A stretch of 64,000 nucleotides of DNA from Echinicola sp. 20G (GTDB lineage Bacteria; Bacteroidota; Bacteroidia; Cytophagales; Cyclobacteriaceae): positions 4,594,501 through 4,658,500 of the forward strand of contig NZ_AP024154.1 of assembly GCF_015533855.1 (NCBI RefSeq), given 5' to 3'. Below are positions 1-64,000 of the stretch, in pieces (the first letter of the stretch is position 1; each line of letters begins with the position of its first letter). Position numbers and translations under genes: made by a program. Under the pieces are notes generated by a model. The model was not told where the DNA came from, did no database searches, and saw nothing but the letters and a program-made list of their open reading frames with translations.

Positions 1-848
1 TTAGGGCTTAGCTTAAAAGTTCTTGCAATCAGCCCATTGCTAAGCACAAGATTATCTTCTCCATTTTTAAACACTTCAGCCTTGGCGCTAGAATGATCAA
101 TTAGCCAATCATAGTTCGGCTGGGCAAGTGGCAGTTCCACCGCTTTTAGTTTACTTAATTTTCCAAGTAAGTATTCCCTAACTTCACTTTTCTGTTCAGC
201 CTTCTCTCCTACAAAATCACCTGGTTTGATCACTGGGGCTATTTCAAAAAATTCAATTTTTGGCTCTGCCCAAACTGCATGGTCACCACTCGGCCCATCT
301 CCTGCATCCTCAACAATAAGCTCCAGTACACCACCCTTGACATCTAAATCAATCGTTTTGGCGGCATCACCTTTTCGCATAATTCCACTCTGATAAATCT
401 CCTCTCCATTATGGACCAGTTTGAAAATGACGGATCCTTGATCCACCATACCATCCTGACCTTCCACACCAACAAACTGCTTTTTACTGGGTGTTACTTC
501 ATAAAAAATACGCTTCCCATCTGTCAATGGTATTGTTTTTATATTTTCTGACTCATAGTCAATCTTCGAATCATTCACTCCAATCTTGGCAGAAAAGTGA
601 CTTCCATTGTTCATTTTAATCTTAATGACCGAGTTGGAATGTACTCCTATGCCATCTGAAAAAGACTCCCCACCAATAGATAGCTCCTCTCCTGTTACTG
701 AACGGTTTTTCACAGGAGCAGCATAAGTTTGCTCACTCAGTGAAATATTCAAGTCCTGCAACGCCGTGTAAGTCTGGGCCTGAATGGTAAAACTCCCACC
801 AAACACCACAGCCAATAGCAGCAATGTCTGGAACAATTTCATTTTCAT
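1..848 (-). CDS. NPCBM-domain secreted enzyme, N-terminal part
   Basis: I translated this from the edge: 282 codons are open from the ATG at 848, and the frame runs off the left edge, so the C-terminal part is missing. Residues 1-25 are a signal peptide ending in QAQ. Residues about 28-205 form an NPCBM/NEW2 carbohydrate-binding module: GGESFSDGIGVHSNS near 59-73, FSAKIGVND near 85-93 and DHAVWAEPKI near 189-198 are its usual landmarks. From about residue 245 a second domain starts (NYDWLIDHSS, then LSNGLIARTFKLSP), resembling the start of alpha-galactosidase-like (GH36-type) proteins that follow NPCBM. It is the last visible gene of the operon starting at 6025, 28 bp after the sulfatase. The NPCBM call is solid; the catalytic family is a guess because the active site lies outside the window. 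Confidence 0.75.
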   Translation of the reverse strand, partial: MKMKLFQTLLLLAVVFGGSFTIQAQTYTALQDLNISLSEQTYAAPVKNRSVTGEELSIGGESFSDGIGVHSNSVIKIKMNNGSHFSAKIGVNDSKIDYESENIKTIPLTDGKRIFYEVTPSKKQFVGVEGQDGMVDQGSVIFKLVHNGEEIYQSGIMRKGDAAKTIDLDVKGGVLELIVEDAGDGPSGDHAVWAEPKIEFFEIAPVIKPGDFVGEKAEQKSEVREYLLGKLSKLKAVELPLAQPNYDWLIDHSSAKAEVFKNGEDNLVLSNGLIARTFKLSP

Positions 849-876
849 ATTATTCAAATTTATCTTATTCTTTATT

Positions 877-2379
877 TTAAAGCTCATTGGGATAGGGAAC
901 CGGTTTTCCAGTGGCTTTGATGGTCGGCATTTGTGCATCAGTATTCTTAAGGAGCTTGGTCATCAGCTGGGCCATTTCCATTGTTTTATCCAATTCCGTT
1001 TCACTTAAATCGGTGGATTCACTGATATCATTGCTTATGTTGAACAACTCCAGTTTTTGATCTACATGGTGATAGATCAATTTCCAGTCACCTTTTCTTA
1101 CCACACTATAAGGGGGATTATAATAAGTGTTGGGATAATGCCAAAGCAATGGTCTCTCTTGGGATGAAGTTTCACCTTTCAGCTTGTTGACAAAACTCTT
1201 TCCATCTATGCTTCCCTTTGCCGCTTTATTCATTCCAGCCATTTCAAGAAAGGTGGGAAAAATGTCTTCAATAATGACATATGCATCATTTACCATAGCT
1301 TGTTGTATCACTCCTGGCCACTTCACCAGAAGCGGTACCCGAATACCTCCCTCATATGGGCTGAGCTTATAGCCCCTCAAAGGTTTGTTCTGGGCCACCT
1401 GTTTGTGGGCGCCATTATCGGACATAAATACAATAATGGTGTTATCCGAAACCCCTAACTTTTCCAAATGATCCATAATGTCTCCCAGCGATTTGTCCAT
1501 TCCTTCAATCATGGTGGCATATGTCGCTTCTTGTTCACTAAGCCCTTGTTCGATGTATTTTTGATAGTAACGTTGGTCCTTTTCCCAAGGAGCATGAATC
1601 GCATAGTGGGACATATATAAGTAAAATGGCTGTGCTTCTTCCACTGACTTGCTGACTTCTTTCAAGGCCTCACGAGTCAAAGCTTCCGTCAAATAGATTT
1701 CTTGCCCATGGTATTTTTCCAAGTCAGGAATATCCCAAATGTGGTTTCCAGCATCTCTCCAATCAGCACTAAAATCATGGATTCCCAAATAACTCCCTGG
1801 ACCACCTGCGGCATGGCCACCAATATTTACCTGAAAACCTAAATTTAAAGGATCCTCCCCAGGGGTGCCCTCAGCGCCAAAATGCGCTTTGCCCACATGG
1901 ATTGTTTGGTATCCCCCTTCACTAAGGAGTGTGGGTAAAGTTTTGGCACTAATGGTATAAGGAACCGATGAATCAGGACTGAGTCCATTGACATTCCATT
2001 TGGGTGACTCCACATCCGGATTTTCAGTATCTGGAGATATATTTTTCTTTAAGGTCCAATTGGTCACCCGATGCCTGGCCGCGTTCATTCCTGTCATCAA
2101 ACTGATCCTTGAAGGGGAGCAAACCGCACTCGCATAGGCTTGGGTAAACTTCATCCCATCATGGGCCAATCGCTCCATATTGGGTGTAAGGTACCGCTTG
2201 TTCAATTCAGTCACTTCCTTAAAAAAAGGAACAGAAGTATCCTGCCAACCCATGTCATCCACAAAGAAAAAAACAATATTGGGTTGGCTCTTTTTCTTCC
2301 GTTGTTGGTTTTGGGCTTTACCTTCACAAAGTAAAAATACCATCGCCAAAAACAATAATAATGTACGTACTAACATCAT
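877..2379 (-). CDS. S1-family sulfatase (secreted)
   Basis: A formylglycine-dependent sulfatase that hydrolyses sulfate esters, probably from sulfated sugars. The 500-residue protein has a signal peptide (residues 1-23, ending KAQ). The metal-binding pair is Asp41-Asp42 in FFFVDDMG, and the modification motif is CSPSR at 87-91, where Cys87 would become formylglycine. SDNGAHK later supplies further metal and sulfate ligands. Length is normal for family S1. It lies 13 bp after the fucosidase gene and 28 bp before the NPCBM gene, so it belongs to the same operon. Acetylesterase, fucosidase and sulfatase together suggest stepwise trimming of an acetylated, sulfated, fucose- or galactose-containing glycan. 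The S1 subfamily and exact substrate cannot be read from sequence by eye. Confidence 0.92.
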   Translation of the reverse strand: MMLVRTLLLFLAMVFLLCEGKAQNQQRKKKSQPNIVFFFVDDMGWQDTSVPFFKEVTELNKRYLTPNMERLAHDGMKFTQAYASAVCSPSRISLMTGMNAARHRVTNWTLKKNISPDTENPDVESPKWNVNGLSPDSSVPYTISAKTLPTLLSEGGYQTIHVGKAHFGAEGTPGEDPLNLGFQVNIGGHAAGGPGSYLGIHDFSADWRDAGNHIWDIPDLEKYHGQEIYLTEALTREALKEVSKSVEEAQPFYLYMSHYAIHAPWEKDQRYYQKYIEQGLSEQEATYATMIEGMDKSLGDIMDHLEKLGVSDNTIIVFMSDNGAHKQVAQNKPLRGYKLSPYEGGIRVPLLVKWPGVIQQAMVNDAYVIIEDIFPTFLEMAGMNKAAKGSIDGKSFVNKLKGETSSQERPLLWHYPNTYYNPPYSVVRKGDWKLIYHHVDQKLELFNISNDISESTDLSETELDKTMEMAQLMTKLLKNTDAQMPTIKATGKPVPYPNEL

Positions 2380-2392
2380 ATTTTCTATATGC

Positions 2393-3448
2393 TTAAATAG
2401 AAAGCCTCTCCTTCAAGGACTTTAGCATTTCTACATCTTTTTCCCTCAGCCTGCCTTCCCTGTTGGGTGGACAATTAAGAATCAAAATATTATCATTGGC
2501 CGTGGCCTTTCGATAAAGTTTTTCAAGTTCATCCAAGGATTTCCAAACGGTATCTTGTGTATTGTAAAACCATCTCTGGCTCATACACACGGTAGATTCC
2601 CAGGGCATATAATAGGATTGACCTTCATGGGAAAATATTTTGGGGTCAACTTCTGCAGGAAGATAGGGATCTCCCAACCTAAAATCACTGGGAAAATACC
2701 GGATTGGGAACCCTTCTTTTTGTTCTTCAGGTTTAACAGGATGGTGGTCAGGATCATCGGGCAGCCCTATGGACCAATTGACACCTATTTGACAATCAGG
2801 CTCCCGCTGCTTTATGGCTTGATAAAGTGCTTTGATCGGCCATCTTGAATTTTCTTTCACCCATCCCCCGTCAAACCAAAACTCAACAAGCGAGGTATGT
2901 TTTTCTGTAATGTCAATCAACTCTTGGATCTGGTGGAGCATGTATTCATTGTAAGTACTGTCTTGGTCCGTCTCTTCCACATTCGGGTTGACTTTTTGGT
3001 CCCAAAGGGAGTAATATAATCCCAGGCCTATATCATATTTTTTACATGCTTTGGCCACTTCCTCAACCACATTGGTAGGATTGGGTGATGAGGCTACATC
3101 ATAAGTGGTCAATTCGCTGTCCCAAAGACAAAATCCTTCATGATGTTTGGTGATCAAAATCACATACTTCATCCCTGCTTCCTTTGCAGTCCTTATCCAT
3201 TGTTCCGCATCTATGTTGCTAGGATTATAACTTGAAGCTTCTTTTGAGCCATCCGTCCATTCCATATCATGAAAGGTATTCACCCCAAAGTGGATGAACA
3301 TGCCGTATTTTCGCTCTATCTGTGCCAGCTGAGTTTTACTTGGAGAGGTGGAAGGTAGGGGCATGATTTCCTTGTTTTCCTCTTTAGAATGCTGACAGCC
3401 AAAAGAAAAAGCTGAAACCAGTAGTAATCCTATAAGGTACTTTCTCAT
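2393..3448 (-). CDS. GH29 alpha-L-fucosidase, short lipoprotein form
   Basis: Predicted exo-acting alpha-L-fucosidase of family GH29, removing terminal L-fucose with retention. A lipoprotein signal ends at Cys18 (FSFGC), so it is probably anchored to a membrane and may be surface-exposed. Family landmarks are KYGMFIHFGVNTFHDMEW near 47-64, the substrate-binding ITKHHEGFCLWDS near 99-111 and FWFDGGW near 190-196, where Asp193 is the expected nucleophile. At 351 residues it is essentially the catalytic barrel alone, lacking the C-terminal beta-sandwich of typical members of about 450 residues or more. Its ATG overlaps the stop of the upstream propeller gene by 4 bases, indicating translational coupling. 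The larger GH29 at 20052-22295 is a distant second copy with extra modules. Confidence 0.9.
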   Translation of the reverse strand: MRKYLIGLLLVSAFSFGCQHSKEENKEIMPLPSTSPSKTQLAQIERKYGMFIHFGVNTFHDMEWTDGSKEASSYNPSNIDAEQWIRTAKEAGMKYVILITKHHEGFCLWDSELTTYDVASSPNPTNVVEEVAKACKKYDIGLGLYYSLWDQKVNPNVEETDQDSTYNEYMLHQIQELIDITEKHTSLVEFWFDGGWVKENSRWPIKALYQAIKQREPDCQIGVNWSIGLPDDPDHHPVKPEEQKEGFPIRYFPSDFRLGDPYLPAEVDPKIFSHEGQSYYMPWESTVCMSQRWFYNTQDTVWKSLDELEKLYRKATANDNILILNCPPNREGRLREKDVEMLKSLKERLSI

Positions 3449-4542
3449 TTTGAAGGTTTAATTGGAATTGTAACTATAAATGAGTCATTACCCTTCTTGC
3501 AGGCCAATAACAGCACTTGAATATCTCCATTCTCCCGATATACATTTGGTCGTTCCATTCGGTCTGGATTGAGCTCCCCCCCCTTTTTCATTGGAATTTC
3601 CTTTGGCATAATCTCAAATTCTTCGTTTTTATCCCAATGAATTCCATCATCTGAACTTACTAATCCAATAAAAGTATGAGCGTGGAAAATGCCGAAATAT
3701 TTACCCCGAAGATCATCATACCATAAGGACATATCTTCTGTATCCATATAATCAATCACCGGCTGATCCTGAATCACAAAGGGACCTGCGGGATGATTGC
3801 CTATTGCCAAAGCCTGATTTCTTGTAAAATTAGTATCATTCGGTTTGTCTCCTTTGACAATAAGATAGTATTTCCCATCCTTTCCCCTGTCGATTGCCGG
3901 ATTCACTGTCAATGTGGTGATCGGTCCCGATGGTTCTATCAATGGAGTATCCATGCGCTCCCAAGGGCCTGAAAGTGAATTCGCCACGGCAACGCCAGTT
4001 CTTTGATTGGGTCTTAAAATTTTCCAATTGGAATGTGTATAGCCGGTCAAACTTGTTTCCAGGAGTTCCTCTTCAGAATAGGCTATATTATCTCCTAAAT
4101 TTGTAGAGATATAGTACAAATAATACTTACCCTCAAAATACTTGATTTTAGGATTGTGGGCAGTGATGGCATCCCAGTAGCCTTTTCCTCTACCTTTCAG
4201 TACTGTTTCTTTATATGTCCACGGGCCTGAAGGTGAAGCAGAAACAGCATGAGCCACTTCTGAGTAAACCAGCCAGCCTGTAAATTTTGTATCCCTTGGC
4301 CATCTGGAGTAAAACAAATGATATTGATTGTCATCTCCTTTAATAATCGAGCCTCCCCAATTGAAATAGTCTTCCGAGCGAAAAATGTTACTTTCATCTA
4401 CTGGTTGGATTTTATCCCTGAACATAAAATCCTCATGAGTATCCTGGGCAATGACAGGAATGAAGCCTAATAATAAAACGATGAAAGTGGCTAGACCATT
4501 TTTATAATTGCTTAGGAAAACCTGCCCCTCTTTAAGTAGCAT
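3445..4542 (-). CDS. five-bladed beta-propeller glycosidase (GH43/GH117-like)
   Basis: A secreted 365-residue protein with a hydrophobic signal near residues 17-33 ending IAQ. Repeated propeller phrases, such as NQYHLFYSRWP, GYWDAITAHNPKIKYFEGKYYLYYISTN, SGPWERMDTPL, GKYYLIVKGD and GKYFGIFHAH, are typical of five-bladed glycosidases of the GH43/GH32/GH68/GH117 type, in which acidic residues in the central cavity catalyse. The exact family is not clear to me; GH117-like or an unassigned GH43-like clade are the main options. It lies 73 bp after the esterase gene and overlaps the next gene by 4 bases. The start gives a slightly long n-region, so an internal start is possible. In context it probably removes another side sugar or cleaves an oligosaccharide end. 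Confidence 0.75.
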   Translation of the reverse strand: MLLKEGQVFLSNYKNGLATFIVLLLGFIPVIAQDTHEDFMFRDKIQPVDESNIFRSEDYFNWGGSIIKGDDNQYHLFYSRWPRDTKFTGWLVYSEVAHAVSASPSGPWTYKETVLKGRGKGYWDAITAHNPKIKYFEGKYYLYYISTNLGDNIAYSEEELLETSLTGYTHSNWKILRPNQRTGVAVANSLSGPWERMDTPLIEPSGPITTLTVNPAIDRGKDGKYYLIVKGDKPNDTNFTRNQALAIGNHPAGPFVIQDQPVIDYMDTEDMSLWYDDLRGKYFGIFHAHTFIGLVSSDDGIHWDKNEEFEIMPKEIPMKKGGELNPDRMERPNVYRENGDIQVLLLACKKGNDSFIVTIPIKPSK

Positions 4543-4615
4543 AAGTCGTTGATTGAGTGAGAATGAAATAGGAATAATTTATTGTCTGTCTGCTTAAGAA
4601 CTTTAAACATTTATT

Positions 4616-6025
4616 TTATTTAAGCTCCCAGTCATCGGTTCTGAAAGCAGATGCGGGTAAGCCATCTTGATTGAAAAGATTGGGCAGGGCAATATCAGAG
4701 AAGGCAAACCTCACCGCAACAGGTGCTTTGACCTCTTTGGAACTTAAAACTACTTGACTGCCCTCAATTTTTGCTTTGGCTGGATAAAACTTCCGGTCTT
4801 CTCCTGCAATATAGAATTCGAGTACATCTTTTCCTTTTGCAAGCAAGCCTCCCTCTGCATGATCAAAATGGACAATAATTTTCTTATTGTCTACCTCCAT
4901 ACTACTAAAAACAGGGCCACTTGGCTCAATATGCTCTACCCCATAGGTTTTTGCCAAAGCCCATAAAGCAAGTCTTCTTCCTACTTCCTGTTTGTTTCCA
5001 GGGTGAATATTTTTCAAATTACCAATGTCATTGGTAACCACCATACCTGTATTGGCTACTTTCTGCATGGTCTTTAACTGGGCATCCCTTACCACTGCAG
5101 GTTCCAAGTCTTCCAAATCGTTGTTGTTATAGTCAAAGGGAGCTATCTGTACATAATAAAATGGCAAATCAGCATTTCCCCAGGCCTTTCGCCACGCATT
5201 GATCATCATAGGGAATGTCTCATAATAAAAATCGGCATTTTGTCTGTTAGACTCCCCTTGGTACCAAAGGTATCCTGCAATGTCAAAAGGAACCAAAGGG
5301 TTGATCATCGCATTATAAGCTGATCCAGGTGTTTTGGAGTACCATTGATTTTCCGCTATATGCTCCGCGGCATCATTTAACAATTCAGGCTTATCCACTA
5401 ATCCTAAAGGTGACCAGATTTCTACGGGAGTACCTCCCCAGCTACTATTGATTAAGCCGATGGGCACCCCCAATTCTTCCAGAAGTTCACGGCCAAAAAA
5501 GTACCCTACGGCACTGAAAGATCGCATACTTTCAGGAGTACAAACTGACCATTCCCCCGGCGTGTTATCTTGCAAAGTTTCTGAATTGTGTCTTGGCACG
5601 CTAAAAAAACGAATATTAGGATAGTTGGCTGCTTTTACCTCCTCTTCTGCATTGTCAAAGCCATTGTTGGCACTCCATTGCATATTGGACTGGCCAGAGC
5701 AAAGCCAAACTTCTCCGATCAGGATATTTTTTAAAACAATCTCTTGATGCCCTTTAATACTTACTGTAAATGGGCCTCCATAACTGGGCGTGGGCAGTTC
5801 CACTGACCATTTTCCTTGATTTACTGTGGTTTCTACTGGCTTATTATTCCAAGACCCGGTCACCGTAATTTTTTCAGTGGTCTGTGTACTCCAACCCCAA
5901 ATGGTTGCATTGGAATTTTGCTGAAGTACCATGTTATCAGATAGAATGGAGGGCAACCAGATTTCACTTTTTGCCTGTAAAGCCAAGTGGAACACCACAA
6001 TGGTAAACAATAGCCTTTTCATCAT
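4616..6025 (-). CDS. sialate O-acetylesterase-like carbohydrate esterase
   Basis: SASA/SGNH-type esterase expected to remove O-acetyl groups from sugars. Residues 1-20 form a signal peptide. A beta-sandwich region (LPSILSDNMVLQQNSNATIWGW) precedes the catalytic domain, with the block-I serine in GQSNMQW (Ser113), then SSWGGTPVEIW and YLWYQGESNRQNADFY, all typical of 9-O-acetylesterase homologues. The length of 469 residues is usual. It is the first gene of the five-gene minus-strand operon that continues off the left edge. Many Bacteroidota use this family on acetylated plant or algal glycans rather than on sialic acid, so sialate should be read as a family name only. Confidence 0.88.
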   Translation of the reverse strand: MMKRLLFTIVVFHLALQAKSEIWLPSILSDNMVLQQNSNATIWGWSTQTTEKITVTGSWNNKPVETTVNQGKWSVELPTPSYGGPFTVSIKGHQEIVLKNILIGEVWLCSGQSNMQWSANNGFDNAEEEVKAANYPNIRFFSVPRHNSETLQDNTPGEWSVCTPESMRSFSAVGYFFGRELLEELGVPIGLINSSWGGTPVEIWSPLGLVDKPELLNDAAEHIAENQWYSKTPGSAYNAMINPLVPFDIAGYLWYQGESNRQNADFYYETFPMMINAWRKAWGNADLPFYYVQIAPFDYNNNDLEDLEPAVVRDAQLKTMQKVANTGMVVTNDIGNLKNIHPGNKQEVGRRLALWALAKTYGVEHIEPSGPVFSSMEVDNKKIIVHFDHAEGGLLAKGKDVLEFYIAGEDRKFYPAKAKIEGSQVVLSSKEVKAPVAVRFAFSDIALPNLFNQDGLPASAFRTDDWELK

Positions 6026-6475
6026 TTTGGGAGTAATAAGAGTGACATCAATAATTTAACTTGATTTTTTACCAAGAATAAACTTTTAAAAGCTTTCTGT
6101 TTATTTTCAAAACACTCTCAAATAACACAAAAACAACTTCATTTCCTAAAAATTCAATCAATTATCTTATGTGACTCTATTTTAATATTAGTAAACTAAT
6201 CATGATAAAACTTATTTAAACACCTAGAAATTTTACTAATGGTAAAAAAAACATTAAACCTACTCCATTAGATTTTAAATTGAAAAATCCGTAAAAATAA
6301 GTAAGTGGTCAATCAAATTTTATTCAACGAATTACTCCTCTGATCCGTTTTAAGTATAATCGCTCGATTTCTTAAACCGAGAAAATCCCACTAAAAGAAA
6401 AATTGACCAGTATCATCATTTCGGCTAAGCTCGATGTATTTAAGAATTACCCCGACTAATTATTACCAAAGAATA
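6026..6475. other. AT-rich divergent intergenic region
   Basis: No coding sequence is supported here. It separates the minus-strand glycan operon from the plus-strand Rossmann-fold gene and must hold both promoters. Two short inverted repeats are visible: ATTAGT-AA-ACTAAT at 6187-6200, and TTTTAC-TAATG-GTAAAA at 6231-6247. Either could be an operator for the glycan operon, whose start codon is about 160-200 bp away. I found no clear TAnnTTTG -7 box on either strand. The six-copy palindrome seen at 12075-22490 is not present here. Confidence 0.5.
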
Positions 6476-7144
6476 ATGAACATAAAAGCAATTATTACAG
6501 GATCAACCGGCATGGTGGGTCGTGCCGTACTTCTTGAATGTCTTGACCACCCTAGTGTAGTACAAATCTTGGTCATCAATAGAACTCCGCTCGGGATCAC
6601 CCACCCCAAACTCAAAGAAATAGTTCTTGAGGGTTTTTATGACCTTAGTCAAATTGAAGAGGAGCTTAAAGGATACAATGCCTGCTTTTATTGCTTAGGA
6701 ACCTCTGCTTTGGGCATGAATAAAGAAGACTACACCAAAGTTACTTATCAAATGACCAAGGTCTTTGCAGACACCTTACATCGACTCAACCCGGAAAGTA
6801 TTTTCAATTATGTTTCTGGCGCAGGAACGGATAGTTCTGAAAGTGGACGCATGATGTGGGCCAGAGTGAAAGGTAAAACAGAAAACATGATCTTGAACCA
6901 TGGATTTAAAGATGCCTATGCATTTAGGCCAGGTGTCATTTTGCCCGAAAAAGGGATCCAATCCAAAACAGGTTGGTACAACACCATGTATGCTATCACC
7001 AAACCCTTATTTCCTTTTCTAAAGAAATTATCATCAGTGACCACGACCACCAATGTAGGTAAAGCCATGATTGAAGTTAGCCTCTACCCATACCCTAAAA
7101 AAATCCTTGAGAACAAATATATTAATGATATAGCTAAAAGTTAG
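6476..7144 (+). CDS. NAD(P)-binding Rossmann-fold (atypical SDR) protein
   Basis: A cytoplasmic protein of 222 residues from the ATG at 6476; an in-frame ATG at 6434 would add 14 residues that do not resemble the family start. ITGSTGMVGRAVLLECL at the N-terminus is the dinucleotide-binding glycine-rich loop of atypical short-chain dehydrogenases (NAD(P)H-binding or HTATIP2-like family). NYVSGAGTDSSESGRMMWARVKGKTENMI in the middle matches the region after strand 4-5 in those proteins, with Lys in place of the usual YxxxK pair. Substrate is unknown. It is monocistronic, followed by a bidirectional terminator and the convergent PEP synthase gene. Confidence 0.8.
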   Translation: MNIKAIITGSTGMVGRAVLLECLDHPSVVQILVINRTPLGITHPKLKEIVLEGFYDLSQIEEELKGYNACFYCLGTSALGMNKEDYTKVTYQMTKVFADTLHRLNPESIFNYVSGAGTDSSESGRMMWARVKGKTENMILNHGFKDAYAFRPGVILPEKGIQSKTGWYNTMYAITKPLFPFLKKLSSVTTTTNVGKAMIEVSLYPYPKKILENKYINDIAKS

Positions 7145-7150
7145 TTACAT

Positions 7151-7182
7151 CAAAAACGGGAGTTAAAATCTCCCGCTTTTTA
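7151..7182. terminator. bidirectional intrinsic terminator
   Basis: CGGGAG (7157-7162) and CTCCCG (7170-7175) form a 6-bp GC-rich stem with a 7-nt loop. It is flanked by AAAAA on the left and C-TTTTT on the right, so it has a T-tract in both reading directions. It lies between the convergent genes ending at 7144 (+) and 7209 (-) and can serve both. Confidence 0.8.
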
Positions 7183-7208
7183 TTGTACTGAAGAAATGCT
7201 TGATTTAT

Positions 7209-9647
7209 TTAAACTGCCTTTTTGCTTTCTGCTTGGTAAACGGCCTGAATGGTTTTGGAAATAGCATCAGGAGTAATGCTGATGGTATCAATCCCTTCTT
7301 TTACCAAGAAATCCGTAAACTCCGGAAAATCGGAAGCACCTTGACCACAAAGCCCCACCTTTACGTTATTTCTTTTTGCAGCAGCAATAAGCATCCTGAT
7401 CATAGTCTTCACGGCTTGGTGCTTTTCATCATACAAATGAGCCACCAAAGAAGAGTCACGGTCTATGCCCAATGTGAGCTGGGTCAAATCATTGGAGCCA
7501 ATGGAAAACCCATCAATATGTTTGGCAAATTCATCCGCAAGGATGATATTGGAAGGAACCTCTGCCATCATATAGACCTTTAGATTATTTTTCTTCTGTT
7601 CCAAGCCTTGCTTCTTCATCACTGCTTTGACTTTCACCAATTCCTCCACAGTACGACAAAAAGGAATCATTAAGATCACATTATCCAAACCCATCCCTTC
7701 CCTGACCTTTTTGATTGCCTGGCACTCCAAGCTAAAGGCAGGCTTAAATTTCTCTGAATAATAACGGGAGGCACCTCTCCAGCCAATCATAGGATTTTCT
7801 TCCACTGGCTCAAAATAATTCCCTCCAAATAGGTTAAAGTACTCATTGCTCTTGAAGTCTGAGAACCTCACCACAACCGGTTGCGGATAAAATGCAGCTG
7901 CTATTTTTGCAATCCCAAAAGAAAGCTTCTCAATAAAATAATCCTCCTCTGAATCATAAGCACTGATTAGTTGGTATATTTTTTCCGAAAGTTTCTCATC
8001 ATTCATTTCCCGATGGTTTAGCAGGGCTAGAGGGTGAACTTTAATATAATTATTGATGATAAACTCCAACCTGGCCAAGCCAACCCCGCTGTGCGGATAT
8101 TGGGCATACTTGAATGCACTGGATGGCGAACCAATGTTAAACATAACAGGGGTACTCACTTTAGGGAGGCTTTCCAAATCCAAAATTTCCTCCCTGTAAT
8201 TCAGGTGCCCTTTATACACTTTACCTACTTCCCCTTCTGCACAAGAAACAGTTACCGTCAGGTTAGGTGTCAATATTTCCGTAGCATTTCCACAACCCAC
8301 AATTGCTGGCACCCCTAACTCCCTGGCCACAATTGCTGCATGGCAGGTTCTACCTCCTTTATTGGTAATAATGCCAGAAACCTTTTTCATCACTGGCTCC
8401 CAGTCGGGATCGGTCATATCTGTTACCAACACATCTCCCCGCTTCACCTTATGAATCAAATCATGGCATTCATCATGTTCACCTACTACAAACACTTTTC
8501 CGGCTGCAATCCCATCACCCACTGCAATTCCTTTAAGCAATACCCTGGAGCTATCTTCTTTTTCATCTAAATGGAATAGCTTAACATCTGAATGCTTTTT
8601 AGAGGAATGGATGGTCTCTGGCCTTGATTGAACTATGAATAATTCTCCACTTTGTCCATCCAAGGCCCATTCCACATCCATAGGACACCATCTATTGTGC
8701 ACCGCACTATAGTGATCTTCTATCACGCATACCCACTTGGCCAACTGTAGGATATGTTCATCATTTAAACAGAATTTTCTTTGTCTCTCAGGACCAACCG
8801 GGCAAACCTCTACCCTCTTTCCTGACGCCGTAGAGTAAACCATTTGTTTATCCTTCGATCCCAATTGCTTTTCTATAATCGCAGGAAAGCCGGCTTTAAG
8901 TTTAGGTTTATGGACCAAAAATTCATCCGGTTTTACAGCTCCTTGCACCACCATTTCCCCTAATCCATAGGATCCATTGATCATGACCACATCTTTAAAG
9001 CCCGATTCAGTATCCAAAGAAAATGCAACACCTGATGCACCCAAATCAGATCTCACCATTTTTTGAACACAAACAGCAATCCCCACTTTTAGGTCGTGAT
9101 AGTTGCGCTTTCGCCTATAGCTAATGGCTCTTTCAGTAAACAGAGAAGCAAAGCATTTTTTAATACTTAAAATCAGGTCTTCTACCCCTCTTACATTTAA
9201 ATAGGTATCCTGCTGGCCTGCAAATGAAGCATCTGGCAAGTCTTCAGCGGTAGCAGATGACCTTACAGCCACATCGGCCATTTCAACCCCATATGTAGAG
9301 GACAAATTGAAGTAAGCTTCTTCAATAATCCCCTGCAAAGTAGCTGACATAGTCGCTTCTGAGATCGTCTTTCTGATCAATTGCGCTTTTTGACCTAATG
9401 AGATCAAATCATCCACATCAATAGTCGCTAATATCAACTCTATCTCTTCTCTGATATTTCCTTCTTCCAAAAATTGATAGTAAGCATCTACAGTAACAAT
9501 AAAACCTTCCGGTACCTTCACGCCTTTTTCAGTCAGGTTTTTTAACATCTCACCAAGGGAAGCATTCTTGCCCCCTACTTTTTGGATGTCTTTGATACCC
9601 ACTGAACTTAACAATTTAACTAGAGAACTATCAATTAGAGATTTCAT
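7209..9647 (-). CDS. ppsA: phosphoenolpyruvate synthase
   Basis: Converts pyruvate, ATP and water to PEP, AMP and phosphate, the entry to gluconeogenesis. The protein has 812 residues, close to the usual 790-800. The N-terminal ATP-grasp domain carries VGGKNASLGEM near 24-34 and AVRSSATAEDLPDASFAGQQDTYL near 127-150. The swivelling phosphohistidine domain carries GGRTCHAAIV, with His436 as the expected phosphorylated residue. The C-terminal PEP/pyruvate TIM barrel ends with IGSNDLTQLTLGIDRDS and GLCGQGASDFPEF, containing the catalytic Cys. It appears to be transcribed alone, with a long upstream leader and the shared terminator at 7157-7181. A gluconeogenic enzyme fits growth on sugars and acids released from polysaccharides, but nothing ties it to the neighbouring clusters. 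Confidence 0.97.
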   Translation of the reverse strand: MKSLIDSSLVKLLSSVGIKDIQKVGGKNASLGEMLKNLTEKGVKVPEGFIVTVDAYYQFLEEGNIREEIELILATIDVDDLISLGQKAQLIRKTISEATMSATLQGIIEEAYFNLSSTYGVEMADVAVRSSATAEDLPDASFAGQQDTYLNVRGVEDLILSIKKCFASLFTERAISYRRKRNYHDLKVGIAVCVQKMVRSDLGASGVAFSLDTESGFKDVVMINGSYGLGEMVVQGAVKPDEFLVHKPKLKAGFPAIIEKQLGSKDKQMVYSTASGKRVEVCPVGPERQRKFCLNDEHILQLAKWVCVIEDHYSAVHNRWCPMDVEWALDGQSGELFIVQSRPETIHSSKKHSDVKLFHLDEKEDSSRVLLKGIAVGDGIAAGKVFVVGEHDECHDLIHKVKRGDVLVTDMTDPDWEPVMKKVSGIITNKGGRTCHAAIVARELGVPAIVGCGNATEILTPNLTVTVSCAEGEVGKVYKGHLNYREEILDLESLPKVSTPVMFNIGSPSSAFKYAQYPHSGVGLARLEFIINNYIKVHPLALLNHREMNDEKLSEKIYQLISAYDSEEDYFIEKLSFGIAKIAAAFYPQPVVVRFSDFKSNEYFNLFGGNYFEPVEENPMIGWRGASRYYSEKFKPAFSLECQAIKKVREGMGLDNVILMIPFCRTVEELVKVKAVMKKQGLEQKKNNLKVYMMAEVPSNIILADEFAKHIDGFSIGSNDLTQLTLGIDRDSSLVAHLYDEKHQAVKTMIRMLIAAAKRNNVKVGLCGQGASDFPEFTDFLVKEGIDTISITPDAISKTIQAVYQAESKKAV

Positions 9648-10353
9648 ATAGCTTTATTTTGATGATACTCTATAAATTTCACGAAAACGATTGAAAAACA
9701 CTAACCATTAATTAACAATTTTACACACTTAATTGACATTTATTAACAAATACATAATAATAAACATATATATTAAATTTTTTATAAAAAATAATAGACT
9801 TTACTGATAATGGTAATGCTAAAAAATAGACAAAGTATCTGATCTACTAGAATTACATTTTCAAGAGTTTTACCTGAACCCACAATTCTTGGATAGTCGT
9901 GCTTCTTTTTGGATAGTAAAATGTGACAAATATAAAAATGAACTAAAAAATGGTATGAGTTAATTCCCCATTCATCACTACACTTTAAAGGTTATCTAAT
10001 ACCAAAATCACCGCCCTTTTGTTACGCTTGGCTGGTAAATGAGAAAAAGTGATTTAACTCTCCAATATTGAATCAAATAAATTCCTTTTAAATATTGTTT
10101 TCATTATATTTTAGTAATCAATTTAATAAAAAAGCAAATCCAGTTTATTGATTATATTATCTAAGAATTTTAATAACAAAAAATATCAGTAATACTTTCA
10201 ATAATACTAAAACATATACGTTTACTAGATTTAAAAATAATCTATAAACAATAAATTCAGCATGAGCTCCACCATAAACTAAAAATACCCCAATTACGGT
10301 ATATTTATCAGGGATAGATTTAGGATATTTAACTTCTAATACTTTAATCAAAC
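9648..10353. other. long AT-rich intergenic region upstream of ppsA
   Basis: About 700 bp with no convincing gene. On the minus strand TATATTTG (plus-strand 9927-9934) matches the Bacteroidota -7 box TAnnTTTG and could start the ppsA transcript with a leader of about 270 nt; no clear -33 TTTG is visible, so this is weak. Just downstream of that point is a direct repeat, TTGGATAG at 9889-9896 and again at 9909-9916, 20 bp apart (about two helical turns), which could bind a regulator. The right end must hold the promoter of the small gene at 10354. Confidence 0.4.
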
Positions 10354-10584
10354 ATGAAAAATCGCTTTTACGTAAATTCTATGGCCTACTCAGATGGATA
10401 CCATGAAGTCCACCACGAAAAATGTCAGTTATTACCCAATGCCAATCAGCAATTATTTCTGGGTTATTTTGAAAACTTCAATGAAGCTATTGGTAAATCA
10501 AAAAGAATTTACCCATTATCCATGGGTTGCCAATTCTGCTGTAAAAAGAAACACGACTCCAAGCAGGGAATCTTCGAACTATAA
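10354..10584 (+). CDS. small conserved Cys/His-rich protein
   Basis: A 76-residue cytoplasmic protein with no signal peptide. The pattern HEVHHEKC (residues 17-24), LGYFENFNEAIGKSKRIYP and GCQFCCKKKH (about 58-67) looks like a recurring small Bacteroidota family in which a His-x-x-His/Cys cluster and a terminal CxxC could bind a metal such as zinc. I recognise the pattern but not a function. It is convergent with the DUF5690 gene, 18 bp apart. Codon use and the internally consistent motif argue that it is real despite its size. Confidence 0.6.
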   Translation: MKNRFYVNSMAYSDGYHEVHHEKCQLLPNANQQLFLGYFENFNEAIGKSKRIYPLSMGCQFCCKKKHDSKQGIFEL

Positions 10585-10602
10585 ACAGTTTCAAACTTTA
10601 AT

Positions 10603-11952
10603 TTATGAGCCACTTTCTAAAGCTGTCAAATAATTTTGGCTCTTCCGCACCACTCCTCTACTATTTATCCTTCTGAAATGATTCATGGCAATAACAAGAA
10701 ACAGCAAGCCAAAAATGGCCACACCATAACTAAAGTTTACCAATAGATGATGCCAGTTTAAATCTTGCATGAAAAAAGATTTATACATCAACAAAGAGAC
10801 GCTCCCTAGATAACCAATTGAATCACAGATATAGATAAAGAAACCAGCATTGGCCCTGAATTTATACAAAGCCAACATCCTATCGAAAAAAACTGTCTGA
10901 ATGGGTGTATAAGCCATGAATAGGCCAATCCCTAAAAAGACCATCCAGTAAAAAGGAGATAATACGCCAGCTTCATAGAGATAAGTGGAAAGACCCAGAC
11001 CGAAAAGTCCTATTGCCACCAAAGCTGAGGTAGCCCAAAAACCAATTTTATTATTTTTAATTAATGACAATAGACCAATCAATACCAATACCGTTACTCC
11101 TGATATCAATTCTGTAATTGATAAGACACTTTTTTCCCAATCAGGATCGATTTCATTCCAGATTTCCACAGAAAAATTATCCCTAAAGTCTCTCATGGTC
11201 AAGAGCAGTGCATAAATAAGTACCATCCCTATCATTCCAAAACTGAAAAACCGGAACGTCTTGACCTTCCTACTCCTATCCATGGGAATCCGTTCTGTCC
11301 GCAATGTAACATCCTCTTCTGTAGGAGCCGGAATCACGGATAGCATCCAGACAAATACAATAAACAAAGGCAAAAACAAAGCTCCAATGGTAAAAGGCAT
11401 CCAAAATTCCGGTATCCAGGGAAACCATTCCAACACTTGTAAGTAAATGGTTTTCAAGAGTCCTGAGGCAATAATCACACTGATGCTCAAGCCAAACACC
11501 AAGACTTCAGTAAACTTCCTTCCTTCCAAGAAACTAAAAACGATTCCCCACACCATTCCCAGGGGCAGGCCATTAAAAAACAGAAACACAAAATTATATG
11601 GATAAGGCACCAAGCCAAAACCTAAAAGCGTCAGTTCGGCAAACAGAATCAATCCGATGATCAATCTAATTCTTTGACTGGGCTTCAATTCAGAAATTAC
11701 TTTGATCCCAGTAAATTTTGAAATCATATACCCTAACACTTGCGCTATGATCAAAATCGACTTGTAATCCATTCCCCATAAGTACATCCCTTCATATAGT
11801 CCCGTTATAAAAGGCTTCCTAAAAGCATACATGCTAAAGTAAGCTCCAAAGGAAGCCACTATGCACCATGCTATAAATAGAAACCTATTTTTGGTCAGTA
11901 GGGTGTTTTGGACATGGTTTCGCATTTGCTTAAAGTTTAATTTGGTACTCAT
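10603..11952 (-). CDS. DUF5690 family membrane protein, copy 1
   Basis: A 449-residue multi-spanning inner-membrane protein, about 12 hydrophobic segments, laid out like a major-facilitator transporter. FGAYFSMYAFRKPFITGLYEG near 35-55 is a characteristic DUF5690 signature and resembles the first helix of organophosphate:phosphate antiporters. FFNGLPLGMVWGIVFSFLEGRK and LLLTMRDFRDNFSVEIWNEI are further conserved blocks. It is divergent from the phosphodiesterase gene and has a paralogue at 14793-16088. The palindromic site 12075-12091 lies 122 bp upstream. The family has no proven substrate that I know of; uptake of a small solute produced by the neighbouring hydrolases is the natural inference. 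Confidence 0.85.
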   Translation of the reverse strand: MSTKLNFKQMRNHVQNTLLTKNRFLFIAWCIVASFGAYFSMYAFRKPFITGLYEGMYLWGMDYKSILIIAQVLGYMISKFTGIKVISELKPSQRIRLIIGLILFAELTLLGFGLVPYPYNFVFLFFNGLPLGMVWGIVFSFLEGRKFTEVLVFGLSISVIIASGLLKTIYLQVLEWFPWIPEFWMPFTIGALFLPLFIVFVWMLSVIPAPTEEDVTLRTERIPMDRSRKVKTFRFFSFGMIGMVLIYALLLTMRDFRDNFSVEIWNEIDPDWEKSVLSITELISGVTVLVLIGLLSLIKNNKIGFWATSALVAIGLFGLGLSTYLYEAGVLSPFYWMVFLGIGLFMAYTPIQTVFFDRMLALYKFRANAGFFIYICDSIGYLGSVSLLMYKSFFMQDLNWHHLLVNFSYGVAIFGLLFLVIAMNHFRRINSRGVVRKSQNYLTALESGS

Positions 11953-12074
11953 GGGGTATTTCTAAAGCAACTCCCTACATCTTAGAGAACTTGCAAATAA
12001 AAAGGAAACGGATACCTTACAATAATTTCGAAATTAAATGAAATAAATAAATTATTTAAAACAAACGGATATTT

Positions 12075-12091
12075 TTTTCTTAAAAAGAAAT
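12075..12091. promoter_or_regulatory. palindromic operator candidate, site 1
   Basis: TTTTCTTAAAAAGAAAT: TTTTC, 7-bp spacer, GAAA(T). One of six copies of TTTTC-N7-GAAAA. It lies in the divergent region between DUF5690 copy 1 and the phosphodiesterase, 122 bp before the DUF5690 start. The last base is the only deviation. Inferred binding site of the XRE-cupin regulator at 16325. Confidence 0.5.
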
Positions 12092-12247
12092 TTAATGAAA
12101 CTATTTAATATAAACAGAACCTCTTATAGATTGACTTAAACACATAAAAACAACTTATTTTCAAGTTATTAAATATAATATAACTTTCATTTAACAAACG
12201 ATAGTTTTTCTTATTTAGAAATTTTAATACCTTTACAATCGTGATAT

Positions 12248-12264
12248 TTTTCTTTTTAAGAAAA
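12248..12264. promoter_or_regulatory. palindromic operator candidate, site 2
   Basis: TTTTCTTTTTAAGAAAA, the same TTTTC-N7-GAAAA palindrome, ending 37 bp before the phosphodiesterase ATG at 12302. A weak -7-like box (TACCTTTA) lies just upstream, so a bound protein would block initiation or early elongation. Confidence 0.55.
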
Positions 12265-12301
12265 ATTAGTTGTTATTTTATAATTGTTACATAAACCATC
12301 C

Positions 12302-13222
12302 ATGAATTATAAAGCCCAAAGTTTTCTTTTGATATGTTTCGCACTAGTTCTATCTATTAGTTGTAAACAAAATGTTCCTGTCGCCAAACGCGTGGTAATG
12401 ATTGGACTTGACGGATTTAGTTTGGAAGGCTACCAAACCGCAAAGCACCCAAATATAGATGCACTGTTTGAAGATGGAGTTATCTCCACATCTACAAGAA
12501 CAGTAATGCCCTCTGTTACCATACCCAACTGGACCAGCCATCTCACAGGAGGTGGGCCAGAGCAGCACGGTGTATTTGGCAATGGATGGGAAAAGGATGA
12601 GCACCCTTTGGATCCTCAGGAAATGGATGCAGAAGGCTACTACCCTTCCATTTTCAAAATAGTGAAAGATAATATCCCCACTATCAAAACGGGATTTTAT
12701 TGGAACTGGAAAAGCTTGATCAAACCATTTAATGAAAAGTATCTTGATGAGGTAAAGTTTGAGGAGAATGATGAATATACCCAAAATTATCAGTCAGCTC
12801 TGGATTTTCTGATTGAGCACAAAGATGCTCCAACATTGGTTTTTTTATACTCTGTTCATGTAGATCATGCTGGACATAGTCATCAATGGATGTCGCCGGA
12901 ATACATCACAGCGATAGAAGAGGTGGATGTAAAGATTGGAGAATTTATTGAAAAGCTTAAAGCTAAAGATCTGTATGATGACACGCACTTTCTGCTCTTC
13001 ACTGATCATGGAGGAATAGGAAATGGGCACGGCGGGACTAGTGAACAAGAAATGATTGTACCCTGGATGATTACTGGTCCTGGAATTAAAAAGGACGGAC
13101 AATTGAAATCCCCCAATTCAAATGCCAATACGGCCGCGGTTGTCGCCAGCTTATTTGGCATCAATCAAACCCCAGCATCATGGATTGGAAAGGTTCCTTC
13201 AGGAATATTCATGGAGAAATAA
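12302..13222 (+). CDS. type I phosphodiesterase / alkaline-phosphatase-superfamily lipoprotein
   Basis: A 306-residue exported enzyme. I start it at the ATG at 12302 because the upstream open frame begins with TTG. A lipoprotein signal ends at Cys21 (LSISC). Metal ligands of the nucleotide pyrophosphatase/phosphodiesterase family are visible: Asp37 in MIGLDGF, the nucleophile Thr73 in MPSVTIPNWTSHLTG, HVDHAGHSH, FTDHGG and the final HGG. The MPS-T-PN-S-TG-P-HG-GN arrangement also resembles phosphonoacetate hydrolase, a member of the same superfamily. It would hydrolyse a phosphodiester or phosphonate outside the cytoplasm. The metallophosphoesterase follows after 13 bp in the same operon. Shorter than eukaryotic NPPs but usual for bacterial forms. 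Confidence 0.85.
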   Translation: MNYKAQSFLLICFALVLSISCKQNVPVAKRVVMIGLDGFSLEGYQTAKHPNIDALFEDGVISTSTRTVMPSVTIPNWTSHLTGGGPEQHGVFGNGWEKDEHPLDPQEMDAEGYYPSIFKIVKDNIPTIKTGFYWNWKSLIKPFNEKYLDEVKFEENDEYTQNYQSALDFLIEHKDAPTLVFLYSVHVDHAGHSHQWMSPEYITAIEEVDVKIGEFIEKLKAKDLYDDTHFLLFTDHGGIGNGHGGTSEQEMIVPWMITGPGIKKDGQLKSPNSNANTAAVVASLFGINQTPASWIGKVPSGIFMEK

Positions 13223-13235
13223 GACAATAAAGAAG

Positions 13236-14210
13236 ATGGACAGAAAAGAATTTATAAAAATAGGAGCCTTGGGCACACTGGCAATGTCTTTCAGCCCTTT
13301 GGCTTTCTCAGCTGAGAGAAAAGAAAAGAAGATTCGCTTTGGGATCATTACTGATCTTCACTATGACATCATGCATGATGGACAAGAAAGAATCTCAGCC
13401 TTTATCAATAAAATGAATGATGACCAACCAGATTTCATCATTCAATTGGGAGACTTTTGTGTCCCTAAACCAGAGAACCAATCATTAATGGATACTTGGA
13501 ACAAATTCCAAGGAGAGAAGCACCATGTAATCGGCAACCACGATACTGATGGAGGCTTCAACAGAGATCAAGTAGTTGAATTCTGGGATGCAAAAGCGAA
13601 GTATTACTCCTTTGACAAAAACGGGTTCCATTTCGTTGTATTAGACGGCAATGAACATAACGAAAGCCCAAATCGCCCAAAAGGCTATGCCCGTTACATT
13701 TCACCAGATCAGCTAGAGTGGCTGGAAAAAGATCTTAGCCAAACCTCTTTACCCACCATTGTTTTTTGCCATCAAGGACTGGACAATGAAATGGCCGGGA
13801 TAGAAAATGGCATGCCTGTGAGGTACACTTTGGAAAAAGCCAATAAAGAAGCTGGATTCCAAAAAGTCATCCTCGTTCTTTCAGGCCACCATCATCAAGA
13901 TTATTATAACCACATCAATGATATCCATTATGTGCAAATCAATAGCGCAAGCTATTACTGGTTGGGCGACAAGTATAAGACAATAAGGTATTCCAAAGAG
14001 GTAGATGAAACCAATCCTTGGATAAAATACACCGCGCCCTATAAAGACCCGCTATGGGCCATGGTAGAAATTTCACAGAAAGGAAAAATTTTTGTAGAAG
14101 GTAGGAAAACAAGTTGGGTAGGCCCAAGTCCTGAAAAGATGGAGATCCCATCCAATCAGGGGATCTACCCAATTGTTTCCGAAATTTCCAATAGGGATTT
14201 AAAAATTTAG
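13236..14210 (+). CDS. exported metallophosphoesterase
   Basis: Calcineurin-type phosphoesterase of 324 residues from the ATG at 13236. The longer open frame upstream overlaps the previous gene and reads as its shadow, whereas MDRKEF is preceded by a purine-rich AGAAG. Residues 1-25 look like an export signal, possibly Tat-like but with RK rather than RR. The di-metal motifs are complete: D-x-H at 40-42 (ITDLHYD), GD at 72-73 (LGDFC), GNHD at 100-103, and SGHHHQDY late in the chain. It would remove phosphate from a small phosphoester in the periplasm, perhaps the product of the preceding phosphodiesterase. An intrinsic terminator follows directly. Confidence 0.88.
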   Translation: MDRKEFIKIGALGTLAMSFSPLAFSAERKEKKIRFGIITDLHYDIMHDGQERISAFINKMNDDQPDFIIQLGDFCVPKPENQSLMDTWNKFQGEKHHVIGNHDTDGGFNRDQVVEFWDAKAKYYSFDKNGFHFVVLDGNEHNESPNRPKGYARYISPDQLEWLEKDLSQTSLPTIVFCHQGLDNEMAGIENGMPVRYTLEKANKEAGFQKVILVLSGHHHQDYYNHINDIHYVQINSASYYWLGDKYKTIRYSKEVDETNPWIKYTAPYKDPLWAMVEISQKGKIFVEGRKTSWVGPSPEKMEIPSNQGIYPIVSEISNRDLKI

Positions 14211-14229
14211 ATAGTTATCTGCATAGTTT

Positions 14230-14266
14230 GAAAAGCCGCAGCCTTTGGCTGTTGCTTTTCTTTTCG
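14230..14266 (+). terminator. intrinsic terminator after the phosphatase operon
   Basis: A long hairpin: GAAAAGC (14230-14236) pairs with GCTTTTC (14254-14260), and an inner GCAGCC/GGCTGT stem (with one G-T pair) closes on a TTT loop; one mismatch separates the two parts. TTTT follows on the plus strand. It ends the phosphodiesterase-metallophosphoesterase operon. Confidence 0.75.
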
Positions 14267-14318
14267 TTCCACGCGTCTTTATGAGTAGAAATAAGTACTA
14301 CTCCAAAACTGAACGATC

Positions 14319-14474
14319 ATGAATTCTACCCCAATCTTAATCACCTTTCTTGCCCTATTTATTTTATTTGTTTTCTTAAGTATATATGCCGCATTCAAAA
14401 ATCTAGGCTATCTAGCCTTTCTATCGGGCATAATCATCACCCATATCTACAACTTTATTATAAAAAAAATATAA
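14319..14474 (+). CDS. small hydrophobic membrane protein (51 residues)
   Basis: An ATG-started frame of 51 codons encoding two hydrophobic stretches (about residues 5-24 and 30-47) separated by AAFKNLG and ending in KKI. This is the layout of a small two-helix membrane protein with a basic tail. It sits alone between two terminator hairpins, the second starting at its stop codon, which favours a real transcript unit. I recognise no family. A chance hydrophobic frame in AT-rich DNA is the alternative. Confidence 0.4.
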   Translation: MNSTPILITFLALFILFVFLSIYAAFKNLGYLAFLSGIIITHIYNFIIKKI

Positions 14475-14521
14475 AATACCAGATAACTGGTCCTACAAGA
14501 GTCCCAACCATCTGGTATTTT
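14474..14521. terminator. terminator-like hairpin
   Basis: AAATACCAGAT (14474-14484) pairs perfectly with ATCTGGTATTT (14510-14520), an 11-bp stem with a 25-nt loop. A-runs on the left and T-runs on the right suit both directions. It separates the small membrane protein from the minus-strand remnant at 14548. Confidence 0.6.
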
Positions 14522-14547
14522 CAGCTATCTTAATTGATTTTAAACAT

Positions 14548-14790
14548 TCATTCAGGTTTAAAGAAGTAAATATTTCCAGCAAAATCGCAGATATAGAATC
14601 CTTCAGGAGAAACAGCTGGACTTGTCATCACCGGTGTTCCTAAGCTATTTTTCCAAAGCAGCTTTCCACTATCGGCATCTATTACATACACTTTGCCATC
14701 CATCGCTCCAAAAATCAATTGATCGTTTACCAAAACTGGGCTGCTTTCTAAACTCTGTTCTTGATTTTGAAAATAAGAAGGAGTATAAAA
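14548..14790 (-). pseudogene. 3' remnant of a PQQ-type beta-propeller gene
   Basis: The minus-strand frame ending with TGA at 14550-14548 encodes a clear tail of a PQQ/BamB-like propeller: SSPVLVNDQLIFGAMDGKVY, VIDADSGKLLWKNSLGTPV, TSPAVSPEGFYICDFAGNIY and FFKPE, that is, about one and a half blades with the DADSGKLLWK signature. No ATG start exists. The open frame runs upstream only to a TAA at 14838-14836, and its 5' side merges into the 3' end of the DUF5690 gene in another frame. The likely history is that the rest of the gene was deleted when the DUF5690 copy came to lie beside it. Residual similarity is strong, so the loss is probably recent. Confidence 0.7.
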
Positions 14791-14792
14791 AA

Positions 14793-16088
14793 TTAAACTT
14801 CCACTGTTCCTTTGTATAACTTTTTCAACTTTAGTTTAACCACTTGGCCATTCATCATCAAAATGGAAAGTCCTACCATGAAGATGACAAGCCCTCCTCC
14901 TATCAAATTCAATCGTGTGAAGAAATTGATCCAAGAGTAATGGAAATCTGCAGTTTCCTTAAAAATCATAATTCCCACACTGGCCATATACCCAAATGCA
15001 TCTGCTATATAAAACAGGTAGCCCACTGTACCTTTGTATCTCAATACTGCCAGAAACCGTTCAAAAAGTAAACAGTGAAATAAGATATAGGGCAAGTAAA
15101 CACTGAAACCAGAACTAATCATCCAAAATACCGGTCCGACTAGGTCCTTGCTAAATAAAAATGTGGATACGATCATCAATATTCCGCTCAGCAGGGTCAA
15201 GAATAGCCCCCAGTTAAAGGCCTTTTGATTGCTCAATATCAAAATTCCCAATGCAGATATCACCAAAACAACAACTGCAATTGGTACTTCTGTCAATGTG
15301 ATCAGTTCGGGCTGCCCAGAAAGGCCTAATTCAGCCCAGAACTCTACAATAAAATTGTCCCTAAAGTCCCTTACAACTGTCAAGACAACATAAATAAGTA
15401 CAAGCCCCACAAAAGCAAATCCATGTTTTTTCAAGAAGTCTTTCCGATCAGCCTTTTTCATAGGAACTCTTTCGGTCCGAAGTTCCTTATCATCCTCTGA
15501 TGGGGCTTTGCTCTTACTCAGTACAAAAGCGGCCAAAACGAATAGAGGAAAATAAATCAATCCCGTCCAAAAAGGCATGGTCATTTCACTCACCTCAAAA
15601 GCTTGCATCAGCCAAAGACCAGTCGTTTTGATCAAACCGGTTGAAAAAATAAATGTAGCGCTCAATCCCGCTACCAATAATTCTGAATTTTTCCTTCCTT
15701 CCAGGTAGACCAGAACCAATCCAAATATCATCCCTAATGGCAGGCCATTCAAAAACATGGCCACTGGCTTCAAGCCTACTGGCACATAGGCAAAAGCAAG
15801 CAACATCAACAAGCCAAACCCTACCAAACCCACAAGAGCTCCAAAACGCTTATAAGCCGGTAGTTCGGAAACCACCTTGATACCAATAAACTTGGACAAC
15901 ATATAACCTAACACTTGGCTGATAATCAGAAGAGTCTTGAAATGGAAGTCATTTATCACCTCCAACCCCTCATATTGCCCTGCCAAAAAAGACTTTCTTA
16001 CTGCATACATTCCCGTGTAGGCCATAAACGCAGTAGCTATCAATATAATATCAGTCTTGGTTATGGATACTTTATTCAGTTTGACCAT
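14793..16088 (-). CDS. DUF5690 family membrane protein, copy 2
   Basis: A 431-residue multi-pass membrane protein and paralogue of 10603-11952. Shared blocks are MYAVRKSFLAGQYEG, SQVLGYMLSKFIGIKVVSEL, FLNGLPLGMIFGLVLVYLEGRK, ELRTERVPMKK and VRDFRDNFIVEFW. It is divergent from the XRE-cupin regulator, and two identical palindromes lie between them. A candidate promoter with TTTG at 16287-16290 and TATTATTG at 16261-16268 (minus strand) brackets one of these palindromes. Its 3' end abuts the propeller remnant. The two copies probably carry related but not identical solutes; function is unproven. Confidence 0.85.
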   Translation of the reverse strand: MVKLNKVSITKTDIILIATAFMAYTGMYAVRKSFLAGQYEGLEVINDFHFKTLLIISQVLGYMLSKFIGIKVVSELPAYKRFGALVGLVGFGLLMLLAFAYVPVGLKPVAMFLNGLPLGMIFGLVLVYLEGRKNSELLVAGLSATFIFSTGLIKTTGLWLMQAFEVSEMTMPFWTGLIYFPLFVLAAFVLSKSKAPSEDDKELRTERVPMKKADRKDFLKKHGFAFVGLVLIYVVLTVVRDFRDNFIVEFWAELGLSGQPELITLTEVPIAVVVLVISALGILILSNQKAFNWGLFLTLLSGILMIVSTFLFSKDLVGPVFWMISSGFSVYLPYILFHCLLFERFLAVLRYKGTVGYLFYIADAFGYMASVGIMIFKETADFHYSWINFFTRLNLIGGGLVIFMVGLSILMMNGQVVKLKLKKLYKGTVEV

Positions 16089-16223
16089 AAGGATTATTTT
16101 CTTTTCAAGTAAAAACCGATCTGGTTTTGAAGAAACATATTTTCTTCAAATGTAAGTCTAAATGGCTAGTCCCTGCTAAAATCTGTATTATGAAAGCGTT
16201 AATATTTCATTAACGGAAATTTA

Positions 16224-16240
16224 TTTTCATATTAAGAAAA
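16224..16240. promoter_or_regulatory. palindromic operator candidate, site 3
   Basis: TTTTCATATTAAGAAAA. A 19-bp stretch starting TA is identical to the one at site 4, exactly 45 bp away. It lies between DUF5690 copy 2 and the XRE-cupin gene, 135 bp from the DUF5690 start. Confidence 0.6.
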
Positions 16241-16260
16241 TTATTTCGATCTTTCGGTCT

Positions 16261-16290
16261 CAATAATATTTTCATATTAAGAAAAACAAA
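16261..16290 (-). promoter_or_regulatory. candidate promoter for DUF5690 copy 2
   Basis: On the minus strand TTTG (plus 16287-16290) is followed after 18 nt by TATTATTG (plus 16261-16268), one base off the Bacteroidota consensus TTTG-N19-TAnnTTTG. The operator copy at 16269-16285 fills the spacer, a classical repressor position. The leader to the ATG at 16088 would be about 165 nt. Confidence 0.45.
16269..16285. promoter_or_regulatory. palindromic operator candidate, site 4
   Basis: TTTTCATATTAAGAAAA, identical to site 3. It ends 39 bp before the XRE-cupin ATG at 16325, which suggests autoregulation. It also lies between the boxes of the candidate minus-strand promoter. Confidence 0.6.
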
Positions 16291-16324
16291 CGTACTTTCA
16301 CATAGTTAAAAGCACATAAATACT

Positions 16325-16909
16325 ATGGAAAATTCTGAATACTTAACCACTTGGATAGGATCTAAACTTAAAGATATCCGTAAATCCCACAATTTAAAAC
16401 TGGGCGAGCTGGCTGATAAAACCGGAATCAGCATAGCCATGCTAAGTAAAATAGAAAACGGCAGGGTCTTTCCTACTCTTCCTTCCTTGATTCAGGTATT
16501 GAACACTTTGGATGTGGACCTTAATGAGTTTTTTGCTGACCTAAAAGGTGATAAAGAATTTCCAGGGTATTTGTTGAAAAAGCGAAAAGACTATAAATCC
16601 ATTAAAAAGGAAGAGGAATCCATTGGGTTTGACTACGAATTGATCCTTAACCACAAAATAGAACGCTCTTCGATGGAAATATCTCTTTTAACCATCAAAA
16701 GTGGCTCCCAAAGAGACCAAGTTTCGACTGATGGTTTTGAATACATCTATGTAATTAAGGGAAATCTTCAATACGAATTGGGCGAAAACACTTTCGAACT
16801 GGAAGAAGGAGACTCACTTTTCTTTAATGGCAATATTCCCCATCTACCTGTCAATAACAAAAAATCAGATGCCATTCTTTTGGTGATCTACTTTATAGAA
16901 CTTAGATAA
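16325..16909 (+). CDS. XRE-family regulator with cupin sensor domain
   Basis: A 194-residue cytoplasmic transcription factor. Residues about 11-70 are an HTH_3/XRE domain (IGSKLKDIRKSHNLKLGELA, then GISIAMLSKIENGRVFPTLPSLIQVLNTLDVDL). Residues about 115-190 are a cupin barrel (EYIYVIKGNLQYELGENTF, ELEEGDSLFFNGNIPHLPVN) that would sense a small ligand. This architecture (PuuR-like) usually represses catabolic genes until the substrate binds. It starts 39 bp after an exact palindrome and is followed after 9 bp by the dehydrogenase, so the two form an operon. I infer that it binds TTTTC-N7-GAAAA, because two identical copies lie at its own promoter and four more lie at neighbouring divergent promoters. 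The ligand is unknown. Confidence 0.92.
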   Translation: MENSEYLTTWIGSKLKDIRKSHNLKLGELADKTGISIAMLSKIENGRVFPTLPSLIQVLNTLDVDLNEFFADLKGDKEFPGYLLKKRKDYKSIKKEEESIGFDYELILNHKIERSSMEISLLTIKSGSQRDQVSTDGFEYIYVIKGNLQYELGENTFELEEGDSLFFNGNIPHLPVNNKKSDAILLVIYFIELR

Positions 16910-16918
16910 AACCATATC

Positions 16919-17992
16919 ATGAAAAAAGAAGCTGTAGCGAAGGTCTTTATAGAAGCGAAAACTCCATTTTCCAACACAACTATCGCCCTACCTACTTTAG
17001 CAGAAGGAGAAATATTGGTCAGCACCAGCTATGCCACCATTTGCGCCAGTGATCTGCACACCTATTACGGTAGAAGACATTCTTGCAGCCACAGTATCTT
17101 AGGACATGAAATCGTTGGAATCATTGAAAATATTGCTGATGGAGGTGTAAAAGACTACTTTGGAGCACCCCTCAAAATTGGCGATAAAATCACCTGGTCA
17201 GTTTATGCCCATGACCCAGGTTCTAAAAATGCTCAAAAAGGTTATCCTCAAAAGTCTGAAGGCCTTTACAAATATGGCCATGAGCAAATGAATGAGGACT
17301 ATCAGCTTAATGGAGGTTTTTCCACCCACTGCCATTTACGGAAAGGAACCACTATTTTTAGACTCCCCGACACCTTGAACAATGCAGAAGCTGCCCCTTT
17401 AAACTGCACCCATGCCACCGTTGCTGGGGCAATGAGGCTTGCAGGGGATTTGACCGGCAAAAATGTTTTGATCAATGGTGTGGGAATGCTTGGGCTTTCT
17501 GCATGCGCCATGGCCAAAGAATTTGGTGCTGAGAACGTCTGGGTCCAGGACATTAGTCAAGAAAAAATAAAAAAAGCCAATTTGTTCGGAGCTGATCATG
17601 CCTTTATTTACAAAAGTGAAAACGTCAAGCCATTTACAAAAAGTAAAGGTGATATTGATGTGATCATTGAAACATCTGGTATTCCTGAGGCAGTCGAAAG
17701 CTGCATCCAACTACTGGGCATAGGAGGCACCCTTGTTTTGGTTGGTTCCGTATTTCCTCAGAGAGACCTGAACATCAACGCTGAATACCTGGTGAGAAAC
17801 CTGTTAACGATTAAAGGCCTACACAACTATATTCCTGAAGACCTGGCCACTGCTATCGACTTCTTGGAAAAGGCCCACAAGAAATATCCTTTTGAAAGTC
17901 TAGTGGGCATTGATTACCCTCTGGCAGAATTGGACAAGGCTTTTGAAACTGGCAATAAGGGAATTTACTACAGGGTGGGTATTAAGCCTTGA
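16919..17992 (+). CDS. zinc-type alcohol dehydrogenase (phosphonate-associated subfamily-like)
   Basis: Medium-chain dehydrogenase of 357 residues. The catalytic-zinc ligands look intact: Cys42 in ATICASDLH, His63-Glu64 in LGHEIVG, and Cys163 in APLNCTHATV. The NAD(P) loop is GVGMLGL near 187-193. The order WS, GYPQKSEGLYKYGHE and LNGGFSTHCHL matches, to my eye, the family annotated as phosphonate-catabolism-associated alcohol dehydrogenase (TIGR03366). The lobe that normally holds four cysteines for a structural zinc (about 94-113) contains none here. It lies 9 bp after the XRE-cupin regulator, so their expression is coupled. It may oxidise an alcohol derived from a phosphonate or a sugar; the sequence alone does not decide. 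Confidence 0.82.
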   Translation: MKKEAVAKVFIEAKTPFSNTTIALPTLAEGEILVSTSYATICASDLHTYYGRRHSCSHSILGHEIVGIIENIADGGVKDYFGAPLKIGDKITWSVYAHDPGSKNAQKGYPQKSEGLYKYGHEQMNEDYQLNGGFSTHCHLRKGTTIFRLPDTLNNAEAAPLNCTHATVAGAMRLAGDLTGKNVLINGVGMLGLSACAMAKEFGAENVWVQDISQEKIKKANLFGADHAFIYKSENVKPFTKSKGDIDVIIETSGIPEAVESCIQLLGIGGTLVLVGSVFPQRDLNINAEYLVRNLLTIKGLHNYIPEDLATAIDFLEKAHKKYPFESLVGIDYPLAELDKAFETGNKGIYYRVGIKP

Positions 17993-18013
17993 TTCTTTTT
18001 CTCCACCAAAGAG

Positions 18014-19990
18014 CTAATCCAATCCATTGACAAAAAAGTACCGGATCCGAACGGCATTTCCTGAGCTGTTCGGATTTTTATCTTCTATCACTTTCAGCTC
18101 CAGTTTATGTTCTTCTGATTCCAAATCAATGGCCAGTAGATAATACCATGGCAAATGCAGGTGAGCACTCCACTGGGTAAACAAGTCTTGCGTTTTCCAT
18201 TCACCATTATCGATTCGATAAGCAATCTTACCAGCATCCTGTCCTGCAGCTACAGCTATCCCCACCGCATTTCCATTAAACTTGAATTTGAGCTTACTTT
18301 CTGGAGATTCACTGACCAGCATAGGAACATCCACATAGTTAGCTCTTGTACCGGTCTGATCAGTAGGTTTCCAAGCTTCTACGATTTGCCAGCCTTTTCC
18401 TATTTTGGCCTTAGAAATATCAACCAAAGACCCACGATCAAAAGCTGCTACATTTAGCATAGACAATGATTGATTGGCGGTAATTTTATCATCTTGATCC
18501 AAGTGTCCTCCATAAGCTGTCTTTAGCATATCAATCATTGAATGCGCATACACCCCCTGCCCAAATGGTGATGGGTGAAGGTTCTTAAAATCTTCTTCCC
18601 AAGTAAATTCCTTATTGGCAATCCTCTTTGTTACCTCTTCCGCCAAGTTCAAAGAAGGAAGACCATAATACTCGGCCACCCGCTCATGATTCTTGATCAC
18701 CTCAGGAACCTCTCCCCTATTATAGGAACCTATTTTATCAGGATCTACAAAATGAAAAAGAACCATATCCGCTGCAGGATTCTCTTTTCTCAGATGACGG
18801 ACAATCCCTTCCATAGCCAATTGCTGCTCTTGATCGGTCCTTCCATTGGTCGCATCATTTACCGCAGCTTCTTCAAACAACAGATCAATGGGGCCTGTGG
18901 AAAGCACATCCCGCTCTAGCCTAAAGGCTCCAGGAACGGATCCCATAGAAGGAATTCCCGCTGCAATAAATTCAAACTCGGTGTCCGGAAACCTTTCTTG
19001 CAAAAAATTCATCACACTATCTCTCCAGCCGGGATTATAAGTAATCGATCCTCCTAAAAACGCCACCCTTCCCTTTTTATCTCTTTCAAACTTGATCTGG
19101 GAATTTTTAAGCCCTCCTCTAATTTTGTAAAATGTTTTGGAAGATAGCTTTGCCTCCTTGACTGAGTGGTACTTGATAAAATCAGCCACCAAGCGAGGGC
19201 TTTCAATGTCAAAATGATGGCCATGTAACTTCTGTTCTCCTTGGGTACAAGGCACCACTGTGGCTGATCCTCCCAACCGAAGATAATTTTCTACTAGGAT
19301 AAAAGTGTTCTCTTCAGGAGGTACCACTTGGTCTTCCAGCCCGATCATATGGAGTATTGGTACTTTATTCTTGGCCAACTCTTTCAAGCCATCAATTGGG
19401 TTGCCTTCATAACTATTAGCTTCTTCATCACTTGCAAATCCATAAGCCTCTTTTAATTTTTCCCAATCAGTTTCGCTACCCAACCCTTTGCCCTGTCCAC
19501 CGGGCCAACTTTTAAAATCACAGACAGGTGCCTCGGCATAAATACAAGCCACTTTATCCGGATGCCTTTTTGCCCAACTATAGACAAATAATCCACCTCG
19601 GCTAATACCTGACAATGATGGTTTTTTGTTCAATCCATACTTTTTCGTCATCAGATCATAAACCTGATCCCAGACCTCCATAGCCTTGGGACTTCCAAAT
19701 AAGTTGTCGGTATTGACGTATACCAAGTGAAATCCCTCAGCAACCAAAATACTATCCTGTTCTGTATGCCAATCAGGAAACCTGGCTCGCCACAACCAAG
19801 GCTTTCCCTCCAACTCAGATTTTGGGGCTACAATCCTTATGTCTCTTTCGCCTATTTTTAAGTTATACCTTTGAAAGCCTTTCCACTCAATGGTATCTAT
19901 GGGAGCAATATCTTGGGCAGAAATGGATAAAGAAAAAAAGAATAAACAAAGAGCATATGCTAAAGTAAATGTTAAGGATCTGCTATTCAT
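18014..19990 (-). CDS. alpha/beta-hydrolase-SGNH hydrolase fusion, secreted
   Basis: I start at the ATG at 19990 (658 residues, signal peptide 1-26 ending SAQ); the frame extends to a GTG inside the terminator stem and that extension is not credible. Residues about 30-280 are an alpha/beta hydrolase with nucleophile Ser130 in GISRGG and a late HGHHFD. Residues about 305-490 are an SGNH esterase: block I is GGSITYNPGW (Ser315; GGS rather than GDS), AAVND carries Asn378, and HPSPFGQ carries His472. The Asp usually three residues before that His is Lys469. The last 130 or so residues form a beta-sandwich. The pairing suggests a two-step deacylase on an acylated glycan. It is convergent with the dehydrogenase gene and lies downstream of the GH29 gene, separated by a terminator hairpin. 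Confidence 0.82.
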   Translation of the reverse strand: MNSRSLTFTLAYALCLFFFSLSISAQDIAPIDTIEWKGFQRYNLKIGERDIRIVAPKSELEGKPWLWRARFPDWHTEQDSILVAEGFHLVYVNTDNLFGSPKAMEVWDQVYDLMTKKYGLNKKPSLSGISRGGLFVYSWAKRHPDKVACIYAEAPVCDFKSWPGGQGKGLGSETDWEKLKEAYGFASDEEANSYEGNPIDGLKELAKNKVPILHMIGLEDQVVPPEENTFILVENYLRLGGSATVVPCTQGEQKLHGHHFDIESPRLVADFIKYHSVKEAKLSSKTFYKIRGGLKNSQIKFERDKKGRVAFLGGSITYNPGWRDSVMNFLQERFPDTEFEFIAAGIPSMGSVPGAFRLERDVLSTGPIDLLFEEAAVNDATNGRTDQEQQLAMEGIVRHLRKENPAADMVLFHFVDPDKIGSYNRGEVPEVIKNHERVAEYYGLPSLNLAEEVTKRIANKEFTWEEDFKNLHPSPFGQGVYAHSMIDMLKTAYGGHLDQDDKITANQSLSMLNVAAFDRGSLVDISKAKIGKGWQIVEAWKPTDQTGTRANYVDVPMLVSESPESKLKFKFNGNAVGIAVAAGQDAGKIAYRIDNGEWKTQDLFTQWSAHLHLPWYYLLAIDLESEEHKLELKVIEDKNPNSSGNAVRIRYFFVNGLD

Positions 19991-20020
19991 GGCGGTTATT
20001 TTGTTTAGAAAAATAATAAA

Positions 20021-20043
20021 GCCCCGTGAAAGTCTCACAGGGC
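20021..20043 (-). terminator. intrinsic terminator after GH29 gene
   Basis: GCCC-C-GTGA (20021-20029) pairs with TCAC-A-GGGC (20035-20043), with one internal mismatch and a 5-nt loop. Read on the minus strand it is followed by TTTATTATTTTT. It would end or attenuate the GH29 transcript before the fusion-hydrolase gene, whose start lies 31 bp further on. Confidence 0.75.
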
Positions 20044-20051
20044 CAAGTAAT

Positions 20052-22295
20052 TTATTTCACCAAAATCCCAATCTCTGCAATAGCTGCATGTCCTTGCCCA
20101 CCTGCTATTCTGGTTACTTCTAACTTTATATATCTTCCACTTACATGTGATTTGAAATAATGCCTCCTTTCAGATGGATCATTGATCAGATTTCCAAAGA
20201 CAAAAGCCTCCGAAAATTCCCATAATTTCCCATCTTTAGAAACATAGAGCTTCCCTTCCTCAATCATCCCCTCTTTATCATTCAATGGTGGTGCATAGGT
20301 AAAGCCTGTAATATCAATAGTTTCACCTAGATCCAATACTAAACTTTGGCCAGAACTTCTATCCACATCTGTTTTCCAGTAGCTCTCAACATTCTCATCA
20401 AAGGCATTATTAGCTTCAAAACCTTTTGCAGCACTACTTGAGTTGACTACCTTCCAATTTTTCTTAACCTGACCAAATAGCTCCTCTGCTACAGCTCCCT
20501 CATCCTCTTTTCCATAAGCAACGGCCTTAATTGTACCATGATCAAATTCAAAGGGACCTCTATAGATTGCTGATTCCCTGATAGGGTCCGAACCATCCAA
20601 GGTATAATGGATGGACAAATCCCTATTCAGGTCCCCGGCAATATCCTGCTCATAGGTTTTCCATCCAAAATCCCCTTTTTGGGCATTGATACTTACTTTC
20701 CCTTCCAAATCCCTTACAATATCCAATTGAGGAGGCCTGGTTTCATAATAATAAGCCGCCACTTCGGAGATAGACACAGGCATCAACCTGGCCTTAGCTA
20801 TCTTAATTCTAATCCTATCCGTTGTCACCGTAGCAAACCGCTGAATATTTTTGTAACCAATATTTTTACCTTTTGAAATTACTTTCCACTTTCCGTCAAG
20901 CCAAGCTTCCACTTCAAATTCAGCCACCCTTTCTCCGTGGGTTTGTATAGCTTCTTGAATCATCAATCGATTAAGTCGAATGGGTTTATCCAATTTGAAT
21001 GATAGTTCATCACCATGCTCAGATAGTAAAACATAAGTATCCTGATCTTTATCCAATACTTTTTCGGGACCATGAGCACCAACCAAAAGACTTTTTCCAT
21101 AAGTGCTCTTAATCCTACTACCCACTTCTTTTAACACCTCCACATCACGCTTACCAAACTTTCCTTCTCTATTAGGGGGAATATTCAGTAAGAAAATGGA
21201 ATTGCCACCAACTGATCGCTCATAGATATCAAAGACATCGTCTGCACTCCTTACTCCCTGCTCATCATCATTCCTGTAAAACCAACCTTCCCTAATGGAG
21301 GTATTGGTTTCTGCCGGTTGGTAATGTAGGTAATTGGCCGTGTGGAGCTTTTCCAAACTGGCCACATCCTCTCCAGTAATGTCAGCAAATCGATTCATTT
21401 GATTAGGATCTTCATCATAAGGAATCACATTCCATTCAATGGCTCTAGTTTTACCTGATTCATTACCGCACCAGCGGATATCCTGACGACCAAAAATCAC
21501 TGCTTGAGGAGCCAGCTTGCGAATCAACTCTTTCCAAGCAGCATAATCATAAGTTTGGCCTCCTTTACGTTTGGGGTGTGCTCCATCAAACCACACTTCA
21601 TCAATTCGCCCATATTCAGTAAGCAATTCAAAAAGCTGATTGAGGAAATACTCATTATAGTCATCCACTACAAAATCGAAGCTTGTCTTATTTTCAAAAG
21701 GTCTTCCTTCAACTATTCTAGGAATTGTTCTTTTTGTTTTCTTACTCAGGTTACCGTATAACCCTTCAGGACTCTCAATTTGATAGAGATCAGCTGGTGA
21801 GAGGTAAACCCCTAACTTCAACCCATATTTTTTGCAAGAAGCTGACAAGTCCTCAAGAATATCACCCTTTCCATCTCTAAAACCTGTGGACATAATACCA
21901 TGCTTGGTATACCTTGACTGCCAAAGCACAAAACCATCATGGTGTTTCACGGTGAGAATTACCTTGCTCATTCCAGCAGCCTTCATGGCTTGGCACCATT
22001 GATCCGTATCCAATTCCTTCAGGTCAAAAACTGCTGGATCCTCAAATCCTGAACCCCATTCTTTTGCAGTAAACGTGTTGGGACCAAAGTGGACAAACGC
22101 AATAAACTCATCTCTTAAAGCCTGGTACTGATTTTCAGTAGGTATTACGTGTGCAGCTTTGATCCTAATGCTATCAAATGAATCGTCATTATCGATGGCA
22201 ATAGTTGAAGAAAAGGGAATATCCTGGGCATTTGATTTTTGTGAATACGGAAGGCAAAACAATGCCAAGCACGCTATGACTAATTTATATCTCAT
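20052..22295 (-). CDS. multidomain GH29 alpha-L-fucosidase
   Basis: A 747-residue secreted fucosidase with a signal peptide (1-24, ending NAQ). The GH29 barrel spans about 45-390: FVHFGPNTF near 67-75, TVKHHDGFVLWQSRYTKHG near 115-133, and VWFDGAHPKR, where Asp237 is the expected nucleophile; FLLNIPPNREG closes the domain. After it come an F5/8 (discoidin)-like region, a chitobiase C-terminal-type domain (LSIHYTLDGSDPIRESAIYRG region) and a final F5/8 type C domain (FEANNAFDENVESYWKTD to the end). These modules are common in fucosidases acting on complex polymers. A palindromic operator candidate lies 38 bp before the ATG. The gene is divergent from the membrane protein-sulfatase operon, which shares the motif. 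Confidence 0.93.
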   Translation of the reverse strand: MRYKLVIACLALFCLPYSQKSNAQDIPFSSTIAIDNDDSFDSIRIKAAHVIPTENQYQALRDEFIAFVHFGPNTFTAKEWGSGFEDPAVFDLKELDTDQWCQAMKAAGMSKVILTVKHHDGFVLWQSRYTKHGIMSTGFRDGKGDILEDLSASCKKYGLKLGVYLSPADLYQIESPEGLYGNLSKKTKRTIPRIVEGRPFENKTSFDFVVDDYNEYFLNQLFELLTEYGRIDEVWFDGAHPKRKGGQTYDYAAWKELIRKLAPQAVIFGRQDIRWCGNESGKTRAIEWNVIPYDEDPNQMNRFADITGEDVASLEKLHTANYLHYQPAETNTSIREGWFYRNDDEQGVRSADDVFDIYERSVGGNSIFLLNIPPNREGKFGKRDVEVLKEVGSRIKSTYGKSLLVGAHGPEKVLDKDQDTYVLLSEHGDELSFKLDKPIRLNRLMIQEAIQTHGERVAEFEVEAWLDGKWKVISKGKNIGYKNIQRFATVTTDRIRIKIAKARLMPVSISEVAAYYYETRPPQLDIVRDLEGKVSINAQKGDFGWKTYEQDIAGDLNRDLSIHYTLDGSDPIRESAIYRGPFEFDHGTIKAVAYGKEDEGAVAEELFGQVKKNWKVVNSSSAAKGFEANNAFDENVESYWKTDVDRSSGQSLVLDLGETIDITGFTYAPPLNDKEGMIEEGKLYVSKDGKLWEFSEAFVFGNLINDPSERRHYFKSHVSGRYIKLEVTRIAGGQGHAAIAEIGILVK

Positions 22296-22333
22296 CTCTT
22301 ATTTGAAAAACGTACATATAATAAGTAAAACTA

Positions 22334-22350
22334 TTTTCCTATAAAGAAAA
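22334..22350. promoter_or_regulatory. palindromic operator candidate, site 5
   Basis: TTTTCCTATAAAGAAAA, 38 bp before the GH29 start codon. On the minus strand a TAGTTTTA box (plus 22351-22358), close to TAnnTTTG, directly precedes it, so binding would block that promoter. Confidence 0.55.
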
Positions 22351-22446
22351 TAAAACTAATCACTTTAAGCAAGAAATAAAATCAAAACGAAACCAAAAGA
22401 AAGTTTATAAATTCAGTATTATATCTATATATTAATTTCAATACCT

Positions 22447-22454
22447 TATATTTG
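22447..22454 (+). promoter_or_regulatory. candidate -7 box for membrane protein-sulfatase operon
   Basis: TATATTTG matches the Bacteroidota -7 consensus TAnnTTTG exactly. A start near 22460 would place operator site 6 just inside the transcript and give a leader of about 40 nt to the ATG at 22502. No clear -33 TTTG is visible. Confidence 0.45.
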
Positions 22455-22473
22455 ACTTTAACAATCATAAAAT

Positions 22474-22490
22474 TTTTCTCAAAAAGAAAA
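22474..22490. promoter_or_regulatory. palindromic operator candidate, site 6
   Basis: TTTTCTCAAAAAGAAAA, 11 bp before the ATG at 22502 and just downstream of the TATATTTG box, a position fit for repression. It could also overlap the ribosome-binding region. Confidence 0.5.
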
Positions 22491-22501
22491 AAAACACTTT
22501 A

Positions 22502-23053
22502 ATGTCAGCTCACCTTCTCATTTCCTCTATTGTAATGCTGGTCATGCTGTTCTCCCAATGGAGAAGGTCCGTGCGAAAAATCAGTACATTTAATAAAAGT
22601 AGTGTATGGCTAATATTTCTGCTTATCCCCTTAAGTTTTCCGGGCATTGCAGTCATTTCCCAATATCTATTTGAAGGGTTTGGCGAGAATATACTTTGGT
22701 ATATTTTATTAAGTCCCGTGCTGATTGCTGGAAATTTCTATCTCTTTTGGAAAGTCAAAAATACTCATTCCCGGCCTATGCTTATCTGCTATGCCTTGAT
22801 TCTGATCATTATGATTTATTGGTTTATTATTGGAATAAGCCAAAGTGCTAGAGAACATGGCCCAACACCTACTTTACCAGAAAACAAAACACTCCTTATT
22901 TATTGTATATCGATCCACATTGCTTTGCTCAGTCTCTTAGGAATTCAATATAACAGAACAAAGGCTGATCATAAATTGACACCCAAGATGGCCATGTATT
23001 TAGTTTCTATCTTATACATTGTCTCTTTGTTATTTACATTTCGTCTCTTATAA
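22502..23053 (+). CDS. six-helix membrane protein of unknown function
   Basis: A 183-residue protein with about six hydrophobic segments (roughly 3-20, 37-58, 66-82, 96-115, 133-150, 162-180) and short polar loops. It has no cleavable signal and no recognised motif. It is the first gene of an operon with two sulfatases (12 bp to the first) and begins just after a -7 box and a palindromic operator candidate. I do not recognise the family. Genomic position suggests a role linked to the sulfatase/fucosidase regulon, for example export, sensing or transport, but the sequence shows none of these directly. Confidence 0.75.
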   Translation: MSAHLLISSIVMLVMLFSQWRRSVRKISTFNKSSVWLIFLLIPLSFPGIAVISQYLFEGFGENILWYILLSPVLIAGNFYLFWKVKNTHSRPMLICYALILIIMIYWFIIGISQSAREHGPTPTLPENKTLLIYCISIHIALLSLLGIQYNRTKADHKLTPKMAMYLVSILYIVSLLFTFRLL

Positions 23054-23065
23054 CCTGATAAAATA

Positions 23066-24634
23066 ATGACACTCAACCAAAAACTTAATCTTTCAATACT
23101 GCTATTCCTTCCTGTTATGACAGGTCTTTTACTTTTCACAAGCTGTAAACCTGCAGAAGATAAAGCCGAAGCAGTCGCTAAAAAGCCCAATATCATTTAT
23201 ATCCTAGCTGACGACCTAGGCTATGCCGAATTGGGCAGCTTTGGTCAGAGCCTCATCGAAACTCCCAATTTGGATGCGTTGGCACAAAGTGGCATGCGTT
23301 TCACCAATCATTATGCGGGTGCTCCTGTATGTGCTCCTTCTCGCTGTGTGCTATTGACAGGTAAACATACCGGAAATGCCTATGTCCGGTCCAATGATGA
23401 ATGGACTTCCAGAGGCGATGTTTGGAATTATGAAATGGCAGTGAATAACCCAGAACTAGAAGGTCAGCGTCCCTTACCAGCTTCAGAGGTTACCATAGGT
23501 AATATTTTGCAAAAAGCAGGATACAAAACAGGAATAGTTGGAAAATGGGGTTTGGGCGCTCCCTTATCCGATGGCATTCCCAATAAGCGGGGCTTTGATT
23601 TCTTCTATGGCTACAATTGTCAACGCCAAGCGCACAACCTTTATCCTAAGCATTTGTGGAAAAATGGTGAAAAAGTGTGGTTGGATAATGAATTGGTAGC
23701 TCCAAATACTAAAATTGACAAAGGTGCTGATCCCAAAGAGTTGAGCAGTTATGATAAGTTTTTCCAAAATGATTATGCGCCAGCCATGATGCAGAAAGAA
23801 GCTTTGAGCTTTATTGAGAGTAGTCAGGACCAGCCTTTCTTTTTGTATTATGCCACTCCCCTTACCCATGCTCCACTTCAGGTTCCTCAAAAATACATCG
23901 ACAAGTATGTAAAGAAATTTGGAGATGAAGAGCCCTATTTAGGTCAAGGTGGCTATTTCCCAAATCGCTACCCTAAAGCAGCCTATGCCGCTATGGTAAG
24001 TTACTTAGACGATCAAGTTGGAGAGTTAATTGCTAAATTGAAAGAGACCGGACAGTACGAAAACACTTTGATTATTTTCTCTTCAGACAATGGCCCTACC
24101 TATAATGATGGTACTAATTCCCCTTATTTTGATAGTGCCAAACCTTTTAAAAGCGAATATGGCTGGGGTAAAGGTTTTGTCCATGAAGGAGGAATCCGTG
24201 TGCCCATGATTGCTGTTTGGGAAAACAAAATCAAAGCAGGAACTAGCAGTGATTTGATTTCTGCTTTTTGGGATGTAATGCCGACCTTAGCCGAGGTAGC
24301 AGGAACATCCACTCCTGAGCATACTGATGGCATCAGCTTCCTTCCTGAATTATTGGGTAAAGGAGATCAACAAAAACATGATTTTCTTTATTGGGAATTC
24401 CCGGCATATGATGGACAACAAGCTGTCAGAATGGGCAAATGGAAAGGGATACGAAAAGATATCCTAAAAGACAATATGGAAATCGAATTGTATGACCTAA
24501 ATGCAGATCCACAGGAACAACATGATATCGCTGATAAAAACCCTGAAGTAGTAGCCAAGATCAAAGCTATTATGCAAGAAGAACATCATGTTGCCAAAAC
24601 AGAAAAATTTCAAATGCCTCAACTGGGGGACTAA
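23066..24634 (+). CDS. S1-family sulfatase lipoprotein
   Basis: A 522-residue formylglycine sulfatase. A lipoprotein signal ends at Cys27 (LLFTSC), so it is membrane-anchored. Landmarks are Asp49-Asp50 (ILADDLGYAELG), the modification motif CAPSR at 89-93, GIVGKWGLG, THAPLQVP and FSSDNGPTYN. The closing DLNADPQEQHDIADKNPEV is typical of arylsulfatase A-type S1 enzymes. Size is normal. It is followed by another sulfatase after 73 bp; both probably act on different sulfate positions of the same oligosaccharide. It shares a divergent regulatory region with the GH29 fucosidase. Confidence 0.93.
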   Translation: MTLNQKLNLSILLFLPVMTGLLLFTSCKPAEDKAEAVAKKPNIIYILADDLGYAELGSFGQSLIETPNLDALAQSGMRFTNHYAGAPVCAPSRCVLLTGKHTGNAYVRSNDEWTSRGDVWNYEMAVNNPELEGQRPLPASEVTIGNILQKAGYKTGIVGKWGLGAPLSDGIPNKRGFDFFYGYNCQRQAHNLYPKHLWKNGEKVWLDNELVAPNTKIDKGADPKELSSYDKFFQNDYAPAMMQKEALSFIESSQDQPFFLYYATPLTHAPLQVPQKYIDKYVKKFGDEEPYLGQGGYFPNRYPKAAYAAMVSYLDDQVGELIAKLKETGQYENTLIIFSSDNGPTYNDGTNSPYFDSAKPFKSEYGWGKGFVHEGGIRVPMIAVWENKIKAGTSSDLISAFWDVMPTLAEVAGTSTPEHTDGISFLPELLGKGDQQKHDFLYWEFPAYDGQQAVRMGKWKGIRKDILKDNMEIELYDLNADPQEQHDIADKNPEVVAKIKAIMQEEHHVAKTEKFQMPQLGD

Positions 24635-24707
24635 AGAAAGGATATAATTATATTCGCCAAATCAACAAGTGACTAACAGTAAACAAAAATCATTTTACCC
24701 AATTTAA

Positions 24708-26225
24708 ATGAATAAAACTAAAGTAGCCAAAGCTTTAAAACTCATTTTAGCTTTATCCATCGCCAACATATTGCTCACCTCTTGCAATAAACAAGAGGAT
24801 AAACCTTCTAAGCCCAATATCATCCTTATTGTGACAGATGATCAAGGCTATGCAGACCTGAGTGCCTACAAGCATGTCTCTCATCTCTGCAAAACCCCCA
24901 ATATGGATAGGATTGCCCAAAATGGCATTTTGTTTGACAATGCCTACGTAACTGCTCCGGTATGCAGCCCATCTCGCGCTGCCATCAATACCGGTCAATA
25001 CCAGGAAAAATGGGATCCAAAAATGTTCTGGTCACCAGGACTTCCTCAGAATGTCCCCACCATTGCTGAAACACTCAAGGAAGCAGGCTATAAAACAGCC
25101 AAAGTGGGTAAAAGTGATTTTGGCACTAATTATCATAATCCTGCTGTCAGGGAATTTCCCAACCAACATGGCTATGATTCTTTCGTCGGATTTAGTGCCC
25201 ATGCCCACGATTACTTCCTGATGGACGAAAAAACTGAAAAAAGCACACCTGATCCATATGGCTCCAGTGCTTCTTTAGGGAGGATCTTCGTGGACAGTGT
25301 TAAGACAAGTTTTGAAAATACCTACTCCACTGAATTGTTTACCGATAAGGCCATTGACTTTATCGAAAATCAAGGTGACCAGCCTTTCTTCTTGGACTTA
25401 TCCTACAACGCCGTGCACCATTTGATCCATGAAGTACCGGATGAGTACCTCGAAAAATGGGATGTCAAGAAAGTAGCCAACTATGACAGCAGTTACGGAA
25501 ATTATAAGGACTATTATTGGGACTATACGCAAGTAGGCAAAGGCAAAATTTCCGATGAAGAAATGAGAAAGTACTTTTTGGCCAACCTTAACTGTCTGGA
25601 TGATAATATCGGTCGTTTATTGGATGCTTTGGAGGCTAATGGAAAATTTGATAACACCATGATCATCCTGGTTTCTGATAATGGTGGAGAACCTTTAGCC
25701 GGTGCCAACAACCTTCCGCTTTCCGGAAGCAAATACACCATGCATGAAGGGGGAATCAAAGTGCCTATGATTCTTTCCTGGCCAAATAGACTGCCTAAAG
25801 AAAAGTTGTACCCACACAGGGTTTCTACCCTGGATATCTTTCCTACTTTCTTGGAAGCGGCAGGCCTAAACATGGAAGACAAGCAAGAACTGGATGGCAG
25901 CAGTTTAATTACTCCGGTCACTAATGACGTCCCTACTTTATCGGCATCAGCCCCTTTATATTTCCAGTTTGGTAATCAATGGGCCATTATTGATCAAAAT
26001 TGGAAGTTGGTTTTAGCGGAAGATTATAATCCTGAAAACAGACCAATCACTTCCCAAATCCAACTTGGATCAAACCCTGGTGTAGTGGCGCTATATGATC
26101 TTTCCAAAGATCCAGGTGAAAGAAACAACCTGATTCATGAACATGAAGCAAAAGCCAAGGCTTTGAAGACCAAGCATCACGATTGGATCAATAGCATGGC
26201 GGCCAACTATGGCCAATATGAATAA
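24708..26225 (+). CDS. S1-family sulfatase lipoprotein
   Basis: A 505-residue formylglycine sulfatase with a lipoprotein signal ending at Cys26 (LLTSC). Landmarks are Asp44-Asp45 (IVTDDQGYADLS), CSPSR at 86-90, KVGKSDFG, YNAVHHLIHEVP and LVSDNGGEPLAGANN. The C-terminus holds WKLVLAEDYNPENRP, probably part of the substrate subsite. The Ser in KVGKSDFG stands where many S1 enzymes have Trp (GKWHLG), so its subfamily differs from the gene before it. Last gene of the operon, closed by a strong bidirectional terminator. Confidence 0.92.
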   Translation: MNKTKVAKALKLILALSIANILLTSCNKQEDKPSKPNIILIVTDDQGYADLSAYKHVSHLCKTPNMDRIAQNGILFDNAYVTAPVCSPSRAAINTGQYQEKWDPKMFWSPGLPQNVPTIAETLKEAGYKTAKVGKSDFGTNYHNPAVREFPNQHGYDSFVGFSAHAHDYFLMDEKTEKSTPDPYGSSASLGRIFVDSVKTSFENTYSTELFTDKAIDFIENQGDQPFFLDLSYNAVHHLIHEVPDEYLEKWDVKKVANYDSSYGNYKDYYWDYTQVGKGKISDEEMRKYFLANLNCLDDNIGRLLDALEANGKFDNTMIILVSDNGGEPLAGANNLPLSGSKYTMHEGGIKVPMILSWPNRLPKEKLYPHRVSTLDIFPTFLEAAGLNMEDKQELDGSSLITPVTNDVPTLSASAPLYFQFGNQWAIIDQNWKLVLAEDYNPENRPITSQIQLGSNPGVVALYDLSKDPGERNNLIHEHEAKAKALKTKHHDWINSMAANYGQYE

Positions 26226-26259
26226 GAATAGCACCAAAAAAATTGCTGAGCGCTGAATA

Positions 26260-26303
26260 AATAAAACCACCATTATCCACGATGAGATAATGGTGGTTTT
26301 ATT
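26260..26303. terminator. bidirectional intrinsic terminator, 18-bp perfect stem
   Basis: Positions 26260-26277 pair perfectly with 26286-26303 (8-nt loop); the core is ACCACCATTATC with its complement GATAATGGTGGT. The stem begins with AATAAAA and ends with TTTTATT, giving U-tracts both ways. It sits between convergent genes ending at 26225 (+) and 26320 (-). Confidence 0.9.
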
Positions 26304-26319
26304 CTTAAAAAAGTTTCAT

Positions 26320-28599
26320 TTAATTCCCTTGAACCCTATCCAAAACTACTTTTGACAATGACTTTGAACCTGTAGCTATGGACAATCCAGCATCTACATA
26401 TTGACCGCCAATGTGTTGTTTACAATGAATGGCCATCACATTTTCACCTTTTGACTGAAGCGCTTTTTTAGCTTCATCAGTAATTTCCACATTCACATAC
26501 CCAGTCGTAAAACCTTCAAGCTCGGCAGCCAGAACCCCATTAATGTAAACCATGCATTCATCATCGTGGTGTATTCTTAAACGGAGGTTCTCTTGATCGA
26601 TTTTTGAGATGTCTCCCAATTCAAATTCCCTTCTCAACCAAATATCATCGGAGTTCCAATTAGTACCATTTCTGGCACCAGGCGTTCCTTTTGATCCAAA
26701 TCCTGCTATACCTCTTTCCCAAGCATTTGAATTAAAGTCAGCTTTCATCCAGCCTTGAGCAGGCTGAGAAGTGGTATAATGCCAATAAATATTATCGGTT
26801 TCAGCCGTAGATACCAATGAGTAGATGTAAAGGTCATCATTGATCAGTTGCTGATTGGCTTTGGCGATTTTTTCAGCATCCACTTTTAAGATTCTATCAT
26901 AGGTCATGATGCCATTAAGCTCAATCTCCACATCTGTTATTTCAGTATATACCGCGGCACTTAATCCTTGATTGGTCTTAAACTCAGTTAGCATCCTTGT
27001 AAAATCAGTATACATTTCCATGTACTCCTCTTCATCTTTCACCGAAACATATTGCATCAGGTCATCTGGGTTCCAAATGTGGTCTCCCAGTTGATATCCA
27101 ATGCCGCCGTACTCACCACAAGCTGTTGCTCTAAAATAACTTTCAGGAGCCACGGGTGGTGGATAGCTATGAAGGTCATAAACATCACCAGTTTCTCTAT
27201 CTCCTCCTCCACTTGCTTCGTTCACCAACCTGAAAGGATCTAGGCCTTTCACCATGGAAACATATTCTTTGGTATCGTGCTGGGCTTGACTTTCGTTGAA
27301 CACCACCCACATCACGATACTTGGTGAATTCCAATGAGTCTCCACCATACTTATCAATTCTTTGGTAAAGGCTTCCTTGTTGGGTTCTGGAGCTCTGTGT
27401 GTGTATGAATTAGGAGAAGGCATATCCTGCCAAACCATCAGTCCCAGTTTATCACACCAATAATACCAACGCTGTGGCTCTACCTTAATATGCTTTCTGG
27501 TCATATTAAAACCAAGCTTCTTGGTCATTTCCAAATCGTACTTCAACGCTTCATCAGTAGGTGCTGTATAAAGTCCATCAGGCCAATAACCCTGATCCAA
27601 AGGTCCCATTTGAAAAGTAAATTCATTATTGAGAAATATGCGCTGCCTATCTCCTACTTGCTCCACAGAAATCTTGCGCATACCAAAATAAGTATCAACT
27701 CTATCCACAATTTTGTCTCCCTCTTTCAGGGTAATGGTCATGTCATACAAAAATGGATTATCGGGAGACCATAGTTTTTGATTGGGGATTTTTATGGCAG
27801 TTGGTGCCATGTTCTCTTGCTCTACCTTGGCTATAAGCTTATTGCCATCACGCACTTCAGCAGTATAGGACAACCTTGCTCCACCTTTGGTCAAAACAGT
27901 TAAATTCAGCTCAGCCTGATCTATATCTGGCACCATTTTAAATTGGTCAATGTGTAATTCGGGTACGGGCTCCAACCATACCGTCTGCCAAATCCCTGTC
28001 ACGGAAGTATACATGATCCCTTCTGGATTAAGGGTCTGTTTGCCTCTTGGATAGCCTTCTTTTACCGTAGGGTCATAGACTTTCACCGTAATGGTTTGCT
28101 TGCCTTTTGTCAAGAAATCGGTTATATCAAAGGAAAAAGGATCATAGCCTCCTTGGTGCTTGCCAACAGATTTGTCATTGATAAACACTTCACATATATA
28201 ATCTACCGCACCAAAATTCAAATGAATTCTTTGACCGTTCCAATTATTGGGAATTTCAAACTCCCTGCGGTACCAAATTCTTTCATGTGACTCCATAACA
28301 CCGGAAAGAGCTGACTCCACTGCAAATGGGACTAAAATTTGACTGGACAGCTTTCCTTTTGGGTAAGGTTCATTTTCCCAGGTCCCCGGTTGATATTGCC
28401 ATAGCCCATTCAAATTCATCCATTCATTACGGACCATTTGCGGCCTTGGGTATTCAGGCAAAACATTTTCTGGACTTACGTCATTGGCAAATTTAGTCAT
28501 CAATGGGGCCTCTTTTGGACTCCATTGTTGGGCTTTCACTTCCAGCCCTCCCATGATCAATCCCAAAGATAATAGCCCTAAAAGCTTACTTCTAATCAT
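26320..28599 (-). CDS. GH2 beta-glycosidase, secreted
   Basis: Family GH2 retaining exo-glycosidase (beta-galactosidase, beta-glucuronidase or beta-mannosidase type) of 759 residues. Residues 1-23 are a signal peptide. The sugar-binding sandwich (about 55-210) contains WYRREFEIP and GKHQGGYDPFSFDITDFL; an Ig-like linker follows. The barrel (about 325-600) has WVVFNES with acid/base Glu436 and ACGEYGG with the expected nucleophile Glu496. The last 130 or so residues form an extra beta-sandwich (DDIWLRREFEL, MVYINGVLAAELEG). A perfect 20-bp palindrome lies 58 bp upstream. It is the last gene on this side of the SusCD locus but probably has its own promoter. Confidence 0.92.
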   Translation of the reverse strand: MIRSKLLGLLSLGLIMGGLEVKAQQWSPKEAPLMTKFANDVSPENVLPEYPRPQMVRNEWMNLNGLWQYQPGTWENEPYPKGKLSSQILVPFAVESALSGVMESHERIWYRREFEIPNNWNGQRIHLNFGAVDYICEVFINDKSVGKHQGGYDPFSFDITDFLTKGKQTITVKVYDPTVKEGYPRGKQTLNPEGIMYTSVTGIWQTVWLEPVPELHIDQFKMVPDIDQAELNLTVLTKGGARLSYTAEVRDGNKLIAKVEQENMAPTAIKIPNQKLWSPDNPFLYDMTITLKEGDKIVDRVDTYFGMRKISVEQVGDRQRIFLNNEFTFQMGPLDQGYWPDGLYTAPTDEALKYDLEMTKKLGFNMTRKHIKVEPQRWYYWCDKLGLMVWQDMPSPNSYTHRAPEPNKEAFTKELISMVETHWNSPSIVMWVVFNESQAQHDTKEYVSMVKGLDPFRLVNEASGGGDRETGDVYDLHSYPPPVAPESYFRATACGEYGGIGYQLGDHIWNPDDLMQYVSVKDEEEYMEMYTDFTRMLTEFKTNQGLSAAVYTEITDVEIELNGIMTYDRILKVDAEKIAKANQQLINDDLYIYSLVSTAETDNIYWHYTTSQPAQGWMKADFNSNAWERGIAGFGSKGTPGARNGTNWNSDDIWLRREFELGDISKIDQENLRLRIHHDDECMVYINGVLAAELEGFTTGYVNVEITDEAKKALQSKGENVMAIHCKQHIGGQYVDAGLSIATGSKSLSKVVLDRVQGN

Positions 28600-28657
28600 T
28601 AGTTTAAGGTTAATTTATAAAATGGTATTATTGTTCATTGTCTGATTTATTTCAAGC

Positions 28658-28677
28658 GTTTCTTATACATAAGAAAC
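28658..28677. promoter_or_regulatory. perfect palindrome upstream of GH2 gene
   Basis: GTTTCTTAT-AC-ATAAGAAAC, with 9-bp arms and a 2-bp centre, 58 bp before the GH2 ATG. Its half-site TTTCTTA also occurs in the six-copy palindrome, but here the half-sites are 3 bp further apart, so it may bind a related but different regulator. Confidence 0.5.
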
Positions 28678-28895
28678 CATAAGTGTTGAAATAAGATTAT
28701 AGGACTCAAAACTAAGTAAGAAGTAACTTGGACTGTTATTACTAATCCATCAAAAAAATAACAAAAATCCTTCTCGATCATCCTATAAGACGATTTTGGA
28801 TGAATTATCAAGTTAAAAATGACATTTATTATGTAGCCTATCTGGGTAGGTTAATATATTTACTTGCTTCTTGAACTTTTAAAAATTGGAAAAAA

Positions 28896-29987
28896 TCAAT
28901 CCATAATTCCGGATTCTTTAATGACATAATCATATCTAAAATTTCCGCTTGCTGCTTTGCTTAGGTTTTCTATCAAAATTTGGTTTGGATAACCAATCGA
29001 CGAAACCAGAAGCAGAAAATCTTTAAGTTGGTTTTTGGACATTACGGTAAGGTACTTAGAAAGCTCTTCCAAACTTTTTATACTTATTTGTTTTCTTTCT
29101 TTCAATATTGTTAAAAAATATGAACGGGTATTAATATCCAAGACATCAAAAAGTTGGCAAATATTTAATTGATAGTCAGCATTTAGTTCAATTAGCTCAG
29201 CAGACTTCCTTAAAACCTTTTTCCTCAGAAGTGGACTTCCCGTTTCTATCAAATCAATTAGTAGCCACTGGTATTGAACCAAATCAGTATCAGAAATTTC
29301 ATCAATAGCGAAAATCCTGTAATTGTCCTTGTCGGACTGTAAGAATTTTTCAGCTATCTCAGAGTTGAAACGTGTTCTGGTTTTCGCTTTCAATGTATTT
29401 TCAATTTCTCCACTATGTGCAATATGCCAAAGGGTGTAAGAAGTATACAAAGCACCATCCACTACTTCCTCCTTGATCTCCAAAGCTGTGGCACCTGTGG
29501 TTCCATCTATTACATCCGAAGCCAATAGCACTTTCTTGTCAATAAGTTCATCTTTTCGCTTGAACTTTAAGATGGTACCTTCATTAAGCAGTAACTCATG
29601 TAGTTTTGTATAATCTGATGTTTTAAAAGGCTCATGGTCAAACTTGGTAAGTGGATGGCCAGAGATCGTGTCATACCCGACATATTCCCCAGCCAAATCC
29701 CAAAACATCTTTATGTGCAATACTTCACAAATCTCATCTTCACAAACTGTTGTTAAGAATGAAGAAACATAGCATTTCGGCTCATTTTCTACACTCAACA
29801 AATCAATTTGAATAGGTTCTATATAGTTTTCATCCTCTATCAAAGCCACATGCTCAGAGGAAAATTCGTAAGAATGATCTAGTTTCAATTCCAAAAACAA
29901 GGGGTAGACAAACTCCTTTTGCCCAAAACCCAAGATTGCTAAAGGAACAAGTACCAAAATAAATATGGTCCATTTTTTTGGGCTCAC
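28896..29987 (-). CDS. exported protein with possible flavinylation motif and helical C-terminus
   Basis: A 363-residue protein starting with GTG at 29987; the GTGA overlap with the stop of the FAD-oxidoreductase gene indicates coupling, and no ATG is near. Residues 5-22 are a signal or anchor helix. The middle has FLTTVCEDEICEVLHIKMFWDLAGEY (about 77-102), then DVIDGTTGAT (158-167). DGTTGAT fits the D-x-x-[ST]-G-A-T sequence to which ApbE attaches FMN in NqrC/RnfG-type domains, so this could be an extracytoplasmic flavoprotein; that is inference. The part after about residue 220 is helical and HEAT-like. I recognise no named family. Its coupling to an FAD oxidoreductase is the strongest clue to a redox role. 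Confidence 0.7.
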   Translation of the reverse strand: MSPKKWTIFILVLVPLAILGFGQKEFVYPLFLELKLDHSYEFSSEHVALIEDENYIEPIQIDLLSVENEPKCYVSSFLTTVCEDEICEVLHIKMFWDLAGEYVGYDTISGHPLTKFDHEPFKTSDYTKLHELLLNEGTILKFKRKDELIDKKVLLASDVIDGTTGATALEIKEEVVDGALYTSYTLWHIAHSGEIENTLKAKTRTRFNSEIAEKFLQSDKDNYRIFAIDEISDTDLVQYQWLLIDLIETGSPLLRKKVLRKSAELIELNADYQLNICQLFDVLDINTRSYFLTILKERKQISIKSLEELSKYLTVMSKNQLKDFLLLVSSIGYPNQILIENLSKAASGNFRYDYVIKESGIMD

Positions 29988-31783
29988 TTTTGTTGCTCAA
30001 TAAGCGTTAAATATTCTTCCAGAAATTTTTCATAAACTTCCCGTGGACTGCAATCATTTCTTTCGCATATGACTGCCGCTAAACCAACAGCTGCTCCCAT
30101 TTGACCAGTGGTTCTCATCACCCTTGGTCCTCCGAGCCCTATATGTGAACAACTAAAATTTCTTCCAGCCATAAATAAGTTACTTATATTTTTGGAGTAG
30201 AGTGTTCGATAAGGAATAAAATACATCGGGGTTCTATAAAAGATCGCCTCCGAAAGAAAATCTGGTTTGGAAGCATTTTTGAGGTTCTGCTGATAATGCA
30301 CATCTACTTCCCTCTCTTCCATCACCACCGCATCAGGAAATTTTCTTTGTTCCGTCACATCATTGAAAGTGAAAATATAATCCCCAACCAACCTTCTGGA
30401 CTCTCTTTTACCAACCAAATAGGAGATCCACTCAAATTTCAACTTCTCCATTCCAGGAAGTTGCTTTTGATTATAAAATGAACCATAAATTGCTTTGAGC
30501 ATATGATCTCTGATTTCTTCGGCATCATCGATTTGATGGTAATCCAAACGTGAAAGCTCCCATTTCCAGGTTCCGGCTTTAGCTTCATGACCATCAGCAA
30601 CTTCTTCTGCCCATGGAATATCAGGAAAATCCATTGCTTGCTCTGATTCATAGGTTCTCCATAAAACCGAAGATCCCATTACAAAGCCATCAGGCTCCTC
30701 TGGAGACCACAACTCTCCCCATTCTTCATAAGCCTCTCCATACTGATCAACTGACTCTCTGCCATATGAAAACTCAGCTCCTGCCCAATAACCAATCCAA
30801 CCGTCGCCTGTAGAATCCACGAACCTAGGAGCTATAAACCGAATTCTTTTTCCTTCAGAAGTGTGTCTCGCATCCACCGCTACAATTTTATTTGCTTCAG
30901 TAATGGCATCATATGCCCTCCAATTCAAATAAAGGGATATATTCATGTAGCTCTCTACATTTCGATGTCGCTTCTCCTCATCCATAAATGCTTCTGGGGA
31001 ACCATTGGGATAATGTTCTGTGTCCAGCATTTTCAGAATACGTTCAAAATGGCCATAGATGCCTAATGTGTGAACCCTTATTTCACTGCTGGCATTACCA
31101 CCCAAAACAGGTCGATCATGGATTAAGGCTACTTCCAGCCCTTGCTCTGCGGCTGCAATGGCGGCTGCACAACCTGCTATTCCACCTCCAACAATTACCA
31201 AATCATACTTTTCTTCTACCGAAGGTGAACCTGTTTCACTTTTTACGGTTTTCCTCCAAGCAGCTAATTGTTCTCCTGATTGAGGAGGTGCCTTGTCTTG
31301 GTCAATACTAAGATAAATCGCATCACACCTTCCATTAAAGCCTGTCAGGTCTTTTAAGGCTAATTGGACATTTTTACTTTTCAACTCTATCTCTCCGACA
31401 TATTCCCATCCCCAACCTGATTCAGTTCCCAATTCGGAATCCATCAACTGGCCATTGACTTCGAGTTGAAATTTACCAGGAGCCTCCCAATTACCCGGAG
31501 CCCAGTTTTTAGTTCTTACCCAAAAGTGGTAATTCCCTTTTTTGTTGATTTTAAAAGAAGTTTCTGCATCGGCAACTGGTTCTCCCATTCCATGCGCCAT
31601 GAGGTAGGGAGAACCCATTTGTTCCACAAATTGCGGGTCAACCACCCATCCTCCTAAATCATCAAAACTCTCTGCTTCAATCAAAAAACCATTGGTTTGA
31701 CCATGGCCGGTAGAAACCATCAACCAGAAGAGCAAAACTGAAGCAATCACCCATTTCATATTATAAGACTTTATACTTTTCAT
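29984..31783 (-). CDS. secreted FAD-dependent oxidoreductase with N-terminal carbohydrate-binding-like domain
   Basis: A 599-residue flavoprotein. The ATG at 31783 lies directly after the upstream stop and has GGAG about 10 nt before it; ATG at 31759 is an alternative. A signal peptide ends near 29 (GHGQ). Residues about 33-160 look like a beta-sandwich sugar-binding module (YHFWVRTKNWAPGNWEAP, KFQLEVNGQL). From 194 a Rossmann FAD domain of the FAD_oxidored type follows: LVIVGGGIAGCAAAIAAAEQ, PVLGGNASSEIRVH, FVDSTGDGWIGYWAGAE and FMAGRNFSCSHIGLGG near the end. It may oxidise a sugar or a sugar-derived alcohol outside the cytoplasm. It belongs to the operon with sulfatase and SusCD, and is coupled to the possible FMN protein downstream. 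Confidence 0.88.
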   Translation of the reverse strand: MKSIKSYNMKWVIASVLLFWLMVSTGHGQTNGFLIEAESFDDLGGWVVDPQFVEQMGSPYLMAHGMGEPVADAETSFKINKKGNYHFWVRTKNWAPGNWEAPGKFQLEVNGQLMDSELGTESGWGWEYVGEIELKSKNVQLALKDLTGFNGRCDAIYLSIDQDKAPPQSGEQLAAWRKTVKSETGSPSVEEKYDLVIVGGGIAGCAAAIAAAEQGLEVALIHDRPVLGGNASSEIRVHTLGIYGHFERILKMLDTEHYPNGSPEAFMDEEKRHRNVESYMNISLYLNWRAYDAITEANKIVAVDARHTSEGKRIRFIAPRFVDSTGDGWIGYWAGAEFSYGRESVDQYGEAYEEWGELWSPEEPDGFVMGSSVLWRTYESEQAMDFPDIPWAEEVADGHEAKAGTWKWELSRLDYHQIDDAEEIRDHMLKAIYGSFYNQKQLPGMEKLKFEWISYLVGKRESRRLVGDYIFTFNDVTEQRKFPDAVVMEEREVDVHYQQNLKNASKPDFLSEAIFYRTPMYFIPYRTLYSKNISNLFMAGRNFSCSHIGLGGPRVMRTTGQMGAAVGLAAVICERNDCSPREVYEKFLEEYLTLIEQQK

Positions 31784-34324
31784 TTATTTATACTCCAACC
31801 AAGTAGTGGCTTTACAAGCTTTATCGGTACTAAACCTGATCCACCTTGCTTGAAAGTTTTCAGGAAAAGTATAAGCCAATTCTTCCCCAGGCTTCACTTC
31901 AAAAGTTTTGTATTCCATCCATGGCCCATGTCCGATAGGTTCTACTTCCACTGTAAAAGTTACAGGGTCATTGAAATCATGGGATAAGACTAACGACTTT
32001 TGGTCATAAAACCCAATCAAATAAGGATCTGAAATTTCATCAGCACTGACCTGAGTCTCCTTCCACGGTCCCCCATGTCCTACTGGCTTGCCCAATTCCC
32101 ATAAATCATCAATAACACCGGCCCATACTGCTGCTTTCCCATCCCGTGACACTATGATATGGTCTGAATTTCTTTCGTCAGGATCAATTCCTGTCATCAC
32201 CAATAATCCTCGGTAAGAAGCATAATCATAAATGGCCAAATTATGGGATGAAATTGGCCTAACTTTGGCGAAGCCATCAGCATTCTCAGCAGGAAGCTCG
32301 TAAAATGTCCCATGCAAGTTCATCAAATCTCTTTCTGTTGCTACTTCGCGTGCGATACGTTGAACCCCATTATCAATAAGCTCATCAAATTTGGAATCAC
32401 CCAAAGGGAATCTCCAACGCCTTCCCAAATCATCAATTACCAAAACTGAACTCTCTTCCACACTCACCACATTTTCAGGAATCGCAAATTTATTTTCAAT
32501 AAAATCAGCAGTTTTTGGATCATCTGTTTTCACCAAATTCATATTCCCATCCAGTTCATAGTAGCTGGTTTTATCAAATTTCCCTTCTTGGATATTGCCA
32601 GCCAGAACGCCCAAACTTCTCCTATTATCTCCCAATCCATAAAGAAGCCCAGCTTGGTAAGACTCCTCCTTACCTGAAACAATCCCTTCAAATATTCCTG
32701 TGGAAGATCTTTCGAACCGCGTGTCATCTGTATAAGTAAAATAAACTGTACCCACAGTGTTCCTGTCTGTAATTACTCTGATCCATTCTCCTTTTTCTTC
32801 TTTTTCGAATGGCACTTCAATGGCACTTTGGGCAGGCACTTCTATTTCTTTCATATCCACCCAATCACCTTTTCCATTGAGGTCTACCTGGAAGGTGAAA
32901 GTGGTAGAATTCGTCCCATTGTTGTCCAACCAAGCCATTCTTTGGTTCCAACCTGCAAACAAAAATGGATCTGAGGCCACTCCTCCTTCTATTGACTCGT
33001 TAATATAAATAGCTCCTTCTGCGGTATTGGGACCCAGTTCATCAGGTTTTTCCAAGGAGGTAAACCAAAGGTTTGAGTTGGATTGTCCCGGCCCTTCTAT
33101 TCCTCCTTTTACTTTCCTCTTGTTTAAAAATTCTTTTTGTGCTGAATCGTCACAACCAAAAACCAGTTGGTCATTCCATCTTGTATAATCACCAATCACC
33201 TTCAAATATGCTGACTTTGGCCTTATCCCCTTGGTGTTTTGCATACTAAATGAACCAGGAAAATCCCAAAACAAACCATGCATGGTCATCAGGTAATCGG
33301 GCTTCTCCGCTGTGCCTATGTCCCTAATTCTTGGCCATTCTGTATTCCAGCCATGTGCTCCATCATATGAATGGGATGCTTTTGGAAGTCTAAAAAACTG
33401 CCAGCCTTCTTGATGGTCCCTTACGCCTAATAACACAGACCTGTGATCCCAGCCTGTTGCCCAGATAGGATCCGTTGCAGGATTAGGGTTGCCATAAATG
33501 CCACCTGGTCCGGTAATTTCAACAAATTGATTTCTTCTAACTACTTTCCAATCCTTTCCATCCCATTCCGCTAATGCACCTGCTTTAATATCAAACTTTG
33601 TTTTGGCTTCAGGTACATCCTCTCCATTATTGGAAAAGACCATCACTCCTTGACCGGAGTAAAGCCCTTTTCCATGCGCACCAGGCAATAAAGGACTGAA
33701 CTGAGGTTGTTCTCCCCTTTTTCGAACAGCATTCCCATCTACATACAGCTCATTAACAGCAAGGCTTTTGACATCCACCTCATAGAATCCCTCCTCCATG
33801 GTTCCATAATAAATCTTACCTTCAGGATCCGTCAGGTGTCGGGCATTCCCTGTATGTCTTCCTGGCATCTTATCGTATGAAATCACCCTTGTATTTCCTT
33901 CAGAATCGATGGCATAAGGGCCTATAAAAAGTTGCTCACTTTCAGTATGAATCATCCTGTTTGCCGGTGTACCACCAATACTTTCCTTATGAATAATTTG
34001 TTCCAAATCAGGTGTAACCTCATACAATTTATCCGATGACCCATAGGGCATATGCGGCCCATATGTAATTACCCAAAGTCCTCCAGCCCATGGCACCACT
34101 GCTCCGGTCCCACATTCCCCTTCCTCATTATAGTAGGCCAAGTGCGGGTAAACTCCACTGATTTGCCTGAATTCTTCTCGCTGACCTGTATTGGCCGGAT
34201 TACACCCAAAGCTTAGCACAATCAAGACTATGATTGATAGTGCCAAAAAAACTAATTTTCTCAACCCCTGGCTCCTCAGCTTCTGGAATAGCTGCATTGT
34301 TTTCATGTTCTTAATTTTAATCAT
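31784..34324 (-). CDS. large lipoprotein of unknown function, propeller-like
   Basis: 846 residues from the ATG at 34324, which overlaps the sulfatase stop by one base (TAATG); the longer frame reads into the sulfatase gene. A signal with a long basic n-region ends at a lipobox Cys (LIVLSFGC). The first half has repeated beta-propeller-like phrases (GGLWVITYGPHMPYGSSDKLYEV, GKIYYGTMEEGFYEVD, ALAEWDGKDWKVV, ATGWDHRSVLLGV). Two later segments share a pattern: WVDMKEIEVPAQ with GEWIRVITD, and WMEYKTFEVKPGEE with ARWIRFSTD, suggesting duplicated beta-sandwich domains each preceded by a DP[FY]L-GFYDQ/GWNQ segment. I recognise no catalytic motif or family. Its position suggests a glycan-binding or degrading role at the surface. 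Confidence 0.8.
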   Translation of the reverse strand: MIKIKNMKTMQLFQKLRSQGLRKLVFLALSIIVLIVLSFGCNPANTGQREEFRQISGVYPHLAYYNEEGECGTGAVVPWAGGLWVITYGPHMPYGSSDKLYEVTPDLEQIIHKESIGGTPANRMIHTESEQLFIGPYAIDSEGNTRVISYDKMPGRHTGNARHLTDPEGKIYYGTMEEGFYEVDVKSLAVNELYVDGNAVRKRGEQPQFSPLLPGAHGKGLYSGQGVMVFSNNGEDVPEAKTKFDIKAGALAEWDGKDWKVVRRNQFVEITGPGGIYGNPNPATDPIWATGWDHRSVLLGVRDHQEGWQFFRLPKASHSYDGAHGWNTEWPRIRDIGTAEKPDYLMTMHGLFWDFPGSFSMQNTKGIRPKSAYLKVIGDYTRWNDQLVFGCDDSAQKEFLNKRKVKGGIEGPGQSNSNLWFTSLEKPDELGPNTAEGAIYINESIEGGVASDPFLFAGWNQRMAWLDNNGTNSTTFTFQVDLNGKGDWVDMKEIEVPAQSAIEVPFEKEEKGEWIRVITDRNTVGTVYFTYTDDTRFERSSTGIFEGIVSGKEESYQAGLLYGLGDNRRSLGVLAGNIQEGKFDKTSYYELDGNMNLVKTDDPKTADFIENKFAIPENVVSVEESSVLVIDDLGRRWRFPLGDSKFDELIDNGVQRIAREVATERDLMNLHGTFYELPAENADGFAKVRPISSHNLAIYDYASYRGLLVMTGIDPDERNSDHIIVSRDGKAAVWAGVIDDLWELGKPVGHGGPWKETQVSADEISDPYLIGFYDQKSLVLSHDFNDPVTFTVEVEPIGHGPWMEYKTFEVKPGEELAYTFPENFQARWIRFSTDKACKATTWLEYK

Positions 34325-35724
34325 TATTTCTTTAGAATTTCTTGTTGATGAAGTCGAATCGTTTCTTTGAAATTGTCGACTATGTCTTGACACTTAATGT
34401 CATTAGCCAAATTTTCCTGTTCTTTGATGTCCTTTTTATTGTCATATAGTTCAATGAAATCCACTTGGCTCAACGAACTGTCTGAATAAGTTTGGATATA
34501 CCTGAACCTTCCGTCAAATACGGTCAAATTAGGAGCTGCACCTCCATAAATCCCCAAACCCTCATAGACAAATTCATTTCTCCAAGGCACTTTTTCCTGG
34601 CTTAGAAGCGGCTTGATACTATTACCATGCATCTCTTCAGGGATTCTTCCTCCCGCTAAGTCCAATATGGTAGGAGCCACATCTATGTTTAGTACCAACT
34701 CCTCCCTTTTAAAAGCAGTAATATCTGGACCATGGATAAAAAAAGGAATACTTGTAGAAGGCCGATAAGGCAGGACTTTACTGGTAAATCCATGTTCTCC
34801 CAACATCCATCCATTGTCACTCATGAAGATAATATAGGTATTGTGCATCAAACCTAATTTCTCCGTTTTTTCGATCAACCTTCCCAAGGCTGCATCCATT
34901 TCAGTGATCACTGCATAATACTGCTTGGTGTGTTTTTGAATAGCCTCAGCATCAGGATAACCATAATCTTTTGCTTTGGTGTAATTCCTGACCTGCTTCA
35001 AATAAGGAGGCTTTGATGATAAGTCCTCCTTCCTTGTGGCAGTCACTGGCAGATCTTTGTTATCATACAGGCTTAACGTTGATAACTGTGCATTCCAAAC
35101 GAGGTTTCCATCCATATGGGGCAGCTGGGTACAATGAAATAGAAAAAAAGGCTGGTCATTTTCCACGGTTTTTTCGAGGAACCTCATGGACCAATCTACA
35201 CAATACTCATCGCAATGTTGAGCGGGTCTGGAAATATGACCTTCTTCATAAATCGCTCTTCTGTAGTATGCTCCATTTCCTTTAAAGTATACGGATTGAT
35301 CAAAACCCAATTCATTTGGACTTTGAGGAAGGTGCCATTTCCCTGAAAATGCAGTAAGGTATCCTGCTTCTTGTAAATATTGCGCCAAACTCTTTTCGTG
35401 TTCACCAAGCCTGCTATCTAACTTTAACACCCCATTTGCACTTCCATAACGTCCTGTGAGAATAGCGGCCCTGCTCGGACTGCAGAGGGAAAACACTACA
35501 TTTGCTTGGGTAAACACCAAAGACGCTTTTGCTAATTTGTCCAAGCTTGGAGTAATGATAAAATCATTTCCATTTGCTCCCAAAGCATCCATTCTCTGGT
35601 CATCCGTAAGGATCACAATGAAGTTCGGCGAGCTTACCTGGCCCATTGTTACATCAATAGGCCAGCAAGTCAATACCAACATTGGAAAAAGGTACAATAT
35701 TTTTGAAAGGGTCTTATTAATCAT
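34324..35724 (-). CDS. S1-family sulfatase (secreted)
   Basis: A 466-residue formylglycine sulfatase with a signal peptide of about 28 residues. Landmarks are Asp41-Asp42 (VILTDDQRMDALG), CSPSR at 81-85, FSGKWHLP, FLFHCTQLPHMDG and FMSDNGWMLGEHGF. The GEHG signature after DNG is usual in S1 enzymes acting on uronic-acid, fucose or galactose sulfates, but does not fix the substrate. It lies 70 bp after SusD with a hairpin between, and is coupled to the large lipoprotein gene by a one-base overlap. Confidence 0.93.
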   Translation of the reverse strand: MINKTLSKILYLFPMLVLTCWPIDVTMGQVSSPNFIVILTDDQRMDALGANGNDFIITPSLDKLAKASLVFTQANVVFSLCSPSRAAILTGRYGSANGVLKLDSRLGEHEKSLAQYLQEAGYLTAFSGKWHLPQSPNELGFDQSVYFKGNGAYYRRAIYEEGHISRPAQHCDEYCVDWSMRFLEKTVENDQPFFLFHCTQLPHMDGNLVWNAQLSTLSLYDNKDLPVTATRKEDLSSKPPYLKQVRNYTKAKDYGYPDAEAIQKHTKQYYAVITEMDAALGRLIEKTEKLGLMHNTYIIFMSDNGWMLGEHGFTSKVLPYRPSTSIPFFIHGPDITAFKREELVLNIDVAPTILDLAGGRIPEEMHGNSIKPLLSQEKVPWRNEFVYEGLGIYGGAAPNLTVFDGRFRYIQTYSDSSLSQVDFIELYDNKKDIKEQENLANDIKCQDIVDNFKETIRLHQQEILKK

Positions 35725-35762
35725 TTTAAGATCCGTTTATAATCGAAATTCAGTTGGTAAAA

Positions 35763-35782
35763 GCTGCGGGAAATCCCGCAGC
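35763..35782 (-). terminator. hairpin between susD and downstream enzymes
   Basis: GCTGCGGG (35763-35770) pairs with CCCGCAGC (35775-35782), a GC-rich 8-bp stem with a 4-nt loop. On the minus strand it is followed by TTTTACC, a short U-run, and on the plus strand by GCTTTTTT. On the transcribed minus strand it is likely a partial terminator or an RNA-stabilising 3' structure, giving more SusCD than enzyme mRNA. Confidence 0.7.
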
Positions 35783-35794
35783 GCTTTTTTAAAT

Positions 35795-37498
35795 TTAGTA
35801 ATTCGGGTTTTGAGTTAAATTTTCATTGGTAATGACCTCTTCAGCAGGAATGGGCCATAAATATTGCTTGTTGGCATCAAAAGTTCTATCAGCCAAAAGT
35901 TTTATCAAACCTTTATTAAAAACAGGTGCCAACATTGGAATCCCGTCTTCATCGATTTCAGGAGTTTCAGGAAAAAACCATAAGCCAGGCTGCACCACTT
36001 TTTCCCTAAGTTCATTGGGATCTAGCATTCCATAGATATCATTGTTCAGTACCTTTTCTGCTATGCCCCATCGAATGATATCCATGTACCGGAGACCTTC
36101 CCAGGCAAACTCCATTCTTCTTTCAGTCCGAACTATCTTTCTAAGATATGACTGATCTGATCCCGATAGAGATGGATACTCCAATATATTGGCCATATCT
36201 ACTCCATAAGCCCTTGCCCTCACTTGATTCATTGCATCCAATACTGTTTGATCGATTTGATTGAGTTCAATGCTTGCTTCTGCATATGTAAGCAATACTT
36301 CTGCATACCTCATCAAAATAATGTCTGGATCGGTATTCAGGTCGTCAGACCAATCTTGGGTTACTCCCTTTCTCCACACCAATCCATTATATGAGGCAAA
36401 CTGGGTATTGGTTCTGCTATCATTGTTTTTTATGTAACGGGCATTCTTAAAATCATAAACTTCTATTGAATCAGGATGAGGCTGGTACATGTAACCTAAA
36501 TGCTCTGTTTGAAAAGGCACAATGGTTTCCTTTAGCCTTGGATCTCTATTTTCAAATGGATTTCTTGGGTCAAAGAGTGGAGATTCATCGACCGGAAGCC
36601 CATCTGAACATAAATAAGAGAAGAGCAAATCCCAACTAGGATTATAAGCTGACCACCCTCCAGAATTACGTGTAATTGTAGCTTGTACCGGATAACTAGA
36701 TCCTAACTGAGAACCTAGCTCCACACTTCTGGGAAGTGAAAAAATAGTTTCATTGGAGTTTTTTATCTCTGGTCTAAAATATTCTCCATAATCATCATGC
36801 AATTGGTAAATACCCAAATCCATACAGGCTTTAGCTGCATCTCTAGCAATGTTCCAATCTTCCATATAAAGTGCTATTCTAGACTTAAAAGCCATGGCTG
36901 CGCCTCTGGTGGCTCTTCTTAACTCCCCAGCACCATATGATTCAGGAAGGTGCTCGATCGCAAAATCAAAGTCCTGATAGACCTGTTCCAATACAGTGGC
37001 CTGTTCTGTTCGAACGGTAGTAAATGATTCCTCTAATCCGGGAACTTCCGTATAGAGGATTACATCCCCATAATGGCTCAATAAAATGGAGTACATCACT
37101 GCCCTCACAAATCTAGCTTCTGCTGTGTATTGGTTCAGTTTCACCTCTGGAATAACTTCAGCAGCATTACCCATGTTGCTCAAGATGGTATTGGCCCTGG
37201 TAATTCCTTTATATGAATTGGTCCACAGTGACTTGGAAGTAGACCATTCACTATTGATTGTTCCGTTGGTAATAGGAGTCAACGCTTCCCTGCTGGTCCA
37301 GTCATCCGTCCATGAGTCATCATCCTGGTGCCACAAATAAGAACGGTAGAGGTCATTAAGAGACATATTCACCTCTTCCTCATTGTTGAACCAATTTTCG
37401 CTTGACCCTTCTGAAAGGGGATTTAAATCCAAATCTGCGCAGCTAAATGAAAGCAATGCCACGCCCATTAAAGTCAATGATTTTATATTTAATTTCAT
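35795..37498 (-). CDS. susD: SusD/RagB outer-membrane glycan-binding lipoprotein
   Basis: A 567-residue SusD homologue. The lipoprotein signal ends at Cys20 (LLSFSC), followed by ADLDLNPLSEGSSENWFNNEEEV, the usual SusD start. The N-terminal tetratricopeptide-like helices contain ARFVRAVMYSILLSHYGDVILYTEVPG, and the C-terminus has LTYAEASIELN, NQVRARAYGVD, RTERRMEFAWEGLRYMDIIRWG and YLWPIPAEEV, all diagnostic. It forms the lid of the SusC pore and binds oligosaccharide at the cell surface. It lies 12 bp after susC. Confidence 0.97.
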   Translation of the reverse strand: MKLNIKSLTLMGVALLSFSCADLDLNPLSEGSSENWFNNEEEVNMSLNDLYRSYLWHQDDDSWTDDWTSREALTPITNGTINSEWSTSKSLWTNSYKGITRANTILSNMGNAAEVIPEVKLNQYTAEARFVRAVMYSILLSHYGDVILYTEVPGLEESFTTVRTEQATVLEQVYQDFDFAIEHLPESYGAGELRRATRGAAMAFKSRIALYMEDWNIARDAAKACMDLGIYQLHDDYGEYFRPEIKNSNETIFSLPRSVELGSQLGSSYPVQATITRNSGGWSAYNPSWDLLFSYLCSDGLPVDESPLFDPRNPFENRDPRLKETIVPFQTEHLGYMYQPHPDSIEVYDFKNARYIKNNDSRTNTQFASYNGLVWRKGVTQDWSDDLNTDPDIILMRYAEVLLTYAEASIELNQIDQTVLDAMNQVRARAYGVDMANILEYPSLSGSDQSYLRKIVRTERRMEFAWEGLRYMDIIRWGIAEKVLNNDIYGMLDPNELREKVVQPGLWFFPETPEIDEDGIPMLAPVFNKGLIKLLADRTFDANKQYLWPIPAEEVITNENLTQNPNY

Positions 37499-37510
37499 AA
37501 TATACAGGTT

Positions 37511-40500
37511 TTAGAAAGTCACAGATAAGCCTAACAAATACGTGGTGGTGATGTAATCTCCCAATGCAGATTCTGGATCCCATCCATCAGGAAATTTGTC
37601 AATGGAGAAAAGGTCTGATGCCGAACCATACACTCTTAGCCTATTGATCTTGATCTTTTCCGTAAAAGTTTTAGGTAAACTGTACCCTAAGGTTACATTT
37701 TTCAACCTGAAATAAGACCCGTTGAACATCCAGAAATTGGACATTGCATAATTGTTGGATAGGTTATTTCTGCTTAATCGTGGATATTTGGCTGATAAGT
37801 TTTCCGCATCAGAGTTATATAGACTCCAATAACTTTCTTCATATATGGCAGGAATATTCCCCCAATTTTCTGGCAAGGGCTCCACCATCCTTTGAAGAAC
37901 TCTTGAGTTTTGTTTACCAATGCCTTGAAAAGCGGCTGAAAAGTCTATCCCCTTATAATCCATCTTGATGATCCCCCCATACAAGTACCGCGGCAAGGAA
38001 CCACCCAAAGGTACCCGATCATATTCCGGTGAAATATTTCCGTCAGGGACACCATTGGGACCACTGATGTCCCTGTATTTCACATCTCCAGGTTTGGTGG
38101 ATGAACTGATTGTAGCCGAATTGTCCACCTCTTCTTGGGTTTGAAAAAGACCATCAGATTGATAACCATACCACTCATTGAATTCGCTTCCTTCTATCTT
38201 GATTTGATCGCCTAAAAATTCAGTCCCTGATAGGTTGCCCATAACAGATTTTGAATCGGAAAGGTTAGCAGACACAGAATAACTGAATTCTCCTTTGGTA
38301 TCCCTCCAGCCTAGCTCTAATTCCCAGCCTTTTGTATTCATATCACCTGCATTTTGCTGAGGGCTCTCAAATCCCGTATTTAAGGGGATATACAATTCCA
38401 AAAGCATGTCATTGGTGGTTTTCTGATAAACATCCACCGCAGCAGTCAAGCGGTCTTGCAAAAAACCTAGGTCCAAACCAATGTTGTAGGACTTGGTTGT
38501 TTCCCAACTGATATCTTGCAAAGCATAGTCTACCTGGGCAGCTGTGGTGGCTGATACGATACTGTTTCCTTCATAAAAAAGTGCATTGGAAAAACTCAAG
38601 GTAGATTGGTAAGGGTAATTTCCTATTCTTTCATTCCCCAAGGAGCCATAAGAAGCCCTAAGCTTCATAAAAGAGAGTGCTGCGCTGTTTTTCAGGAAAT
38701 CTTCTTGAGAAATCACCCATCCCAAAGATACCGAGGGGAAAGTCCCCCATCTGTAATCTTCATGAAAACGGGATGAACCATCTGTCCTGACATTTGCTTG
38801 AATCAAATACTTATTGTCATAGTTATACATCAACCTTCCAAAATAAGATCTGTATGCATTTTCTGTGGCACTACCACTATTGCCCCGATAATCCAATGGC
38901 CCTATGTTCAAATAAGGAAAAGAGGACAACTCATATTGTAGTCGTGAAGCGCCTAAATTTTCTGCAAAAGCATAAAAGTTTTCATATCCCACGACAGCAT
39001 TGAAATTATTGAGTCCAAAAGATTTACTGTAGTTAATCAAAAACTGAGAGGTGACTTGATAATTATCATTTCTGGACTCATTCAGGTCAGTAGAGGCATG
39101 ATTTTCTATATATCCTCCAAATACAGTGGGGTCGTCATATTGGTACCAAGCTATCTGCTTTAAGAAGTTTTTTGCCTTGTCAAAGCCAAATTGGGGAGCT
39201 ATCACCCCTGAGATCTTCAACCCTTCCATAGGTGTAATATGCAAAGCTGCCCGACCACCCAATAGGTGATAATTAGCGTCATTAAACCCTCCTTCATGCA
39301 ATTGTGCATAGACGTTGGCTCCCTGCTTTCCCTCAGCAATTCTTCCATCACTCCATAGTGCAGCGTAAATTGGGGCAGAAATCCTTGCTCTTCCTATTGG
39401 GTTAAGTGTAGGTTGATCTGCAACGGTCCTTTTATAATTAAGATCAACATTAGCGGATATGAATTGATTGATCGTCAGATCATTGTTTATTCTTGCCGTC
39501 ATACGCTCATAAGTCCGATGATCGTAAATGGCATCTATTTTATCATAACCAAATGATATGTTGGTTTTAATATTCGTCATTCCAGCGGAAATCTGAAGAT
39601 CATGAGATTGTCTTGGTGCGCTGGCATTAAAAATCAAGTCTGTCCAATCCGTAATGGGATACAAGTCAGGGTTGTCAGCATTGAGTTGATAGTAGTTCTC
39701 AACCATTTCCTGTGAATACGTTGGATACTCATTATCTCCGTTACCGCTATCATTCCACCTTAACTCATTGGCCATTTCCAAGTAACGTTGAGCACTTACA
39801 AAGCCTGGCAACTTAGTAGGCTTATCTATTCCAAATTCGTAATTATAAGTTAATTGGCTTGAGCCTTCCTTCGCTCTCTTGGTCGTAATTAGAATTACTC
39901 CTGCAGCTGCTCTTGAGCCATAAATAGAGGCAGAAGCTGCATCTTTAAGTACTGAAATGCTCTCCACATCATTAGGGTTTACATCATTGATATTTCTGAT
40001 AGGCACACCATCCATAATGATCAAGGGCTCATTGTCGCCAATGGTGGTTATCCCTCTCACCCTGATAGTACTGGTCGCTCCTGGTCCGCTGTTGTTTCTG
40101 GTGACCATCACTCCTGATACCGCACCTTGCAGTGCTTGACTGATTTGAGTCGTCTGCCGACTGGCAATATCTTTTCCCTCAACAACTCCTACGGAGCCTG
40201 TTAGGTCCTTTTTCTTTACTTCCCCATAACCGACCACAACCATTTCTTCCAGATCAGTGAGCTCTGTATCCAAAACCACATCAATTATAGTTTTATTTCC
40301 GACTTCTACTTCCTGCTTGGAATACCCAATTGAAGAAAATACAAGCACCGCATTGTCCTCAACGATAAGTTGATACTTGCCATCCATATCAGTTACCGCA
40401 CCATTGCCAGTGCCTTTTTCCAGAACTGTCGCTCCAATTATTGGATCCCCAATAGCATCCTTGACAATTCCAGTAACCTCCACCTTTCTCAAAAGGCTTT

Positions 40501-40642
40501 CATCATTATACTTAATGGACCTCTTTAGGTCACCTCCATAAGTATTCGTGTTCATTAAACATAGCAATGAAAAGATCAGGATCATCGCAAACATCATCCA
40601 TTTTGATACTTCCCAGCGAACATAGGTAAAGTTTAAATTCAT
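37511..40642 (-). CDS. susC: SusC/RagA TonB-dependent oligosaccharide transporter
   Basis: A 1043-residue outer-membrane receptor. After a signal anchor (about 14-36) comes a carboxypeptidase-D-like regulatory domain (TGIVKDAIGDPIIGATVLEKG), then the TonB box region (EEMVVVGYGEVKKKDLTGSV), the plug (LQGAVSGVMVTRNN, PLIIMDGVPIRNINDVNPND, ESISVLKDAASASIYGSRAAAGVILITTK) and the beta-barrel ending in FPDGWDPESALGDYI and LLGLSVTF with the terminal Phe. No signal-transduction (STN) extension is visible, so control by an anti-sigma factor through this protein is unlikely. First gene of the operon, divergent from the membrane regulator candidate at 41117. Confidence 0.97.
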   Translation of the reverse strand: MNLNFTYVRWEVSKWMMFAMILIFSLLCLMNTNTYGGDLKRSIKYNDESLLRKVEVTGIVKDAIGDPIIGATVLEKGTGNGAVTDMDGKYQLIVEDNAVLVFSSIGYSKQEVEVGNKTIIDVVLDTELTDLEEMVVVGYGEVKKKDLTGSVGVVEGKDIASRQTTQISQALQGAVSGVMVTRNNSGPGATSTIRVRGITTIGDNEPLIIMDGVPIRNINDVNPNDVESISVLKDAASASIYGSRAAAGVILITTKRAKEGSSQLTYNYEFGIDKPTKLPGFVSAQRYLEMANELRWNDSGNGDNEYPTYSQEMVENYYQLNADNPDLYPITDWTDLIFNASAPRQSHDLQISAGMTNIKTNISFGYDKIDAIYDHRTYERMTARINNDLTINQFISANVDLNYKRTVADQPTLNPIGRARISAPIYAALWSDGRIAEGKQGANVYAQLHEGGFNDANYHLLGGRAALHITPMEGLKISGVIAPQFGFDKAKNFLKQIAWYQYDDPTVFGGYIENHASTDLNESRNDNYQVTSQFLINYSKSFGLNNFNAVVGYENFYAFAENLGASRLQYELSSFPYLNIGPLDYRGNSGSATENAYRSYFGRLMYNYDNKYLIQANVRTDGSSRFHEDYRWGTFPSVSLGWVISQEDFLKNSAALSFMKLRASYGSLGNERIGNYPYQSTLSFSNALFYEGNSIVSATTAAQVDYALQDISWETTKSYNIGLDLGFLQDRLTAAVDVYQKTTNDMLLELYIPLNTGFESPQQNAGDMNTKGWELELGWRDTKGEFSYSVSANLSDSKSVMGNLSGTEFLGDQIKIEGSEFNEWYGYQSDGLFQTQEEVDNSATISSSTKPGDVKYRDISGPNGVPDGNISPEYDRVPLGGSLPRYLYGGIIKMDYKGIDFSAAFQGIGKQNSRVLQRMVEPLPENWGNIPAIYEESYWSLYNSDAENLSAKYPRLSRNNLSNNYAMSNFWMFNGSYFRLKNVTLGYSLPKTFTEKIKINRLRVYGSASDLFSIDKFPDGWDPESALGDYITTTYLLGLSVTF

Positions 40643-41116
40643 AATTTTTTGGGTTTAATTGTTGATTAATTAGACAGTGATTATTAATGATGCACTTTAG
40701 TAAATCGGTCAAATACACCTCAGAATAAAATTTGGAGACTAACACTAAACATAAATTATAATCACGCCTAAAAACTTTTTCCATCATCAATTTTAAATCA
40801 TAAAAAATAAACTTGTAAGCTGTAAACAATTCAAAACGAATTCAATATTATGAACAACTTAAATAACTATAAATCAAATACTTAAAAAGTAACAAAATTT
40901 AATATGAACAAGGCTTTAATTTAATTTAGATATTGAGTAACTTAATATAAACCTACAAGAGGAAGCTTCTTTAAGAAATTTGGAAATAACATATTATGCC
41001 AAATCTAAACTTCTAATATTTACTGCTTTCTATTTTTGAATTGAAAGCATTTTATATAGTTTTATTGATTCAAATTTTAAAGACAATCACTTAAGTAGCG
41101 GCCTTCAAGTACATCA
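40643..41116. other. divergent promoter region between susC and the membrane regulator
   Basis: A 474-bp AT-rich gap without a gene. On the plus strand TATTTTTG (41031-41038) matches TAnnTTTG and would start the regulator transcript about 70 nt before its ATG. On the minus strand TAGATTTG (plus 41000-41007) also matches and could start susC with a long leader of about 350 nt. Neither has a clear -33 TTTG. The two boxes are only 23 bp apart, so one bound regulator could act on both. Confidence 0.4.
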
Positions 41117-42346
41117 ATGAGCAGACGGGACAAACACCTGGAAATAATAAAAAAAGCCGTTGTCGATAAGTTTAATTGCGGTAAGCCAAAAAATTGGCAA
41201 AACAAGGATTTTGAAGAGCTTAGTTTCAAAATAAAAGTTGAAACTAAAATTCTTATCAGCAAGTCTACCCTCAAGAGAATTTTTGGAAAGAACAAAACTG
41301 GTGAATCCTATTATCCACAACCAGCTACTTTGGAAGCCTTACAAATATTTGGCGGCATAAAAGACCCTGAAGCTGTTCTCCAAAATCAAAAACAAAAGTT
41401 TCAAAAGTCGGCTATTTGGAGTTTGCTGGCCTTAGTCTCCTTGTCATTTTCCTTATTGCTTTTGGCCAGTGGACCTGAAGATGATAAACAAACACTTTTC
41501 ACCGAGCTCAAATTAGAACGAATAGAAGGCAGTAGCCCCTCAACAGTATTTTTCAGTTATGATATCCCAGTGACTGAGGACTCTTTGTTTTTGCATCTCG
41601 GAAACGGAATTGATCCTTTTTACCTCACTCCTCATCGAAAAAAAACATCTCTTTATTTAAGATTCCCAGGGGTATTTCATCCTTACATTGCAAAAAGAGA
41701 CAAAGAGATACTCTCCGCTTCAGAACGCGTTTTTGTACCCTCCAAAGGTTGGCAAGCTTTAGGCTATTATTATCTACAGCCCTATTCGATGCGTTACTAC
41801 CCCATACCTATGAGCTATAATTCTCCAAACTATGCCTTCCATATCGATGGTAAAGATCTTAATAGGTTGGGTATGGACACTAGTAAAATTGTTGTTTTGA
41901 GATTGGATAATTTCCAAAAAACAAGTAGTGATGGAGACACTTTCATCTTAAAGACCAAAATAAAAAGCAGTGAGTTTTGGCCTGCCATTCGATGTAATTC
42001 AATCTATATAAGTGTGGTAGGTGAATATTCTAAAATCCTATTTAAAACCACCAATGAAGGGTGTAGTGCACACAGTGAATACCGCATCAGCGAAAAGGCA
42101 GGATATGGAACGGATGAGCTTATCAAGTTCTGCTTGGATACCAGGGAATGGCATGAGGTGGTCATTAAAAACACCAATAAACATGTGGAAGTCTACCTTA
42201 ATGATGAGTTGGCTTTCGAGGATGACTATCTAGAGAGTCTAGGGAATATTCATGGAGTAAGTCTAGTATACCATGGCAGTGGTTATGCAGAATACTTAAC
42301 GTTGGAAGATCAACAAGACAACACTATTTTTTCCATCCAAAAATAG
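41117..42346 (+). CDS. candidate membrane-spanning one-component regulator
   Basis: A 409-residue protein in three parts. Residues 1-90 are soluble and basic, with ILISKSTLKRIFGKNKTGES and YYPQPATLEALQIFGG (about 46-80). This pattern recurs at the N-termini of Bacteroidota proteins and looks like a helix-turn-helix DNA-binding domain. Residues about 99-118 form a single membrane helix. The remainder is extracytoplasmic: about 130-215 is a beta-rich segment, and about 225-409 resembles a concanavalin/laminin-G-like domain (DTREWHEVVIKNTNKHVEVYLN, GVSLVYHGSGYAEYLTLED). A cytoplasmic DNA-binding head joined to an outer sugar-binding-like domain fits a ToxR/CadC-style sensor. It is divergent from susC and convergent with tamL (6 bp). 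Regulatory function is inferred, not shown. Confidence 0.65.
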   Translation: MSRRDKHLEIIKKAVVDKFNCGKPKNWQNKDFEELSFKIKVETKILISKSTLKRIFGKNKTGESYYPQPATLEALQIFGGIKDPEAVLQNQKQKFQKSAIWSLLALVSLSFSLLLLASGPEDDKQTLFTELKLERIEGSSPSTVFFSYDIPVTEDSLFLHLGNGIDPFYLTPHRKKTSLYLRFPGVFHPYIAKRDKEILSASERVFVPSKGWQALGYYYLQPYSMRYYPIPMSYNSPNYAFHIDGKDLNRLGMDTSKIVVLRLDNFQKTSSDGDTFILKTKIKSSEFWPAIRCNSIYISVVGEYSKILFKTTNEGCSAHSEYRISEKAGYGTDELIKFCLDTREWHEVVIKNTNKHVEVYLNDELAFEDDYLESLGNIHGVSLVYHGSGYAEYLTLEDQQDNTIFSIQK

Positions 42347-42352
42347 TCCAGA

Positions 42353-44617
42353 TCAGAATGGGTACCCAAATCCAATTACAGGGCCGTGAAGTGGTAACTT
42401 ATTTTCCCAAATCCATTTGTACCCATCGATAAATATCGGGGCATACAATACAGCTCCATAGTCAAGTCTTAGCAGTAAATACTTTAAGTCAATTCGCAAA
42501 CCTACACCTGATGTCAGGTAGCTGTCCTGAAATAGTTTTCCCCATCTTACTCCGGAAAAAGGCCTATTTGGATCTTCTTCCAACAGCCAAATATTTCCTG
42601 CATCAGACCATAAGGCTCCATTAAGCTTGGTGAAAATTTTAAATCGATATTCTAGGTTCCACTCTAATTTTAAGTCCCCCACTTGGTTTACTTCTGCTTC
42701 ATCTAATTCCACATACCTTCCCGGTCCAACATTCCGAGCATTGAAGGGCCTTAGACTGTTTGAACCGCCAATAAAGAAATCCTTAATAAATGGCATTTGA
42801 TCGCTATTACCGTATGACAAACCAATACCCACTATATTCCTGAATACCAAATGACTGTATTGGCCTAACCTCCAATAAGTCCTAAAATCATATTCAAACC
42901 GAGCATACTGAGAATACCTAACGCCCAAAAACTTCCTATTACCTTCTTCTGTTTCTGAAATCAAGCCACTTGCCAAGTTTAAAATATTTCCAGCCAGTTC
43001 CACCTTCCCTTCGAAATAGGTCCCTACACGTTTACTTTCAGTCGAACTGTTATCAAACCTGTAAGTATAACCAGAACCTAAAATAAACTGATTGGTCAAA
43101 CTCAGCTGTAAGGAAGGATCATTGTTTACTAAAGTGTCAAACCGTTCAGAACTCCTGATTACATCAGAATAGGTCAATTTCACCAAATCCAATTTGTGGG
43201 TGACTTTGGGGTTGCTTTTCCAAGTATAGCCATAGGCTGCATTCCAAGTCGCCAAGGTAAAATAATCCCTTCTGTTATTATACTCTAAATCAAGTGATAG
43301 GTATTTTTTGGGAAGTGAAACCGCTCTTTTGATAAACTTGAATGGGGGATCGAGTAAAGGGGCATCTAGGGTAGTGAAAATGCCAAATCCTGAAGAATTG
43401 GATATACGTTCTTTATACAAACCAATCGGAAAATCATAATAGGTATTTGCTTCCACAGAAAGATTTTCAGCACCACCAAATAGGTTTAATTGATCATATT
43501 TTAAGCTTATGGAAGGGCCGACATATCCAGTGGTTTTATAATTGCCTTTTACATTAAAACCTACTAAAGAAGCATCTCTTGGAATCAAGTCTACATGGGC
43601 ATCTAAATTCAAGGAATCGTGTTCACTCACCTCATAGCTAATAGATGGATTTCTAAAAATACCCAGATCCGACAAGTTTCTCATGGAATGTTTAGTCTTT
43701 TCCAAAGAAAAATGATCTCCGGTCTTTACCAGGATCATTTGGTCCAATAGATGTTTTTTTACCCTTCCATGTGGCCAATAATAATACCCCTCGATTTCCT
43801 TTTGGGTTGTATCTATGACTATGGATAAATCACGGATGTGTTGCTTCTTGTAATAGTTAGTTGGCAATTCGTCATTAAGCCCCACTTTTACATCCAACTG
43901 CTTATAGCCCACCGTAGTATCAGCCATTACCAGTACATCCTCTTTCTTTAAATAGTAATAACCACTATTTTGAAGATAATTCCATAGCCCACTTTTTTCT
44001 GATCTGATCTTTTCCAAATCAAACTCATCATTATCATGAAGAATGGATTTTGGCTGGTAGTTAAGAAACAGCTTTTCTAAACTTTCATTCAATAAAATAG
44101 TATCATACATTACCTTCCTGTAGCGATAGGATTTAGGCACAGTCAGCCTGTAGTGGACATAGGCTTTATTTTTCTTTTTATTATAGCGCAGATCATAATT
44201 CCCCTTTGTACCAAAATGGCCGAAATTCTCATAGTCCTCCATGGCCTTTTGAATTTTCAAATCTGGCCTTATATCACTGATCAGTATGGGTTCCTCACCG
44301 AAGTTCTCTCTAATCCACTTAGAAACTCCTTTATCTTTTTCATTGTAAAACAGGTTATATAGCCATAACCTAAATGACAAAAATCGCATAGTAGGAAGTC
44401 CCATAATCCCTCCATTGGGCACATCCCACAAATCCCAATACACTTTCACTAATTTTTTTTCTCCATTTACTATTTTCCATTCTTCCTTATACTCTTGTTT
44501 GTTGACATGAATTTTAGAACCTGTGTATAAAACTTCCCCTTCGGAAAGTGACTTGGTTCCCGAACAGGCCGACAGAACGAGCGCTATAAGACCAAAGACT
44601 AGGTATCTAAAAATCAT
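42353..44617 (-). CDS. tamL: TamL, lipidated TamA-like outer-membrane assembly protein
   Basis: A 754-residue Omp85-family protein. The N-terminus has a lipobox (ALVLSAC, Cys18), the feature that separates the Bacteroidota TamL from proteobacterial TamA. POTRA-like domains fill the first half (KKHLLDQMILVKTGDHFSLEK, TKHSMRNLSDLGIFRNPSISYE). The C-terminal barrel carries LRPFNARNVGPGRY, FFIGGSNS and GVGLRIDLKYLLLRLDYG. With TamB it inserts or moves outer-membrane components. Its ATG overlaps the tamB stop by 4 bases. Housekeeping, not part of the glycan locus. Confidence 0.9.
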   Translation of the reverse strand: MIFRYLVFGLIALVLSACSGTKSLSEGEVLYTGSKIHVNKQEYKEEWKIVNGEKKLVKVYWDLWDVPNGGIMGLPTMRFLSFRLWLYNLFYNEKDKGVSKWIRENFGEEPILISDIRPDLKIQKAMEDYENFGHFGTKGNYDLRYNKKKNKAYVHYRLTVPKSYRYRKVMYDTILLNESLEKLFLNYQPKSILHDNDEFDLEKIRSEKSGLWNYLQNSGYYYLKKEDVLVMADTTVGYKQLDVKVGLNDELPTNYYKKQHIRDLSIVIDTTQKEIEGYYYWPHGRVKKHLLDQMILVKTGDHFSLEKTKHSMRNLSDLGIFRNPSISYEVSEHDSLNLDAHVDLIPRDASLVGFNVKGNYKTTGYVGPSISLKYDQLNLFGGAENLSVEANTYYDFPIGLYKERISNSSGFGIFTTLDAPLLDPPFKFIKRAVSLPKKYLSLDLEYNNRRDYFTLATWNAAYGYTWKSNPKVTHKLDLVKLTYSDVIRSSERFDTLVNNDPSLQLSLTNQFILGSGYTYRFDNSSTESKRVGTYFEGKVELAGNILNLASGLISETEEGNRKFLGVRYSQYARFEYDFRTYWRLGQYSHLVFRNIVGIGLSYGNSDQMPFIKDFFIGGSNSLRPFNARNVGPGRYVELDEAEVNQVGDLKLEWNLEYRFKIFTKLNGALWSDAGNIWLLEEDPNRPFSGVRWGKLFQDSYLTSGVGLRIDLKYLLLRLDYGAVLYAPIFIDGYKWIWENKLPLHGPVIGFGYPF

Positions 44618-47600
44618 TGGTCAAACATCCTTTTAAATCGGTTAAACAAATTTGGGTAGCGTTTTTGAAAGCTTAACCCAAGCGAAGACTCATTTACATG
44701 GCCATCAATAACTCCTCTGTAGACATCTTTCCGAGCAGCCAGTATACTAATATCCGGCTTGGAACTGATGACATACCTTAATTCTACACTTCCAAGAGGA
44801 TTAAAAGCTTTGGCTCCTTGAGGATGATCTTCACTCATATCCAAACTTCCTCCAATTGCAAACTTTACCCTCTCATGAAAAAGCCCTTTGGAAAAAGAGT
44901 AACCAATTTTATCTGTAGTATTAGATGCCCCTTCACTTCTTACAAAAAAGGTTAAGTCAGCATTTTTGATGTTCTTTCTAGTAATGTCATTAAGCTTTGA
45001 CACAATGGTCTCCATATAGCTTGCAGCTCCCATATTGAAGCTGGGATCCAAACTACCAAACAACAGTAAATTCATCGCATAAGATTTACGGGTATCCAGG
45101 GGTAAATTAGCCAGGTAGGAAGCCAAATCGGGATCGGTACTGCTGATATCAAACTGTAAATCAAGATCATCCATCCCACTGTTTTCCACTTTGGCCAAAA
45201 CCGTCACCGGTATCCTAGTATTTCTCTTACTTTGTGGAACAATGGCCTTATCGACAATAATTCTAAAAATTTCTGACCCATGAAATGTAAAACGTGGCTG
45301 ACCTAAATCCCCAAACCACTCTATCGATGCATCAATGATTTTAAGGTCCAAATCGGAAACCATAGGAGCCTGATAAAGCAAACTTCCGCCCAAACTCTGA
45401 ATCTTTCCTGTTACCAGAGGTGTTTCATCATTTCCTTTTCTGAGAAAAATACTTCCCTCAGCAGTCAGTTGTGCATAATCTTGCGAAGTACTATTGAACA
45501 TTAGAGATAAATCAGTTGTCCCAATTCCTACATCCACGTTCCAATCGATTACTTTCTTTTCCTTAATTCGCCTATTTAACAGAGTTGAATCTGTATTTGA
45601 ACTTTGGTCAAACGACATAAAAATGACTTCATCTTCCTTACGATCAGTTGTTATGGTTCCCTCATAAGTATATTGAAGTTGTGCCCCATCTACAGTGTTA
45701 AGGCTACCTGTAATCCCCATTTGCTTTGAACTGCCCCTAACCTTAAGGTCTGTGTTCACTTCCATTTTCCCTTTAATGCTGCCCGACTCTTCTCTATTAA
45801 CAAGGTCAAAATGCTCACTGGAAACCTGCAAATCATAGAAGGTATACAGCCCAAGTCCAATCTTACCGTCCAATGTCAATTGATCACCTTCCCTGTCCTT
45901 TACTACAAATTGGTCAAATACCAGGTCATCACCTTGTAAAAAAATGGTATCCTCTGGAACAGCCATATAAAATCCAGCCTTATCAAATATGAGCTCAGAA
46001 TTATTAAAAGTAAAAAAACCCTCGATGCTGCGTTGGCCATCATCAAATGTTCCATACACCTTTCCATTGGACATACCTGAAAGTTTAATTCCGTTTTGGT
46101 CAGGAAAAAGCGCTGTAAGCAAACCAAGGTTAGCTTCTTCCATTGTCAAATCAAGGTTTATCGGTCCATCAACTTCTTTGTTTTCCACCTTAGCCCTGAT
46201 GTCACCAAAAGGAGAAACCAAATTCAAGTCCATGCCCACCCTGCCTTTTGAGGAAGATCCAGTAAAGACCAAGTTGCCTAGGTCATATACTCCGTACTTC
46301 AGTTCACTTCCATTGATTTCAAAAACGGTAGCATCTTCTTCTACATTGGATGAAATATGACCATTTACTGTTCCTTCAAGTTTAATATCCGGATAGAAAG
46401 AATTGATCAACCTATCTAGCAGCAAGGAATCAACCTTAAAAGACTCGCCATGGAGGGAAGACCGATAGGTGATTCGCTGTCCTTCATTGGTTACTGCCAA
46501 TTGACTGGTTTCATCTTTACTTTCAGTTAAAAAATAGATTCCATCGTTGATTTCTGGTGACCATATTTCTCTCCCCCAACGGATTCCACCTTGTTCTTGA
46601 AAACGAACCAAAATACCTTTGGTCAAGGACTCCAACTCAAGCCCTATCTGAACTCGGTCCCTTAATCCAGGCAGTAAAGTTTCTAAATCTATAAGGTAAA
46701 CTCCCCTTTCATCATTGGTAACAATAGTAATCAAACTATCCAACTTCGTCCCTCCCGCGTCTAATGAGTTGATGAAAATTTCTGATCCAACATGTTGGTT
46801 TTGATAATTGATATCCGCTGAAATCCCACTGGTAAATATATTCCCATAACTAAAATAAGAAGATGCCAATTTGCCCAATAAAACACCTTGGTTTGAGTTT
46901 AAAGACAACTCCTCCAAATCCACCCCTACTTGAATCCCGGTCAAGCTTAAAAAAAAGGAAGAATCTATGGAAGCAGAAAGGTAAAGGTCAAAATCGGGAA
47001 CCTCAGAACTCCAGCGGGAAGAAGATTCCCACCAGTCCAAAATAGCTTTATCTGCCTTAGCCTTTAAAACAAGTCTTTCATCAATACCAATTTCTCCACT
47101 AAATGAAGATTTAGCATTCTCTACCATTATGTGGGCATTTGATAAATAACTTGTATCGTAAGAAGCGGGCTGAAAAATAAGACTATCTATAGCTATAGCT
47201 AATAGTTGCTGGCCATCTTCCAGGTGAAATTCTCCATTGAGCTTACCCTTTATTTCTCCTGCTTGCTGATCATGTACCATCAGAAGAGGCAGCTTACCTT
47301 TCAATTTCCCTGAGAAATTACCCGAACTAAAACCATCCTGCAGGTCTACAGAAGAAAGATCAAGTCTATATTCTTCTTCAGAACCATACTTAATTGCTAT
47401 GTAAGCAGTTTTTCCTTCTCTCGAAACACTCACTGATGGGTTCTTAAATCCATAGCCTTGTACACTGAGGCTATCGCTTTTAAAACTCGCTCGAAAATCT
47501 GAGAATACTTCATTTCCTCCTATTGAGGTTTGTCCAGAAAGGCAAATGGGAGAACTTTGAAAACCATATTCAGAGTTCAATAGATCTTCAAGAAGAAACT

Positions 47601-48924
47601 TGCCAGAAACAATCTCAAAATCTATCACGGCAGTATGATCTTCTCTTAAACTTAAAGAAGTACCTATAGAAAATGAGGTATGATTTAATGACAAGTTCCC
47701 ATCAAGTAAATATTTACTTTCATTTTCGATAAGGCTAAAATCTCCACTAATTGGCCAGTTTTTTTGATCTCTTGGGATTTCAATTTCTAAAAATCCTAAC
47801 AAATCAAAAAGGGTTGAGCTTAACTTTAGCTCTCTGAGTTCCATTTCCAAACTGCTTTGCCAATCTCCTACTTTCCCTTCCAGTGAAATGGTGGAGTGAT
47901 TTGCAAAGCCGAACTGAAAACCTTGAAAGTCCAAACTGTTATTCTCATAATGTATCTGTCCTTTAAAATTTACAGTTTTATTTTCCTTAAAGGGCCAACT
48001 CAAATCTGGAAAGAATTTCTGCAGCCAATAGGTATCAATTTGTCCTTCACTGATGATAAAATCAGCTTCCAGACCAGCATTATTAGCAAAGTTGAATTTG
48101 TCCACTTGGAATTGAAGGCCAGGAATTTTAAAGGATAAATCATCCAGGTTAGCTGAAGTTTCACCATTGACTACTAAGCCCTGCCAATTCAGGTTTAATT
48201 GTACCGTATCCTGATAGACCAAACCCAATTCATTAAGCTGCGTCTTCCATATTTCAGCTCCACTCAAATCCTCCACCATCAATGAAATATCATTCAACTT
48301 ATATTCCTGAGCTGCATGGATCACTAAAATCTCTCCATTTTGAATATCAACTACCTTTGATTTAAAAGTTGTTAGTCCTCCTTTTCCAATGTTTTCTTCA
48401 AGGTTCTTATCTACATTTTCTCCAAACCTTAAGTCCCCCCTGGTTCCATTGATGATCAATGAATCAATGATCAATTCTTGTTCAAAATCCACTCTTGTTA
48501 GCAGTGCATCATCTACAGACCAACTGATGGTATCCTGATCATCAACATAAGTAAAGTTGATATTTTTAAGATCAATATGCCTTAACTGAATTTTAGGGAT
48601 GTAGGAATCTCCCGTGTCTTGAGCTTCTCCAGTATTCAGGTATTGAATGGTTGCATCAGATAATTTTAAAAAGTCCCCTTCAAGTTTTTTATTCCATAAA
48701 GCACTCCACTGCCAATTTAGACTTAATGATTTTGCTTCTATGCTCAATTCCGACTGATCTACCCTGATATCAGACACTTCTATTGCTCCCGAAAAATCAA
48801 AGTCAACATCTCCAAAGCTGATTCCATTTTGATCAAGAAAAGAATTAGTCAAAAATAAGGCTCCTACTATTATAAGCAGTAGACAGCTAAGAACTATTAG
48901 GACAACTCTTATTCTTTTCTTCAT
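44614..48924 (-). CDS. tamB: TamB translocation/assembly module protein
   Basis: A 1436-residue AsmA/TamB-superfamily protein anchored in the inner membrane by one N-terminal helix (about 5-26). It continues as a long beta-helical groove (repeated LSLNW, LNGEFHLEDG, LDGKIGLGLYTFYDLQV patterns) across the periplasm. The C-terminal DUF490/TamB region is recognisable: AELTAEGSIFLRKG-like repeats, ITGSLNTVDGAQLQYTYEGT, GGSLLYQAPMVSDLDLKIID, and SSTDPDLASYLANLPLDTRKSYAMNLLLFG. It partners TamL; related proteins also carry phospholipid between membranes. Length is usual for the phylum. Confidence 0.93.
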   Translation of the reverse strand: MKKRIRVVLIVLSCLLLIIVGALFLTNSFLDQNGISFGDVDFDFSGAIEVSDIRVDQSELSIEAKSLSLNWQWSALWNKKLEGDFLKLSDATIQYLNTGEAQDTGDSYIPKIQLRHIDLKNINFTYVDDQDTISWSVDDALLTRVDFEQELIIDSLIINGTRGDLRFGENVDKNLEENIGKGGLTTFKSKVVDIQNGEILVIHAAQEYKLNDISLMVEDLSGAEIWKTQLNELGLVYQDTVQLNLNWQGLVVNGETSANLDDLSFKIPGLQFQVDKFNFANNAGLEADFIISEGQIDTYWLQKFFPDLSWPFKENKTVNFKGQIHYENNSLDFQGFQFGFANHSTISLEGKVGDWQSSLEMELRELKLSSTLFDLLGFLEIEIPRDQKNWPISGDFSLIENESKYLLDGNLSLNHTSFSIGTSLSLREDHTAVIDFEIVSGKFLLEDLLNSEYGFQSSPICLSGQTSIGGNEVFSDFRASFKSDSLSVQGYGFKNPSVSVSREGKTAYIAIKYGSEEEYRLDLSSVDLQDGFSSGNFSGKLKGKLPLLMVHDQQAGEIKGKLNGEFHLEDGQQLLAIAIDSLIFQPASYDTSYLSNAHIMVENAKSSFSGEIGIDERLVLKAKADKAILDWWESSSRWSSEVPDFDLYLSASIDSSFFLSLTGIQVGVDLEELSLNSNQGVLLGKLASSYFSYGNIFTSGISADINYQNQHVGSEIFINSLDAGGTKLDSLITIVTNDERGVYLIDLETLLPGLRDRVQIGLELESLTKGILVRFQEQGGIRWGREIWSPEINDGIYFLTESKDETSQLAVTNEGQRITYRSSLHGESFKVDSLLLDRLINSFYPDIKLEGTVNGHISSNVEEDATVFEINGSELKYGVYDLGNLVFTGSSSKGRVGMDLNLVSPFGDIRAKVENKEVDGPINLDLTMEEANLGLLTALFPDQNGIKLSGMSNGKVYGTFDDGQRSIEGFFTFNNSELIFDKAGFYMAVPEDTIFLQGDDLVFDQFVVKDREGDQLTLDGKIGLGLYTFYDLQVSSEHFDLVNREESGSIKGKMEVNTDLKVRGSSKQMGITGSLNTVDGAQLQYTYEGTITTDRKEDEVIFMSFDQSSNTDSTLLNRRIKEKKVIDWNVDVGIGTTDLSLMFNSTSQDYAQLTAEGSIFLRKGNDETPLVTGKIQSLGGSLLYQAPMVSDLDLKIIDASIEWFGDLGQPRFTFHGSEIFRIIVDKAIVPQSKRNTRIPVTVLAKVENSGMDDLDLQFDISSTDPDLASYLANLPLDTRKSYAMNLLLFGSLDPSFNMGAASYMETIVSKLNDITRKNIKNADLTFFVRSEGASNTTDKIGYSFSKGLFHERVKFAIGGSLDMSEDHPQGAKAFNPLGSVELRYVISSKPDISILAARKDVYRGVIDGHVNESSLGLSFQKRYPNLFNRFKRMFDQ

Positions 48925-48970
48925 GAAAGCATTTTCCTGATGAAAATTTAAAAAATCGATAAAATAAATA

Positions 48971-48996
48971 AGGCCCCCTGACAGCTCAGAGGACCC
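48971..48996 (-). terminator. intrinsic terminator after the CsgG-like gene
   Basis: On the minus strand positions 48996-48986 pair with 48981-48971 in an 11-bp stem including three G-T wobbles (GGGTCCTCTGA with TCAGGGGGCCT, loop GCTG), followed by TATTTATTTT. It lies 24 bp beyond the stop of the gene at 49020-49886 and 46 bp before tamB, insulating the two. Confidence 0.75.
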
Positions 48997-49019
48997 AATA
49001 TCATTGAATTTCGATTTAC

Positions 49020-49886
49020 TTATTTATGTTTGCTTCCCCAAGGGGTTCTTTTGATCATGTAACTAAGCGAACTGGTATAGGAATCTGTATCACTCCCAAA
49101 TGCACTTCTTGAATCAGAATATACAGTTTGTCCCTTATCATTAAAGATTTTAAGCCCCACTCTCGTATCATAATCTATCGTAGTACTGGAGCTTCCTGAA
49201 GATACCACCGTTCCTTTGGTTTCATTGTTCTTTCTGTCCTTTTCCTTCTCTTTTTCTTTGTAAGTAGTGGCAGAACTACCATAGGTTCTTGTGCCTTTGT
49301 TTTCAATATCCGAAGAGCCAAACACTACATACTCTACCCCCAATAACTCCGCAATTTCCTTAGGATTGGCAGCAGTAGCCAAGTGGTTGGCATCAATACC
49401 GTTCTTTTCCAATATAGAATTGGTCATCATTGGGTCTTGAATCGTGATTAAAGAAGTGTTGCTCCTAAATAAATTGGCACATTCGTTTTGGGCTTGGGTT
49501 CTGATGGCATCCACCATCATTCCCTGATCATTGGTAATGATTTCAAAGGGCAGCACCGCCAGTTTATTTCGTCTTTCCTCTGCACTTACTTTGGGAGTTG
49601 CGGAGACAGGGGCAGCCACAGCCACCTCATTGACTACCTCTACCCTTCCACTTGCAAACTCGATTTTATTAATTTCATCTTTATTTACTTCATACTCCAA
49701 ATCTTCTCCTGCATATTTAAACTTAATGGAAGTGGTCCCCATACTGGTTACCTTCCCCTCCATTTTCTTACCATCCATTTTGACAATCACATCGTTTTTC
49801 TCTTCTTGTGCCAGTACCTCCTGATGAAATCCAACAATGCCAAAAAACATCATCAGGAGAATTGACAAATTTTTCATTCGATTCAT
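49020..49886 (-). CDS. secreted CsgG/FlgO-like protein
   Basis: A 288-residue exported protein with a signal peptide ending near residue 27 (VLAQ); a second ATG three codons later (MKNLS) is equally possible. Residues about 32-80 form a small beta domain (VIVKMDGKKMEGKVTSMGTT, IKFKYAGEDLEYEV, KDEINKIEF) often found with Bacteroidota secreted proteins. Residues about 105-200 resemble the CsgG/FlgO nucleotide-binding-like fold (KLAVLPFEIITNDQGM, ECANLFRSNTSLITIQDP, AAELLGVEYVVFGS-type pattern). A low-complexity KEKEKEKDRKN and SSGSSST linker follows. No lipobox. Role unknown; possibly outer-membrane stress or assembly. An 85-bp gap separates it from the solute-binding gene. Confidence 0.7.
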   Translation of the reverse strand: MNRMKNLSILLMMFFGIVGFHQEVLAQEEKNDVIVKMDGKKMEGKVTSMGTTSIKFKYAGEDLEYEVNKDEINKIEFASGRVEVVNEVAVAAPVSATPKVSAEERRNKLAVLPFEIITNDQGMMVDAIRTQAQNECANLFRSNTSLITIQDPMMTNSILEKNGIDANHLATAANPKEIAELLGVEYVVFGSSDIENKGTRTYGSSATTYKEKEKEKDRKNNETKGTVVSSGSSSTTIDYDTRVGLKIFNDKGQTVYSDSRSAFGSDTDSYTSSLSYMIKRTPWGSKHK

Positions 49887-49971
49887 AATATCTAAAGTTT
49901 GTTCTCTTCTATTTCTTAATTTAATATTTCTAGTTCAAATAATCCATCAAAAACAACTGATGACCAACAAC

Positions 49972-50976
49972 TTACTTAAAATTAACTCTTATCCCAGGGT
50001 TGCTGGCATCTGGTGATGCAGAAACATTGACTGTACCCTTGTGTTTCTCCGGAATATCATCCCAACTATCGTAATATTTTCCGCCCACATAGTATTTCAT
50101 GGAGGTGGGTTTTTCTTCTCCATCTGCGTAGACCATGTAAGATGAAAGTGGTGGAACTGTTCCTATCACTTTGCCCTTTGGTATCAACTCTGCAATACCG
50201 TCATTGTTCATGTCCATGGCCAACCAATCCAAACCCAACAGTTGGTGGTAAGTCCCATCATTGGCCATTTTTTTAATCTCTTTGTTAAACTGTTTGATGA
50301 TCTTTTCAGCTCCGGGTAGGTCCTTGCGAAGGGCAAAATAAAGAGGCTTGATGATAAAGGCTTTTCTACTAATGACCAGGTGCTCCCTTACTTCTTCACT
50401 TTGGCCTTTTAAGAGGTATTCCATCAGCAATGCATCAACCAATATACAGTCTACCTCATCATTCAACAGCTTCTGAAAGTTTTCCTCATCTGATTTGCTA
50501 TGGATTAGCGTAACATCATCAACATTTTCAAAATCGCGGTTGTAAGCATAGCCATCTACCAGGCCTAAGCTTCTGTTAGCCAAACCATTCATGGCCAGAA
50601 GATCCACATCTTGCCCTCTTTTGCCGACCAGCACCAATTGATTTTGCATGTACGCGTTGGAGAACAATAATATGGCTTCCCGCTCCCCTGTCATCCACAA
50701 GGCGGCACTCCCATCAAAACTATTGTGTTCGATGCCTGTCATGACATCTTCAAAATCCTGTATGGTCACCTCCGTTTCGATTTTAATCCTTCTGAGTGCT
50801 TCCCTCACCAAGTTCAGGGCCACAGCTGAATTGGGGTCAGTGTCTGTAAAAGGAGGCCACTGGTCTGAAGCCAATTTCAGGGGACCTTCCTGCGCCCACA
50901 AAGGAAAAGTGGATAAGCTCAGCATCAGGAAAGCTAAAAGGTAGATCTTAGATATTTTTTGATTCATTTTCATCAT
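49972..50976 (-). CDS. family-3 extracellular solute-binding protein
   Basis: A 334-residue exported protein (signal peptide to about residue 29, ending LWAQ). Residues about 33-250 match SBP_bac_3: LKLASDQWPPFTDTDPNSAVALNLV, DVMTGIEHNSFDGSAALWMTGER, LLFSNAYMQNQLVLVGKRG, SLGLVDGYAYNRDF, LNDEVDCILVDALLMEYLLKG and PLYFALRKDLPGAEKIIKQFN. These proteins bind amino-acid-like solutes. The C-terminal 80 residues add a segment starting MDMNNDGIAEL (EF-hand-like DxNxDG) and an unknown tail (YYVGGKYYDSWDDIPEKHKG). No transporter gene is adjacent, so it may act as a sensor or scavenger. It is 19 bp downstream of the small gene at 50996. Confidence 0.85.
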   Translation of the reverse strand: MMKMNQKISKIYLLAFLMLSLSTFPLWAQEGPLKLASDQWPPFTDTDPNSAVALNLVREALRRIKIETEVTIQDFEDVMTGIEHNSFDGSAALWMTGEREAILLFSNAYMQNQLVLVGKRGQDVDLLAMNGLANRSLGLVDGYAYNRDFENVDDVTLIHSKSDEENFQKLLNDEVDCILVDALLMEYLLKGQSEEVREHLVISRKAFIIKPLYFALRKDLPGAEKIIKQFNKEIKKMANDGTYHQLLGLDWLAMDMNNDGIAELIPKGKVIGTVPPLSSYMVYADGEEKPTSMKYYVGGKYYDSWDDIPEKHKGTVNVSASPDASNPGIRVNFK

Positions 50977-50995
50977 TATTGGTGCTTAATGAAGG

Positions 50996-51490
50996 TTAAA
51001 ATTTGAAAGCTAAGCCGAGACCATTATTGCCTATTTGTATATCTAGTGTGGGTTGATAGTCAGCCCGGGCTTGATAGCCGGCATTATAATATGCCACAGC
51101 CTTGTCCGCATTTTTCTCAAACCATTTCTGAAAAGGAATGGAAGCTACAGCGCAACCTGCTGCGATATAGGCCAGATTCCAGTTGGGATCATGGTCATTA
51201 CTAATAGAATTCAAGATGGGATAAGTCACCAAAACCAACGCAGCTCCACTGAGTAATTTAGAAATCAGGTAATTGCCGGCAATAGGTTTTACATAGTCTT
51301 TCATGGCTGGATCGTTTTGAAAGAGCTTGATCAATTGAACAGGTTCCATCTCGATATCACATTTTTTATAGACCTTTTTCTTGAAAATTCCTTTTTCAAG
51401 AATTTCTATAGGTTCCGATACCGTTTGTGCCTGAACACCAATCATACCCAATAAGGTAAAAAATAGTAGGGTAAAAACTGCTTTTTTCAT
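50996..51490 (-). CDS. small secreted or membrane protein of unknown function
   Basis: 164 residues from the ATG at 51490; the open frame extends further but MKKAVFTLLFFTLLGMIGVQAQ is a clear signal peptide. The mature part has IFKKKVYKKCDIEMEPVQLIKLFQNDP, then a hydrophobic hairpin (about 78-120: LLSGAALVLVTYPIL, NLAYIAAGCAVASIPF) and ends in LGLAFKF with a terminal Phe. The pattern recurs in Bacteroidota hypothetical proteins but I know no function. It is first of a likely three-gene operon with the solute-binding and CsgG-like genes. Confidence 0.7.
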   Translation of the reverse strand: MKKAVFTLLFFTLLGMIGVQAQTVSEPIEILEKGIFKKKVYKKCDIEMEPVQLIKLFQNDPAMKDYVKPIAGNYLISKLLSGAALVLVTYPILNSISNDHDPNWNLAYIAAGCAVASIPFQKWFEKNADKAVAYYNAGYQARADYQPTLDIQIGNNGLGLAFKF

Positions 51491-51778
51491 AAGTGGTCTT
51501 AATTTATAGTTTGTGTTGATTTGAAAAGACAATAATAAATTCTGAATTACCACTCACTTCACAGGCACATCCTTCTGTAATTCAATTATTTAAAATATTA
51601 ATTTAATCCATAAAAACATAGAAAAAAGTCAAGAATATAAGAACCCTGATAGAAATATAAATGGAACGAACCATTCATCTACAAAAATCAGTAAATCAAC
51701 ACCTTACTTAGTATTTTTTTTGAAAAAATAAAGAACATTGTTTTGTAGTACTAATATCTTTTGACTTGGATAATCCTA

Positions 51779-53401
51779 TTATTCAGCATTCCTCTTTGAG
51801 TAGGTTTTAATTAAATCTAGTATTTGAAAATCACTTTTATTTACCCAGCCTGCACGCATTTCCTCCCCATCCATGTACCTTGAATAAAAGTCAACCCCAC
51901 TCAGGTCTGCATACTTGTATTCATCAAAGACATTTCCTTTTCCATACATTCTAGGATCAGACTGTGCTTTTAATTCTTTGAAAAGTTCTTTCTTTAGAGT
52001 TTCTTTTTCTTTTTTAAAACCGCTATTGTCCACTAGATTATGGATGCAGTCTGGATCCTCTTTTATATTGTAAAGCTCTTCTGAAGCACGTTTTCCAAAT
52101 GACCAGGCCCAATATTGTAAAGTACTTTCATTATAAATGGAATTAAGACAAACCGTTTTGGTAGCACCGCCATCAGTATTGAGGTACCCTGTTTCAGGAT
52201 TACCAGCCGGCCATCTATCTGGTTCGAAATTTTGTAAGTAAAGTAGGTCACCTTTGACAATCCCCCTTATAGGGTACCCCTGATCTTCTGGCCTCCCTAC
52301 ATCATGTCTTTCCTTACCAATCAATACATGATCTCTCTTGGGATCCACTTGCTTGGATTTGCTCGAATAAAGGATATCTGTGAAACTATTACCCGTAATG
52401 TTCTTCATCCCACTTTCCTTCTCTTTTATTCCGGCCAACTCCAGAAATGTTGGAGCAAAATCGATGAAACTGATAAAATCATCAATTTTTCTTCCTATTG
52501 ATGAGATACCATCACCCCACCTCACTGCTAGCGGCAAATGGTTGGAATATTCGTACTCTTGCCCCTTAATTCTTGGAAATGGCATGCCATTATCCGAAGT
52601 GACAACAATAACTGTATTTTCCAGTTCTCCACGTTTTTCCAGTTCATCCAACATCTTACCCAGTTGCTTGTCAAAGTATTCTATCTCATAGGCATAATCG
52701 AGTAAATCAGTCTTTACAGAATCTTTGCTCGGCCAAAAGCTAAATACCTGATCGTCCCCAACATCGCTAAGCGACTTTCCCCCTTTATCAATACCAGAAC
52801 CATATTCATAGCCCCTATGCGGTTCCAATCCTCCATACCAAAAGAAAAAAGGCTCATCATCATTTTTCTCCTTTAAGAAAGCTTCAAAATTCGCGGCATA
52901 GTCCACGTTGCTTATCTGGGGAGTTGGAGGAGTGGTTTTAAGCTGACTGTAATTGTGGACCAAAAGGTTTCTAGGACTTCCATCTTCATGCTTGGCTACT
53001 CCAGGAGCCCAGCCCTTTCCAGTATACCCTACATGATAGCCATGTTCATCCAGCACCTCGGCAAAAGTCTTGAACTTGGCCGGAAAATAAGGCCAATGGT
53101 TGGCTGCCTCCTCCAATTGCCATGAATTCCTTCCAGTGAGAATATTAGAACGGGAAGGGGCACATTTGGCATTCGGTGTGTAAGCATTATTAAAGAGAAT
53201 CCCCTCCGCTGCAATTTTATCAAAATTGGGCGTTTTCACCCAATCACAGCCATAAGCCCCCATATGCATATAAGTCACATCATCCATGATGGCAAAGAGT
53301 ATATTGGGAACTTGTTTGACTTTTGGCTTTTCTTTAGAGTCAGTAAATGCCCAAACTCCTAATACAAGTAGTCCAGCTAAAAGGGGAATAATCTTTTTCA
53401 T
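51779..53401 (-). CDS. S1-family sulfatase, sulfamidase-like
   Basis: A 540-residue exported sulfatase (signal peptide to about residue 20). Landmarks are Asp40-Asp41 ([13 protein letters not shown]), CAPSR at 80-84, [27 protein letters not shown] and [17 protein letters not shown]. The combination of GKGWAPG and DNGMPFPR is typical of the S1 group that includes heparan N-sulfatase-like enzymes, though bacterial members act on many sulfated sugars. It is downstream of the GH28 gene on the same strand but separated by a strong terminator and over 270 bp, so it has its own promoter. Relation to the pectin locus is uncertain. Confidence 0.92.
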
Positions 53402-53774
53402 AGGCTATTTTTTGTCGAAATTCATCTACTTACTTTCCAAGATAAGAAAGTTTTGGTCGAAATGGTTATCTACATTCTCGATATCAAGTACCATCTTTTA
53501 CTTTTTTCAAACTTGCTTTAAGAAAATAGCAAATCCCCTTTTCTATCAGTAAAGGTTTGTGAAACCAATAAAAAATCTGAATATCCACAATAATTTTGCG
53601 CAAAATAGACAATCCATCATTCCTCAAACTAAATGTATTTTTCCATTCCAATAAACATAACAATACCCCAATAAAAAAGTCTCTCACAAATATGAGAGAC
53701 TTGGTCTGAAGTATCTTTTTTCTATTCTCTTAATTGTTATTCACTGCCAAATTCATAGCACTAAGCTTACCTTT
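53402..53774. other. intergenic region with terminator
   Basis: Contains the terminator of the pectin operon at 53677-53702 and, between it and 53401, the unrecognised promoter of the sulfatase. I see no TAnnTTTG box and no gene; the minus-strand open frame at 53484-53687 runs through the terminator stem and is not credible. Confidence 0.5.
53677..53702 (-). terminator. intrinsic terminator of the pectin operon
   Basis: AAGTCTCTCA (53677-53686) pairs perfectly with TGAGAGACTT (53693-53702), loop of 6 nt. On the minus strand it is followed by TTTTATT. It lies 72 bp beyond the GH28 stop codon. Confidence 0.85.
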
Positions 53775-55190
53775 TTATTTTACTTCTTCTTCAAACTTAA
53801 CCTCCTCTCCATTGATCACAACATTTTCAAACTTCACATCTTTCATGTGATTGACATTGAAAACTTCATCGACGCTGTCTATGAGGCAATTGATCATTTG
53901 AAAATTGGTAACAGGAGAACTCTCGTAGGCATTGGCCATAACAGCATATTTACCTCCGTTCTTAACCTGAAGGTTCTCTACAATAATATTGCGAATGGTT
54001 GGAATATGATCACCTTCCTCCTCATAAAACATATTAAACCGAACGGCAGCTTCTTTATAAGTACCCACCACCACATCTCTCATGTATACATTCTCGACAG
54101 TTCCACCCCTTTTAGAGCTGGTTTTGATACGAAGTACCCGATCCAAATTAGGGCTGTCCATCAAAAGGTTTTGGGCAAAGATATTTCTGGCTCCACCGGA
54201 AATCTCACTACCAATGACCACTCCTCCATGACCTTCCTTCATTTCACATCCCTCAATAATAATGTTCTCTGAAGGAATTCCAGGGATTCTCCCATCTTCA
54301 TTTCGCCCGGACTTGATGGCAATACAATCATCTCCAGTGTCAAAATAACAATCTTTAATCAATACATTTTTACAAGCCTCTGGATCACATCCATCATTAT
54401 TGGGGCCTAAGGTTTCTATGCGTACCCGCTCCACGGTAACATTCTCACAAAGCACAGGATGAAGGTTCCACATTGGTGAATTAATCAATTTAACATCCTG
54501 GATCAAAACATTTTTACACTCAAAAGGCTGTACAAATTGTGGACGCATATAGTGCCCCTCTCCAAATACCCTTTCTTCCAATGGCACACGATCATGTACC
54601 ATCTCATGTAGCAACTTTCTGGATGGGTTTTGCCTTCCCATGCCTTCTTTCCAGCCATAGTGTTTGGCACCGCACCAAGGCCACCAGTTTTCCATGTCCG
54701 CATTTCCATCCAGCGTACCTTTACCAGTGATAGCGATATTTTCCTGTTGGTAGGCATAGATAAAAGGAGAATAATTCATCAGTTCCATGCCTTCCCACCG
54801 GCTGCGCACAATAGGTAGGTAGTCTTTGGGATTACGGCTGAACCTCAATACAGCACCTTCAGAAATATGAAGGTTCACATTACTTTTTAAATGCACTGCA
54901 CCTGTAAGAAATACTCCCTCAGGAATCACCACACGGCCCCCACCAGCTTTATGACAAGCCTCTATGGCATGAGCAATCGCTTCTGTATTGAGTTGCTCTC
55001 CCCCAGACTTGGCCCCAAAATCAGTAACCACAAAATCCTGATCCTGAAACTCAGGTGCCTTGATCAAAGCACGAATGGAATCCAGTTGCGACCAAGGACC
55101 TTGATCTACCTGTTCAACATCCTTTTGCCCACAACTTACCAATAGGCTCAAGACCAATCCTAAAATGCAATATTTACTTTCTACTTTCAT
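53775..55190 (-). CDS. GH28 polygalacturonase-family lipoprotein
   Basis: A 471-residue pectinase-fold enzyme with a lipobox at LLVSC (Cys20). The right-handed beta-helix begins near FVVTDFGAKSGGEQLNTEAI. All GH28 active-site blocks are present: NNDGCD (Asp266), TGDDC (Asp287, Asp288), GHGG (His321) and RIK (354-356). Expected to invert and hydrolyse alpha-1,4-galacturonic acid links, or an exo-type link in rhamnogalacturonan. Signal-anchored location fits periplasmic or surface processing. It follows the GH105 gene by 25 bp and ends the operon at the strong terminator. Confidence 0.95.
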   Translation of the reverse strand: MKVESKYCILGLVLSLLVSCGQKDVEQVDQGPWSQLDSIRALIKAPEFQDQDFVVTDFGAKSGGEQLNTEAIAHAIEACHKAGGGRVVIPEGVFLTGAVHLKSNVNLHISEGAVLRFSRNPKDYLPIVRSRWEGMELMNYSPFIYAYQQENIAITGKGTLDGNADMENWWPWCGAKHYGWKEGMGRQNPSRKLLHEMVHDRVPLEERVFGEGHYMRPQFVQPFECKNVLIQDVKLINSPMWNLHPVLCENVTVERVRIETLGPNNDGCDPEACKNVLIKDCYFDTGDDCIAIKSGRNEDGRIPGIPSENIIIEGCEMKEGHGGVVIGSEISGGARNIFAQNLLMDSPNLDRVLRIKTSSKRGGTVENVYMRDVVVGTYKEAAVRFNMFYEEEGDHIPTIRNIIVENLQVKNGGKYAVMANAYESSPVTNFQMINCLIDSVDEVFNVNHMKDVKFENVVINGEEVKFEEEVK

Positions 55191-55215
55191 CTTTTATGAT
55201 TTTTCAACCGTGAAA

Positions 55216-56400
55216 TTATCTTTCTAACTCTAAAGCTGCCAAAATAAACGGCCCGACTCCTTTAGGGTCATTGATTCTGATTTTTTCATTGACATAATAT
55301 GCATAAGTACCGTCTCGATAAGGGTTCCCTCCTAAACCTGCCACTGCACATACTTGAGTTAAGCTGACTTCTCCATCCTCTTTTACTTTTATCAATTCCG
55401 TGACAATTCCTTCAAAACCCTTTTCTGCTATCTGTTTGAAAACCTTGTCCAAATAACCTTTATTTACACCTTTGGCCAATGCATATACAAACATACTGGA
55501 TGCAGATGCCTCCAAATAATTACCTTCTCTTGCTCCTTGATCAATCACCTGGTACCATAACCCCGTCTGTTCATCCTGGTAATGCTTGATGGCTACAGCA
55601 AGCCTTTGTAAAATACCTGACAAAACAGTTCTTCCATAGTGTTCCTCTGGCAAAAAATCCAAAGCATCTACCACGGCCATGGCATACCAGCCCATGGCCC
55701 TGCCCCATACATTTGGGGATCGGCCTGTCTCTGGGTCAGCCCATGATTGAAATTTACTTTCATCCCAGCCATGATAAAGCAAACCCGTTTTTGGGTCCCT
55801 TAGGTGTTTTTCCATCAGTACTAGCTGTAAAATACCTTCTTCGAAAACTTCCGGATCTTTGAATTCCTTGGCATACTGCATCAGAAATGGTGTGCCCATA
55901 TAGGCTCCATCCAGCCACATCTGGTTGGTATAACGTAACTTATGCCAGAAGCCTCCTTCACTGGTTTTGGGCTGATATTTTAGCTGACCTCTAAGGGTCT
56001 CAATGGCTTTTTTGTAGCGTACATCGCCGGTTTTGCTATACAGGTTAAACAGTAACTTCCCTGAATTGATCATGTCAATATTATAGGTTTCGTATTTGTA
56101 CGTTTTGATCTGTCCATCCTGGTCAATCAGCTCATCAGCATAAGCTTTGATATACATATAATAGCTTTCACTGTCACTTTTTTTCCATAACTCTTCAAAA
56201 GCATGCAGCATCAATCCCTGCGGATAACTCCATACCGGCCGATCCATAAAATCAATCTGCCAAGCTTCGGGGTTTCTTTTCATCACCGAAAGCGCCATCC
56301 GTTCTGACCAATCTAAATCACGAGGAATCATCTTTTCTTGACCAAAAGTCAGTTGGCTAAAAAAAACGGCCATTATCAGTAGAAAACTTCTTTTCTTCAT
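55216..56400 (-). CDS. GH105 unsaturated rhamnogalacturonyl/glucuronyl hydrolase
   Basis: 394 residues from the ATG at 56400; an ATG 10 codons upstream is possible but MKKRSFLLIM starts a normal signal peptide ending FGQ. The (alpha/alpha)6 barrel of YteR/YesR type is recognisable: WSYPQGLMLHAFEELW, YNIDMINSGKLLFNLY, GGFWHKLRYTNQMWLDGAYMGTPFL with the catalytic Asp164 in MWLDG, and WGRAMGWYAMAVVDAL. It hydrolyses the unsaturated uronic acid left at the end of oligosaccharides by a lyase, which matches the pectate lyase gene upstream. Short gap to GH28; about 225 bp to the six-hairpin gene before it. Confidence 0.93.
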   Translation of the reverse strand: MKKRSFLLIMAVFFSQLTFGQEKMIPRDLDWSERMALSVMKRNPEAWQIDFMDRPVWSYPQGLMLHAFEELWKKSDSESYYMYIKAYADELIDQDGQIKTYKYETYNIDMINSGKLLFNLYSKTGDVRYKKAIETLRGQLKYQPKTSEGGFWHKLRYTNQMWLDGAYMGTPFLMQYAKEFKDPEVFEEGILQLVLMEKHLRDPKTGLLYHGWDESKFQSWADPETGRSPNVWGRAMGWYAMAVVDALDFLPEEHYGRTVLSGILQRLAVAIKHYQDEQTGLWYQVIDQGAREGNYLEASASSMFVYALAKGVNKGYLDKVFKQIAEKGFEGIVTELIKVKEDGEVSLTQVCAVAGLGGNPYRDGTYAYYVNEKIRINDPKGVGPFILAALELER

Positions 56401-56625
56401 TTTGCTTAAATTCTGTTTGTAAGATTTCAACGGGCTAAGGCTTAAAGATTTGAATTACAAATCCCAACCTAAATATTGCTTTTTCCCACGACACAATAAC
56501 GCGCAACTGAGTGGAACAGGACTTTGATGCTTCGACACGCTCAACAATCTTAATTCAGGTTCCAAAGCTCAACCCAAAGGCTCACATCTCTTGTCTAATT
56601 TTTATCGTCTAGCCTAGCCTCTAAC

Positions 56626-58812
56626 TCAAGGCATTTTCTTCAGACCTTCCCATTTGACATTCCATTTGCCATTATCTGGAAAACCCGGATTGGCTCGGTC
56701 CGGAGCCCCTTCCCATCCAGCAGCCATCATGGCTACAGTAGTCAGCAAGCCACCATTTCCCGGTAAATAAATTCTTAACCTTTTGTCCTGATAATTATGC
56801 CCATTCGGCAGATAGGTATTCTTTTCTTTTCCCATAAACAAGGCTTCCAAAGCCGTCTCAGGCATATTGAGCCTGGCTGCATTCATGGCCATCATCGGGT
56901 AATCCCAGCCCCAGGTAGAGTCCCAATTCCAGATCTTCAAGATTTTCTCCAAGGTGTTTTTCATGATGACTGTATCGATCATTTCGGTTTTTGGTAAAAT
57001 TCCAAAAGCCCCTAAAACCACAGGGTGATCATGCAAATAAAAATCATCTTCGTAAGCCCTTGGGTGGGTACTGCTCGGAAGGTATAGGTCGTCCTTGATA
57101 GCCAATGGGGCCAAATTATCCAAAACTTCTCTCCACTTAGGGTTTTCTTCCATTCCTAAGCGCTTTTGCCAGTCCAAAGCTACATTCAGGCCATAGTGCC
57201 AATACGCCAACTCAAAAGGTGGGTCATCGGTAGACTTAGCTGGAAAGAGTTCCTGAGCAGGGATCAATGGCGCAATCAAATGGTATTTTCCATCCTTTTG
57301 GCTCTCTTTGGCAAATGAGGCCATAAATTCAGCTGTCTCAAACACAATCTCTTTGTATTTCTCTAATGTGGCCTGGTCTTGCCTGTCCTGATAGAGTTGC
57401 TCTACAAAGTATAAAATATGGGGCTGTTGCCAGATCAAATAGGGAGCTACACTGGAAGGGCTTTCATCTCCATATGGATCCGTCATTTTCTGCCATCTGG
57501 CTCCTTCAAAGCCCTGACGAGCTGCCGTGGCCTTGGCCTTATCCAATGAACTAAAATACCATGGTAGGCTCTTTTCCATTAATTCAACCCTATCCCATAG
57601 TCCAAAATGGGCACCATGCCACCAGTGCATCTCCATATGAAACTTACCATACCAACTATTCATGGTTAGTCCGGTTTCTTGGGGAGGTAAAGAACCTGCA
57701 CAATTGACTTTGGTGAGGTATTGGGAAAGCACAATCCTTCTTTCAAGCTCTTCTGCACGCTCATCTGTACACTCCGAGAAATCAATCGCTCCACCCGACT
57801 GCCAAAAGGCTTCCCAGTTACCTTCACTGCTTTTCGCAGTTAACTCAAAGTCAGGAAGGTCAGACTCCCCCTCTTCGGAGAACAAAGCCGTAAACTCCAA
57901 GCTTTCTTGTCCTTCCTGGGCATTCAATAAGAAGGTATGTTTATCTGCTGTTTCAAAAGCCCCATTCCCCTTCCAACTGATGTCTGTCACATATTTGGTA
58001 CTGTCCAATGTCCTGGAGACCCTTACTTGACTCGGTCGAACAACTTCTAGATAGGACGAATGTTGGTCTGGTTTTGACCAATCATATCCTGGACAAACAT
58101 GGCAACCTGAGCCATAAGGAAAACGGAATTTCACTTTGAGTTTCCCATTGGCCACCAGTGATGAGGTAATTTTAGCAGCAATCCCATCCTTTTCCTGGTG
58201 AGCGTAAAGTTCTACCTTCACAGGTTCACCCTCCACCATATACTCACTGCTGATCTTTCCTTTCCACAAATCCAGCTCTTGATGTACATTTTCCAAATCT
58301 TTAACTTCTACTTGAGTACCATCCGATTTGATCATTTCAAGACCAATAATGCCCAAATGCAAACGGTGCGGACTGGTCCTGAAATAATCTGTCACTTCTT
58401 TTTTTCTACCCTCCTTCCACTGGACCGGAAAGGAAATGACCTGACCAATAGCTGATGTATCATATCTCAAAATTTCTTCCCATTCATAATTGGCAGGATT
58501 GGGAAAGGCATGCCAGCCCCACTGGCTTTGTGTTCCGAGACTAACTCCCTTTTCATAATATTCGGGAAAGGTCTGCAGACCACTGATATCCACCGTATAG
58601 GCAAACTCACCATTGCCCACACTAAGGGAGGCAAGCGTATCGGGCTCTTCTAAAATCACATTGTGCCGATTGACCAAGGCGAAGCGATCAATCTTAGAAG
58701 AAGGGTTGGTATCTAAATTTTTTTTCGGGCCGGAACAGGAAAAAACATGAAGCCCGACTAGAATTAAGGCACAGTAAGTGCCTACCTGATAAGAAAATGA
58801 AAATTTGATCAT
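56626..58812 (-). CDS. six-hairpin glycoside hydrolase of uncertain family, lipoprotein
   Basis: A 728-residue protein with a lipobox (HVFSC, Cys26). An N-terminal super-sandwich domain (about 45-330: RHNVILEEPDTLASLSVGNGEFAYTVDISGLQ, KGVSLGTQSQWGWHAF) is followed by an (alpha/alpha)6 barrel: SWYGKFHMEMHWWHGAHFGLWDRVELMEKSL, GFEGARWQKMTDPYGDESPSSVAPYLIWQQPH, and NWDSTWGWDYPMMAMNAARLNMPETALE. This layout is that of clan GH-L-like families (GH65/GH95 neighbours), but I cannot assign a family. Position between pectate lyase and GH105 suggests it removes a side sugar or a neutral backbone sugar from pectin fragments. Confidence 0.75.
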   Translation of the reverse strand: MIKFSFSYQVGTYCALILVGLHVFSCSGPKKNLDTNPSSKIDRFALVNRHNVILEEPDTLASLSVGNGEFAYTVDISGLQTFPEYYEKGVSLGTQSQWGWHAFPNPANYEWEEILRYDTSAIGQVISFPVQWKEGRKKEVTDYFRTSPHRLHLGIIGLEMIKSDGTQVEVKDLENVHQELDLWKGKISSEYMVEGEPVKVELYAHQEKDGIAAKITSSLVANGKLKVKFRFPYGSGCHVCPGYDWSKPDQHSSYLEVVRPSQVRVSRTLDSTKYVTDISWKGNGAFETADKHTFLLNAQEGQESLEFTALFSEEGESDLPDFELTAKSSEGNWEAFWQSGGAIDFSECTDERAEELERRIVLSQYLTKVNCAGSLPPQETGLTMNSWYGKFHMEMHWWHGAHFGLWDRVELMEKSLPWYFSSLDKAKATAARQGFEGARWQKMTDPYGDESPSSVAPYLIWQQPHILYFVEQLYQDRQDQATLEKYKEIVFETAEFMASFAKESQKDGKYHLIAPLIPAQELFPAKSTDDPPFELAYWHYGLNVALDWQKRLGMEENPKWREVLDNLAPLAIKDDLYLPSSTHPRAYEDDFYLHDHPVVLGAFGILPKTEMIDTVIMKNTLEKILKIWNWDSTWGWDYPMMAMNAARLNMPETALEALFMGKEKNTYLPNGHNYQDKRLRIYLPGNGGLLTTVAMMAAGWEGAPDRANPGFPDNGKWNVKWEGLKKMP

Positions 58813-58949
58813 ATGGGTACTATCGTATTATTCGATTCTATTGATGATTTGACTTAAAGTCATGTTGTTGTTATACATTTAATAAATGATCATTAAGTTT
58901 ACCTAAAAATCATAATTATTTACTAATGAGAAACTTATAAAAACAATAT

Positions 58950-60230
58950 TTAGTAATCTTTTAACCCTATTTTAGGTTTTGAAACTATTGCATTAAGGTA
59001 GTTTTCCAAAGCGGTATAACCATACTTGTCTGTCCGGTTTCCATCTTTGGGATCATAAGGATCTAGTCCGTGTTTCTTTTCGTATCGATCAGGCATGCCA
59101 TCATTATCGGTATCTTTAGGTGCTTTTCCTCCTTTAACTTTCCCCGGTCCTCGCATCGGCAATTCCATCTCATCACTTATTGTCCGACCCTTTTTTCCCA
59201 AAGATTTCAAATCAGTAATTAGAAACTTATCCACTTGGTCGCGTTTCAGGGATGCCCCCACGTTACTGAGAACTTGATCATACGCTTTGACTGCAGGTAA
59301 AATAGGTACTTCTGGATAGTCAAATGGTTCTTCCATCCAAGTTACAGGCTCATAAACTTTTCTTTCAACCACACTCCCATCTAGCTGCCCATTAAAATTA
59401 CCATCATACCAATTATCTTGAGCGTAGATATAAAAGTTTTCATTAGATCGATTAAATGGCGGTGTATCTCCAGTTTCCGGGCCAGCAATAAAGTAATTGC
59501 CTACCACATTGGCATAGGACTTTCCTTGCGAACCTCCACCTTGAATGTAACCAGCTACCGCCCAATTATAGACCACGTTATTGACATACTGATTGGTCCC
59601 TTTTACTTTGGGGTTTCGCGTATGGTTATTGATCCAAAGACAAGAAAGTATCGAAACTCCCCCGGATGGTTGAATCAAACCACCAGTAGAGTGTGTTTGC
59701 AATCCTTGTCCAATGATGGAATGCTGCAAAGTAACATCCTTCACCTCACCATTCAAGTCAAAAGTGCCATCTCTTCCCCAAGTAATGGAAACATGATCAA
59801 AAATCATATCATGACCATGAGCTATACCAATAGCATCTTTCCCTTTTTCTCCTACCTTTCCCATCCTTACTCTGATATAACGAGTGATGGTATTATTAGC
59901 ATCTGAATAGGAAAGCCCATTACCATAGATGGTTATTCCTTCACCGGGTGCTGTTTGTCCCGCAATCGTAATATTTTCTTTAACAACTATTCTAGAATCA
60001 ATCCGTATTACGCCTCCCACTTCAAAAATCACCGTCCGGTTGGGCTGACTAACGGCATCCCGAAAAGACCCAGGACCACCATCTTTAAGATTGGTCACTT
60101 TATAAACTTCTCCTCCTCTTCCTCCTGTTGCGAATCTCCCAAAGCCCTCAGCTCCCGGAAAGGCAAGCTGTTGACCATATGTCATGGATGCTACCAAAAA
60201 GGCGAGTATTACTAATGCATTCTTTTTCAT
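58950..60230 (-). CDS. pectate lyase-like secreted protein (PL1 type)
   Basis: 426 residues from the ATG at 60230 (a longer open frame lacks a signal sequence; MKKNALVILAFLVASMTYGQ is one). A right-handed beta-helix of the PL1 kind: FPGAEGFGRFATGGRGGEVYKVTNL, GPGSFRDAVSQPNRTVIFEVGGVIRID, ITIAGQTAPGEGITI, MIFDHVSITWGRDGTFDL and a long series of N/V-rich rungs. The C-terminus has DTDNDGMPDRYEKKHGLDPYD, a calcium-binding thrombospondin-type-3/dockerin-like segment. It cleaves polygalacturonate by beta-elimination, giving unsaturated ends for the GH105 enzyme. It lies 322 bp after SusD. Confidence 0.9.
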   Translation of the reverse strand: MKKNALVILAFLVASMTYGQQLAFPGAEGFGRFATGGRGGEVYKVTNLKDGGPGSFRDAVSQPNRTVIFEVGGVIRIDSRIVVKENITIAGQTAPGEGITIYGNGLSYSDANNTITRYIRVRMGKVGEKGKDAIGIAHGHDMIFDHVSITWGRDGTFDLNGEVKDVTLQHSIIGQGLQTHSTGGLIQPSGGVSILSCLWINNHTRNPKVKGTNQYVNNVVYNWAVAGYIQGGGSQGKSYANVVGNYFIAGPETGDTPPFNRSNENFYIYAQDNWYDGNFNGQLDGSVVERKVYEPVTWMEEPFDYPEVPILPAVKAYDQVLSNVGASLKRDQVDKFLITDLKSLGKKGRTISDEMELPMRGPGKVKGGKAPKDTDNDGMPDRYEKKHGLDPYDPKDGNRTDKYGYTALENYLNAIVSKPKIGLKDY

Positions 60231-60388
60231 ATTGATTTTTAATTCTGTTTTTAGGGGATTGCCAATTACTTTTATTTTAGCTATCAGATTTGTGTCAATC
60301 ACCCTATTTATTTGCTTACGAAGCATTTTCGATTCTTGTGCCTCTTGATGTTAGAGATGTGGTCCTGAATATTACAAAAAGACAAGAC

Positions 60389-60406
60389 CGGGTAAAGTAT
60401 CACCCG
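60389..60406 (-). terminator. weak terminator-like hairpin after susD
   Basis: CGGGT (60389-60393) pairs with ACCCG (60402-60406), loop of 8 nt. On the minus strand a T-rich stretch (GTCTTGTCTTTTTG) follows at a short distance. It may partly terminate the SusCD transcript before the lyase gene. Confidence 0.4.
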
Positions 60407-60464
60407 ATCCTGTACTAAATTAACAAACCCCTAGTGCGAAGTCTTAAAAATTACGACTTCTCAA

Positions 60465-60511
60465 CTCCGCTCGAAATGACCTACCAAAGTTAAATCGAGC
60501 GGACTTGTCAT
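60465..60511. repeat. inverted repeat, REP-like
   Basis: CCGCTCGA (60467-60474) and TCGAGCGG (60495-60502) are inverted, with AATGAC (60475-60480) and GTCATT (60506-60511) as a second nested pair. The phrase CTCCGCTCGAAATGAC is like the short interspersed palindromes scattered between Bacteroidota genes. Between susD and the lyase gene it is probably a repeat element or a 3' RNA structure. Confidence 0.4.
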
Positions 60512-60552
60512 TACTACTTTTATATTCAGCTTTGATTTAAATCGACAAAGGA

Positions 60553-62199
60553 CTATTTATTTAAATCATAGTCAATAAACCAGTGCTCTGGTTGCATCAA
60601 AAGGTTTCTAATACTTTCTCTTTTTCCTTCAGGATACTTGGCACTTACCCTTTCAGCCAACATACTTGGGTCATTCCATCGCTTAGCCATACGAATCATG
60701 GCAAAGTAAGACCGTGCTTCTCCTGCACTTTCCATACAGGTTTCCTCGAGGAGTAAGCTGTCCAAGCCTTTTTTATATTGCTCAATTTTTTCAGGCGTAT
60801 CCAATTCATCTTTGCTAAGCCCCTCTGGAAAAACAGGTCCCAAATCCACTCGTCTTCTCACCCCCCAGTTGATGTTGATGGCCGAATTATAAGTTTCATT
60901 GTCCAAAGGATATTCAAGGTTTCCTTCATTTTTTGAAAGGTAATTCTGTACACCATCATTCAGAAAAGCCTCTGCTTCCTTAAACTTTTCCATTTGATTA
61001 AGTGCTTCCGCTACAAAAAGATGTATATCACCAGCTCGGTATAAGGCGATATGCACATCATTTTTATACACATTATCTGCTGTTTCGTGAGCCCTGGAAA
61101 ATTTCCTAACTACCCATTCACCATTTTGCCTCCAGTAGGTGTAATCCTCTCCTCGATACCTGTCTCCAACGGTGATTCCATCTTGGCGTACCTGTTTTTG
61201 AAATCTTTGCATTGCGACTTCTGTGGGACGCAAGTAATATTTATTGGGTTCCGCATTTGAGAAAAAGTCGATCAAATGATTGGTTTGATGTCTTTGGTAA
61301 TCAAAAGGAACAATATTGATCAATTCTCTGGTTTTGGTAATTGGATCACGATAAAAAAACTGAATCCATTCTCCATTATAATCATCGTTGCCCAACTTGT
61401 ATCGACCACTTCCTTGGTCGTATATGAAGGACATACCCAAGCTTACTACCTGTTCATAGCTACCATTCCATAAATATAGCTCTATCAACAACGGTCCCGG
61501 TGAAGGACAGATCATATTCCAGGTCAAATCCTGCGCGGAAGTACTCACTCCAGGAAATAATAGATCAGACCAAACCAACACCTTTTTACCATCAATTCCA
61601 TTCACCCCGCCTTCCATCAAGCTGATCAATTGGCCGATCAGCTCATCAAACTGCATGACGGGATATTTGGAAATATCTTCCTCTTTGGTCAAGGGTTGGT
61701 CCAAGTACACTGCTTCCCCATAAAGCTTGGCCAGCATAAGATATGACCATACCTTAAATCTAATGGCACCACTTACCAAGGGTTCAAAAACGGCATCTTC
61801 AACCGCATCTGGGTTTGATTCTTTGTACTCAAAAGCCTTTCGAATATAGTTATTGGCATTATTGATTACATCATAGTAACCACTAGGATCTGCAAAGGAA
61901 TTACCCTCACTGATTGTATGGTTATAAATGTCCCAAAGTTCCTGAGGAGCATTGTCTGTTGGTTCCAAAAAATCGCCGCGGAGTTCTGAGAGGAATATGC
62001 CTTGATCGGCCACTGTCTGTACTTTGGCAGCGATGCCCATATATCCTGAGTAAAGTTCATTGGTGTTTCCAATGTAATTTTCTTCAAGTAGGATATCATC
62101 TGTATCAGGCTCAAAATAACTTTCACAGCTGCCCAGAATCATTACTCCTACCCATAATGTGCATTTATATAAGAATCTATTTTTCATAACTAAAGTCAT
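60553..62199 (-). CDS. susD: SusD/RagB lipoprotein of the pectin locus
   Basis: A 548-residue SusD homologue. The ATG at 62199 overlaps the susC stop by one base (TAATG); MKNRF at 62187 is an alternative start. Lipobox near MILGSC. The family features are TNELYSGYMGIAAKVQT, AIRFKVWSYLMLAKLYGEAVYL, YRAGDIHLFVAEALNQ, NWGVRRRVDLG and the C-terminal LLMQPEHWFIDYDLNK. It binds oligosaccharide at the SusC mouth. It is divergent in sequence from the first SusD (35795-37498), as expected for a different substrate. Confidence 0.95.
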   Translation of the reverse strand: MTLVMKNRFLYKCTLWVGVMILGSCESYFEPDTDDILLEENYIGNTNELYSGYMGIAAKVQTVADQGIFLSELRGDFLEPTDNAPQELWDIYNHTISEGNSFADPSGYYDVINNANNYIRKAFEYKESNPDAVEDAVFEPLVSGAIRFKVWSYLMLAKLYGEAVYLDQPLTKEEDISKYPVMQFDELIGQLISLMEGGVNGIDGKKVLVWSDLLFPGVSTSAQDLTWNMICPSPGPLLIELYLWNGSYEQVVSLGMSFIYDQGSGRYKLGNDDYNGEWIQFFYRDPITKTRELINIVPFDYQRHQTNHLIDFFSNAEPNKYYLRPTEVAMQRFQKQVRQDGITVGDRYRGEDYTYWRQNGEWVVRKFSRAHETADNVYKNDVHIALYRAGDIHLFVAEALNQMEKFKEAEAFLNDGVQNYLSKNEGNLEYPLDNETYNSAININWGVRRRVDLGPVFPEGLSKDELDTPEKIEQYKKGLDSLLLEETCMESAGEARSYFAMIRMAKRWNDPSMLAERVSAKYPEGKRESIRNLLMQPEHWFIDYDLNK

Positions 62200-64000
62200 T
62201 AGAATTGAAGGTTAAAGCCAAACTTTATGGTAGTTGGCAGAGGTAAAGAACCAAAATCAACCCCTTGCATATAAGGCTGGTATGAATAGGACAGTACTGG
62301 ATCCAGCCCTAAATAATCAGTAAGTGTGAGTAAGTTTTCTCCCGCTACATACACTTCTCCTCCTTCAATAAAACTCAGCCTACCTAACTGATAACTTAAG
62401 GTTACGTTGTTCAAGCGCAAAAATGATCCGTCCTCAATCCACCTGTCTGAAAAGCGACTGTTACCCATAGGATCTCCATATATTGCTTTTGGAATATCTG
62501 TAACCTGCCCATCTGTTTGCCATCTACGGTCAACTGCCAAGGATTGGTTTCTAAAATCGCTTAATGATTCCATTTCTCTTCTTACTCCATTGTAAATCTG
62601 ATTACCAGAGCTAAAAGTAAATTGAGCAGATAGTGATAATTTATGATACCTCACCTGAGTAAAAAAGCTCCCAAAAAAGTCAGGGGAAGCATTTCCTATT
62701 ATGGTACGGTCTTGATCATTGATAACACCATCGCCATTCAGGTCTTCAAATGCTACATCTCCTGCATTAAACTGGTCACCTTTATAGTCTACCAAATTGA
62801 GCTCATCTGCTGCTTCCTGAGTGCTAATGACACCATTGGATACATAACCATAAAAACTATATGGATTTTGTCCCTCTACTGATACCAATGCCCAGTCACC
62901 AGGCATTTCACGGATGAGCTGACCATTTTCAGCCGTCATTTCGCTGATAACATTTGTGTTCTTGTTAATCGTACCACCAATACTCCAATTCCAGTCACGC
63001 TTATCAACTAAGCTAAATTGAAGTCCAGCCTCAATTCCCTTATTTTCCAGTTTGGCTCCATTGACATACATATTTTGAATCCCATACACGGAAGAAATTT
63101 CTTTGGGATAAATAACGTCTGATGAGATGGTTTGATAAACTCCTATACTTGCCATCAACCGTTTATTGAAGAAACTACCATCAATACCAGCATCCACTGT
63201 TTGATTTCGCTCCCAGGTCAGCTGGGTATTGGCTACATTTCCATTTACGATACCAGCTAATTGGCGATAGGCTTGACTGGAAAAGTATTGCTGGCTTAAT
63301 CCTGTGGGAAACTGGCTATTACCAGTAAGACCAATTCCAACATGAATATCCAAATTATCTACTTTTTTGCTGTTCATCAGCCAAGGACTGTTTTTAGCTT
63401 TCCAGGTCAATTCAAGCCCTGGAAATACACCTACTCTTCCAGTGTCTTTTCCTGTAGATGACGCTCCATCTGCTGCGACATTGAGTGAAGCCATAAATTG
63501 ATTCGCAAATTGATAATGTGCATAACCATAAAGACTCATCCAGTTCCATGCATTATAATAACCTGAAAAATACCTTCCATCAGTCTCTACATAAGACAAG
63601 GTGGTGTAAAAATCTGAACTGGTATTCCTTCCAAAACCTCCATCAAATTCGTGGCGTGTCATTAGGCCTTGAAATCCAATACCAGCATCCAGCTTATTTC
63701 CAGCTATTTCTGAAGAATAGTCTGCGTTTATTTTATAAAATAGATTGGATACTTTGCCGGTCCCAGCCCTGGCGGTATTTAAGGCCACCCCCTCTTCTAA
63801 AGGAATAATTGTTTGGCTGGACCTTCCAGGAATAAATGAAGTCTGTCTCTTATAACTACTATAATAACCAAAAACTCCTTGGATCTTAGTTTGATCATTG
63901 GCTTGATAATTAAGGCCCGTATTAAGGAACACATCAAAATTGTCCGACTCCATTTTGGTGTCATTCATGACGGATAAGGGATTGGAAACCCCAAACTGTC
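62199..64000 (-). CDS. susC: SusC/RagA TonB-dependent transporter, C-terminal part
   Basis: The barrel portion of a SusC protein, open to the right edge. Codons beyond the first visible ATG (63968) read QFGVSNPLSV before MNDTKMES, which is the usual SusC phrase, so the gene continues outside and the ATG is internal. Visible barrel landmarks include GVFPGLELTWKAKNSPWLM, GIGLTGNSQFPTGLSQQYF, LENKGIEAGLQFSLVDKRDW, GDVAFEDLNGDGVINDQDRTIIG, SPDFFGSFFTQVRY and the terminal FGFNLQF. The N-terminal plug and any signalling domain are not visible. Confidence 0.93.
   Translation of the reverse strand, partial: QFGVSNPLSVMNDTKMESDNFDVFLNTGLNYQANDQTKIQGVFGYYSSYKRQTSFIPGRSSQTIIPLEEGVALNTARAGTGKVSNLFYKINADYSSEIAGNKLDAGIGFQGLMTRHEFDGGFGRNTSSDFYTTLSYVETDGRYFSGYYNAWNWMSLYGYAHYQFANQFMASLNVAADGASSTGKDTGRVGVFPGLELTWKAKNSPWLMNSKKVDNLDIHVGIGLTGNSQFPTGLSQQYFSSQAYRQLAGIVNGNVANTQLTWERNQTVDAGIDGSFFNKRLMASIGVYQTISSDVIYPKEISSVYGIQNMYVNGAKLENKGIEAGLQFSLVDKRDWNWSIGGTINKNTNVISEMTAENGQLIREMPGDWALVSVEGQNPYSFYGYVSNGVISTQEAADELNLVDYKGDQFNAGDVAFEDLNGDGVINDQDRTIIGNASPDFFGSFFTQVRYHKLSLSAQFTFSSGNQIYNGVRREMESLSDFRNQSLAVDRRWQTDGQVTDIPKAIYGDPMGNSRFSDRWIEDGSFLRLNNVTLSYQLGRLSFIEGGEVYVAGENLLTLTDYLGLDPVLSYSYQPYMQGVDFGSLPLPTTIKFGFNLQF

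Follow-up and report, generated by a model that had tools for sequence, protein, structure and literature searches.

ErfA, PsdR and PauR of Pseudomonas are XRE-cupin local repressors (PMC7901475), and the part of that account available to us describes several features that recur in Echinicola sp. 20G: an HTH joined to a cupin domain, a palindromic operator, adjoining metabolic genes, suspected autoregulation and a small regulon. Unlike these repressors, the Echinicola protein belongs to a Bacteroidota clade with its own motif, 11 of the 24 neighbouring operator pairs across its loci stand in tandem at 20-21 bp, its genes are concerned with phosphonates and glycans and include one remote target, and repression is here a prediction. 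For phosphonate genes, the accessible portion of a review names LysR, PhoBR, PhnF, CbrAB and NtrBC as regulators (PMC10574752), whereas we propose control by an XRE-cupin protein. The closest described pathway, as far as the portion at hand of its description goes, is hydrolytic AEP catabolism by PbfD and PhnX, in which PbfD (TIGR03364) is the aminoethylphosphonate oxidase that yields phosphonoacetaldehyde (PMC10590968). Common to that route and our host is PbfD adjoining a phosphonatase-type HAD enzyme; here, in contrast, the HAD enzyme is PhnX-like (TIGR03351), the host genome has no PhnW match at E<=1e-60, and HpnZ is additional.

In the window, that is, the whole 64,000-nucleotide stretch of DNA that was analysed, the palindrome TTTTC-N7-GAAAA, which many species of Bacteroidota share, recurs in three divergent gaps and is very probably where a single sensor protein would bind to switch on genes for the use of phosphonate phosphorus. 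The regulator and the copies are as follows:

16325 to 16909, + strand: type-1 XRE-cupin regulator (HTH_3 and Cupin_2), from Pfam and a tree; recognition-helix segment AMLSKIENGR
12075 to 12091, no strand: operator-like copy, one mismatch; one-mismatch counterparts in E. shivajiensis, E. salinicaeni and E. arenosa
12206 to 12222, no strand: operator-like copy, one mismatch, in a conserved island with TAATACCTTTA (3/3 Echinicola aligned)
12248 to 12264, no strand: exact operator copy, from pattern scan, conservation and gap shuffles
16097 to 16113, no strand: operator-like copy, one mismatch; E. arenosa sequence identical
16204 to 16220, no strand: weak two-mismatch copy ATTTC-N7-GAAAT, found by eye exactly 20 bp before 16224; block conserved among Echinicola
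16224 to 16240, no strand: exact operator copy, from pattern scan, conserved in relatives
16269 to 16285, no strand: exact operator copy with GTACTTTCACATAG next to it, kept in four Echinicola
22334 to 22350, no strand: exact operator copy, present in E. arenosa too
22474 to 22490, no strand: exact operator copy, not found in E. arenosa

All six positions reported by the first-pass annotation are correct, five of them being exact and 12075 carrying one mismatch; the copies at 12206 and 16097 were absent from it. The spacings that it gave also hold, since three copies lie 37-39 bp from start codons (12248 to 12302, 37 bp; 16269 to 16325, 39 bp; 22334 to 22295, 38 bp), the two copies at the regulator promoter (16224 and 16269) are identical over 19 bp, and the copy at 22474 follows a box, TATATTTG at 22447-22454, 19 bp ahead of it. 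The TAnnTTTG box is that of Bacteroidota. The regulator combines an N-terminal HTH_3 domain (46.2 bits) and a C-terminal Cupin_2 domain (46.0 bits) in one protein, its E. arenosa orthologue has an identical protein sequence, and by conservation the palindrome is tied to its own and neighbouring promoters. The placement of the operators beside conserved promoter-like blocks fits a ligand-released repressor, and the pathway is probably controlled by such a local XRE-cupin repressor.

The next gene encodes the additional enzyme:

16919 to 17992, + strand: HpnZ, TIGR03366 zinc alcohol dehydrogenase, 341.4 bits against a cut-off of 328.1

Residues C42, H63 and C163 of HpnZ, which we take to be the ADH zinc ligands, are invariant in 19/19 sequences. 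The name HpnZ derives from genome context only (TIGR03366 is a hypoth_equivalog), and two Streptomyces records place it on plasmids with annotation that was not useful. When the host genome was scanned with the first-pass consensus, three exact matches were found; two lie at the regulator, and the third, 1.38 Mb away and 156 bp upstream of pbfD-phnX-like, is the only exact copy outside the window. The products of these remote genes score 420 bits for TIGR03364 (PbfD; cut-off 285) and 249 bits for TIGR03351 (PhnX-like HAD; cut-off 218.9), and the PhnX-like lysine aligned with PhnX position 53 is kept in 17/18; Lys53 of PhnX presumably has a functional role.

Across loci, the recurrent partners of the regulator are HpnZ, the PhnX-like enzyme and a transporter, which is either DUF5690 or a GlpT/PgtP-type MFS protein. 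PbfD occurs in 28/33 regulator-bearing genomes (thresholds 1e-60 for PbfD and 1e-40 for the PhnX-like enzyme; PbfD stays at 28/33 at 1e-80) against 11 of the 198 genomes of a phylum sample (1e-80 and 1e-50), a sample in which at least G000 and G218 carry the regulator themselves. The PhnX-like enzyme likewise occurs in 28/33 (27/33 at E<=1e-50) against 10/198. These counts drew on 35 of the 44 loci, L058 and L061 not entering the count; the nine left out (L068, L070, L072, L075, L076, L081, L083, L084, L088) are mostly without HpnZ, so that 28/33 may overestimate the frequency in the family at large. With PbfD under the motif and these partners recurring, the pathway that the first-pass annotation had found unfamiliar can be named as phosphonate catabolism. 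Four genomes (G272, G273, G276, G283) have the regulator with no PbfD, PhnX-like enzyme or PhnW found at the thresholds used; their C-P cleaving step is therefore unexplained, which counts against our best explanation.

A bolder and unproven inference from gene context is that HpnZ is a 2-hydroxyethylphosphonate dehydrogenase. It could instead clear the acetaldehyde released by the PhnX-like enzyme, rather than make phosphonoacetaldehyde, as might be expected of a zinc alcohol dehydrogenase that stands in the same row as the PhnX-like gene in several loci. We consider this role possible but rather unlikely: of the 9/198 phylum genomes that hold both PbfD and the PhnX-like enzyme, seven are without HpnZ at E<=1e-80, a stringent cut-off at which distant members may escape detection and HpnZ appears in just 3/198 genomes, and Polaribacter G267, an assembly of unstated completeness, has HpnZ and the PhnX-like enzyme with no PbfD or PhnW match, leaving HpnZ as the sole candidate source of phosphonoacetaldehyde there.

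The transporter slot is represented in the window by two genes:

10603 to 11952, - strand: DUF5690 (PF18943) copy 1, predicted inner-membrane permease, Pfam 492.6 bits
14793 to 16088, - strand: DUF5690 copy 2, transcribed away from the regulator gene, Pfam 425 bits

The two copies are 39% identical, and copy 1 is 77-78% identical to the copies adjacent to the phosphodiesterase (PDE) gene in E. shivajiensis and E. salinicaeni. An AlphaFold2 model of copy 2 (pLDDT 87.9) shows 12 long helices arranged in an MFS fold, and Foldseek ranks 1-5 are G6PT (SLC37A4), so that organophosphate antiporters are the best matches and a candidate subfamily. AepP, the proven AEP permease, is related to GlpT in the part of its description at hand (PMC8316502), and its likeness extends to the GlpT/PgtP-type MFS proteins of Chitinophagaceae loci (one representative scanned) and to the MFS fold of DUF5690. 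Unlike AepP, DUF5690 is a separate Pfam family with no profile similarity detected to GlpT/PgtP-type MFS proteins (hhalign probability 0.6%, E 0.094, not significant). The fold class is a computed observation; a phosphonate is the putative transport substrate.

The remaining genes around the three gaps are these:

12302 to 13222, + strand: lipoprotein-like NPP-type phosphodiesterase (PDE), PF01663 120 bits, nearest solved sequences NPP/ENPP
13236 to 14210, + strand: exported-looking calcineurin-like phosphoesterase (MPE), PF00149 54 bits
18014 to 20038, - strand: GDSL/SGNH esterase with a serine-hydrolase domain, PF13472 51.5 bits and PF00326 28.4 bits
20052 to 22295, - strand: GH29 alpha-L-fucosidase-like protein, PF01120 128 bits
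22502 to 23053, + strand: membrane protein with no Pfam match
23066 to 24634, + strand: sulfatase, PF00884 203.6 bits
24708 to 26225, + strand: second sulfatase-like gene, clustering with the first by BLAST and putatively co-transcribed

For PDE the ATG at 12302 is preferred over the TTG at 12284, its N-terminus MNYKAQSFLLICFALVLSISCKQ being judged by eye, and MPE likely starts at MDRKEF, 13 bp past PDE, as read from the ORF. The GH29 protein is 53.5-55.5% identical to GH29 proteins of the same subfamily in four Chitinophagaceae phosphonate loci. In E. arenosa, motif copies precede SusC, and in both E. shivajiensis and E. salinicaeni they precede a sigma/FecR/SusC-like unit; the SusC/D pair of the window has no copy at <=1 mismatch upstream. 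Polysaccharide utilisation loci are systems of the SusC/D type, and the GH29, GH2, sulfatase, SusC/D and sigma/FecR/SusC genes that Echinicola species carry close to or under the motif resemble them, but here they are joined to a C-P bond cleaving pathway and to exported phosphodiesterases. Together, the exported phosphoesterases, the GH29 subfamily in distant phosphonate loci and the SusC units under the motif in sister species suggest that the substrates may include phosphonate-bearing glycans. One could also regard the regulon as serving glycan and phosphodiester use, with an incidental phosphonate link and with HpnZ oxidising a sugar-derived alcohol, given the sulfatase, GH29 and GDSL neighbours in the window, the SusC/D genes at several loci, the context-derived name of HpnZ and the four regulator-bearing genomes mentioned above. 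This seems improbable to us, as the PhnX-like enzyme and PbfD share a row or the motif with the regulator in several genera and co-occur with it at the frequencies given above.

The link between palindrome and regulator was followed through 44 orthologue loci, namely 79 loci, drawn from the best 80 of 323 relatives, minus the 35 most distant. An exact copy lies upstream of the XRE-cupin gene in 17/44 and a copy at <=1 mismatch in 27/44, most frequently in close kin: 12/15 and 14/15 among close orthologues (0.11 and 1.12 on average in shuffles; many of the loci are close kin), 2/6 and 5/6 in a middle group, and 3/23 and 8/23 in a distant group. The consensus is about wTTTTC-N-T-N-W-N-A-N-GAAAAw, and spacer positions that were not selected for are nevertheless constrained in 40 exact sites (T 88%, A or T 98%, A 88%). 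Where HpnZ is apart from the regulator (L055, L058, L059), copies sit in the DUF5690/HpnZ gap. Only 4/13 Chitinophagaceae loci have a copy at <=1 mismatch within 400 bp upstream of the regulator, and 5/13 have one between the regulator gene and the next gene. At type-2 XRE-cupin loci, 400 bp of upstream sequence held an exact copy in 0/13 and a one-mismatch copy in 3/13. In one genome (G027) a type-2 XRE-cupin gene ends just ahead of pbfD. Outside Echinicola, no exact copy was found within 1.5 kb upstream of regulator-distant pbfD (0/18 loci; a few one-mismatch copies).

Conservation in relatives is thereby borne out over several families, and the contrast of type-1 with type-2 loci supports the proposed pairing of operator and regulator; operator conservation and gene association are observations. 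The first-pass idea of one regulon over all three gaps stands in its pairing and is less certain for the GH29/sulfatase gap, which has the weakest operator conservation of the three: the nearest relative, E. arenosa, retains 22334 and not 22474, and in neither E. shivajiensis nor E. salinicaeni does the gap preceding the GDSL gene contain a copy at <=1 mismatch.

The palindrome might also belong to another factor, such as a phosphate-starvation or catabolite regulator, with the XRE-cupin gene merely one target, and copies do precede sulfatases, GH29, SusC and a FecI/FecR unit besides phosphonate genes. One Echinicola genome without a type-1 match (G003) has eight sites against two in its control. 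However, the four such Echinicola genomes (G002, G003, G005, G008) have 6, 8, 3 and 2 sites against 7, 2, 2 and 8 in controls, and these are scattered, whereas sites cluster tightly around the regulator in G000, G001, G007 and G009. The host genome has 16 TTTTCNTNNNANGAAAA sites against 4 in its control; eight are one common repeat sequence, two lie inside long ORFs, and 5/6 of the remainder belong to the regulon. Because the TTTTCNTNNNANGAAAA pattern was picked after the window and orthologue sites were known, this excess is no independent evidence as far as the window copies are concerned; it was the first-pass consensus, not TTTTCNTNNNANGAAAA, that brought up the pbfD copy. With exact copies missing at type-2 loci as well, we judge another factor to be quite improbable.

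The palindrome is a real and specific signal. In the three gaps, which together measure 791 bp and are 74-81% AT, there are five exact copies, against a mean of 0.0185 and a maximum of 1 in 2000 dinucleotide shuffles, and eight at <=1 mismatch, against a mean of 0.36 and a maximum of 3 in 500, so that the motif is commoner there than chance at this AT content. Within the first 40 kb, the other inter-ORF gaps >40 bp, 2615 bp in sum, contain no exact copy and one with a single mismatch. Over the window, the first-pass consensus at <=2 mismatches has 8 matches against 0.58 expected (8 reached in 0/100 shuffles), and the arms alone at one mismatch have 15 against 9.3 (15 reached in 4/100). The genome-wide scan with that consensus at <=2 mismatches, suggested at first pass as a check, gave no enrichment (59 places against 53 in a reversed control); the signal resides in the exact copies and their position. 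That the copies are chance AT-rich repeats, as the marginal arms-only excess and the flat two-mismatch counts might hint, is practically negligible in view of the gap shuffles, the spacer constraint, the genome-wide specificity of exact copies and the conservation found in the corresponding gaps of other bacterial families.

We therefore favour, as a highly likely explanation drawn from sequence, that the palindrome serves the type-1 XRE-cupin protein (16325-16909) as its operator and that this protein would govern a phosphonate regulon. Without ligand, XRE-cupin dimers, often as a tandem pair 20-21 bp apart, would sit over or just beside promoters and block the operon of the regulator itself, the genes for DUF5690 permeases and exported phosphoesterases, the GH29/GDSL and sulfatase units and the remote pbfD-phnX-like genes, and a phosphonate metabolite in the cupin domain would open them. 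We infer this binding, repression and ligand, and the two reactions assigned to HpnZ and the PhnX-like enzyme below. Exported phosphodiesterases and glycan hydrolases would release phosphonates from esters and DUF5690 would import them; PbfD would convert aminoethylphosphonate, and HpnZ probably 2-hydroxyethylphosphonate, to phosphonoacetaldehyde, whose C-P bond the PhnX-like enzyme would break.

In marine high-molecular-weight polysaccharide, ~20% of the phosphorus is phosphonate, present as methyl- and 2-hydroxyethylphosphonate esters, and the phosphorus route described for the latter in the available parts of these sources is C-P lyase with release of ethylene (PMC5649143, PMC9381506). The literature searched, which lacks most subscription papers, gave no description of DUF5690 or TIGR03366, nor is the regulon described in the titles and abstract starts of the matches listed. 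Tentatively, and with less than even confidence, we suggest that a C-P-lyase-free regulon strips phosphonate esters off fucosylated, sulfated polysaccharides, with HpnZ as 2-hydroxyethylphosphonate dehydrogenase, DUF5690 as a new phosphonate permease family and the tandem-operator XRE-cupin protein as sensor. A regulon of glycan hydrolases, exported phosphodiesterases, permease and C-P hydrolysis would give DUF5690, TIGR03366 and TIGR03351 testable functions, and the operator could act as a reporter for phosphonate sensing. If this is true, Bacteroidota could draw on the hydroxyethylphosphonate esters in marine dissolved polysaccharide with no ethylene released.

The palindrome TTTTC-N7-GAAAA is a real feature of the three divergent gaps, which lie between the first DUF5690 gene and the phosphodiesterase, between the second DUF5690 gene and the XRE-cupin regulator, and between the GH29 gene and the membrane protein-sulfatase genes. 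Our scan of the window found all six positions called in the first-pass annotation to be correct, together with additional one-mismatch copies at 12206 and 16097 inside the same three gaps and a weak copy at 16204-16220, 20 bp ahead of the copy at 16224. The three gaps (791 bp in total) hold five exact copies and eight with at most one mismatch, compared with 0.0185 and 0.36 after shuffling, while the remaining gaps of the first 40 kb of the window (2615 bp) hold none and one, respectively. The signal was weaker under loose settings across the whole window (15 matches versus 9.3), and the genome-wide scan with up to two mismatches that had been proposed as a check was similarly weaker (59 places versus 53 for the reversed control). 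The genes discussed below are:

10603-11952, DUF5690 protein
12302-13222, NPP-type phosphodiesterase (PDE)
13236-14210, calcineurin-like phosphoesterase (MPE)
14793-16088, DUF5690 protein
16325-16909 (+), type-1 XRE-cupin regulator
16919-17992, HpnZ

The motif is also conserved at regulator loci elsewhere. We analysed 44 loci (L046-L089) out of 79, the latter being those among the best 80 of 323 relatives; 43 of the 44 come from records named Bacteroidota and one from a MAG named Thalassovita, and the 35 left out are named Actinomycetota or Pseudomonadota, with 28-38% identity. Upstream of the regulator, exact copies and copies with at most one mismatch occur in 12 and 14 of 15 close orthologues (shuffle means 0.11 and 1.12), in two and five of the six loci of a middle group (0.02 and 0.42), and in three and eight of 23 distant loci (0.04 and 1.04), counts that are not independent since many of the loci are close kin. 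Across 40 exact sites, spacer positions that played no part in the selection are constrained in symmetrical places: T at 88%, either A or T at 98%, and A at 88%. Of 24 pairs of adjacent copies no more than 70 bp apart, 11 have a spacing of 20 or 21 bp, about two helical turns, which suggests that dimers may bind cooperatively on one face of the DNA. In Chitinophagaceae, whose recognition helix starts differently, a copy with at most one mismatch lies upstream of the regulator in 4 of 13 loci and after it in 5 of 13.

Moreover, the palindrome travels with particular genes. At loci L055, L058 and L059, hpnZ lies apart from the regulator and is divergent from DUF5690, with copies in the DUF5690/HpnZ gap, and L055 and L058 have further copies ahead of the regulator. 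In three other Echinicola genomes (G010, G006 and G004), exact copies precede a single row made up of the regulator gene, then hpnZ and the beginning of a PbfD-like ORF. The pbfD-phnX-like genes of the host genome, a single 5.79-Mb contig, are 1.38 Mb distant, with an exact copy 156 bp upstream that is the only exact match, outside the window, to the consensus of the first-pass annotation. Exact copies also precede pbfD in E. arenosa, E. shivajiensis and E. salinicaeni. In other genera, none of 18 pbfD loci lying far from the regulator has one within 1.5 kb upstream.

The pattern TTTTCNTNNNANGAAAA, chosen after inspection of the window and orthologue sites so that its enrichment is not independent for the window copies, matches 16 host sites versus four for the reversed pattern. 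Five of these belong to the regulon, two lie within long ORFs and one in an unrelated gap; the other eight share one sequence and represent an interspersed repeat, seven compared copies aligning over 117-293 bases at 79-88%. This repeat, up to about 290 bp long, lies in L192 outside the ORFs found, and its 17-mer is also among the matches listed in at least five of ten other Echinicola genomes searched.

Interspersed repeat carrying TTTTCCTTAGATGAAAA: host genome (G000) C1:1554050, loci L192, L193, L196, L198 and L200-L202, and C1:5544168

The host regulator is 100% identical to its E. arenosa counterpart, and type-1 (45 rows) and type-2 (16 rows) XRE-cupins split in the tree with support of 100/95, although the tree tool gave a long-branch warning. 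The recognition-helix segment AMLSKIENGR is present in 45/45 type-1 and 0/16 type-2 rows, and the 400 bp upstream of 13 type-2 genes (L023-L035) contain no exact and three one-mismatch copies. A type-2 match in genome G027 ends at 23162 and a pbfD match begins at 23199; at locus L125 (9827-10405 (-) and 10448-11374 (-)) a second XRE-cupin gene, of type 2, adjoins pbfD-phnX-like and is next to a single universal stress protein gene. Taken together, motif conservation, association with particular genes and type-1 specificity support the XRE-cupin regulon originally proposed.

The pathway, which the first-pass annotation did not recognize, can be assigned with good confidence to phosphonate scavenging, given the association of HpnZ, PbfD and PhnX-like proteins. 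The earliest clue was the gene after the regulator, which matches TIGR03366 (HpnZ; 341 bits versus a cut-off of 328), annotated as 'putative phosphonate catabolism associated alcohol dehydrogenase'. BLAST clusters named via scanned representatives (HpnZ confirmed in 19/19 scanned) place HpnZ in 36 of the window plus 44 loci, DUF5690 in 24, a GlpT/PgtP-type MFS protein in 11 others, PhnX-like (TIGR03351) in 18, PDE in 17, MPE in 10 and PbfD (TIGR03364) in eight. Among 33 regulator-bearing genomes, PbfD (E<=1e-60) and PhnX-like (E<=1e-40; 23 matches above cut-off) are each found in 28, figures that may be too high since these genomes come from 35 of the 44 loci and the other nine mostly lack HpnZ. 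An even phylum sample of 198 genomes gave PbfD in 11 (E<=1e-80), PhnX-like in 10 (E<=1e-50), both in nine and HpnZ in three (E<=1e-80). PhnW matches in 8/34 genomes and, at E<=1e-60, not in the host; PbfD enzymes produce phosphonoacetaldehyde by oxidising AEP or N-methyl-AEP, and they may stand in for PhnW (PMC10590968; PMC10574752). In an alignment of the host PhnX-like protein with phosphonoacetaldehyde hydrolases of solved structure, Lys49 of the former occupies the position of Lys53 in the latter, and this lysine is retained in 17/18.

By context, HpnZ fits a candidate role as a 2-hydroxyethylphosphonate dehydrogenase. This conversion to phosphonoacetaldehyde was weighed for PbfF and deemed less likely, PbfF turning out to be a racemase (PMC12366243). 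HpnZ adjoins PhnX-like with no PbfD in view at L055, L056, L058, L059 and L062; the genomes of L055, L056 and L059 encode PbfD elsewhere, and the Polaribacter assembly of L062 (G267) has HpnZ and PhnX-like without a PbfD or PhnW match. Four regulator-bearing genomes (G272, G273, G276 and G283) lack PbfD, PhnX-like and PhnW matches at the thresholds used; against the proposed role, HpnZ is present in three of them, G272, G276 and G283, so it may act in other routes.

At the PDE promoter, the copies at 12206 and 12248 lie either side of a TTTTAATACCTTTA block kept in three Echinicola, and at the regulator promoter the copy at 16269 lies directly ahead of GTACTTTCACATAG, kept in four. This placement near promoter-like elements suits a putative repressor that would bind the palindrome and occlude the promoters, in line with the occlusion reported for Pseudomonas XRE-cupin repressors (PMC7901475).

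Finally, several observations concern glycans. The NPP-like PDE and calcineurin-like MPE both look exported, as judged by eye, and methyl- and 2-hydroxyethylphosphonate esters are described on marine polysaccharide (PMC5649143, PMC9381506). The window GH29 shares 53.5-55.5% identity (724-747 columns) with the GH29 genes of four Chitinophagaceae phosphonate loci, compared with about 25% for a further GH29 that the window encodes; each of the five genomes involved has 9 to 17 GH29 matches. One exact and one near copy precede a SusC/SusD pair in E. arenosa, and in E. salinicaeni and E. shivajiensis copies occupy the gap that separates a GH2 gene from a sigma/FecR/SusC-like unit. A Maribacter study (PMC11345257) describes a SusC/D pair with neighbouring genes for alkaline phosphatase, FAD-dependent oxidoreductase and phosphonatase-like hydrolase proteins. 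In the E. arenosa cluster, the SusC/D pair is followed by a calcineurin-like phosphoesterase of 828 aa that has PQQ-type propeller repeats (L205:6267-8750). Separately, Pedobacter loci encode an approximately 360-aa alkaline-phosphatase-superfamily protein with exact copies upstream (L074:5702-6781, scanned, PF01663 at 33.7 bits; L069:203-1279, by BLAST cluster). The DUF5690 proteins at 10603-11952 and 14793-16088 represent two subfamilies, 39% identical, one found by the regulator in many genera and the other by PDE in Echinicola. Regulators of this kind and the core enzyme families are already known; what appears to be new within the literature searched is their combination, the motif, the predicted permease role of DUF5690 and the link to glycans.
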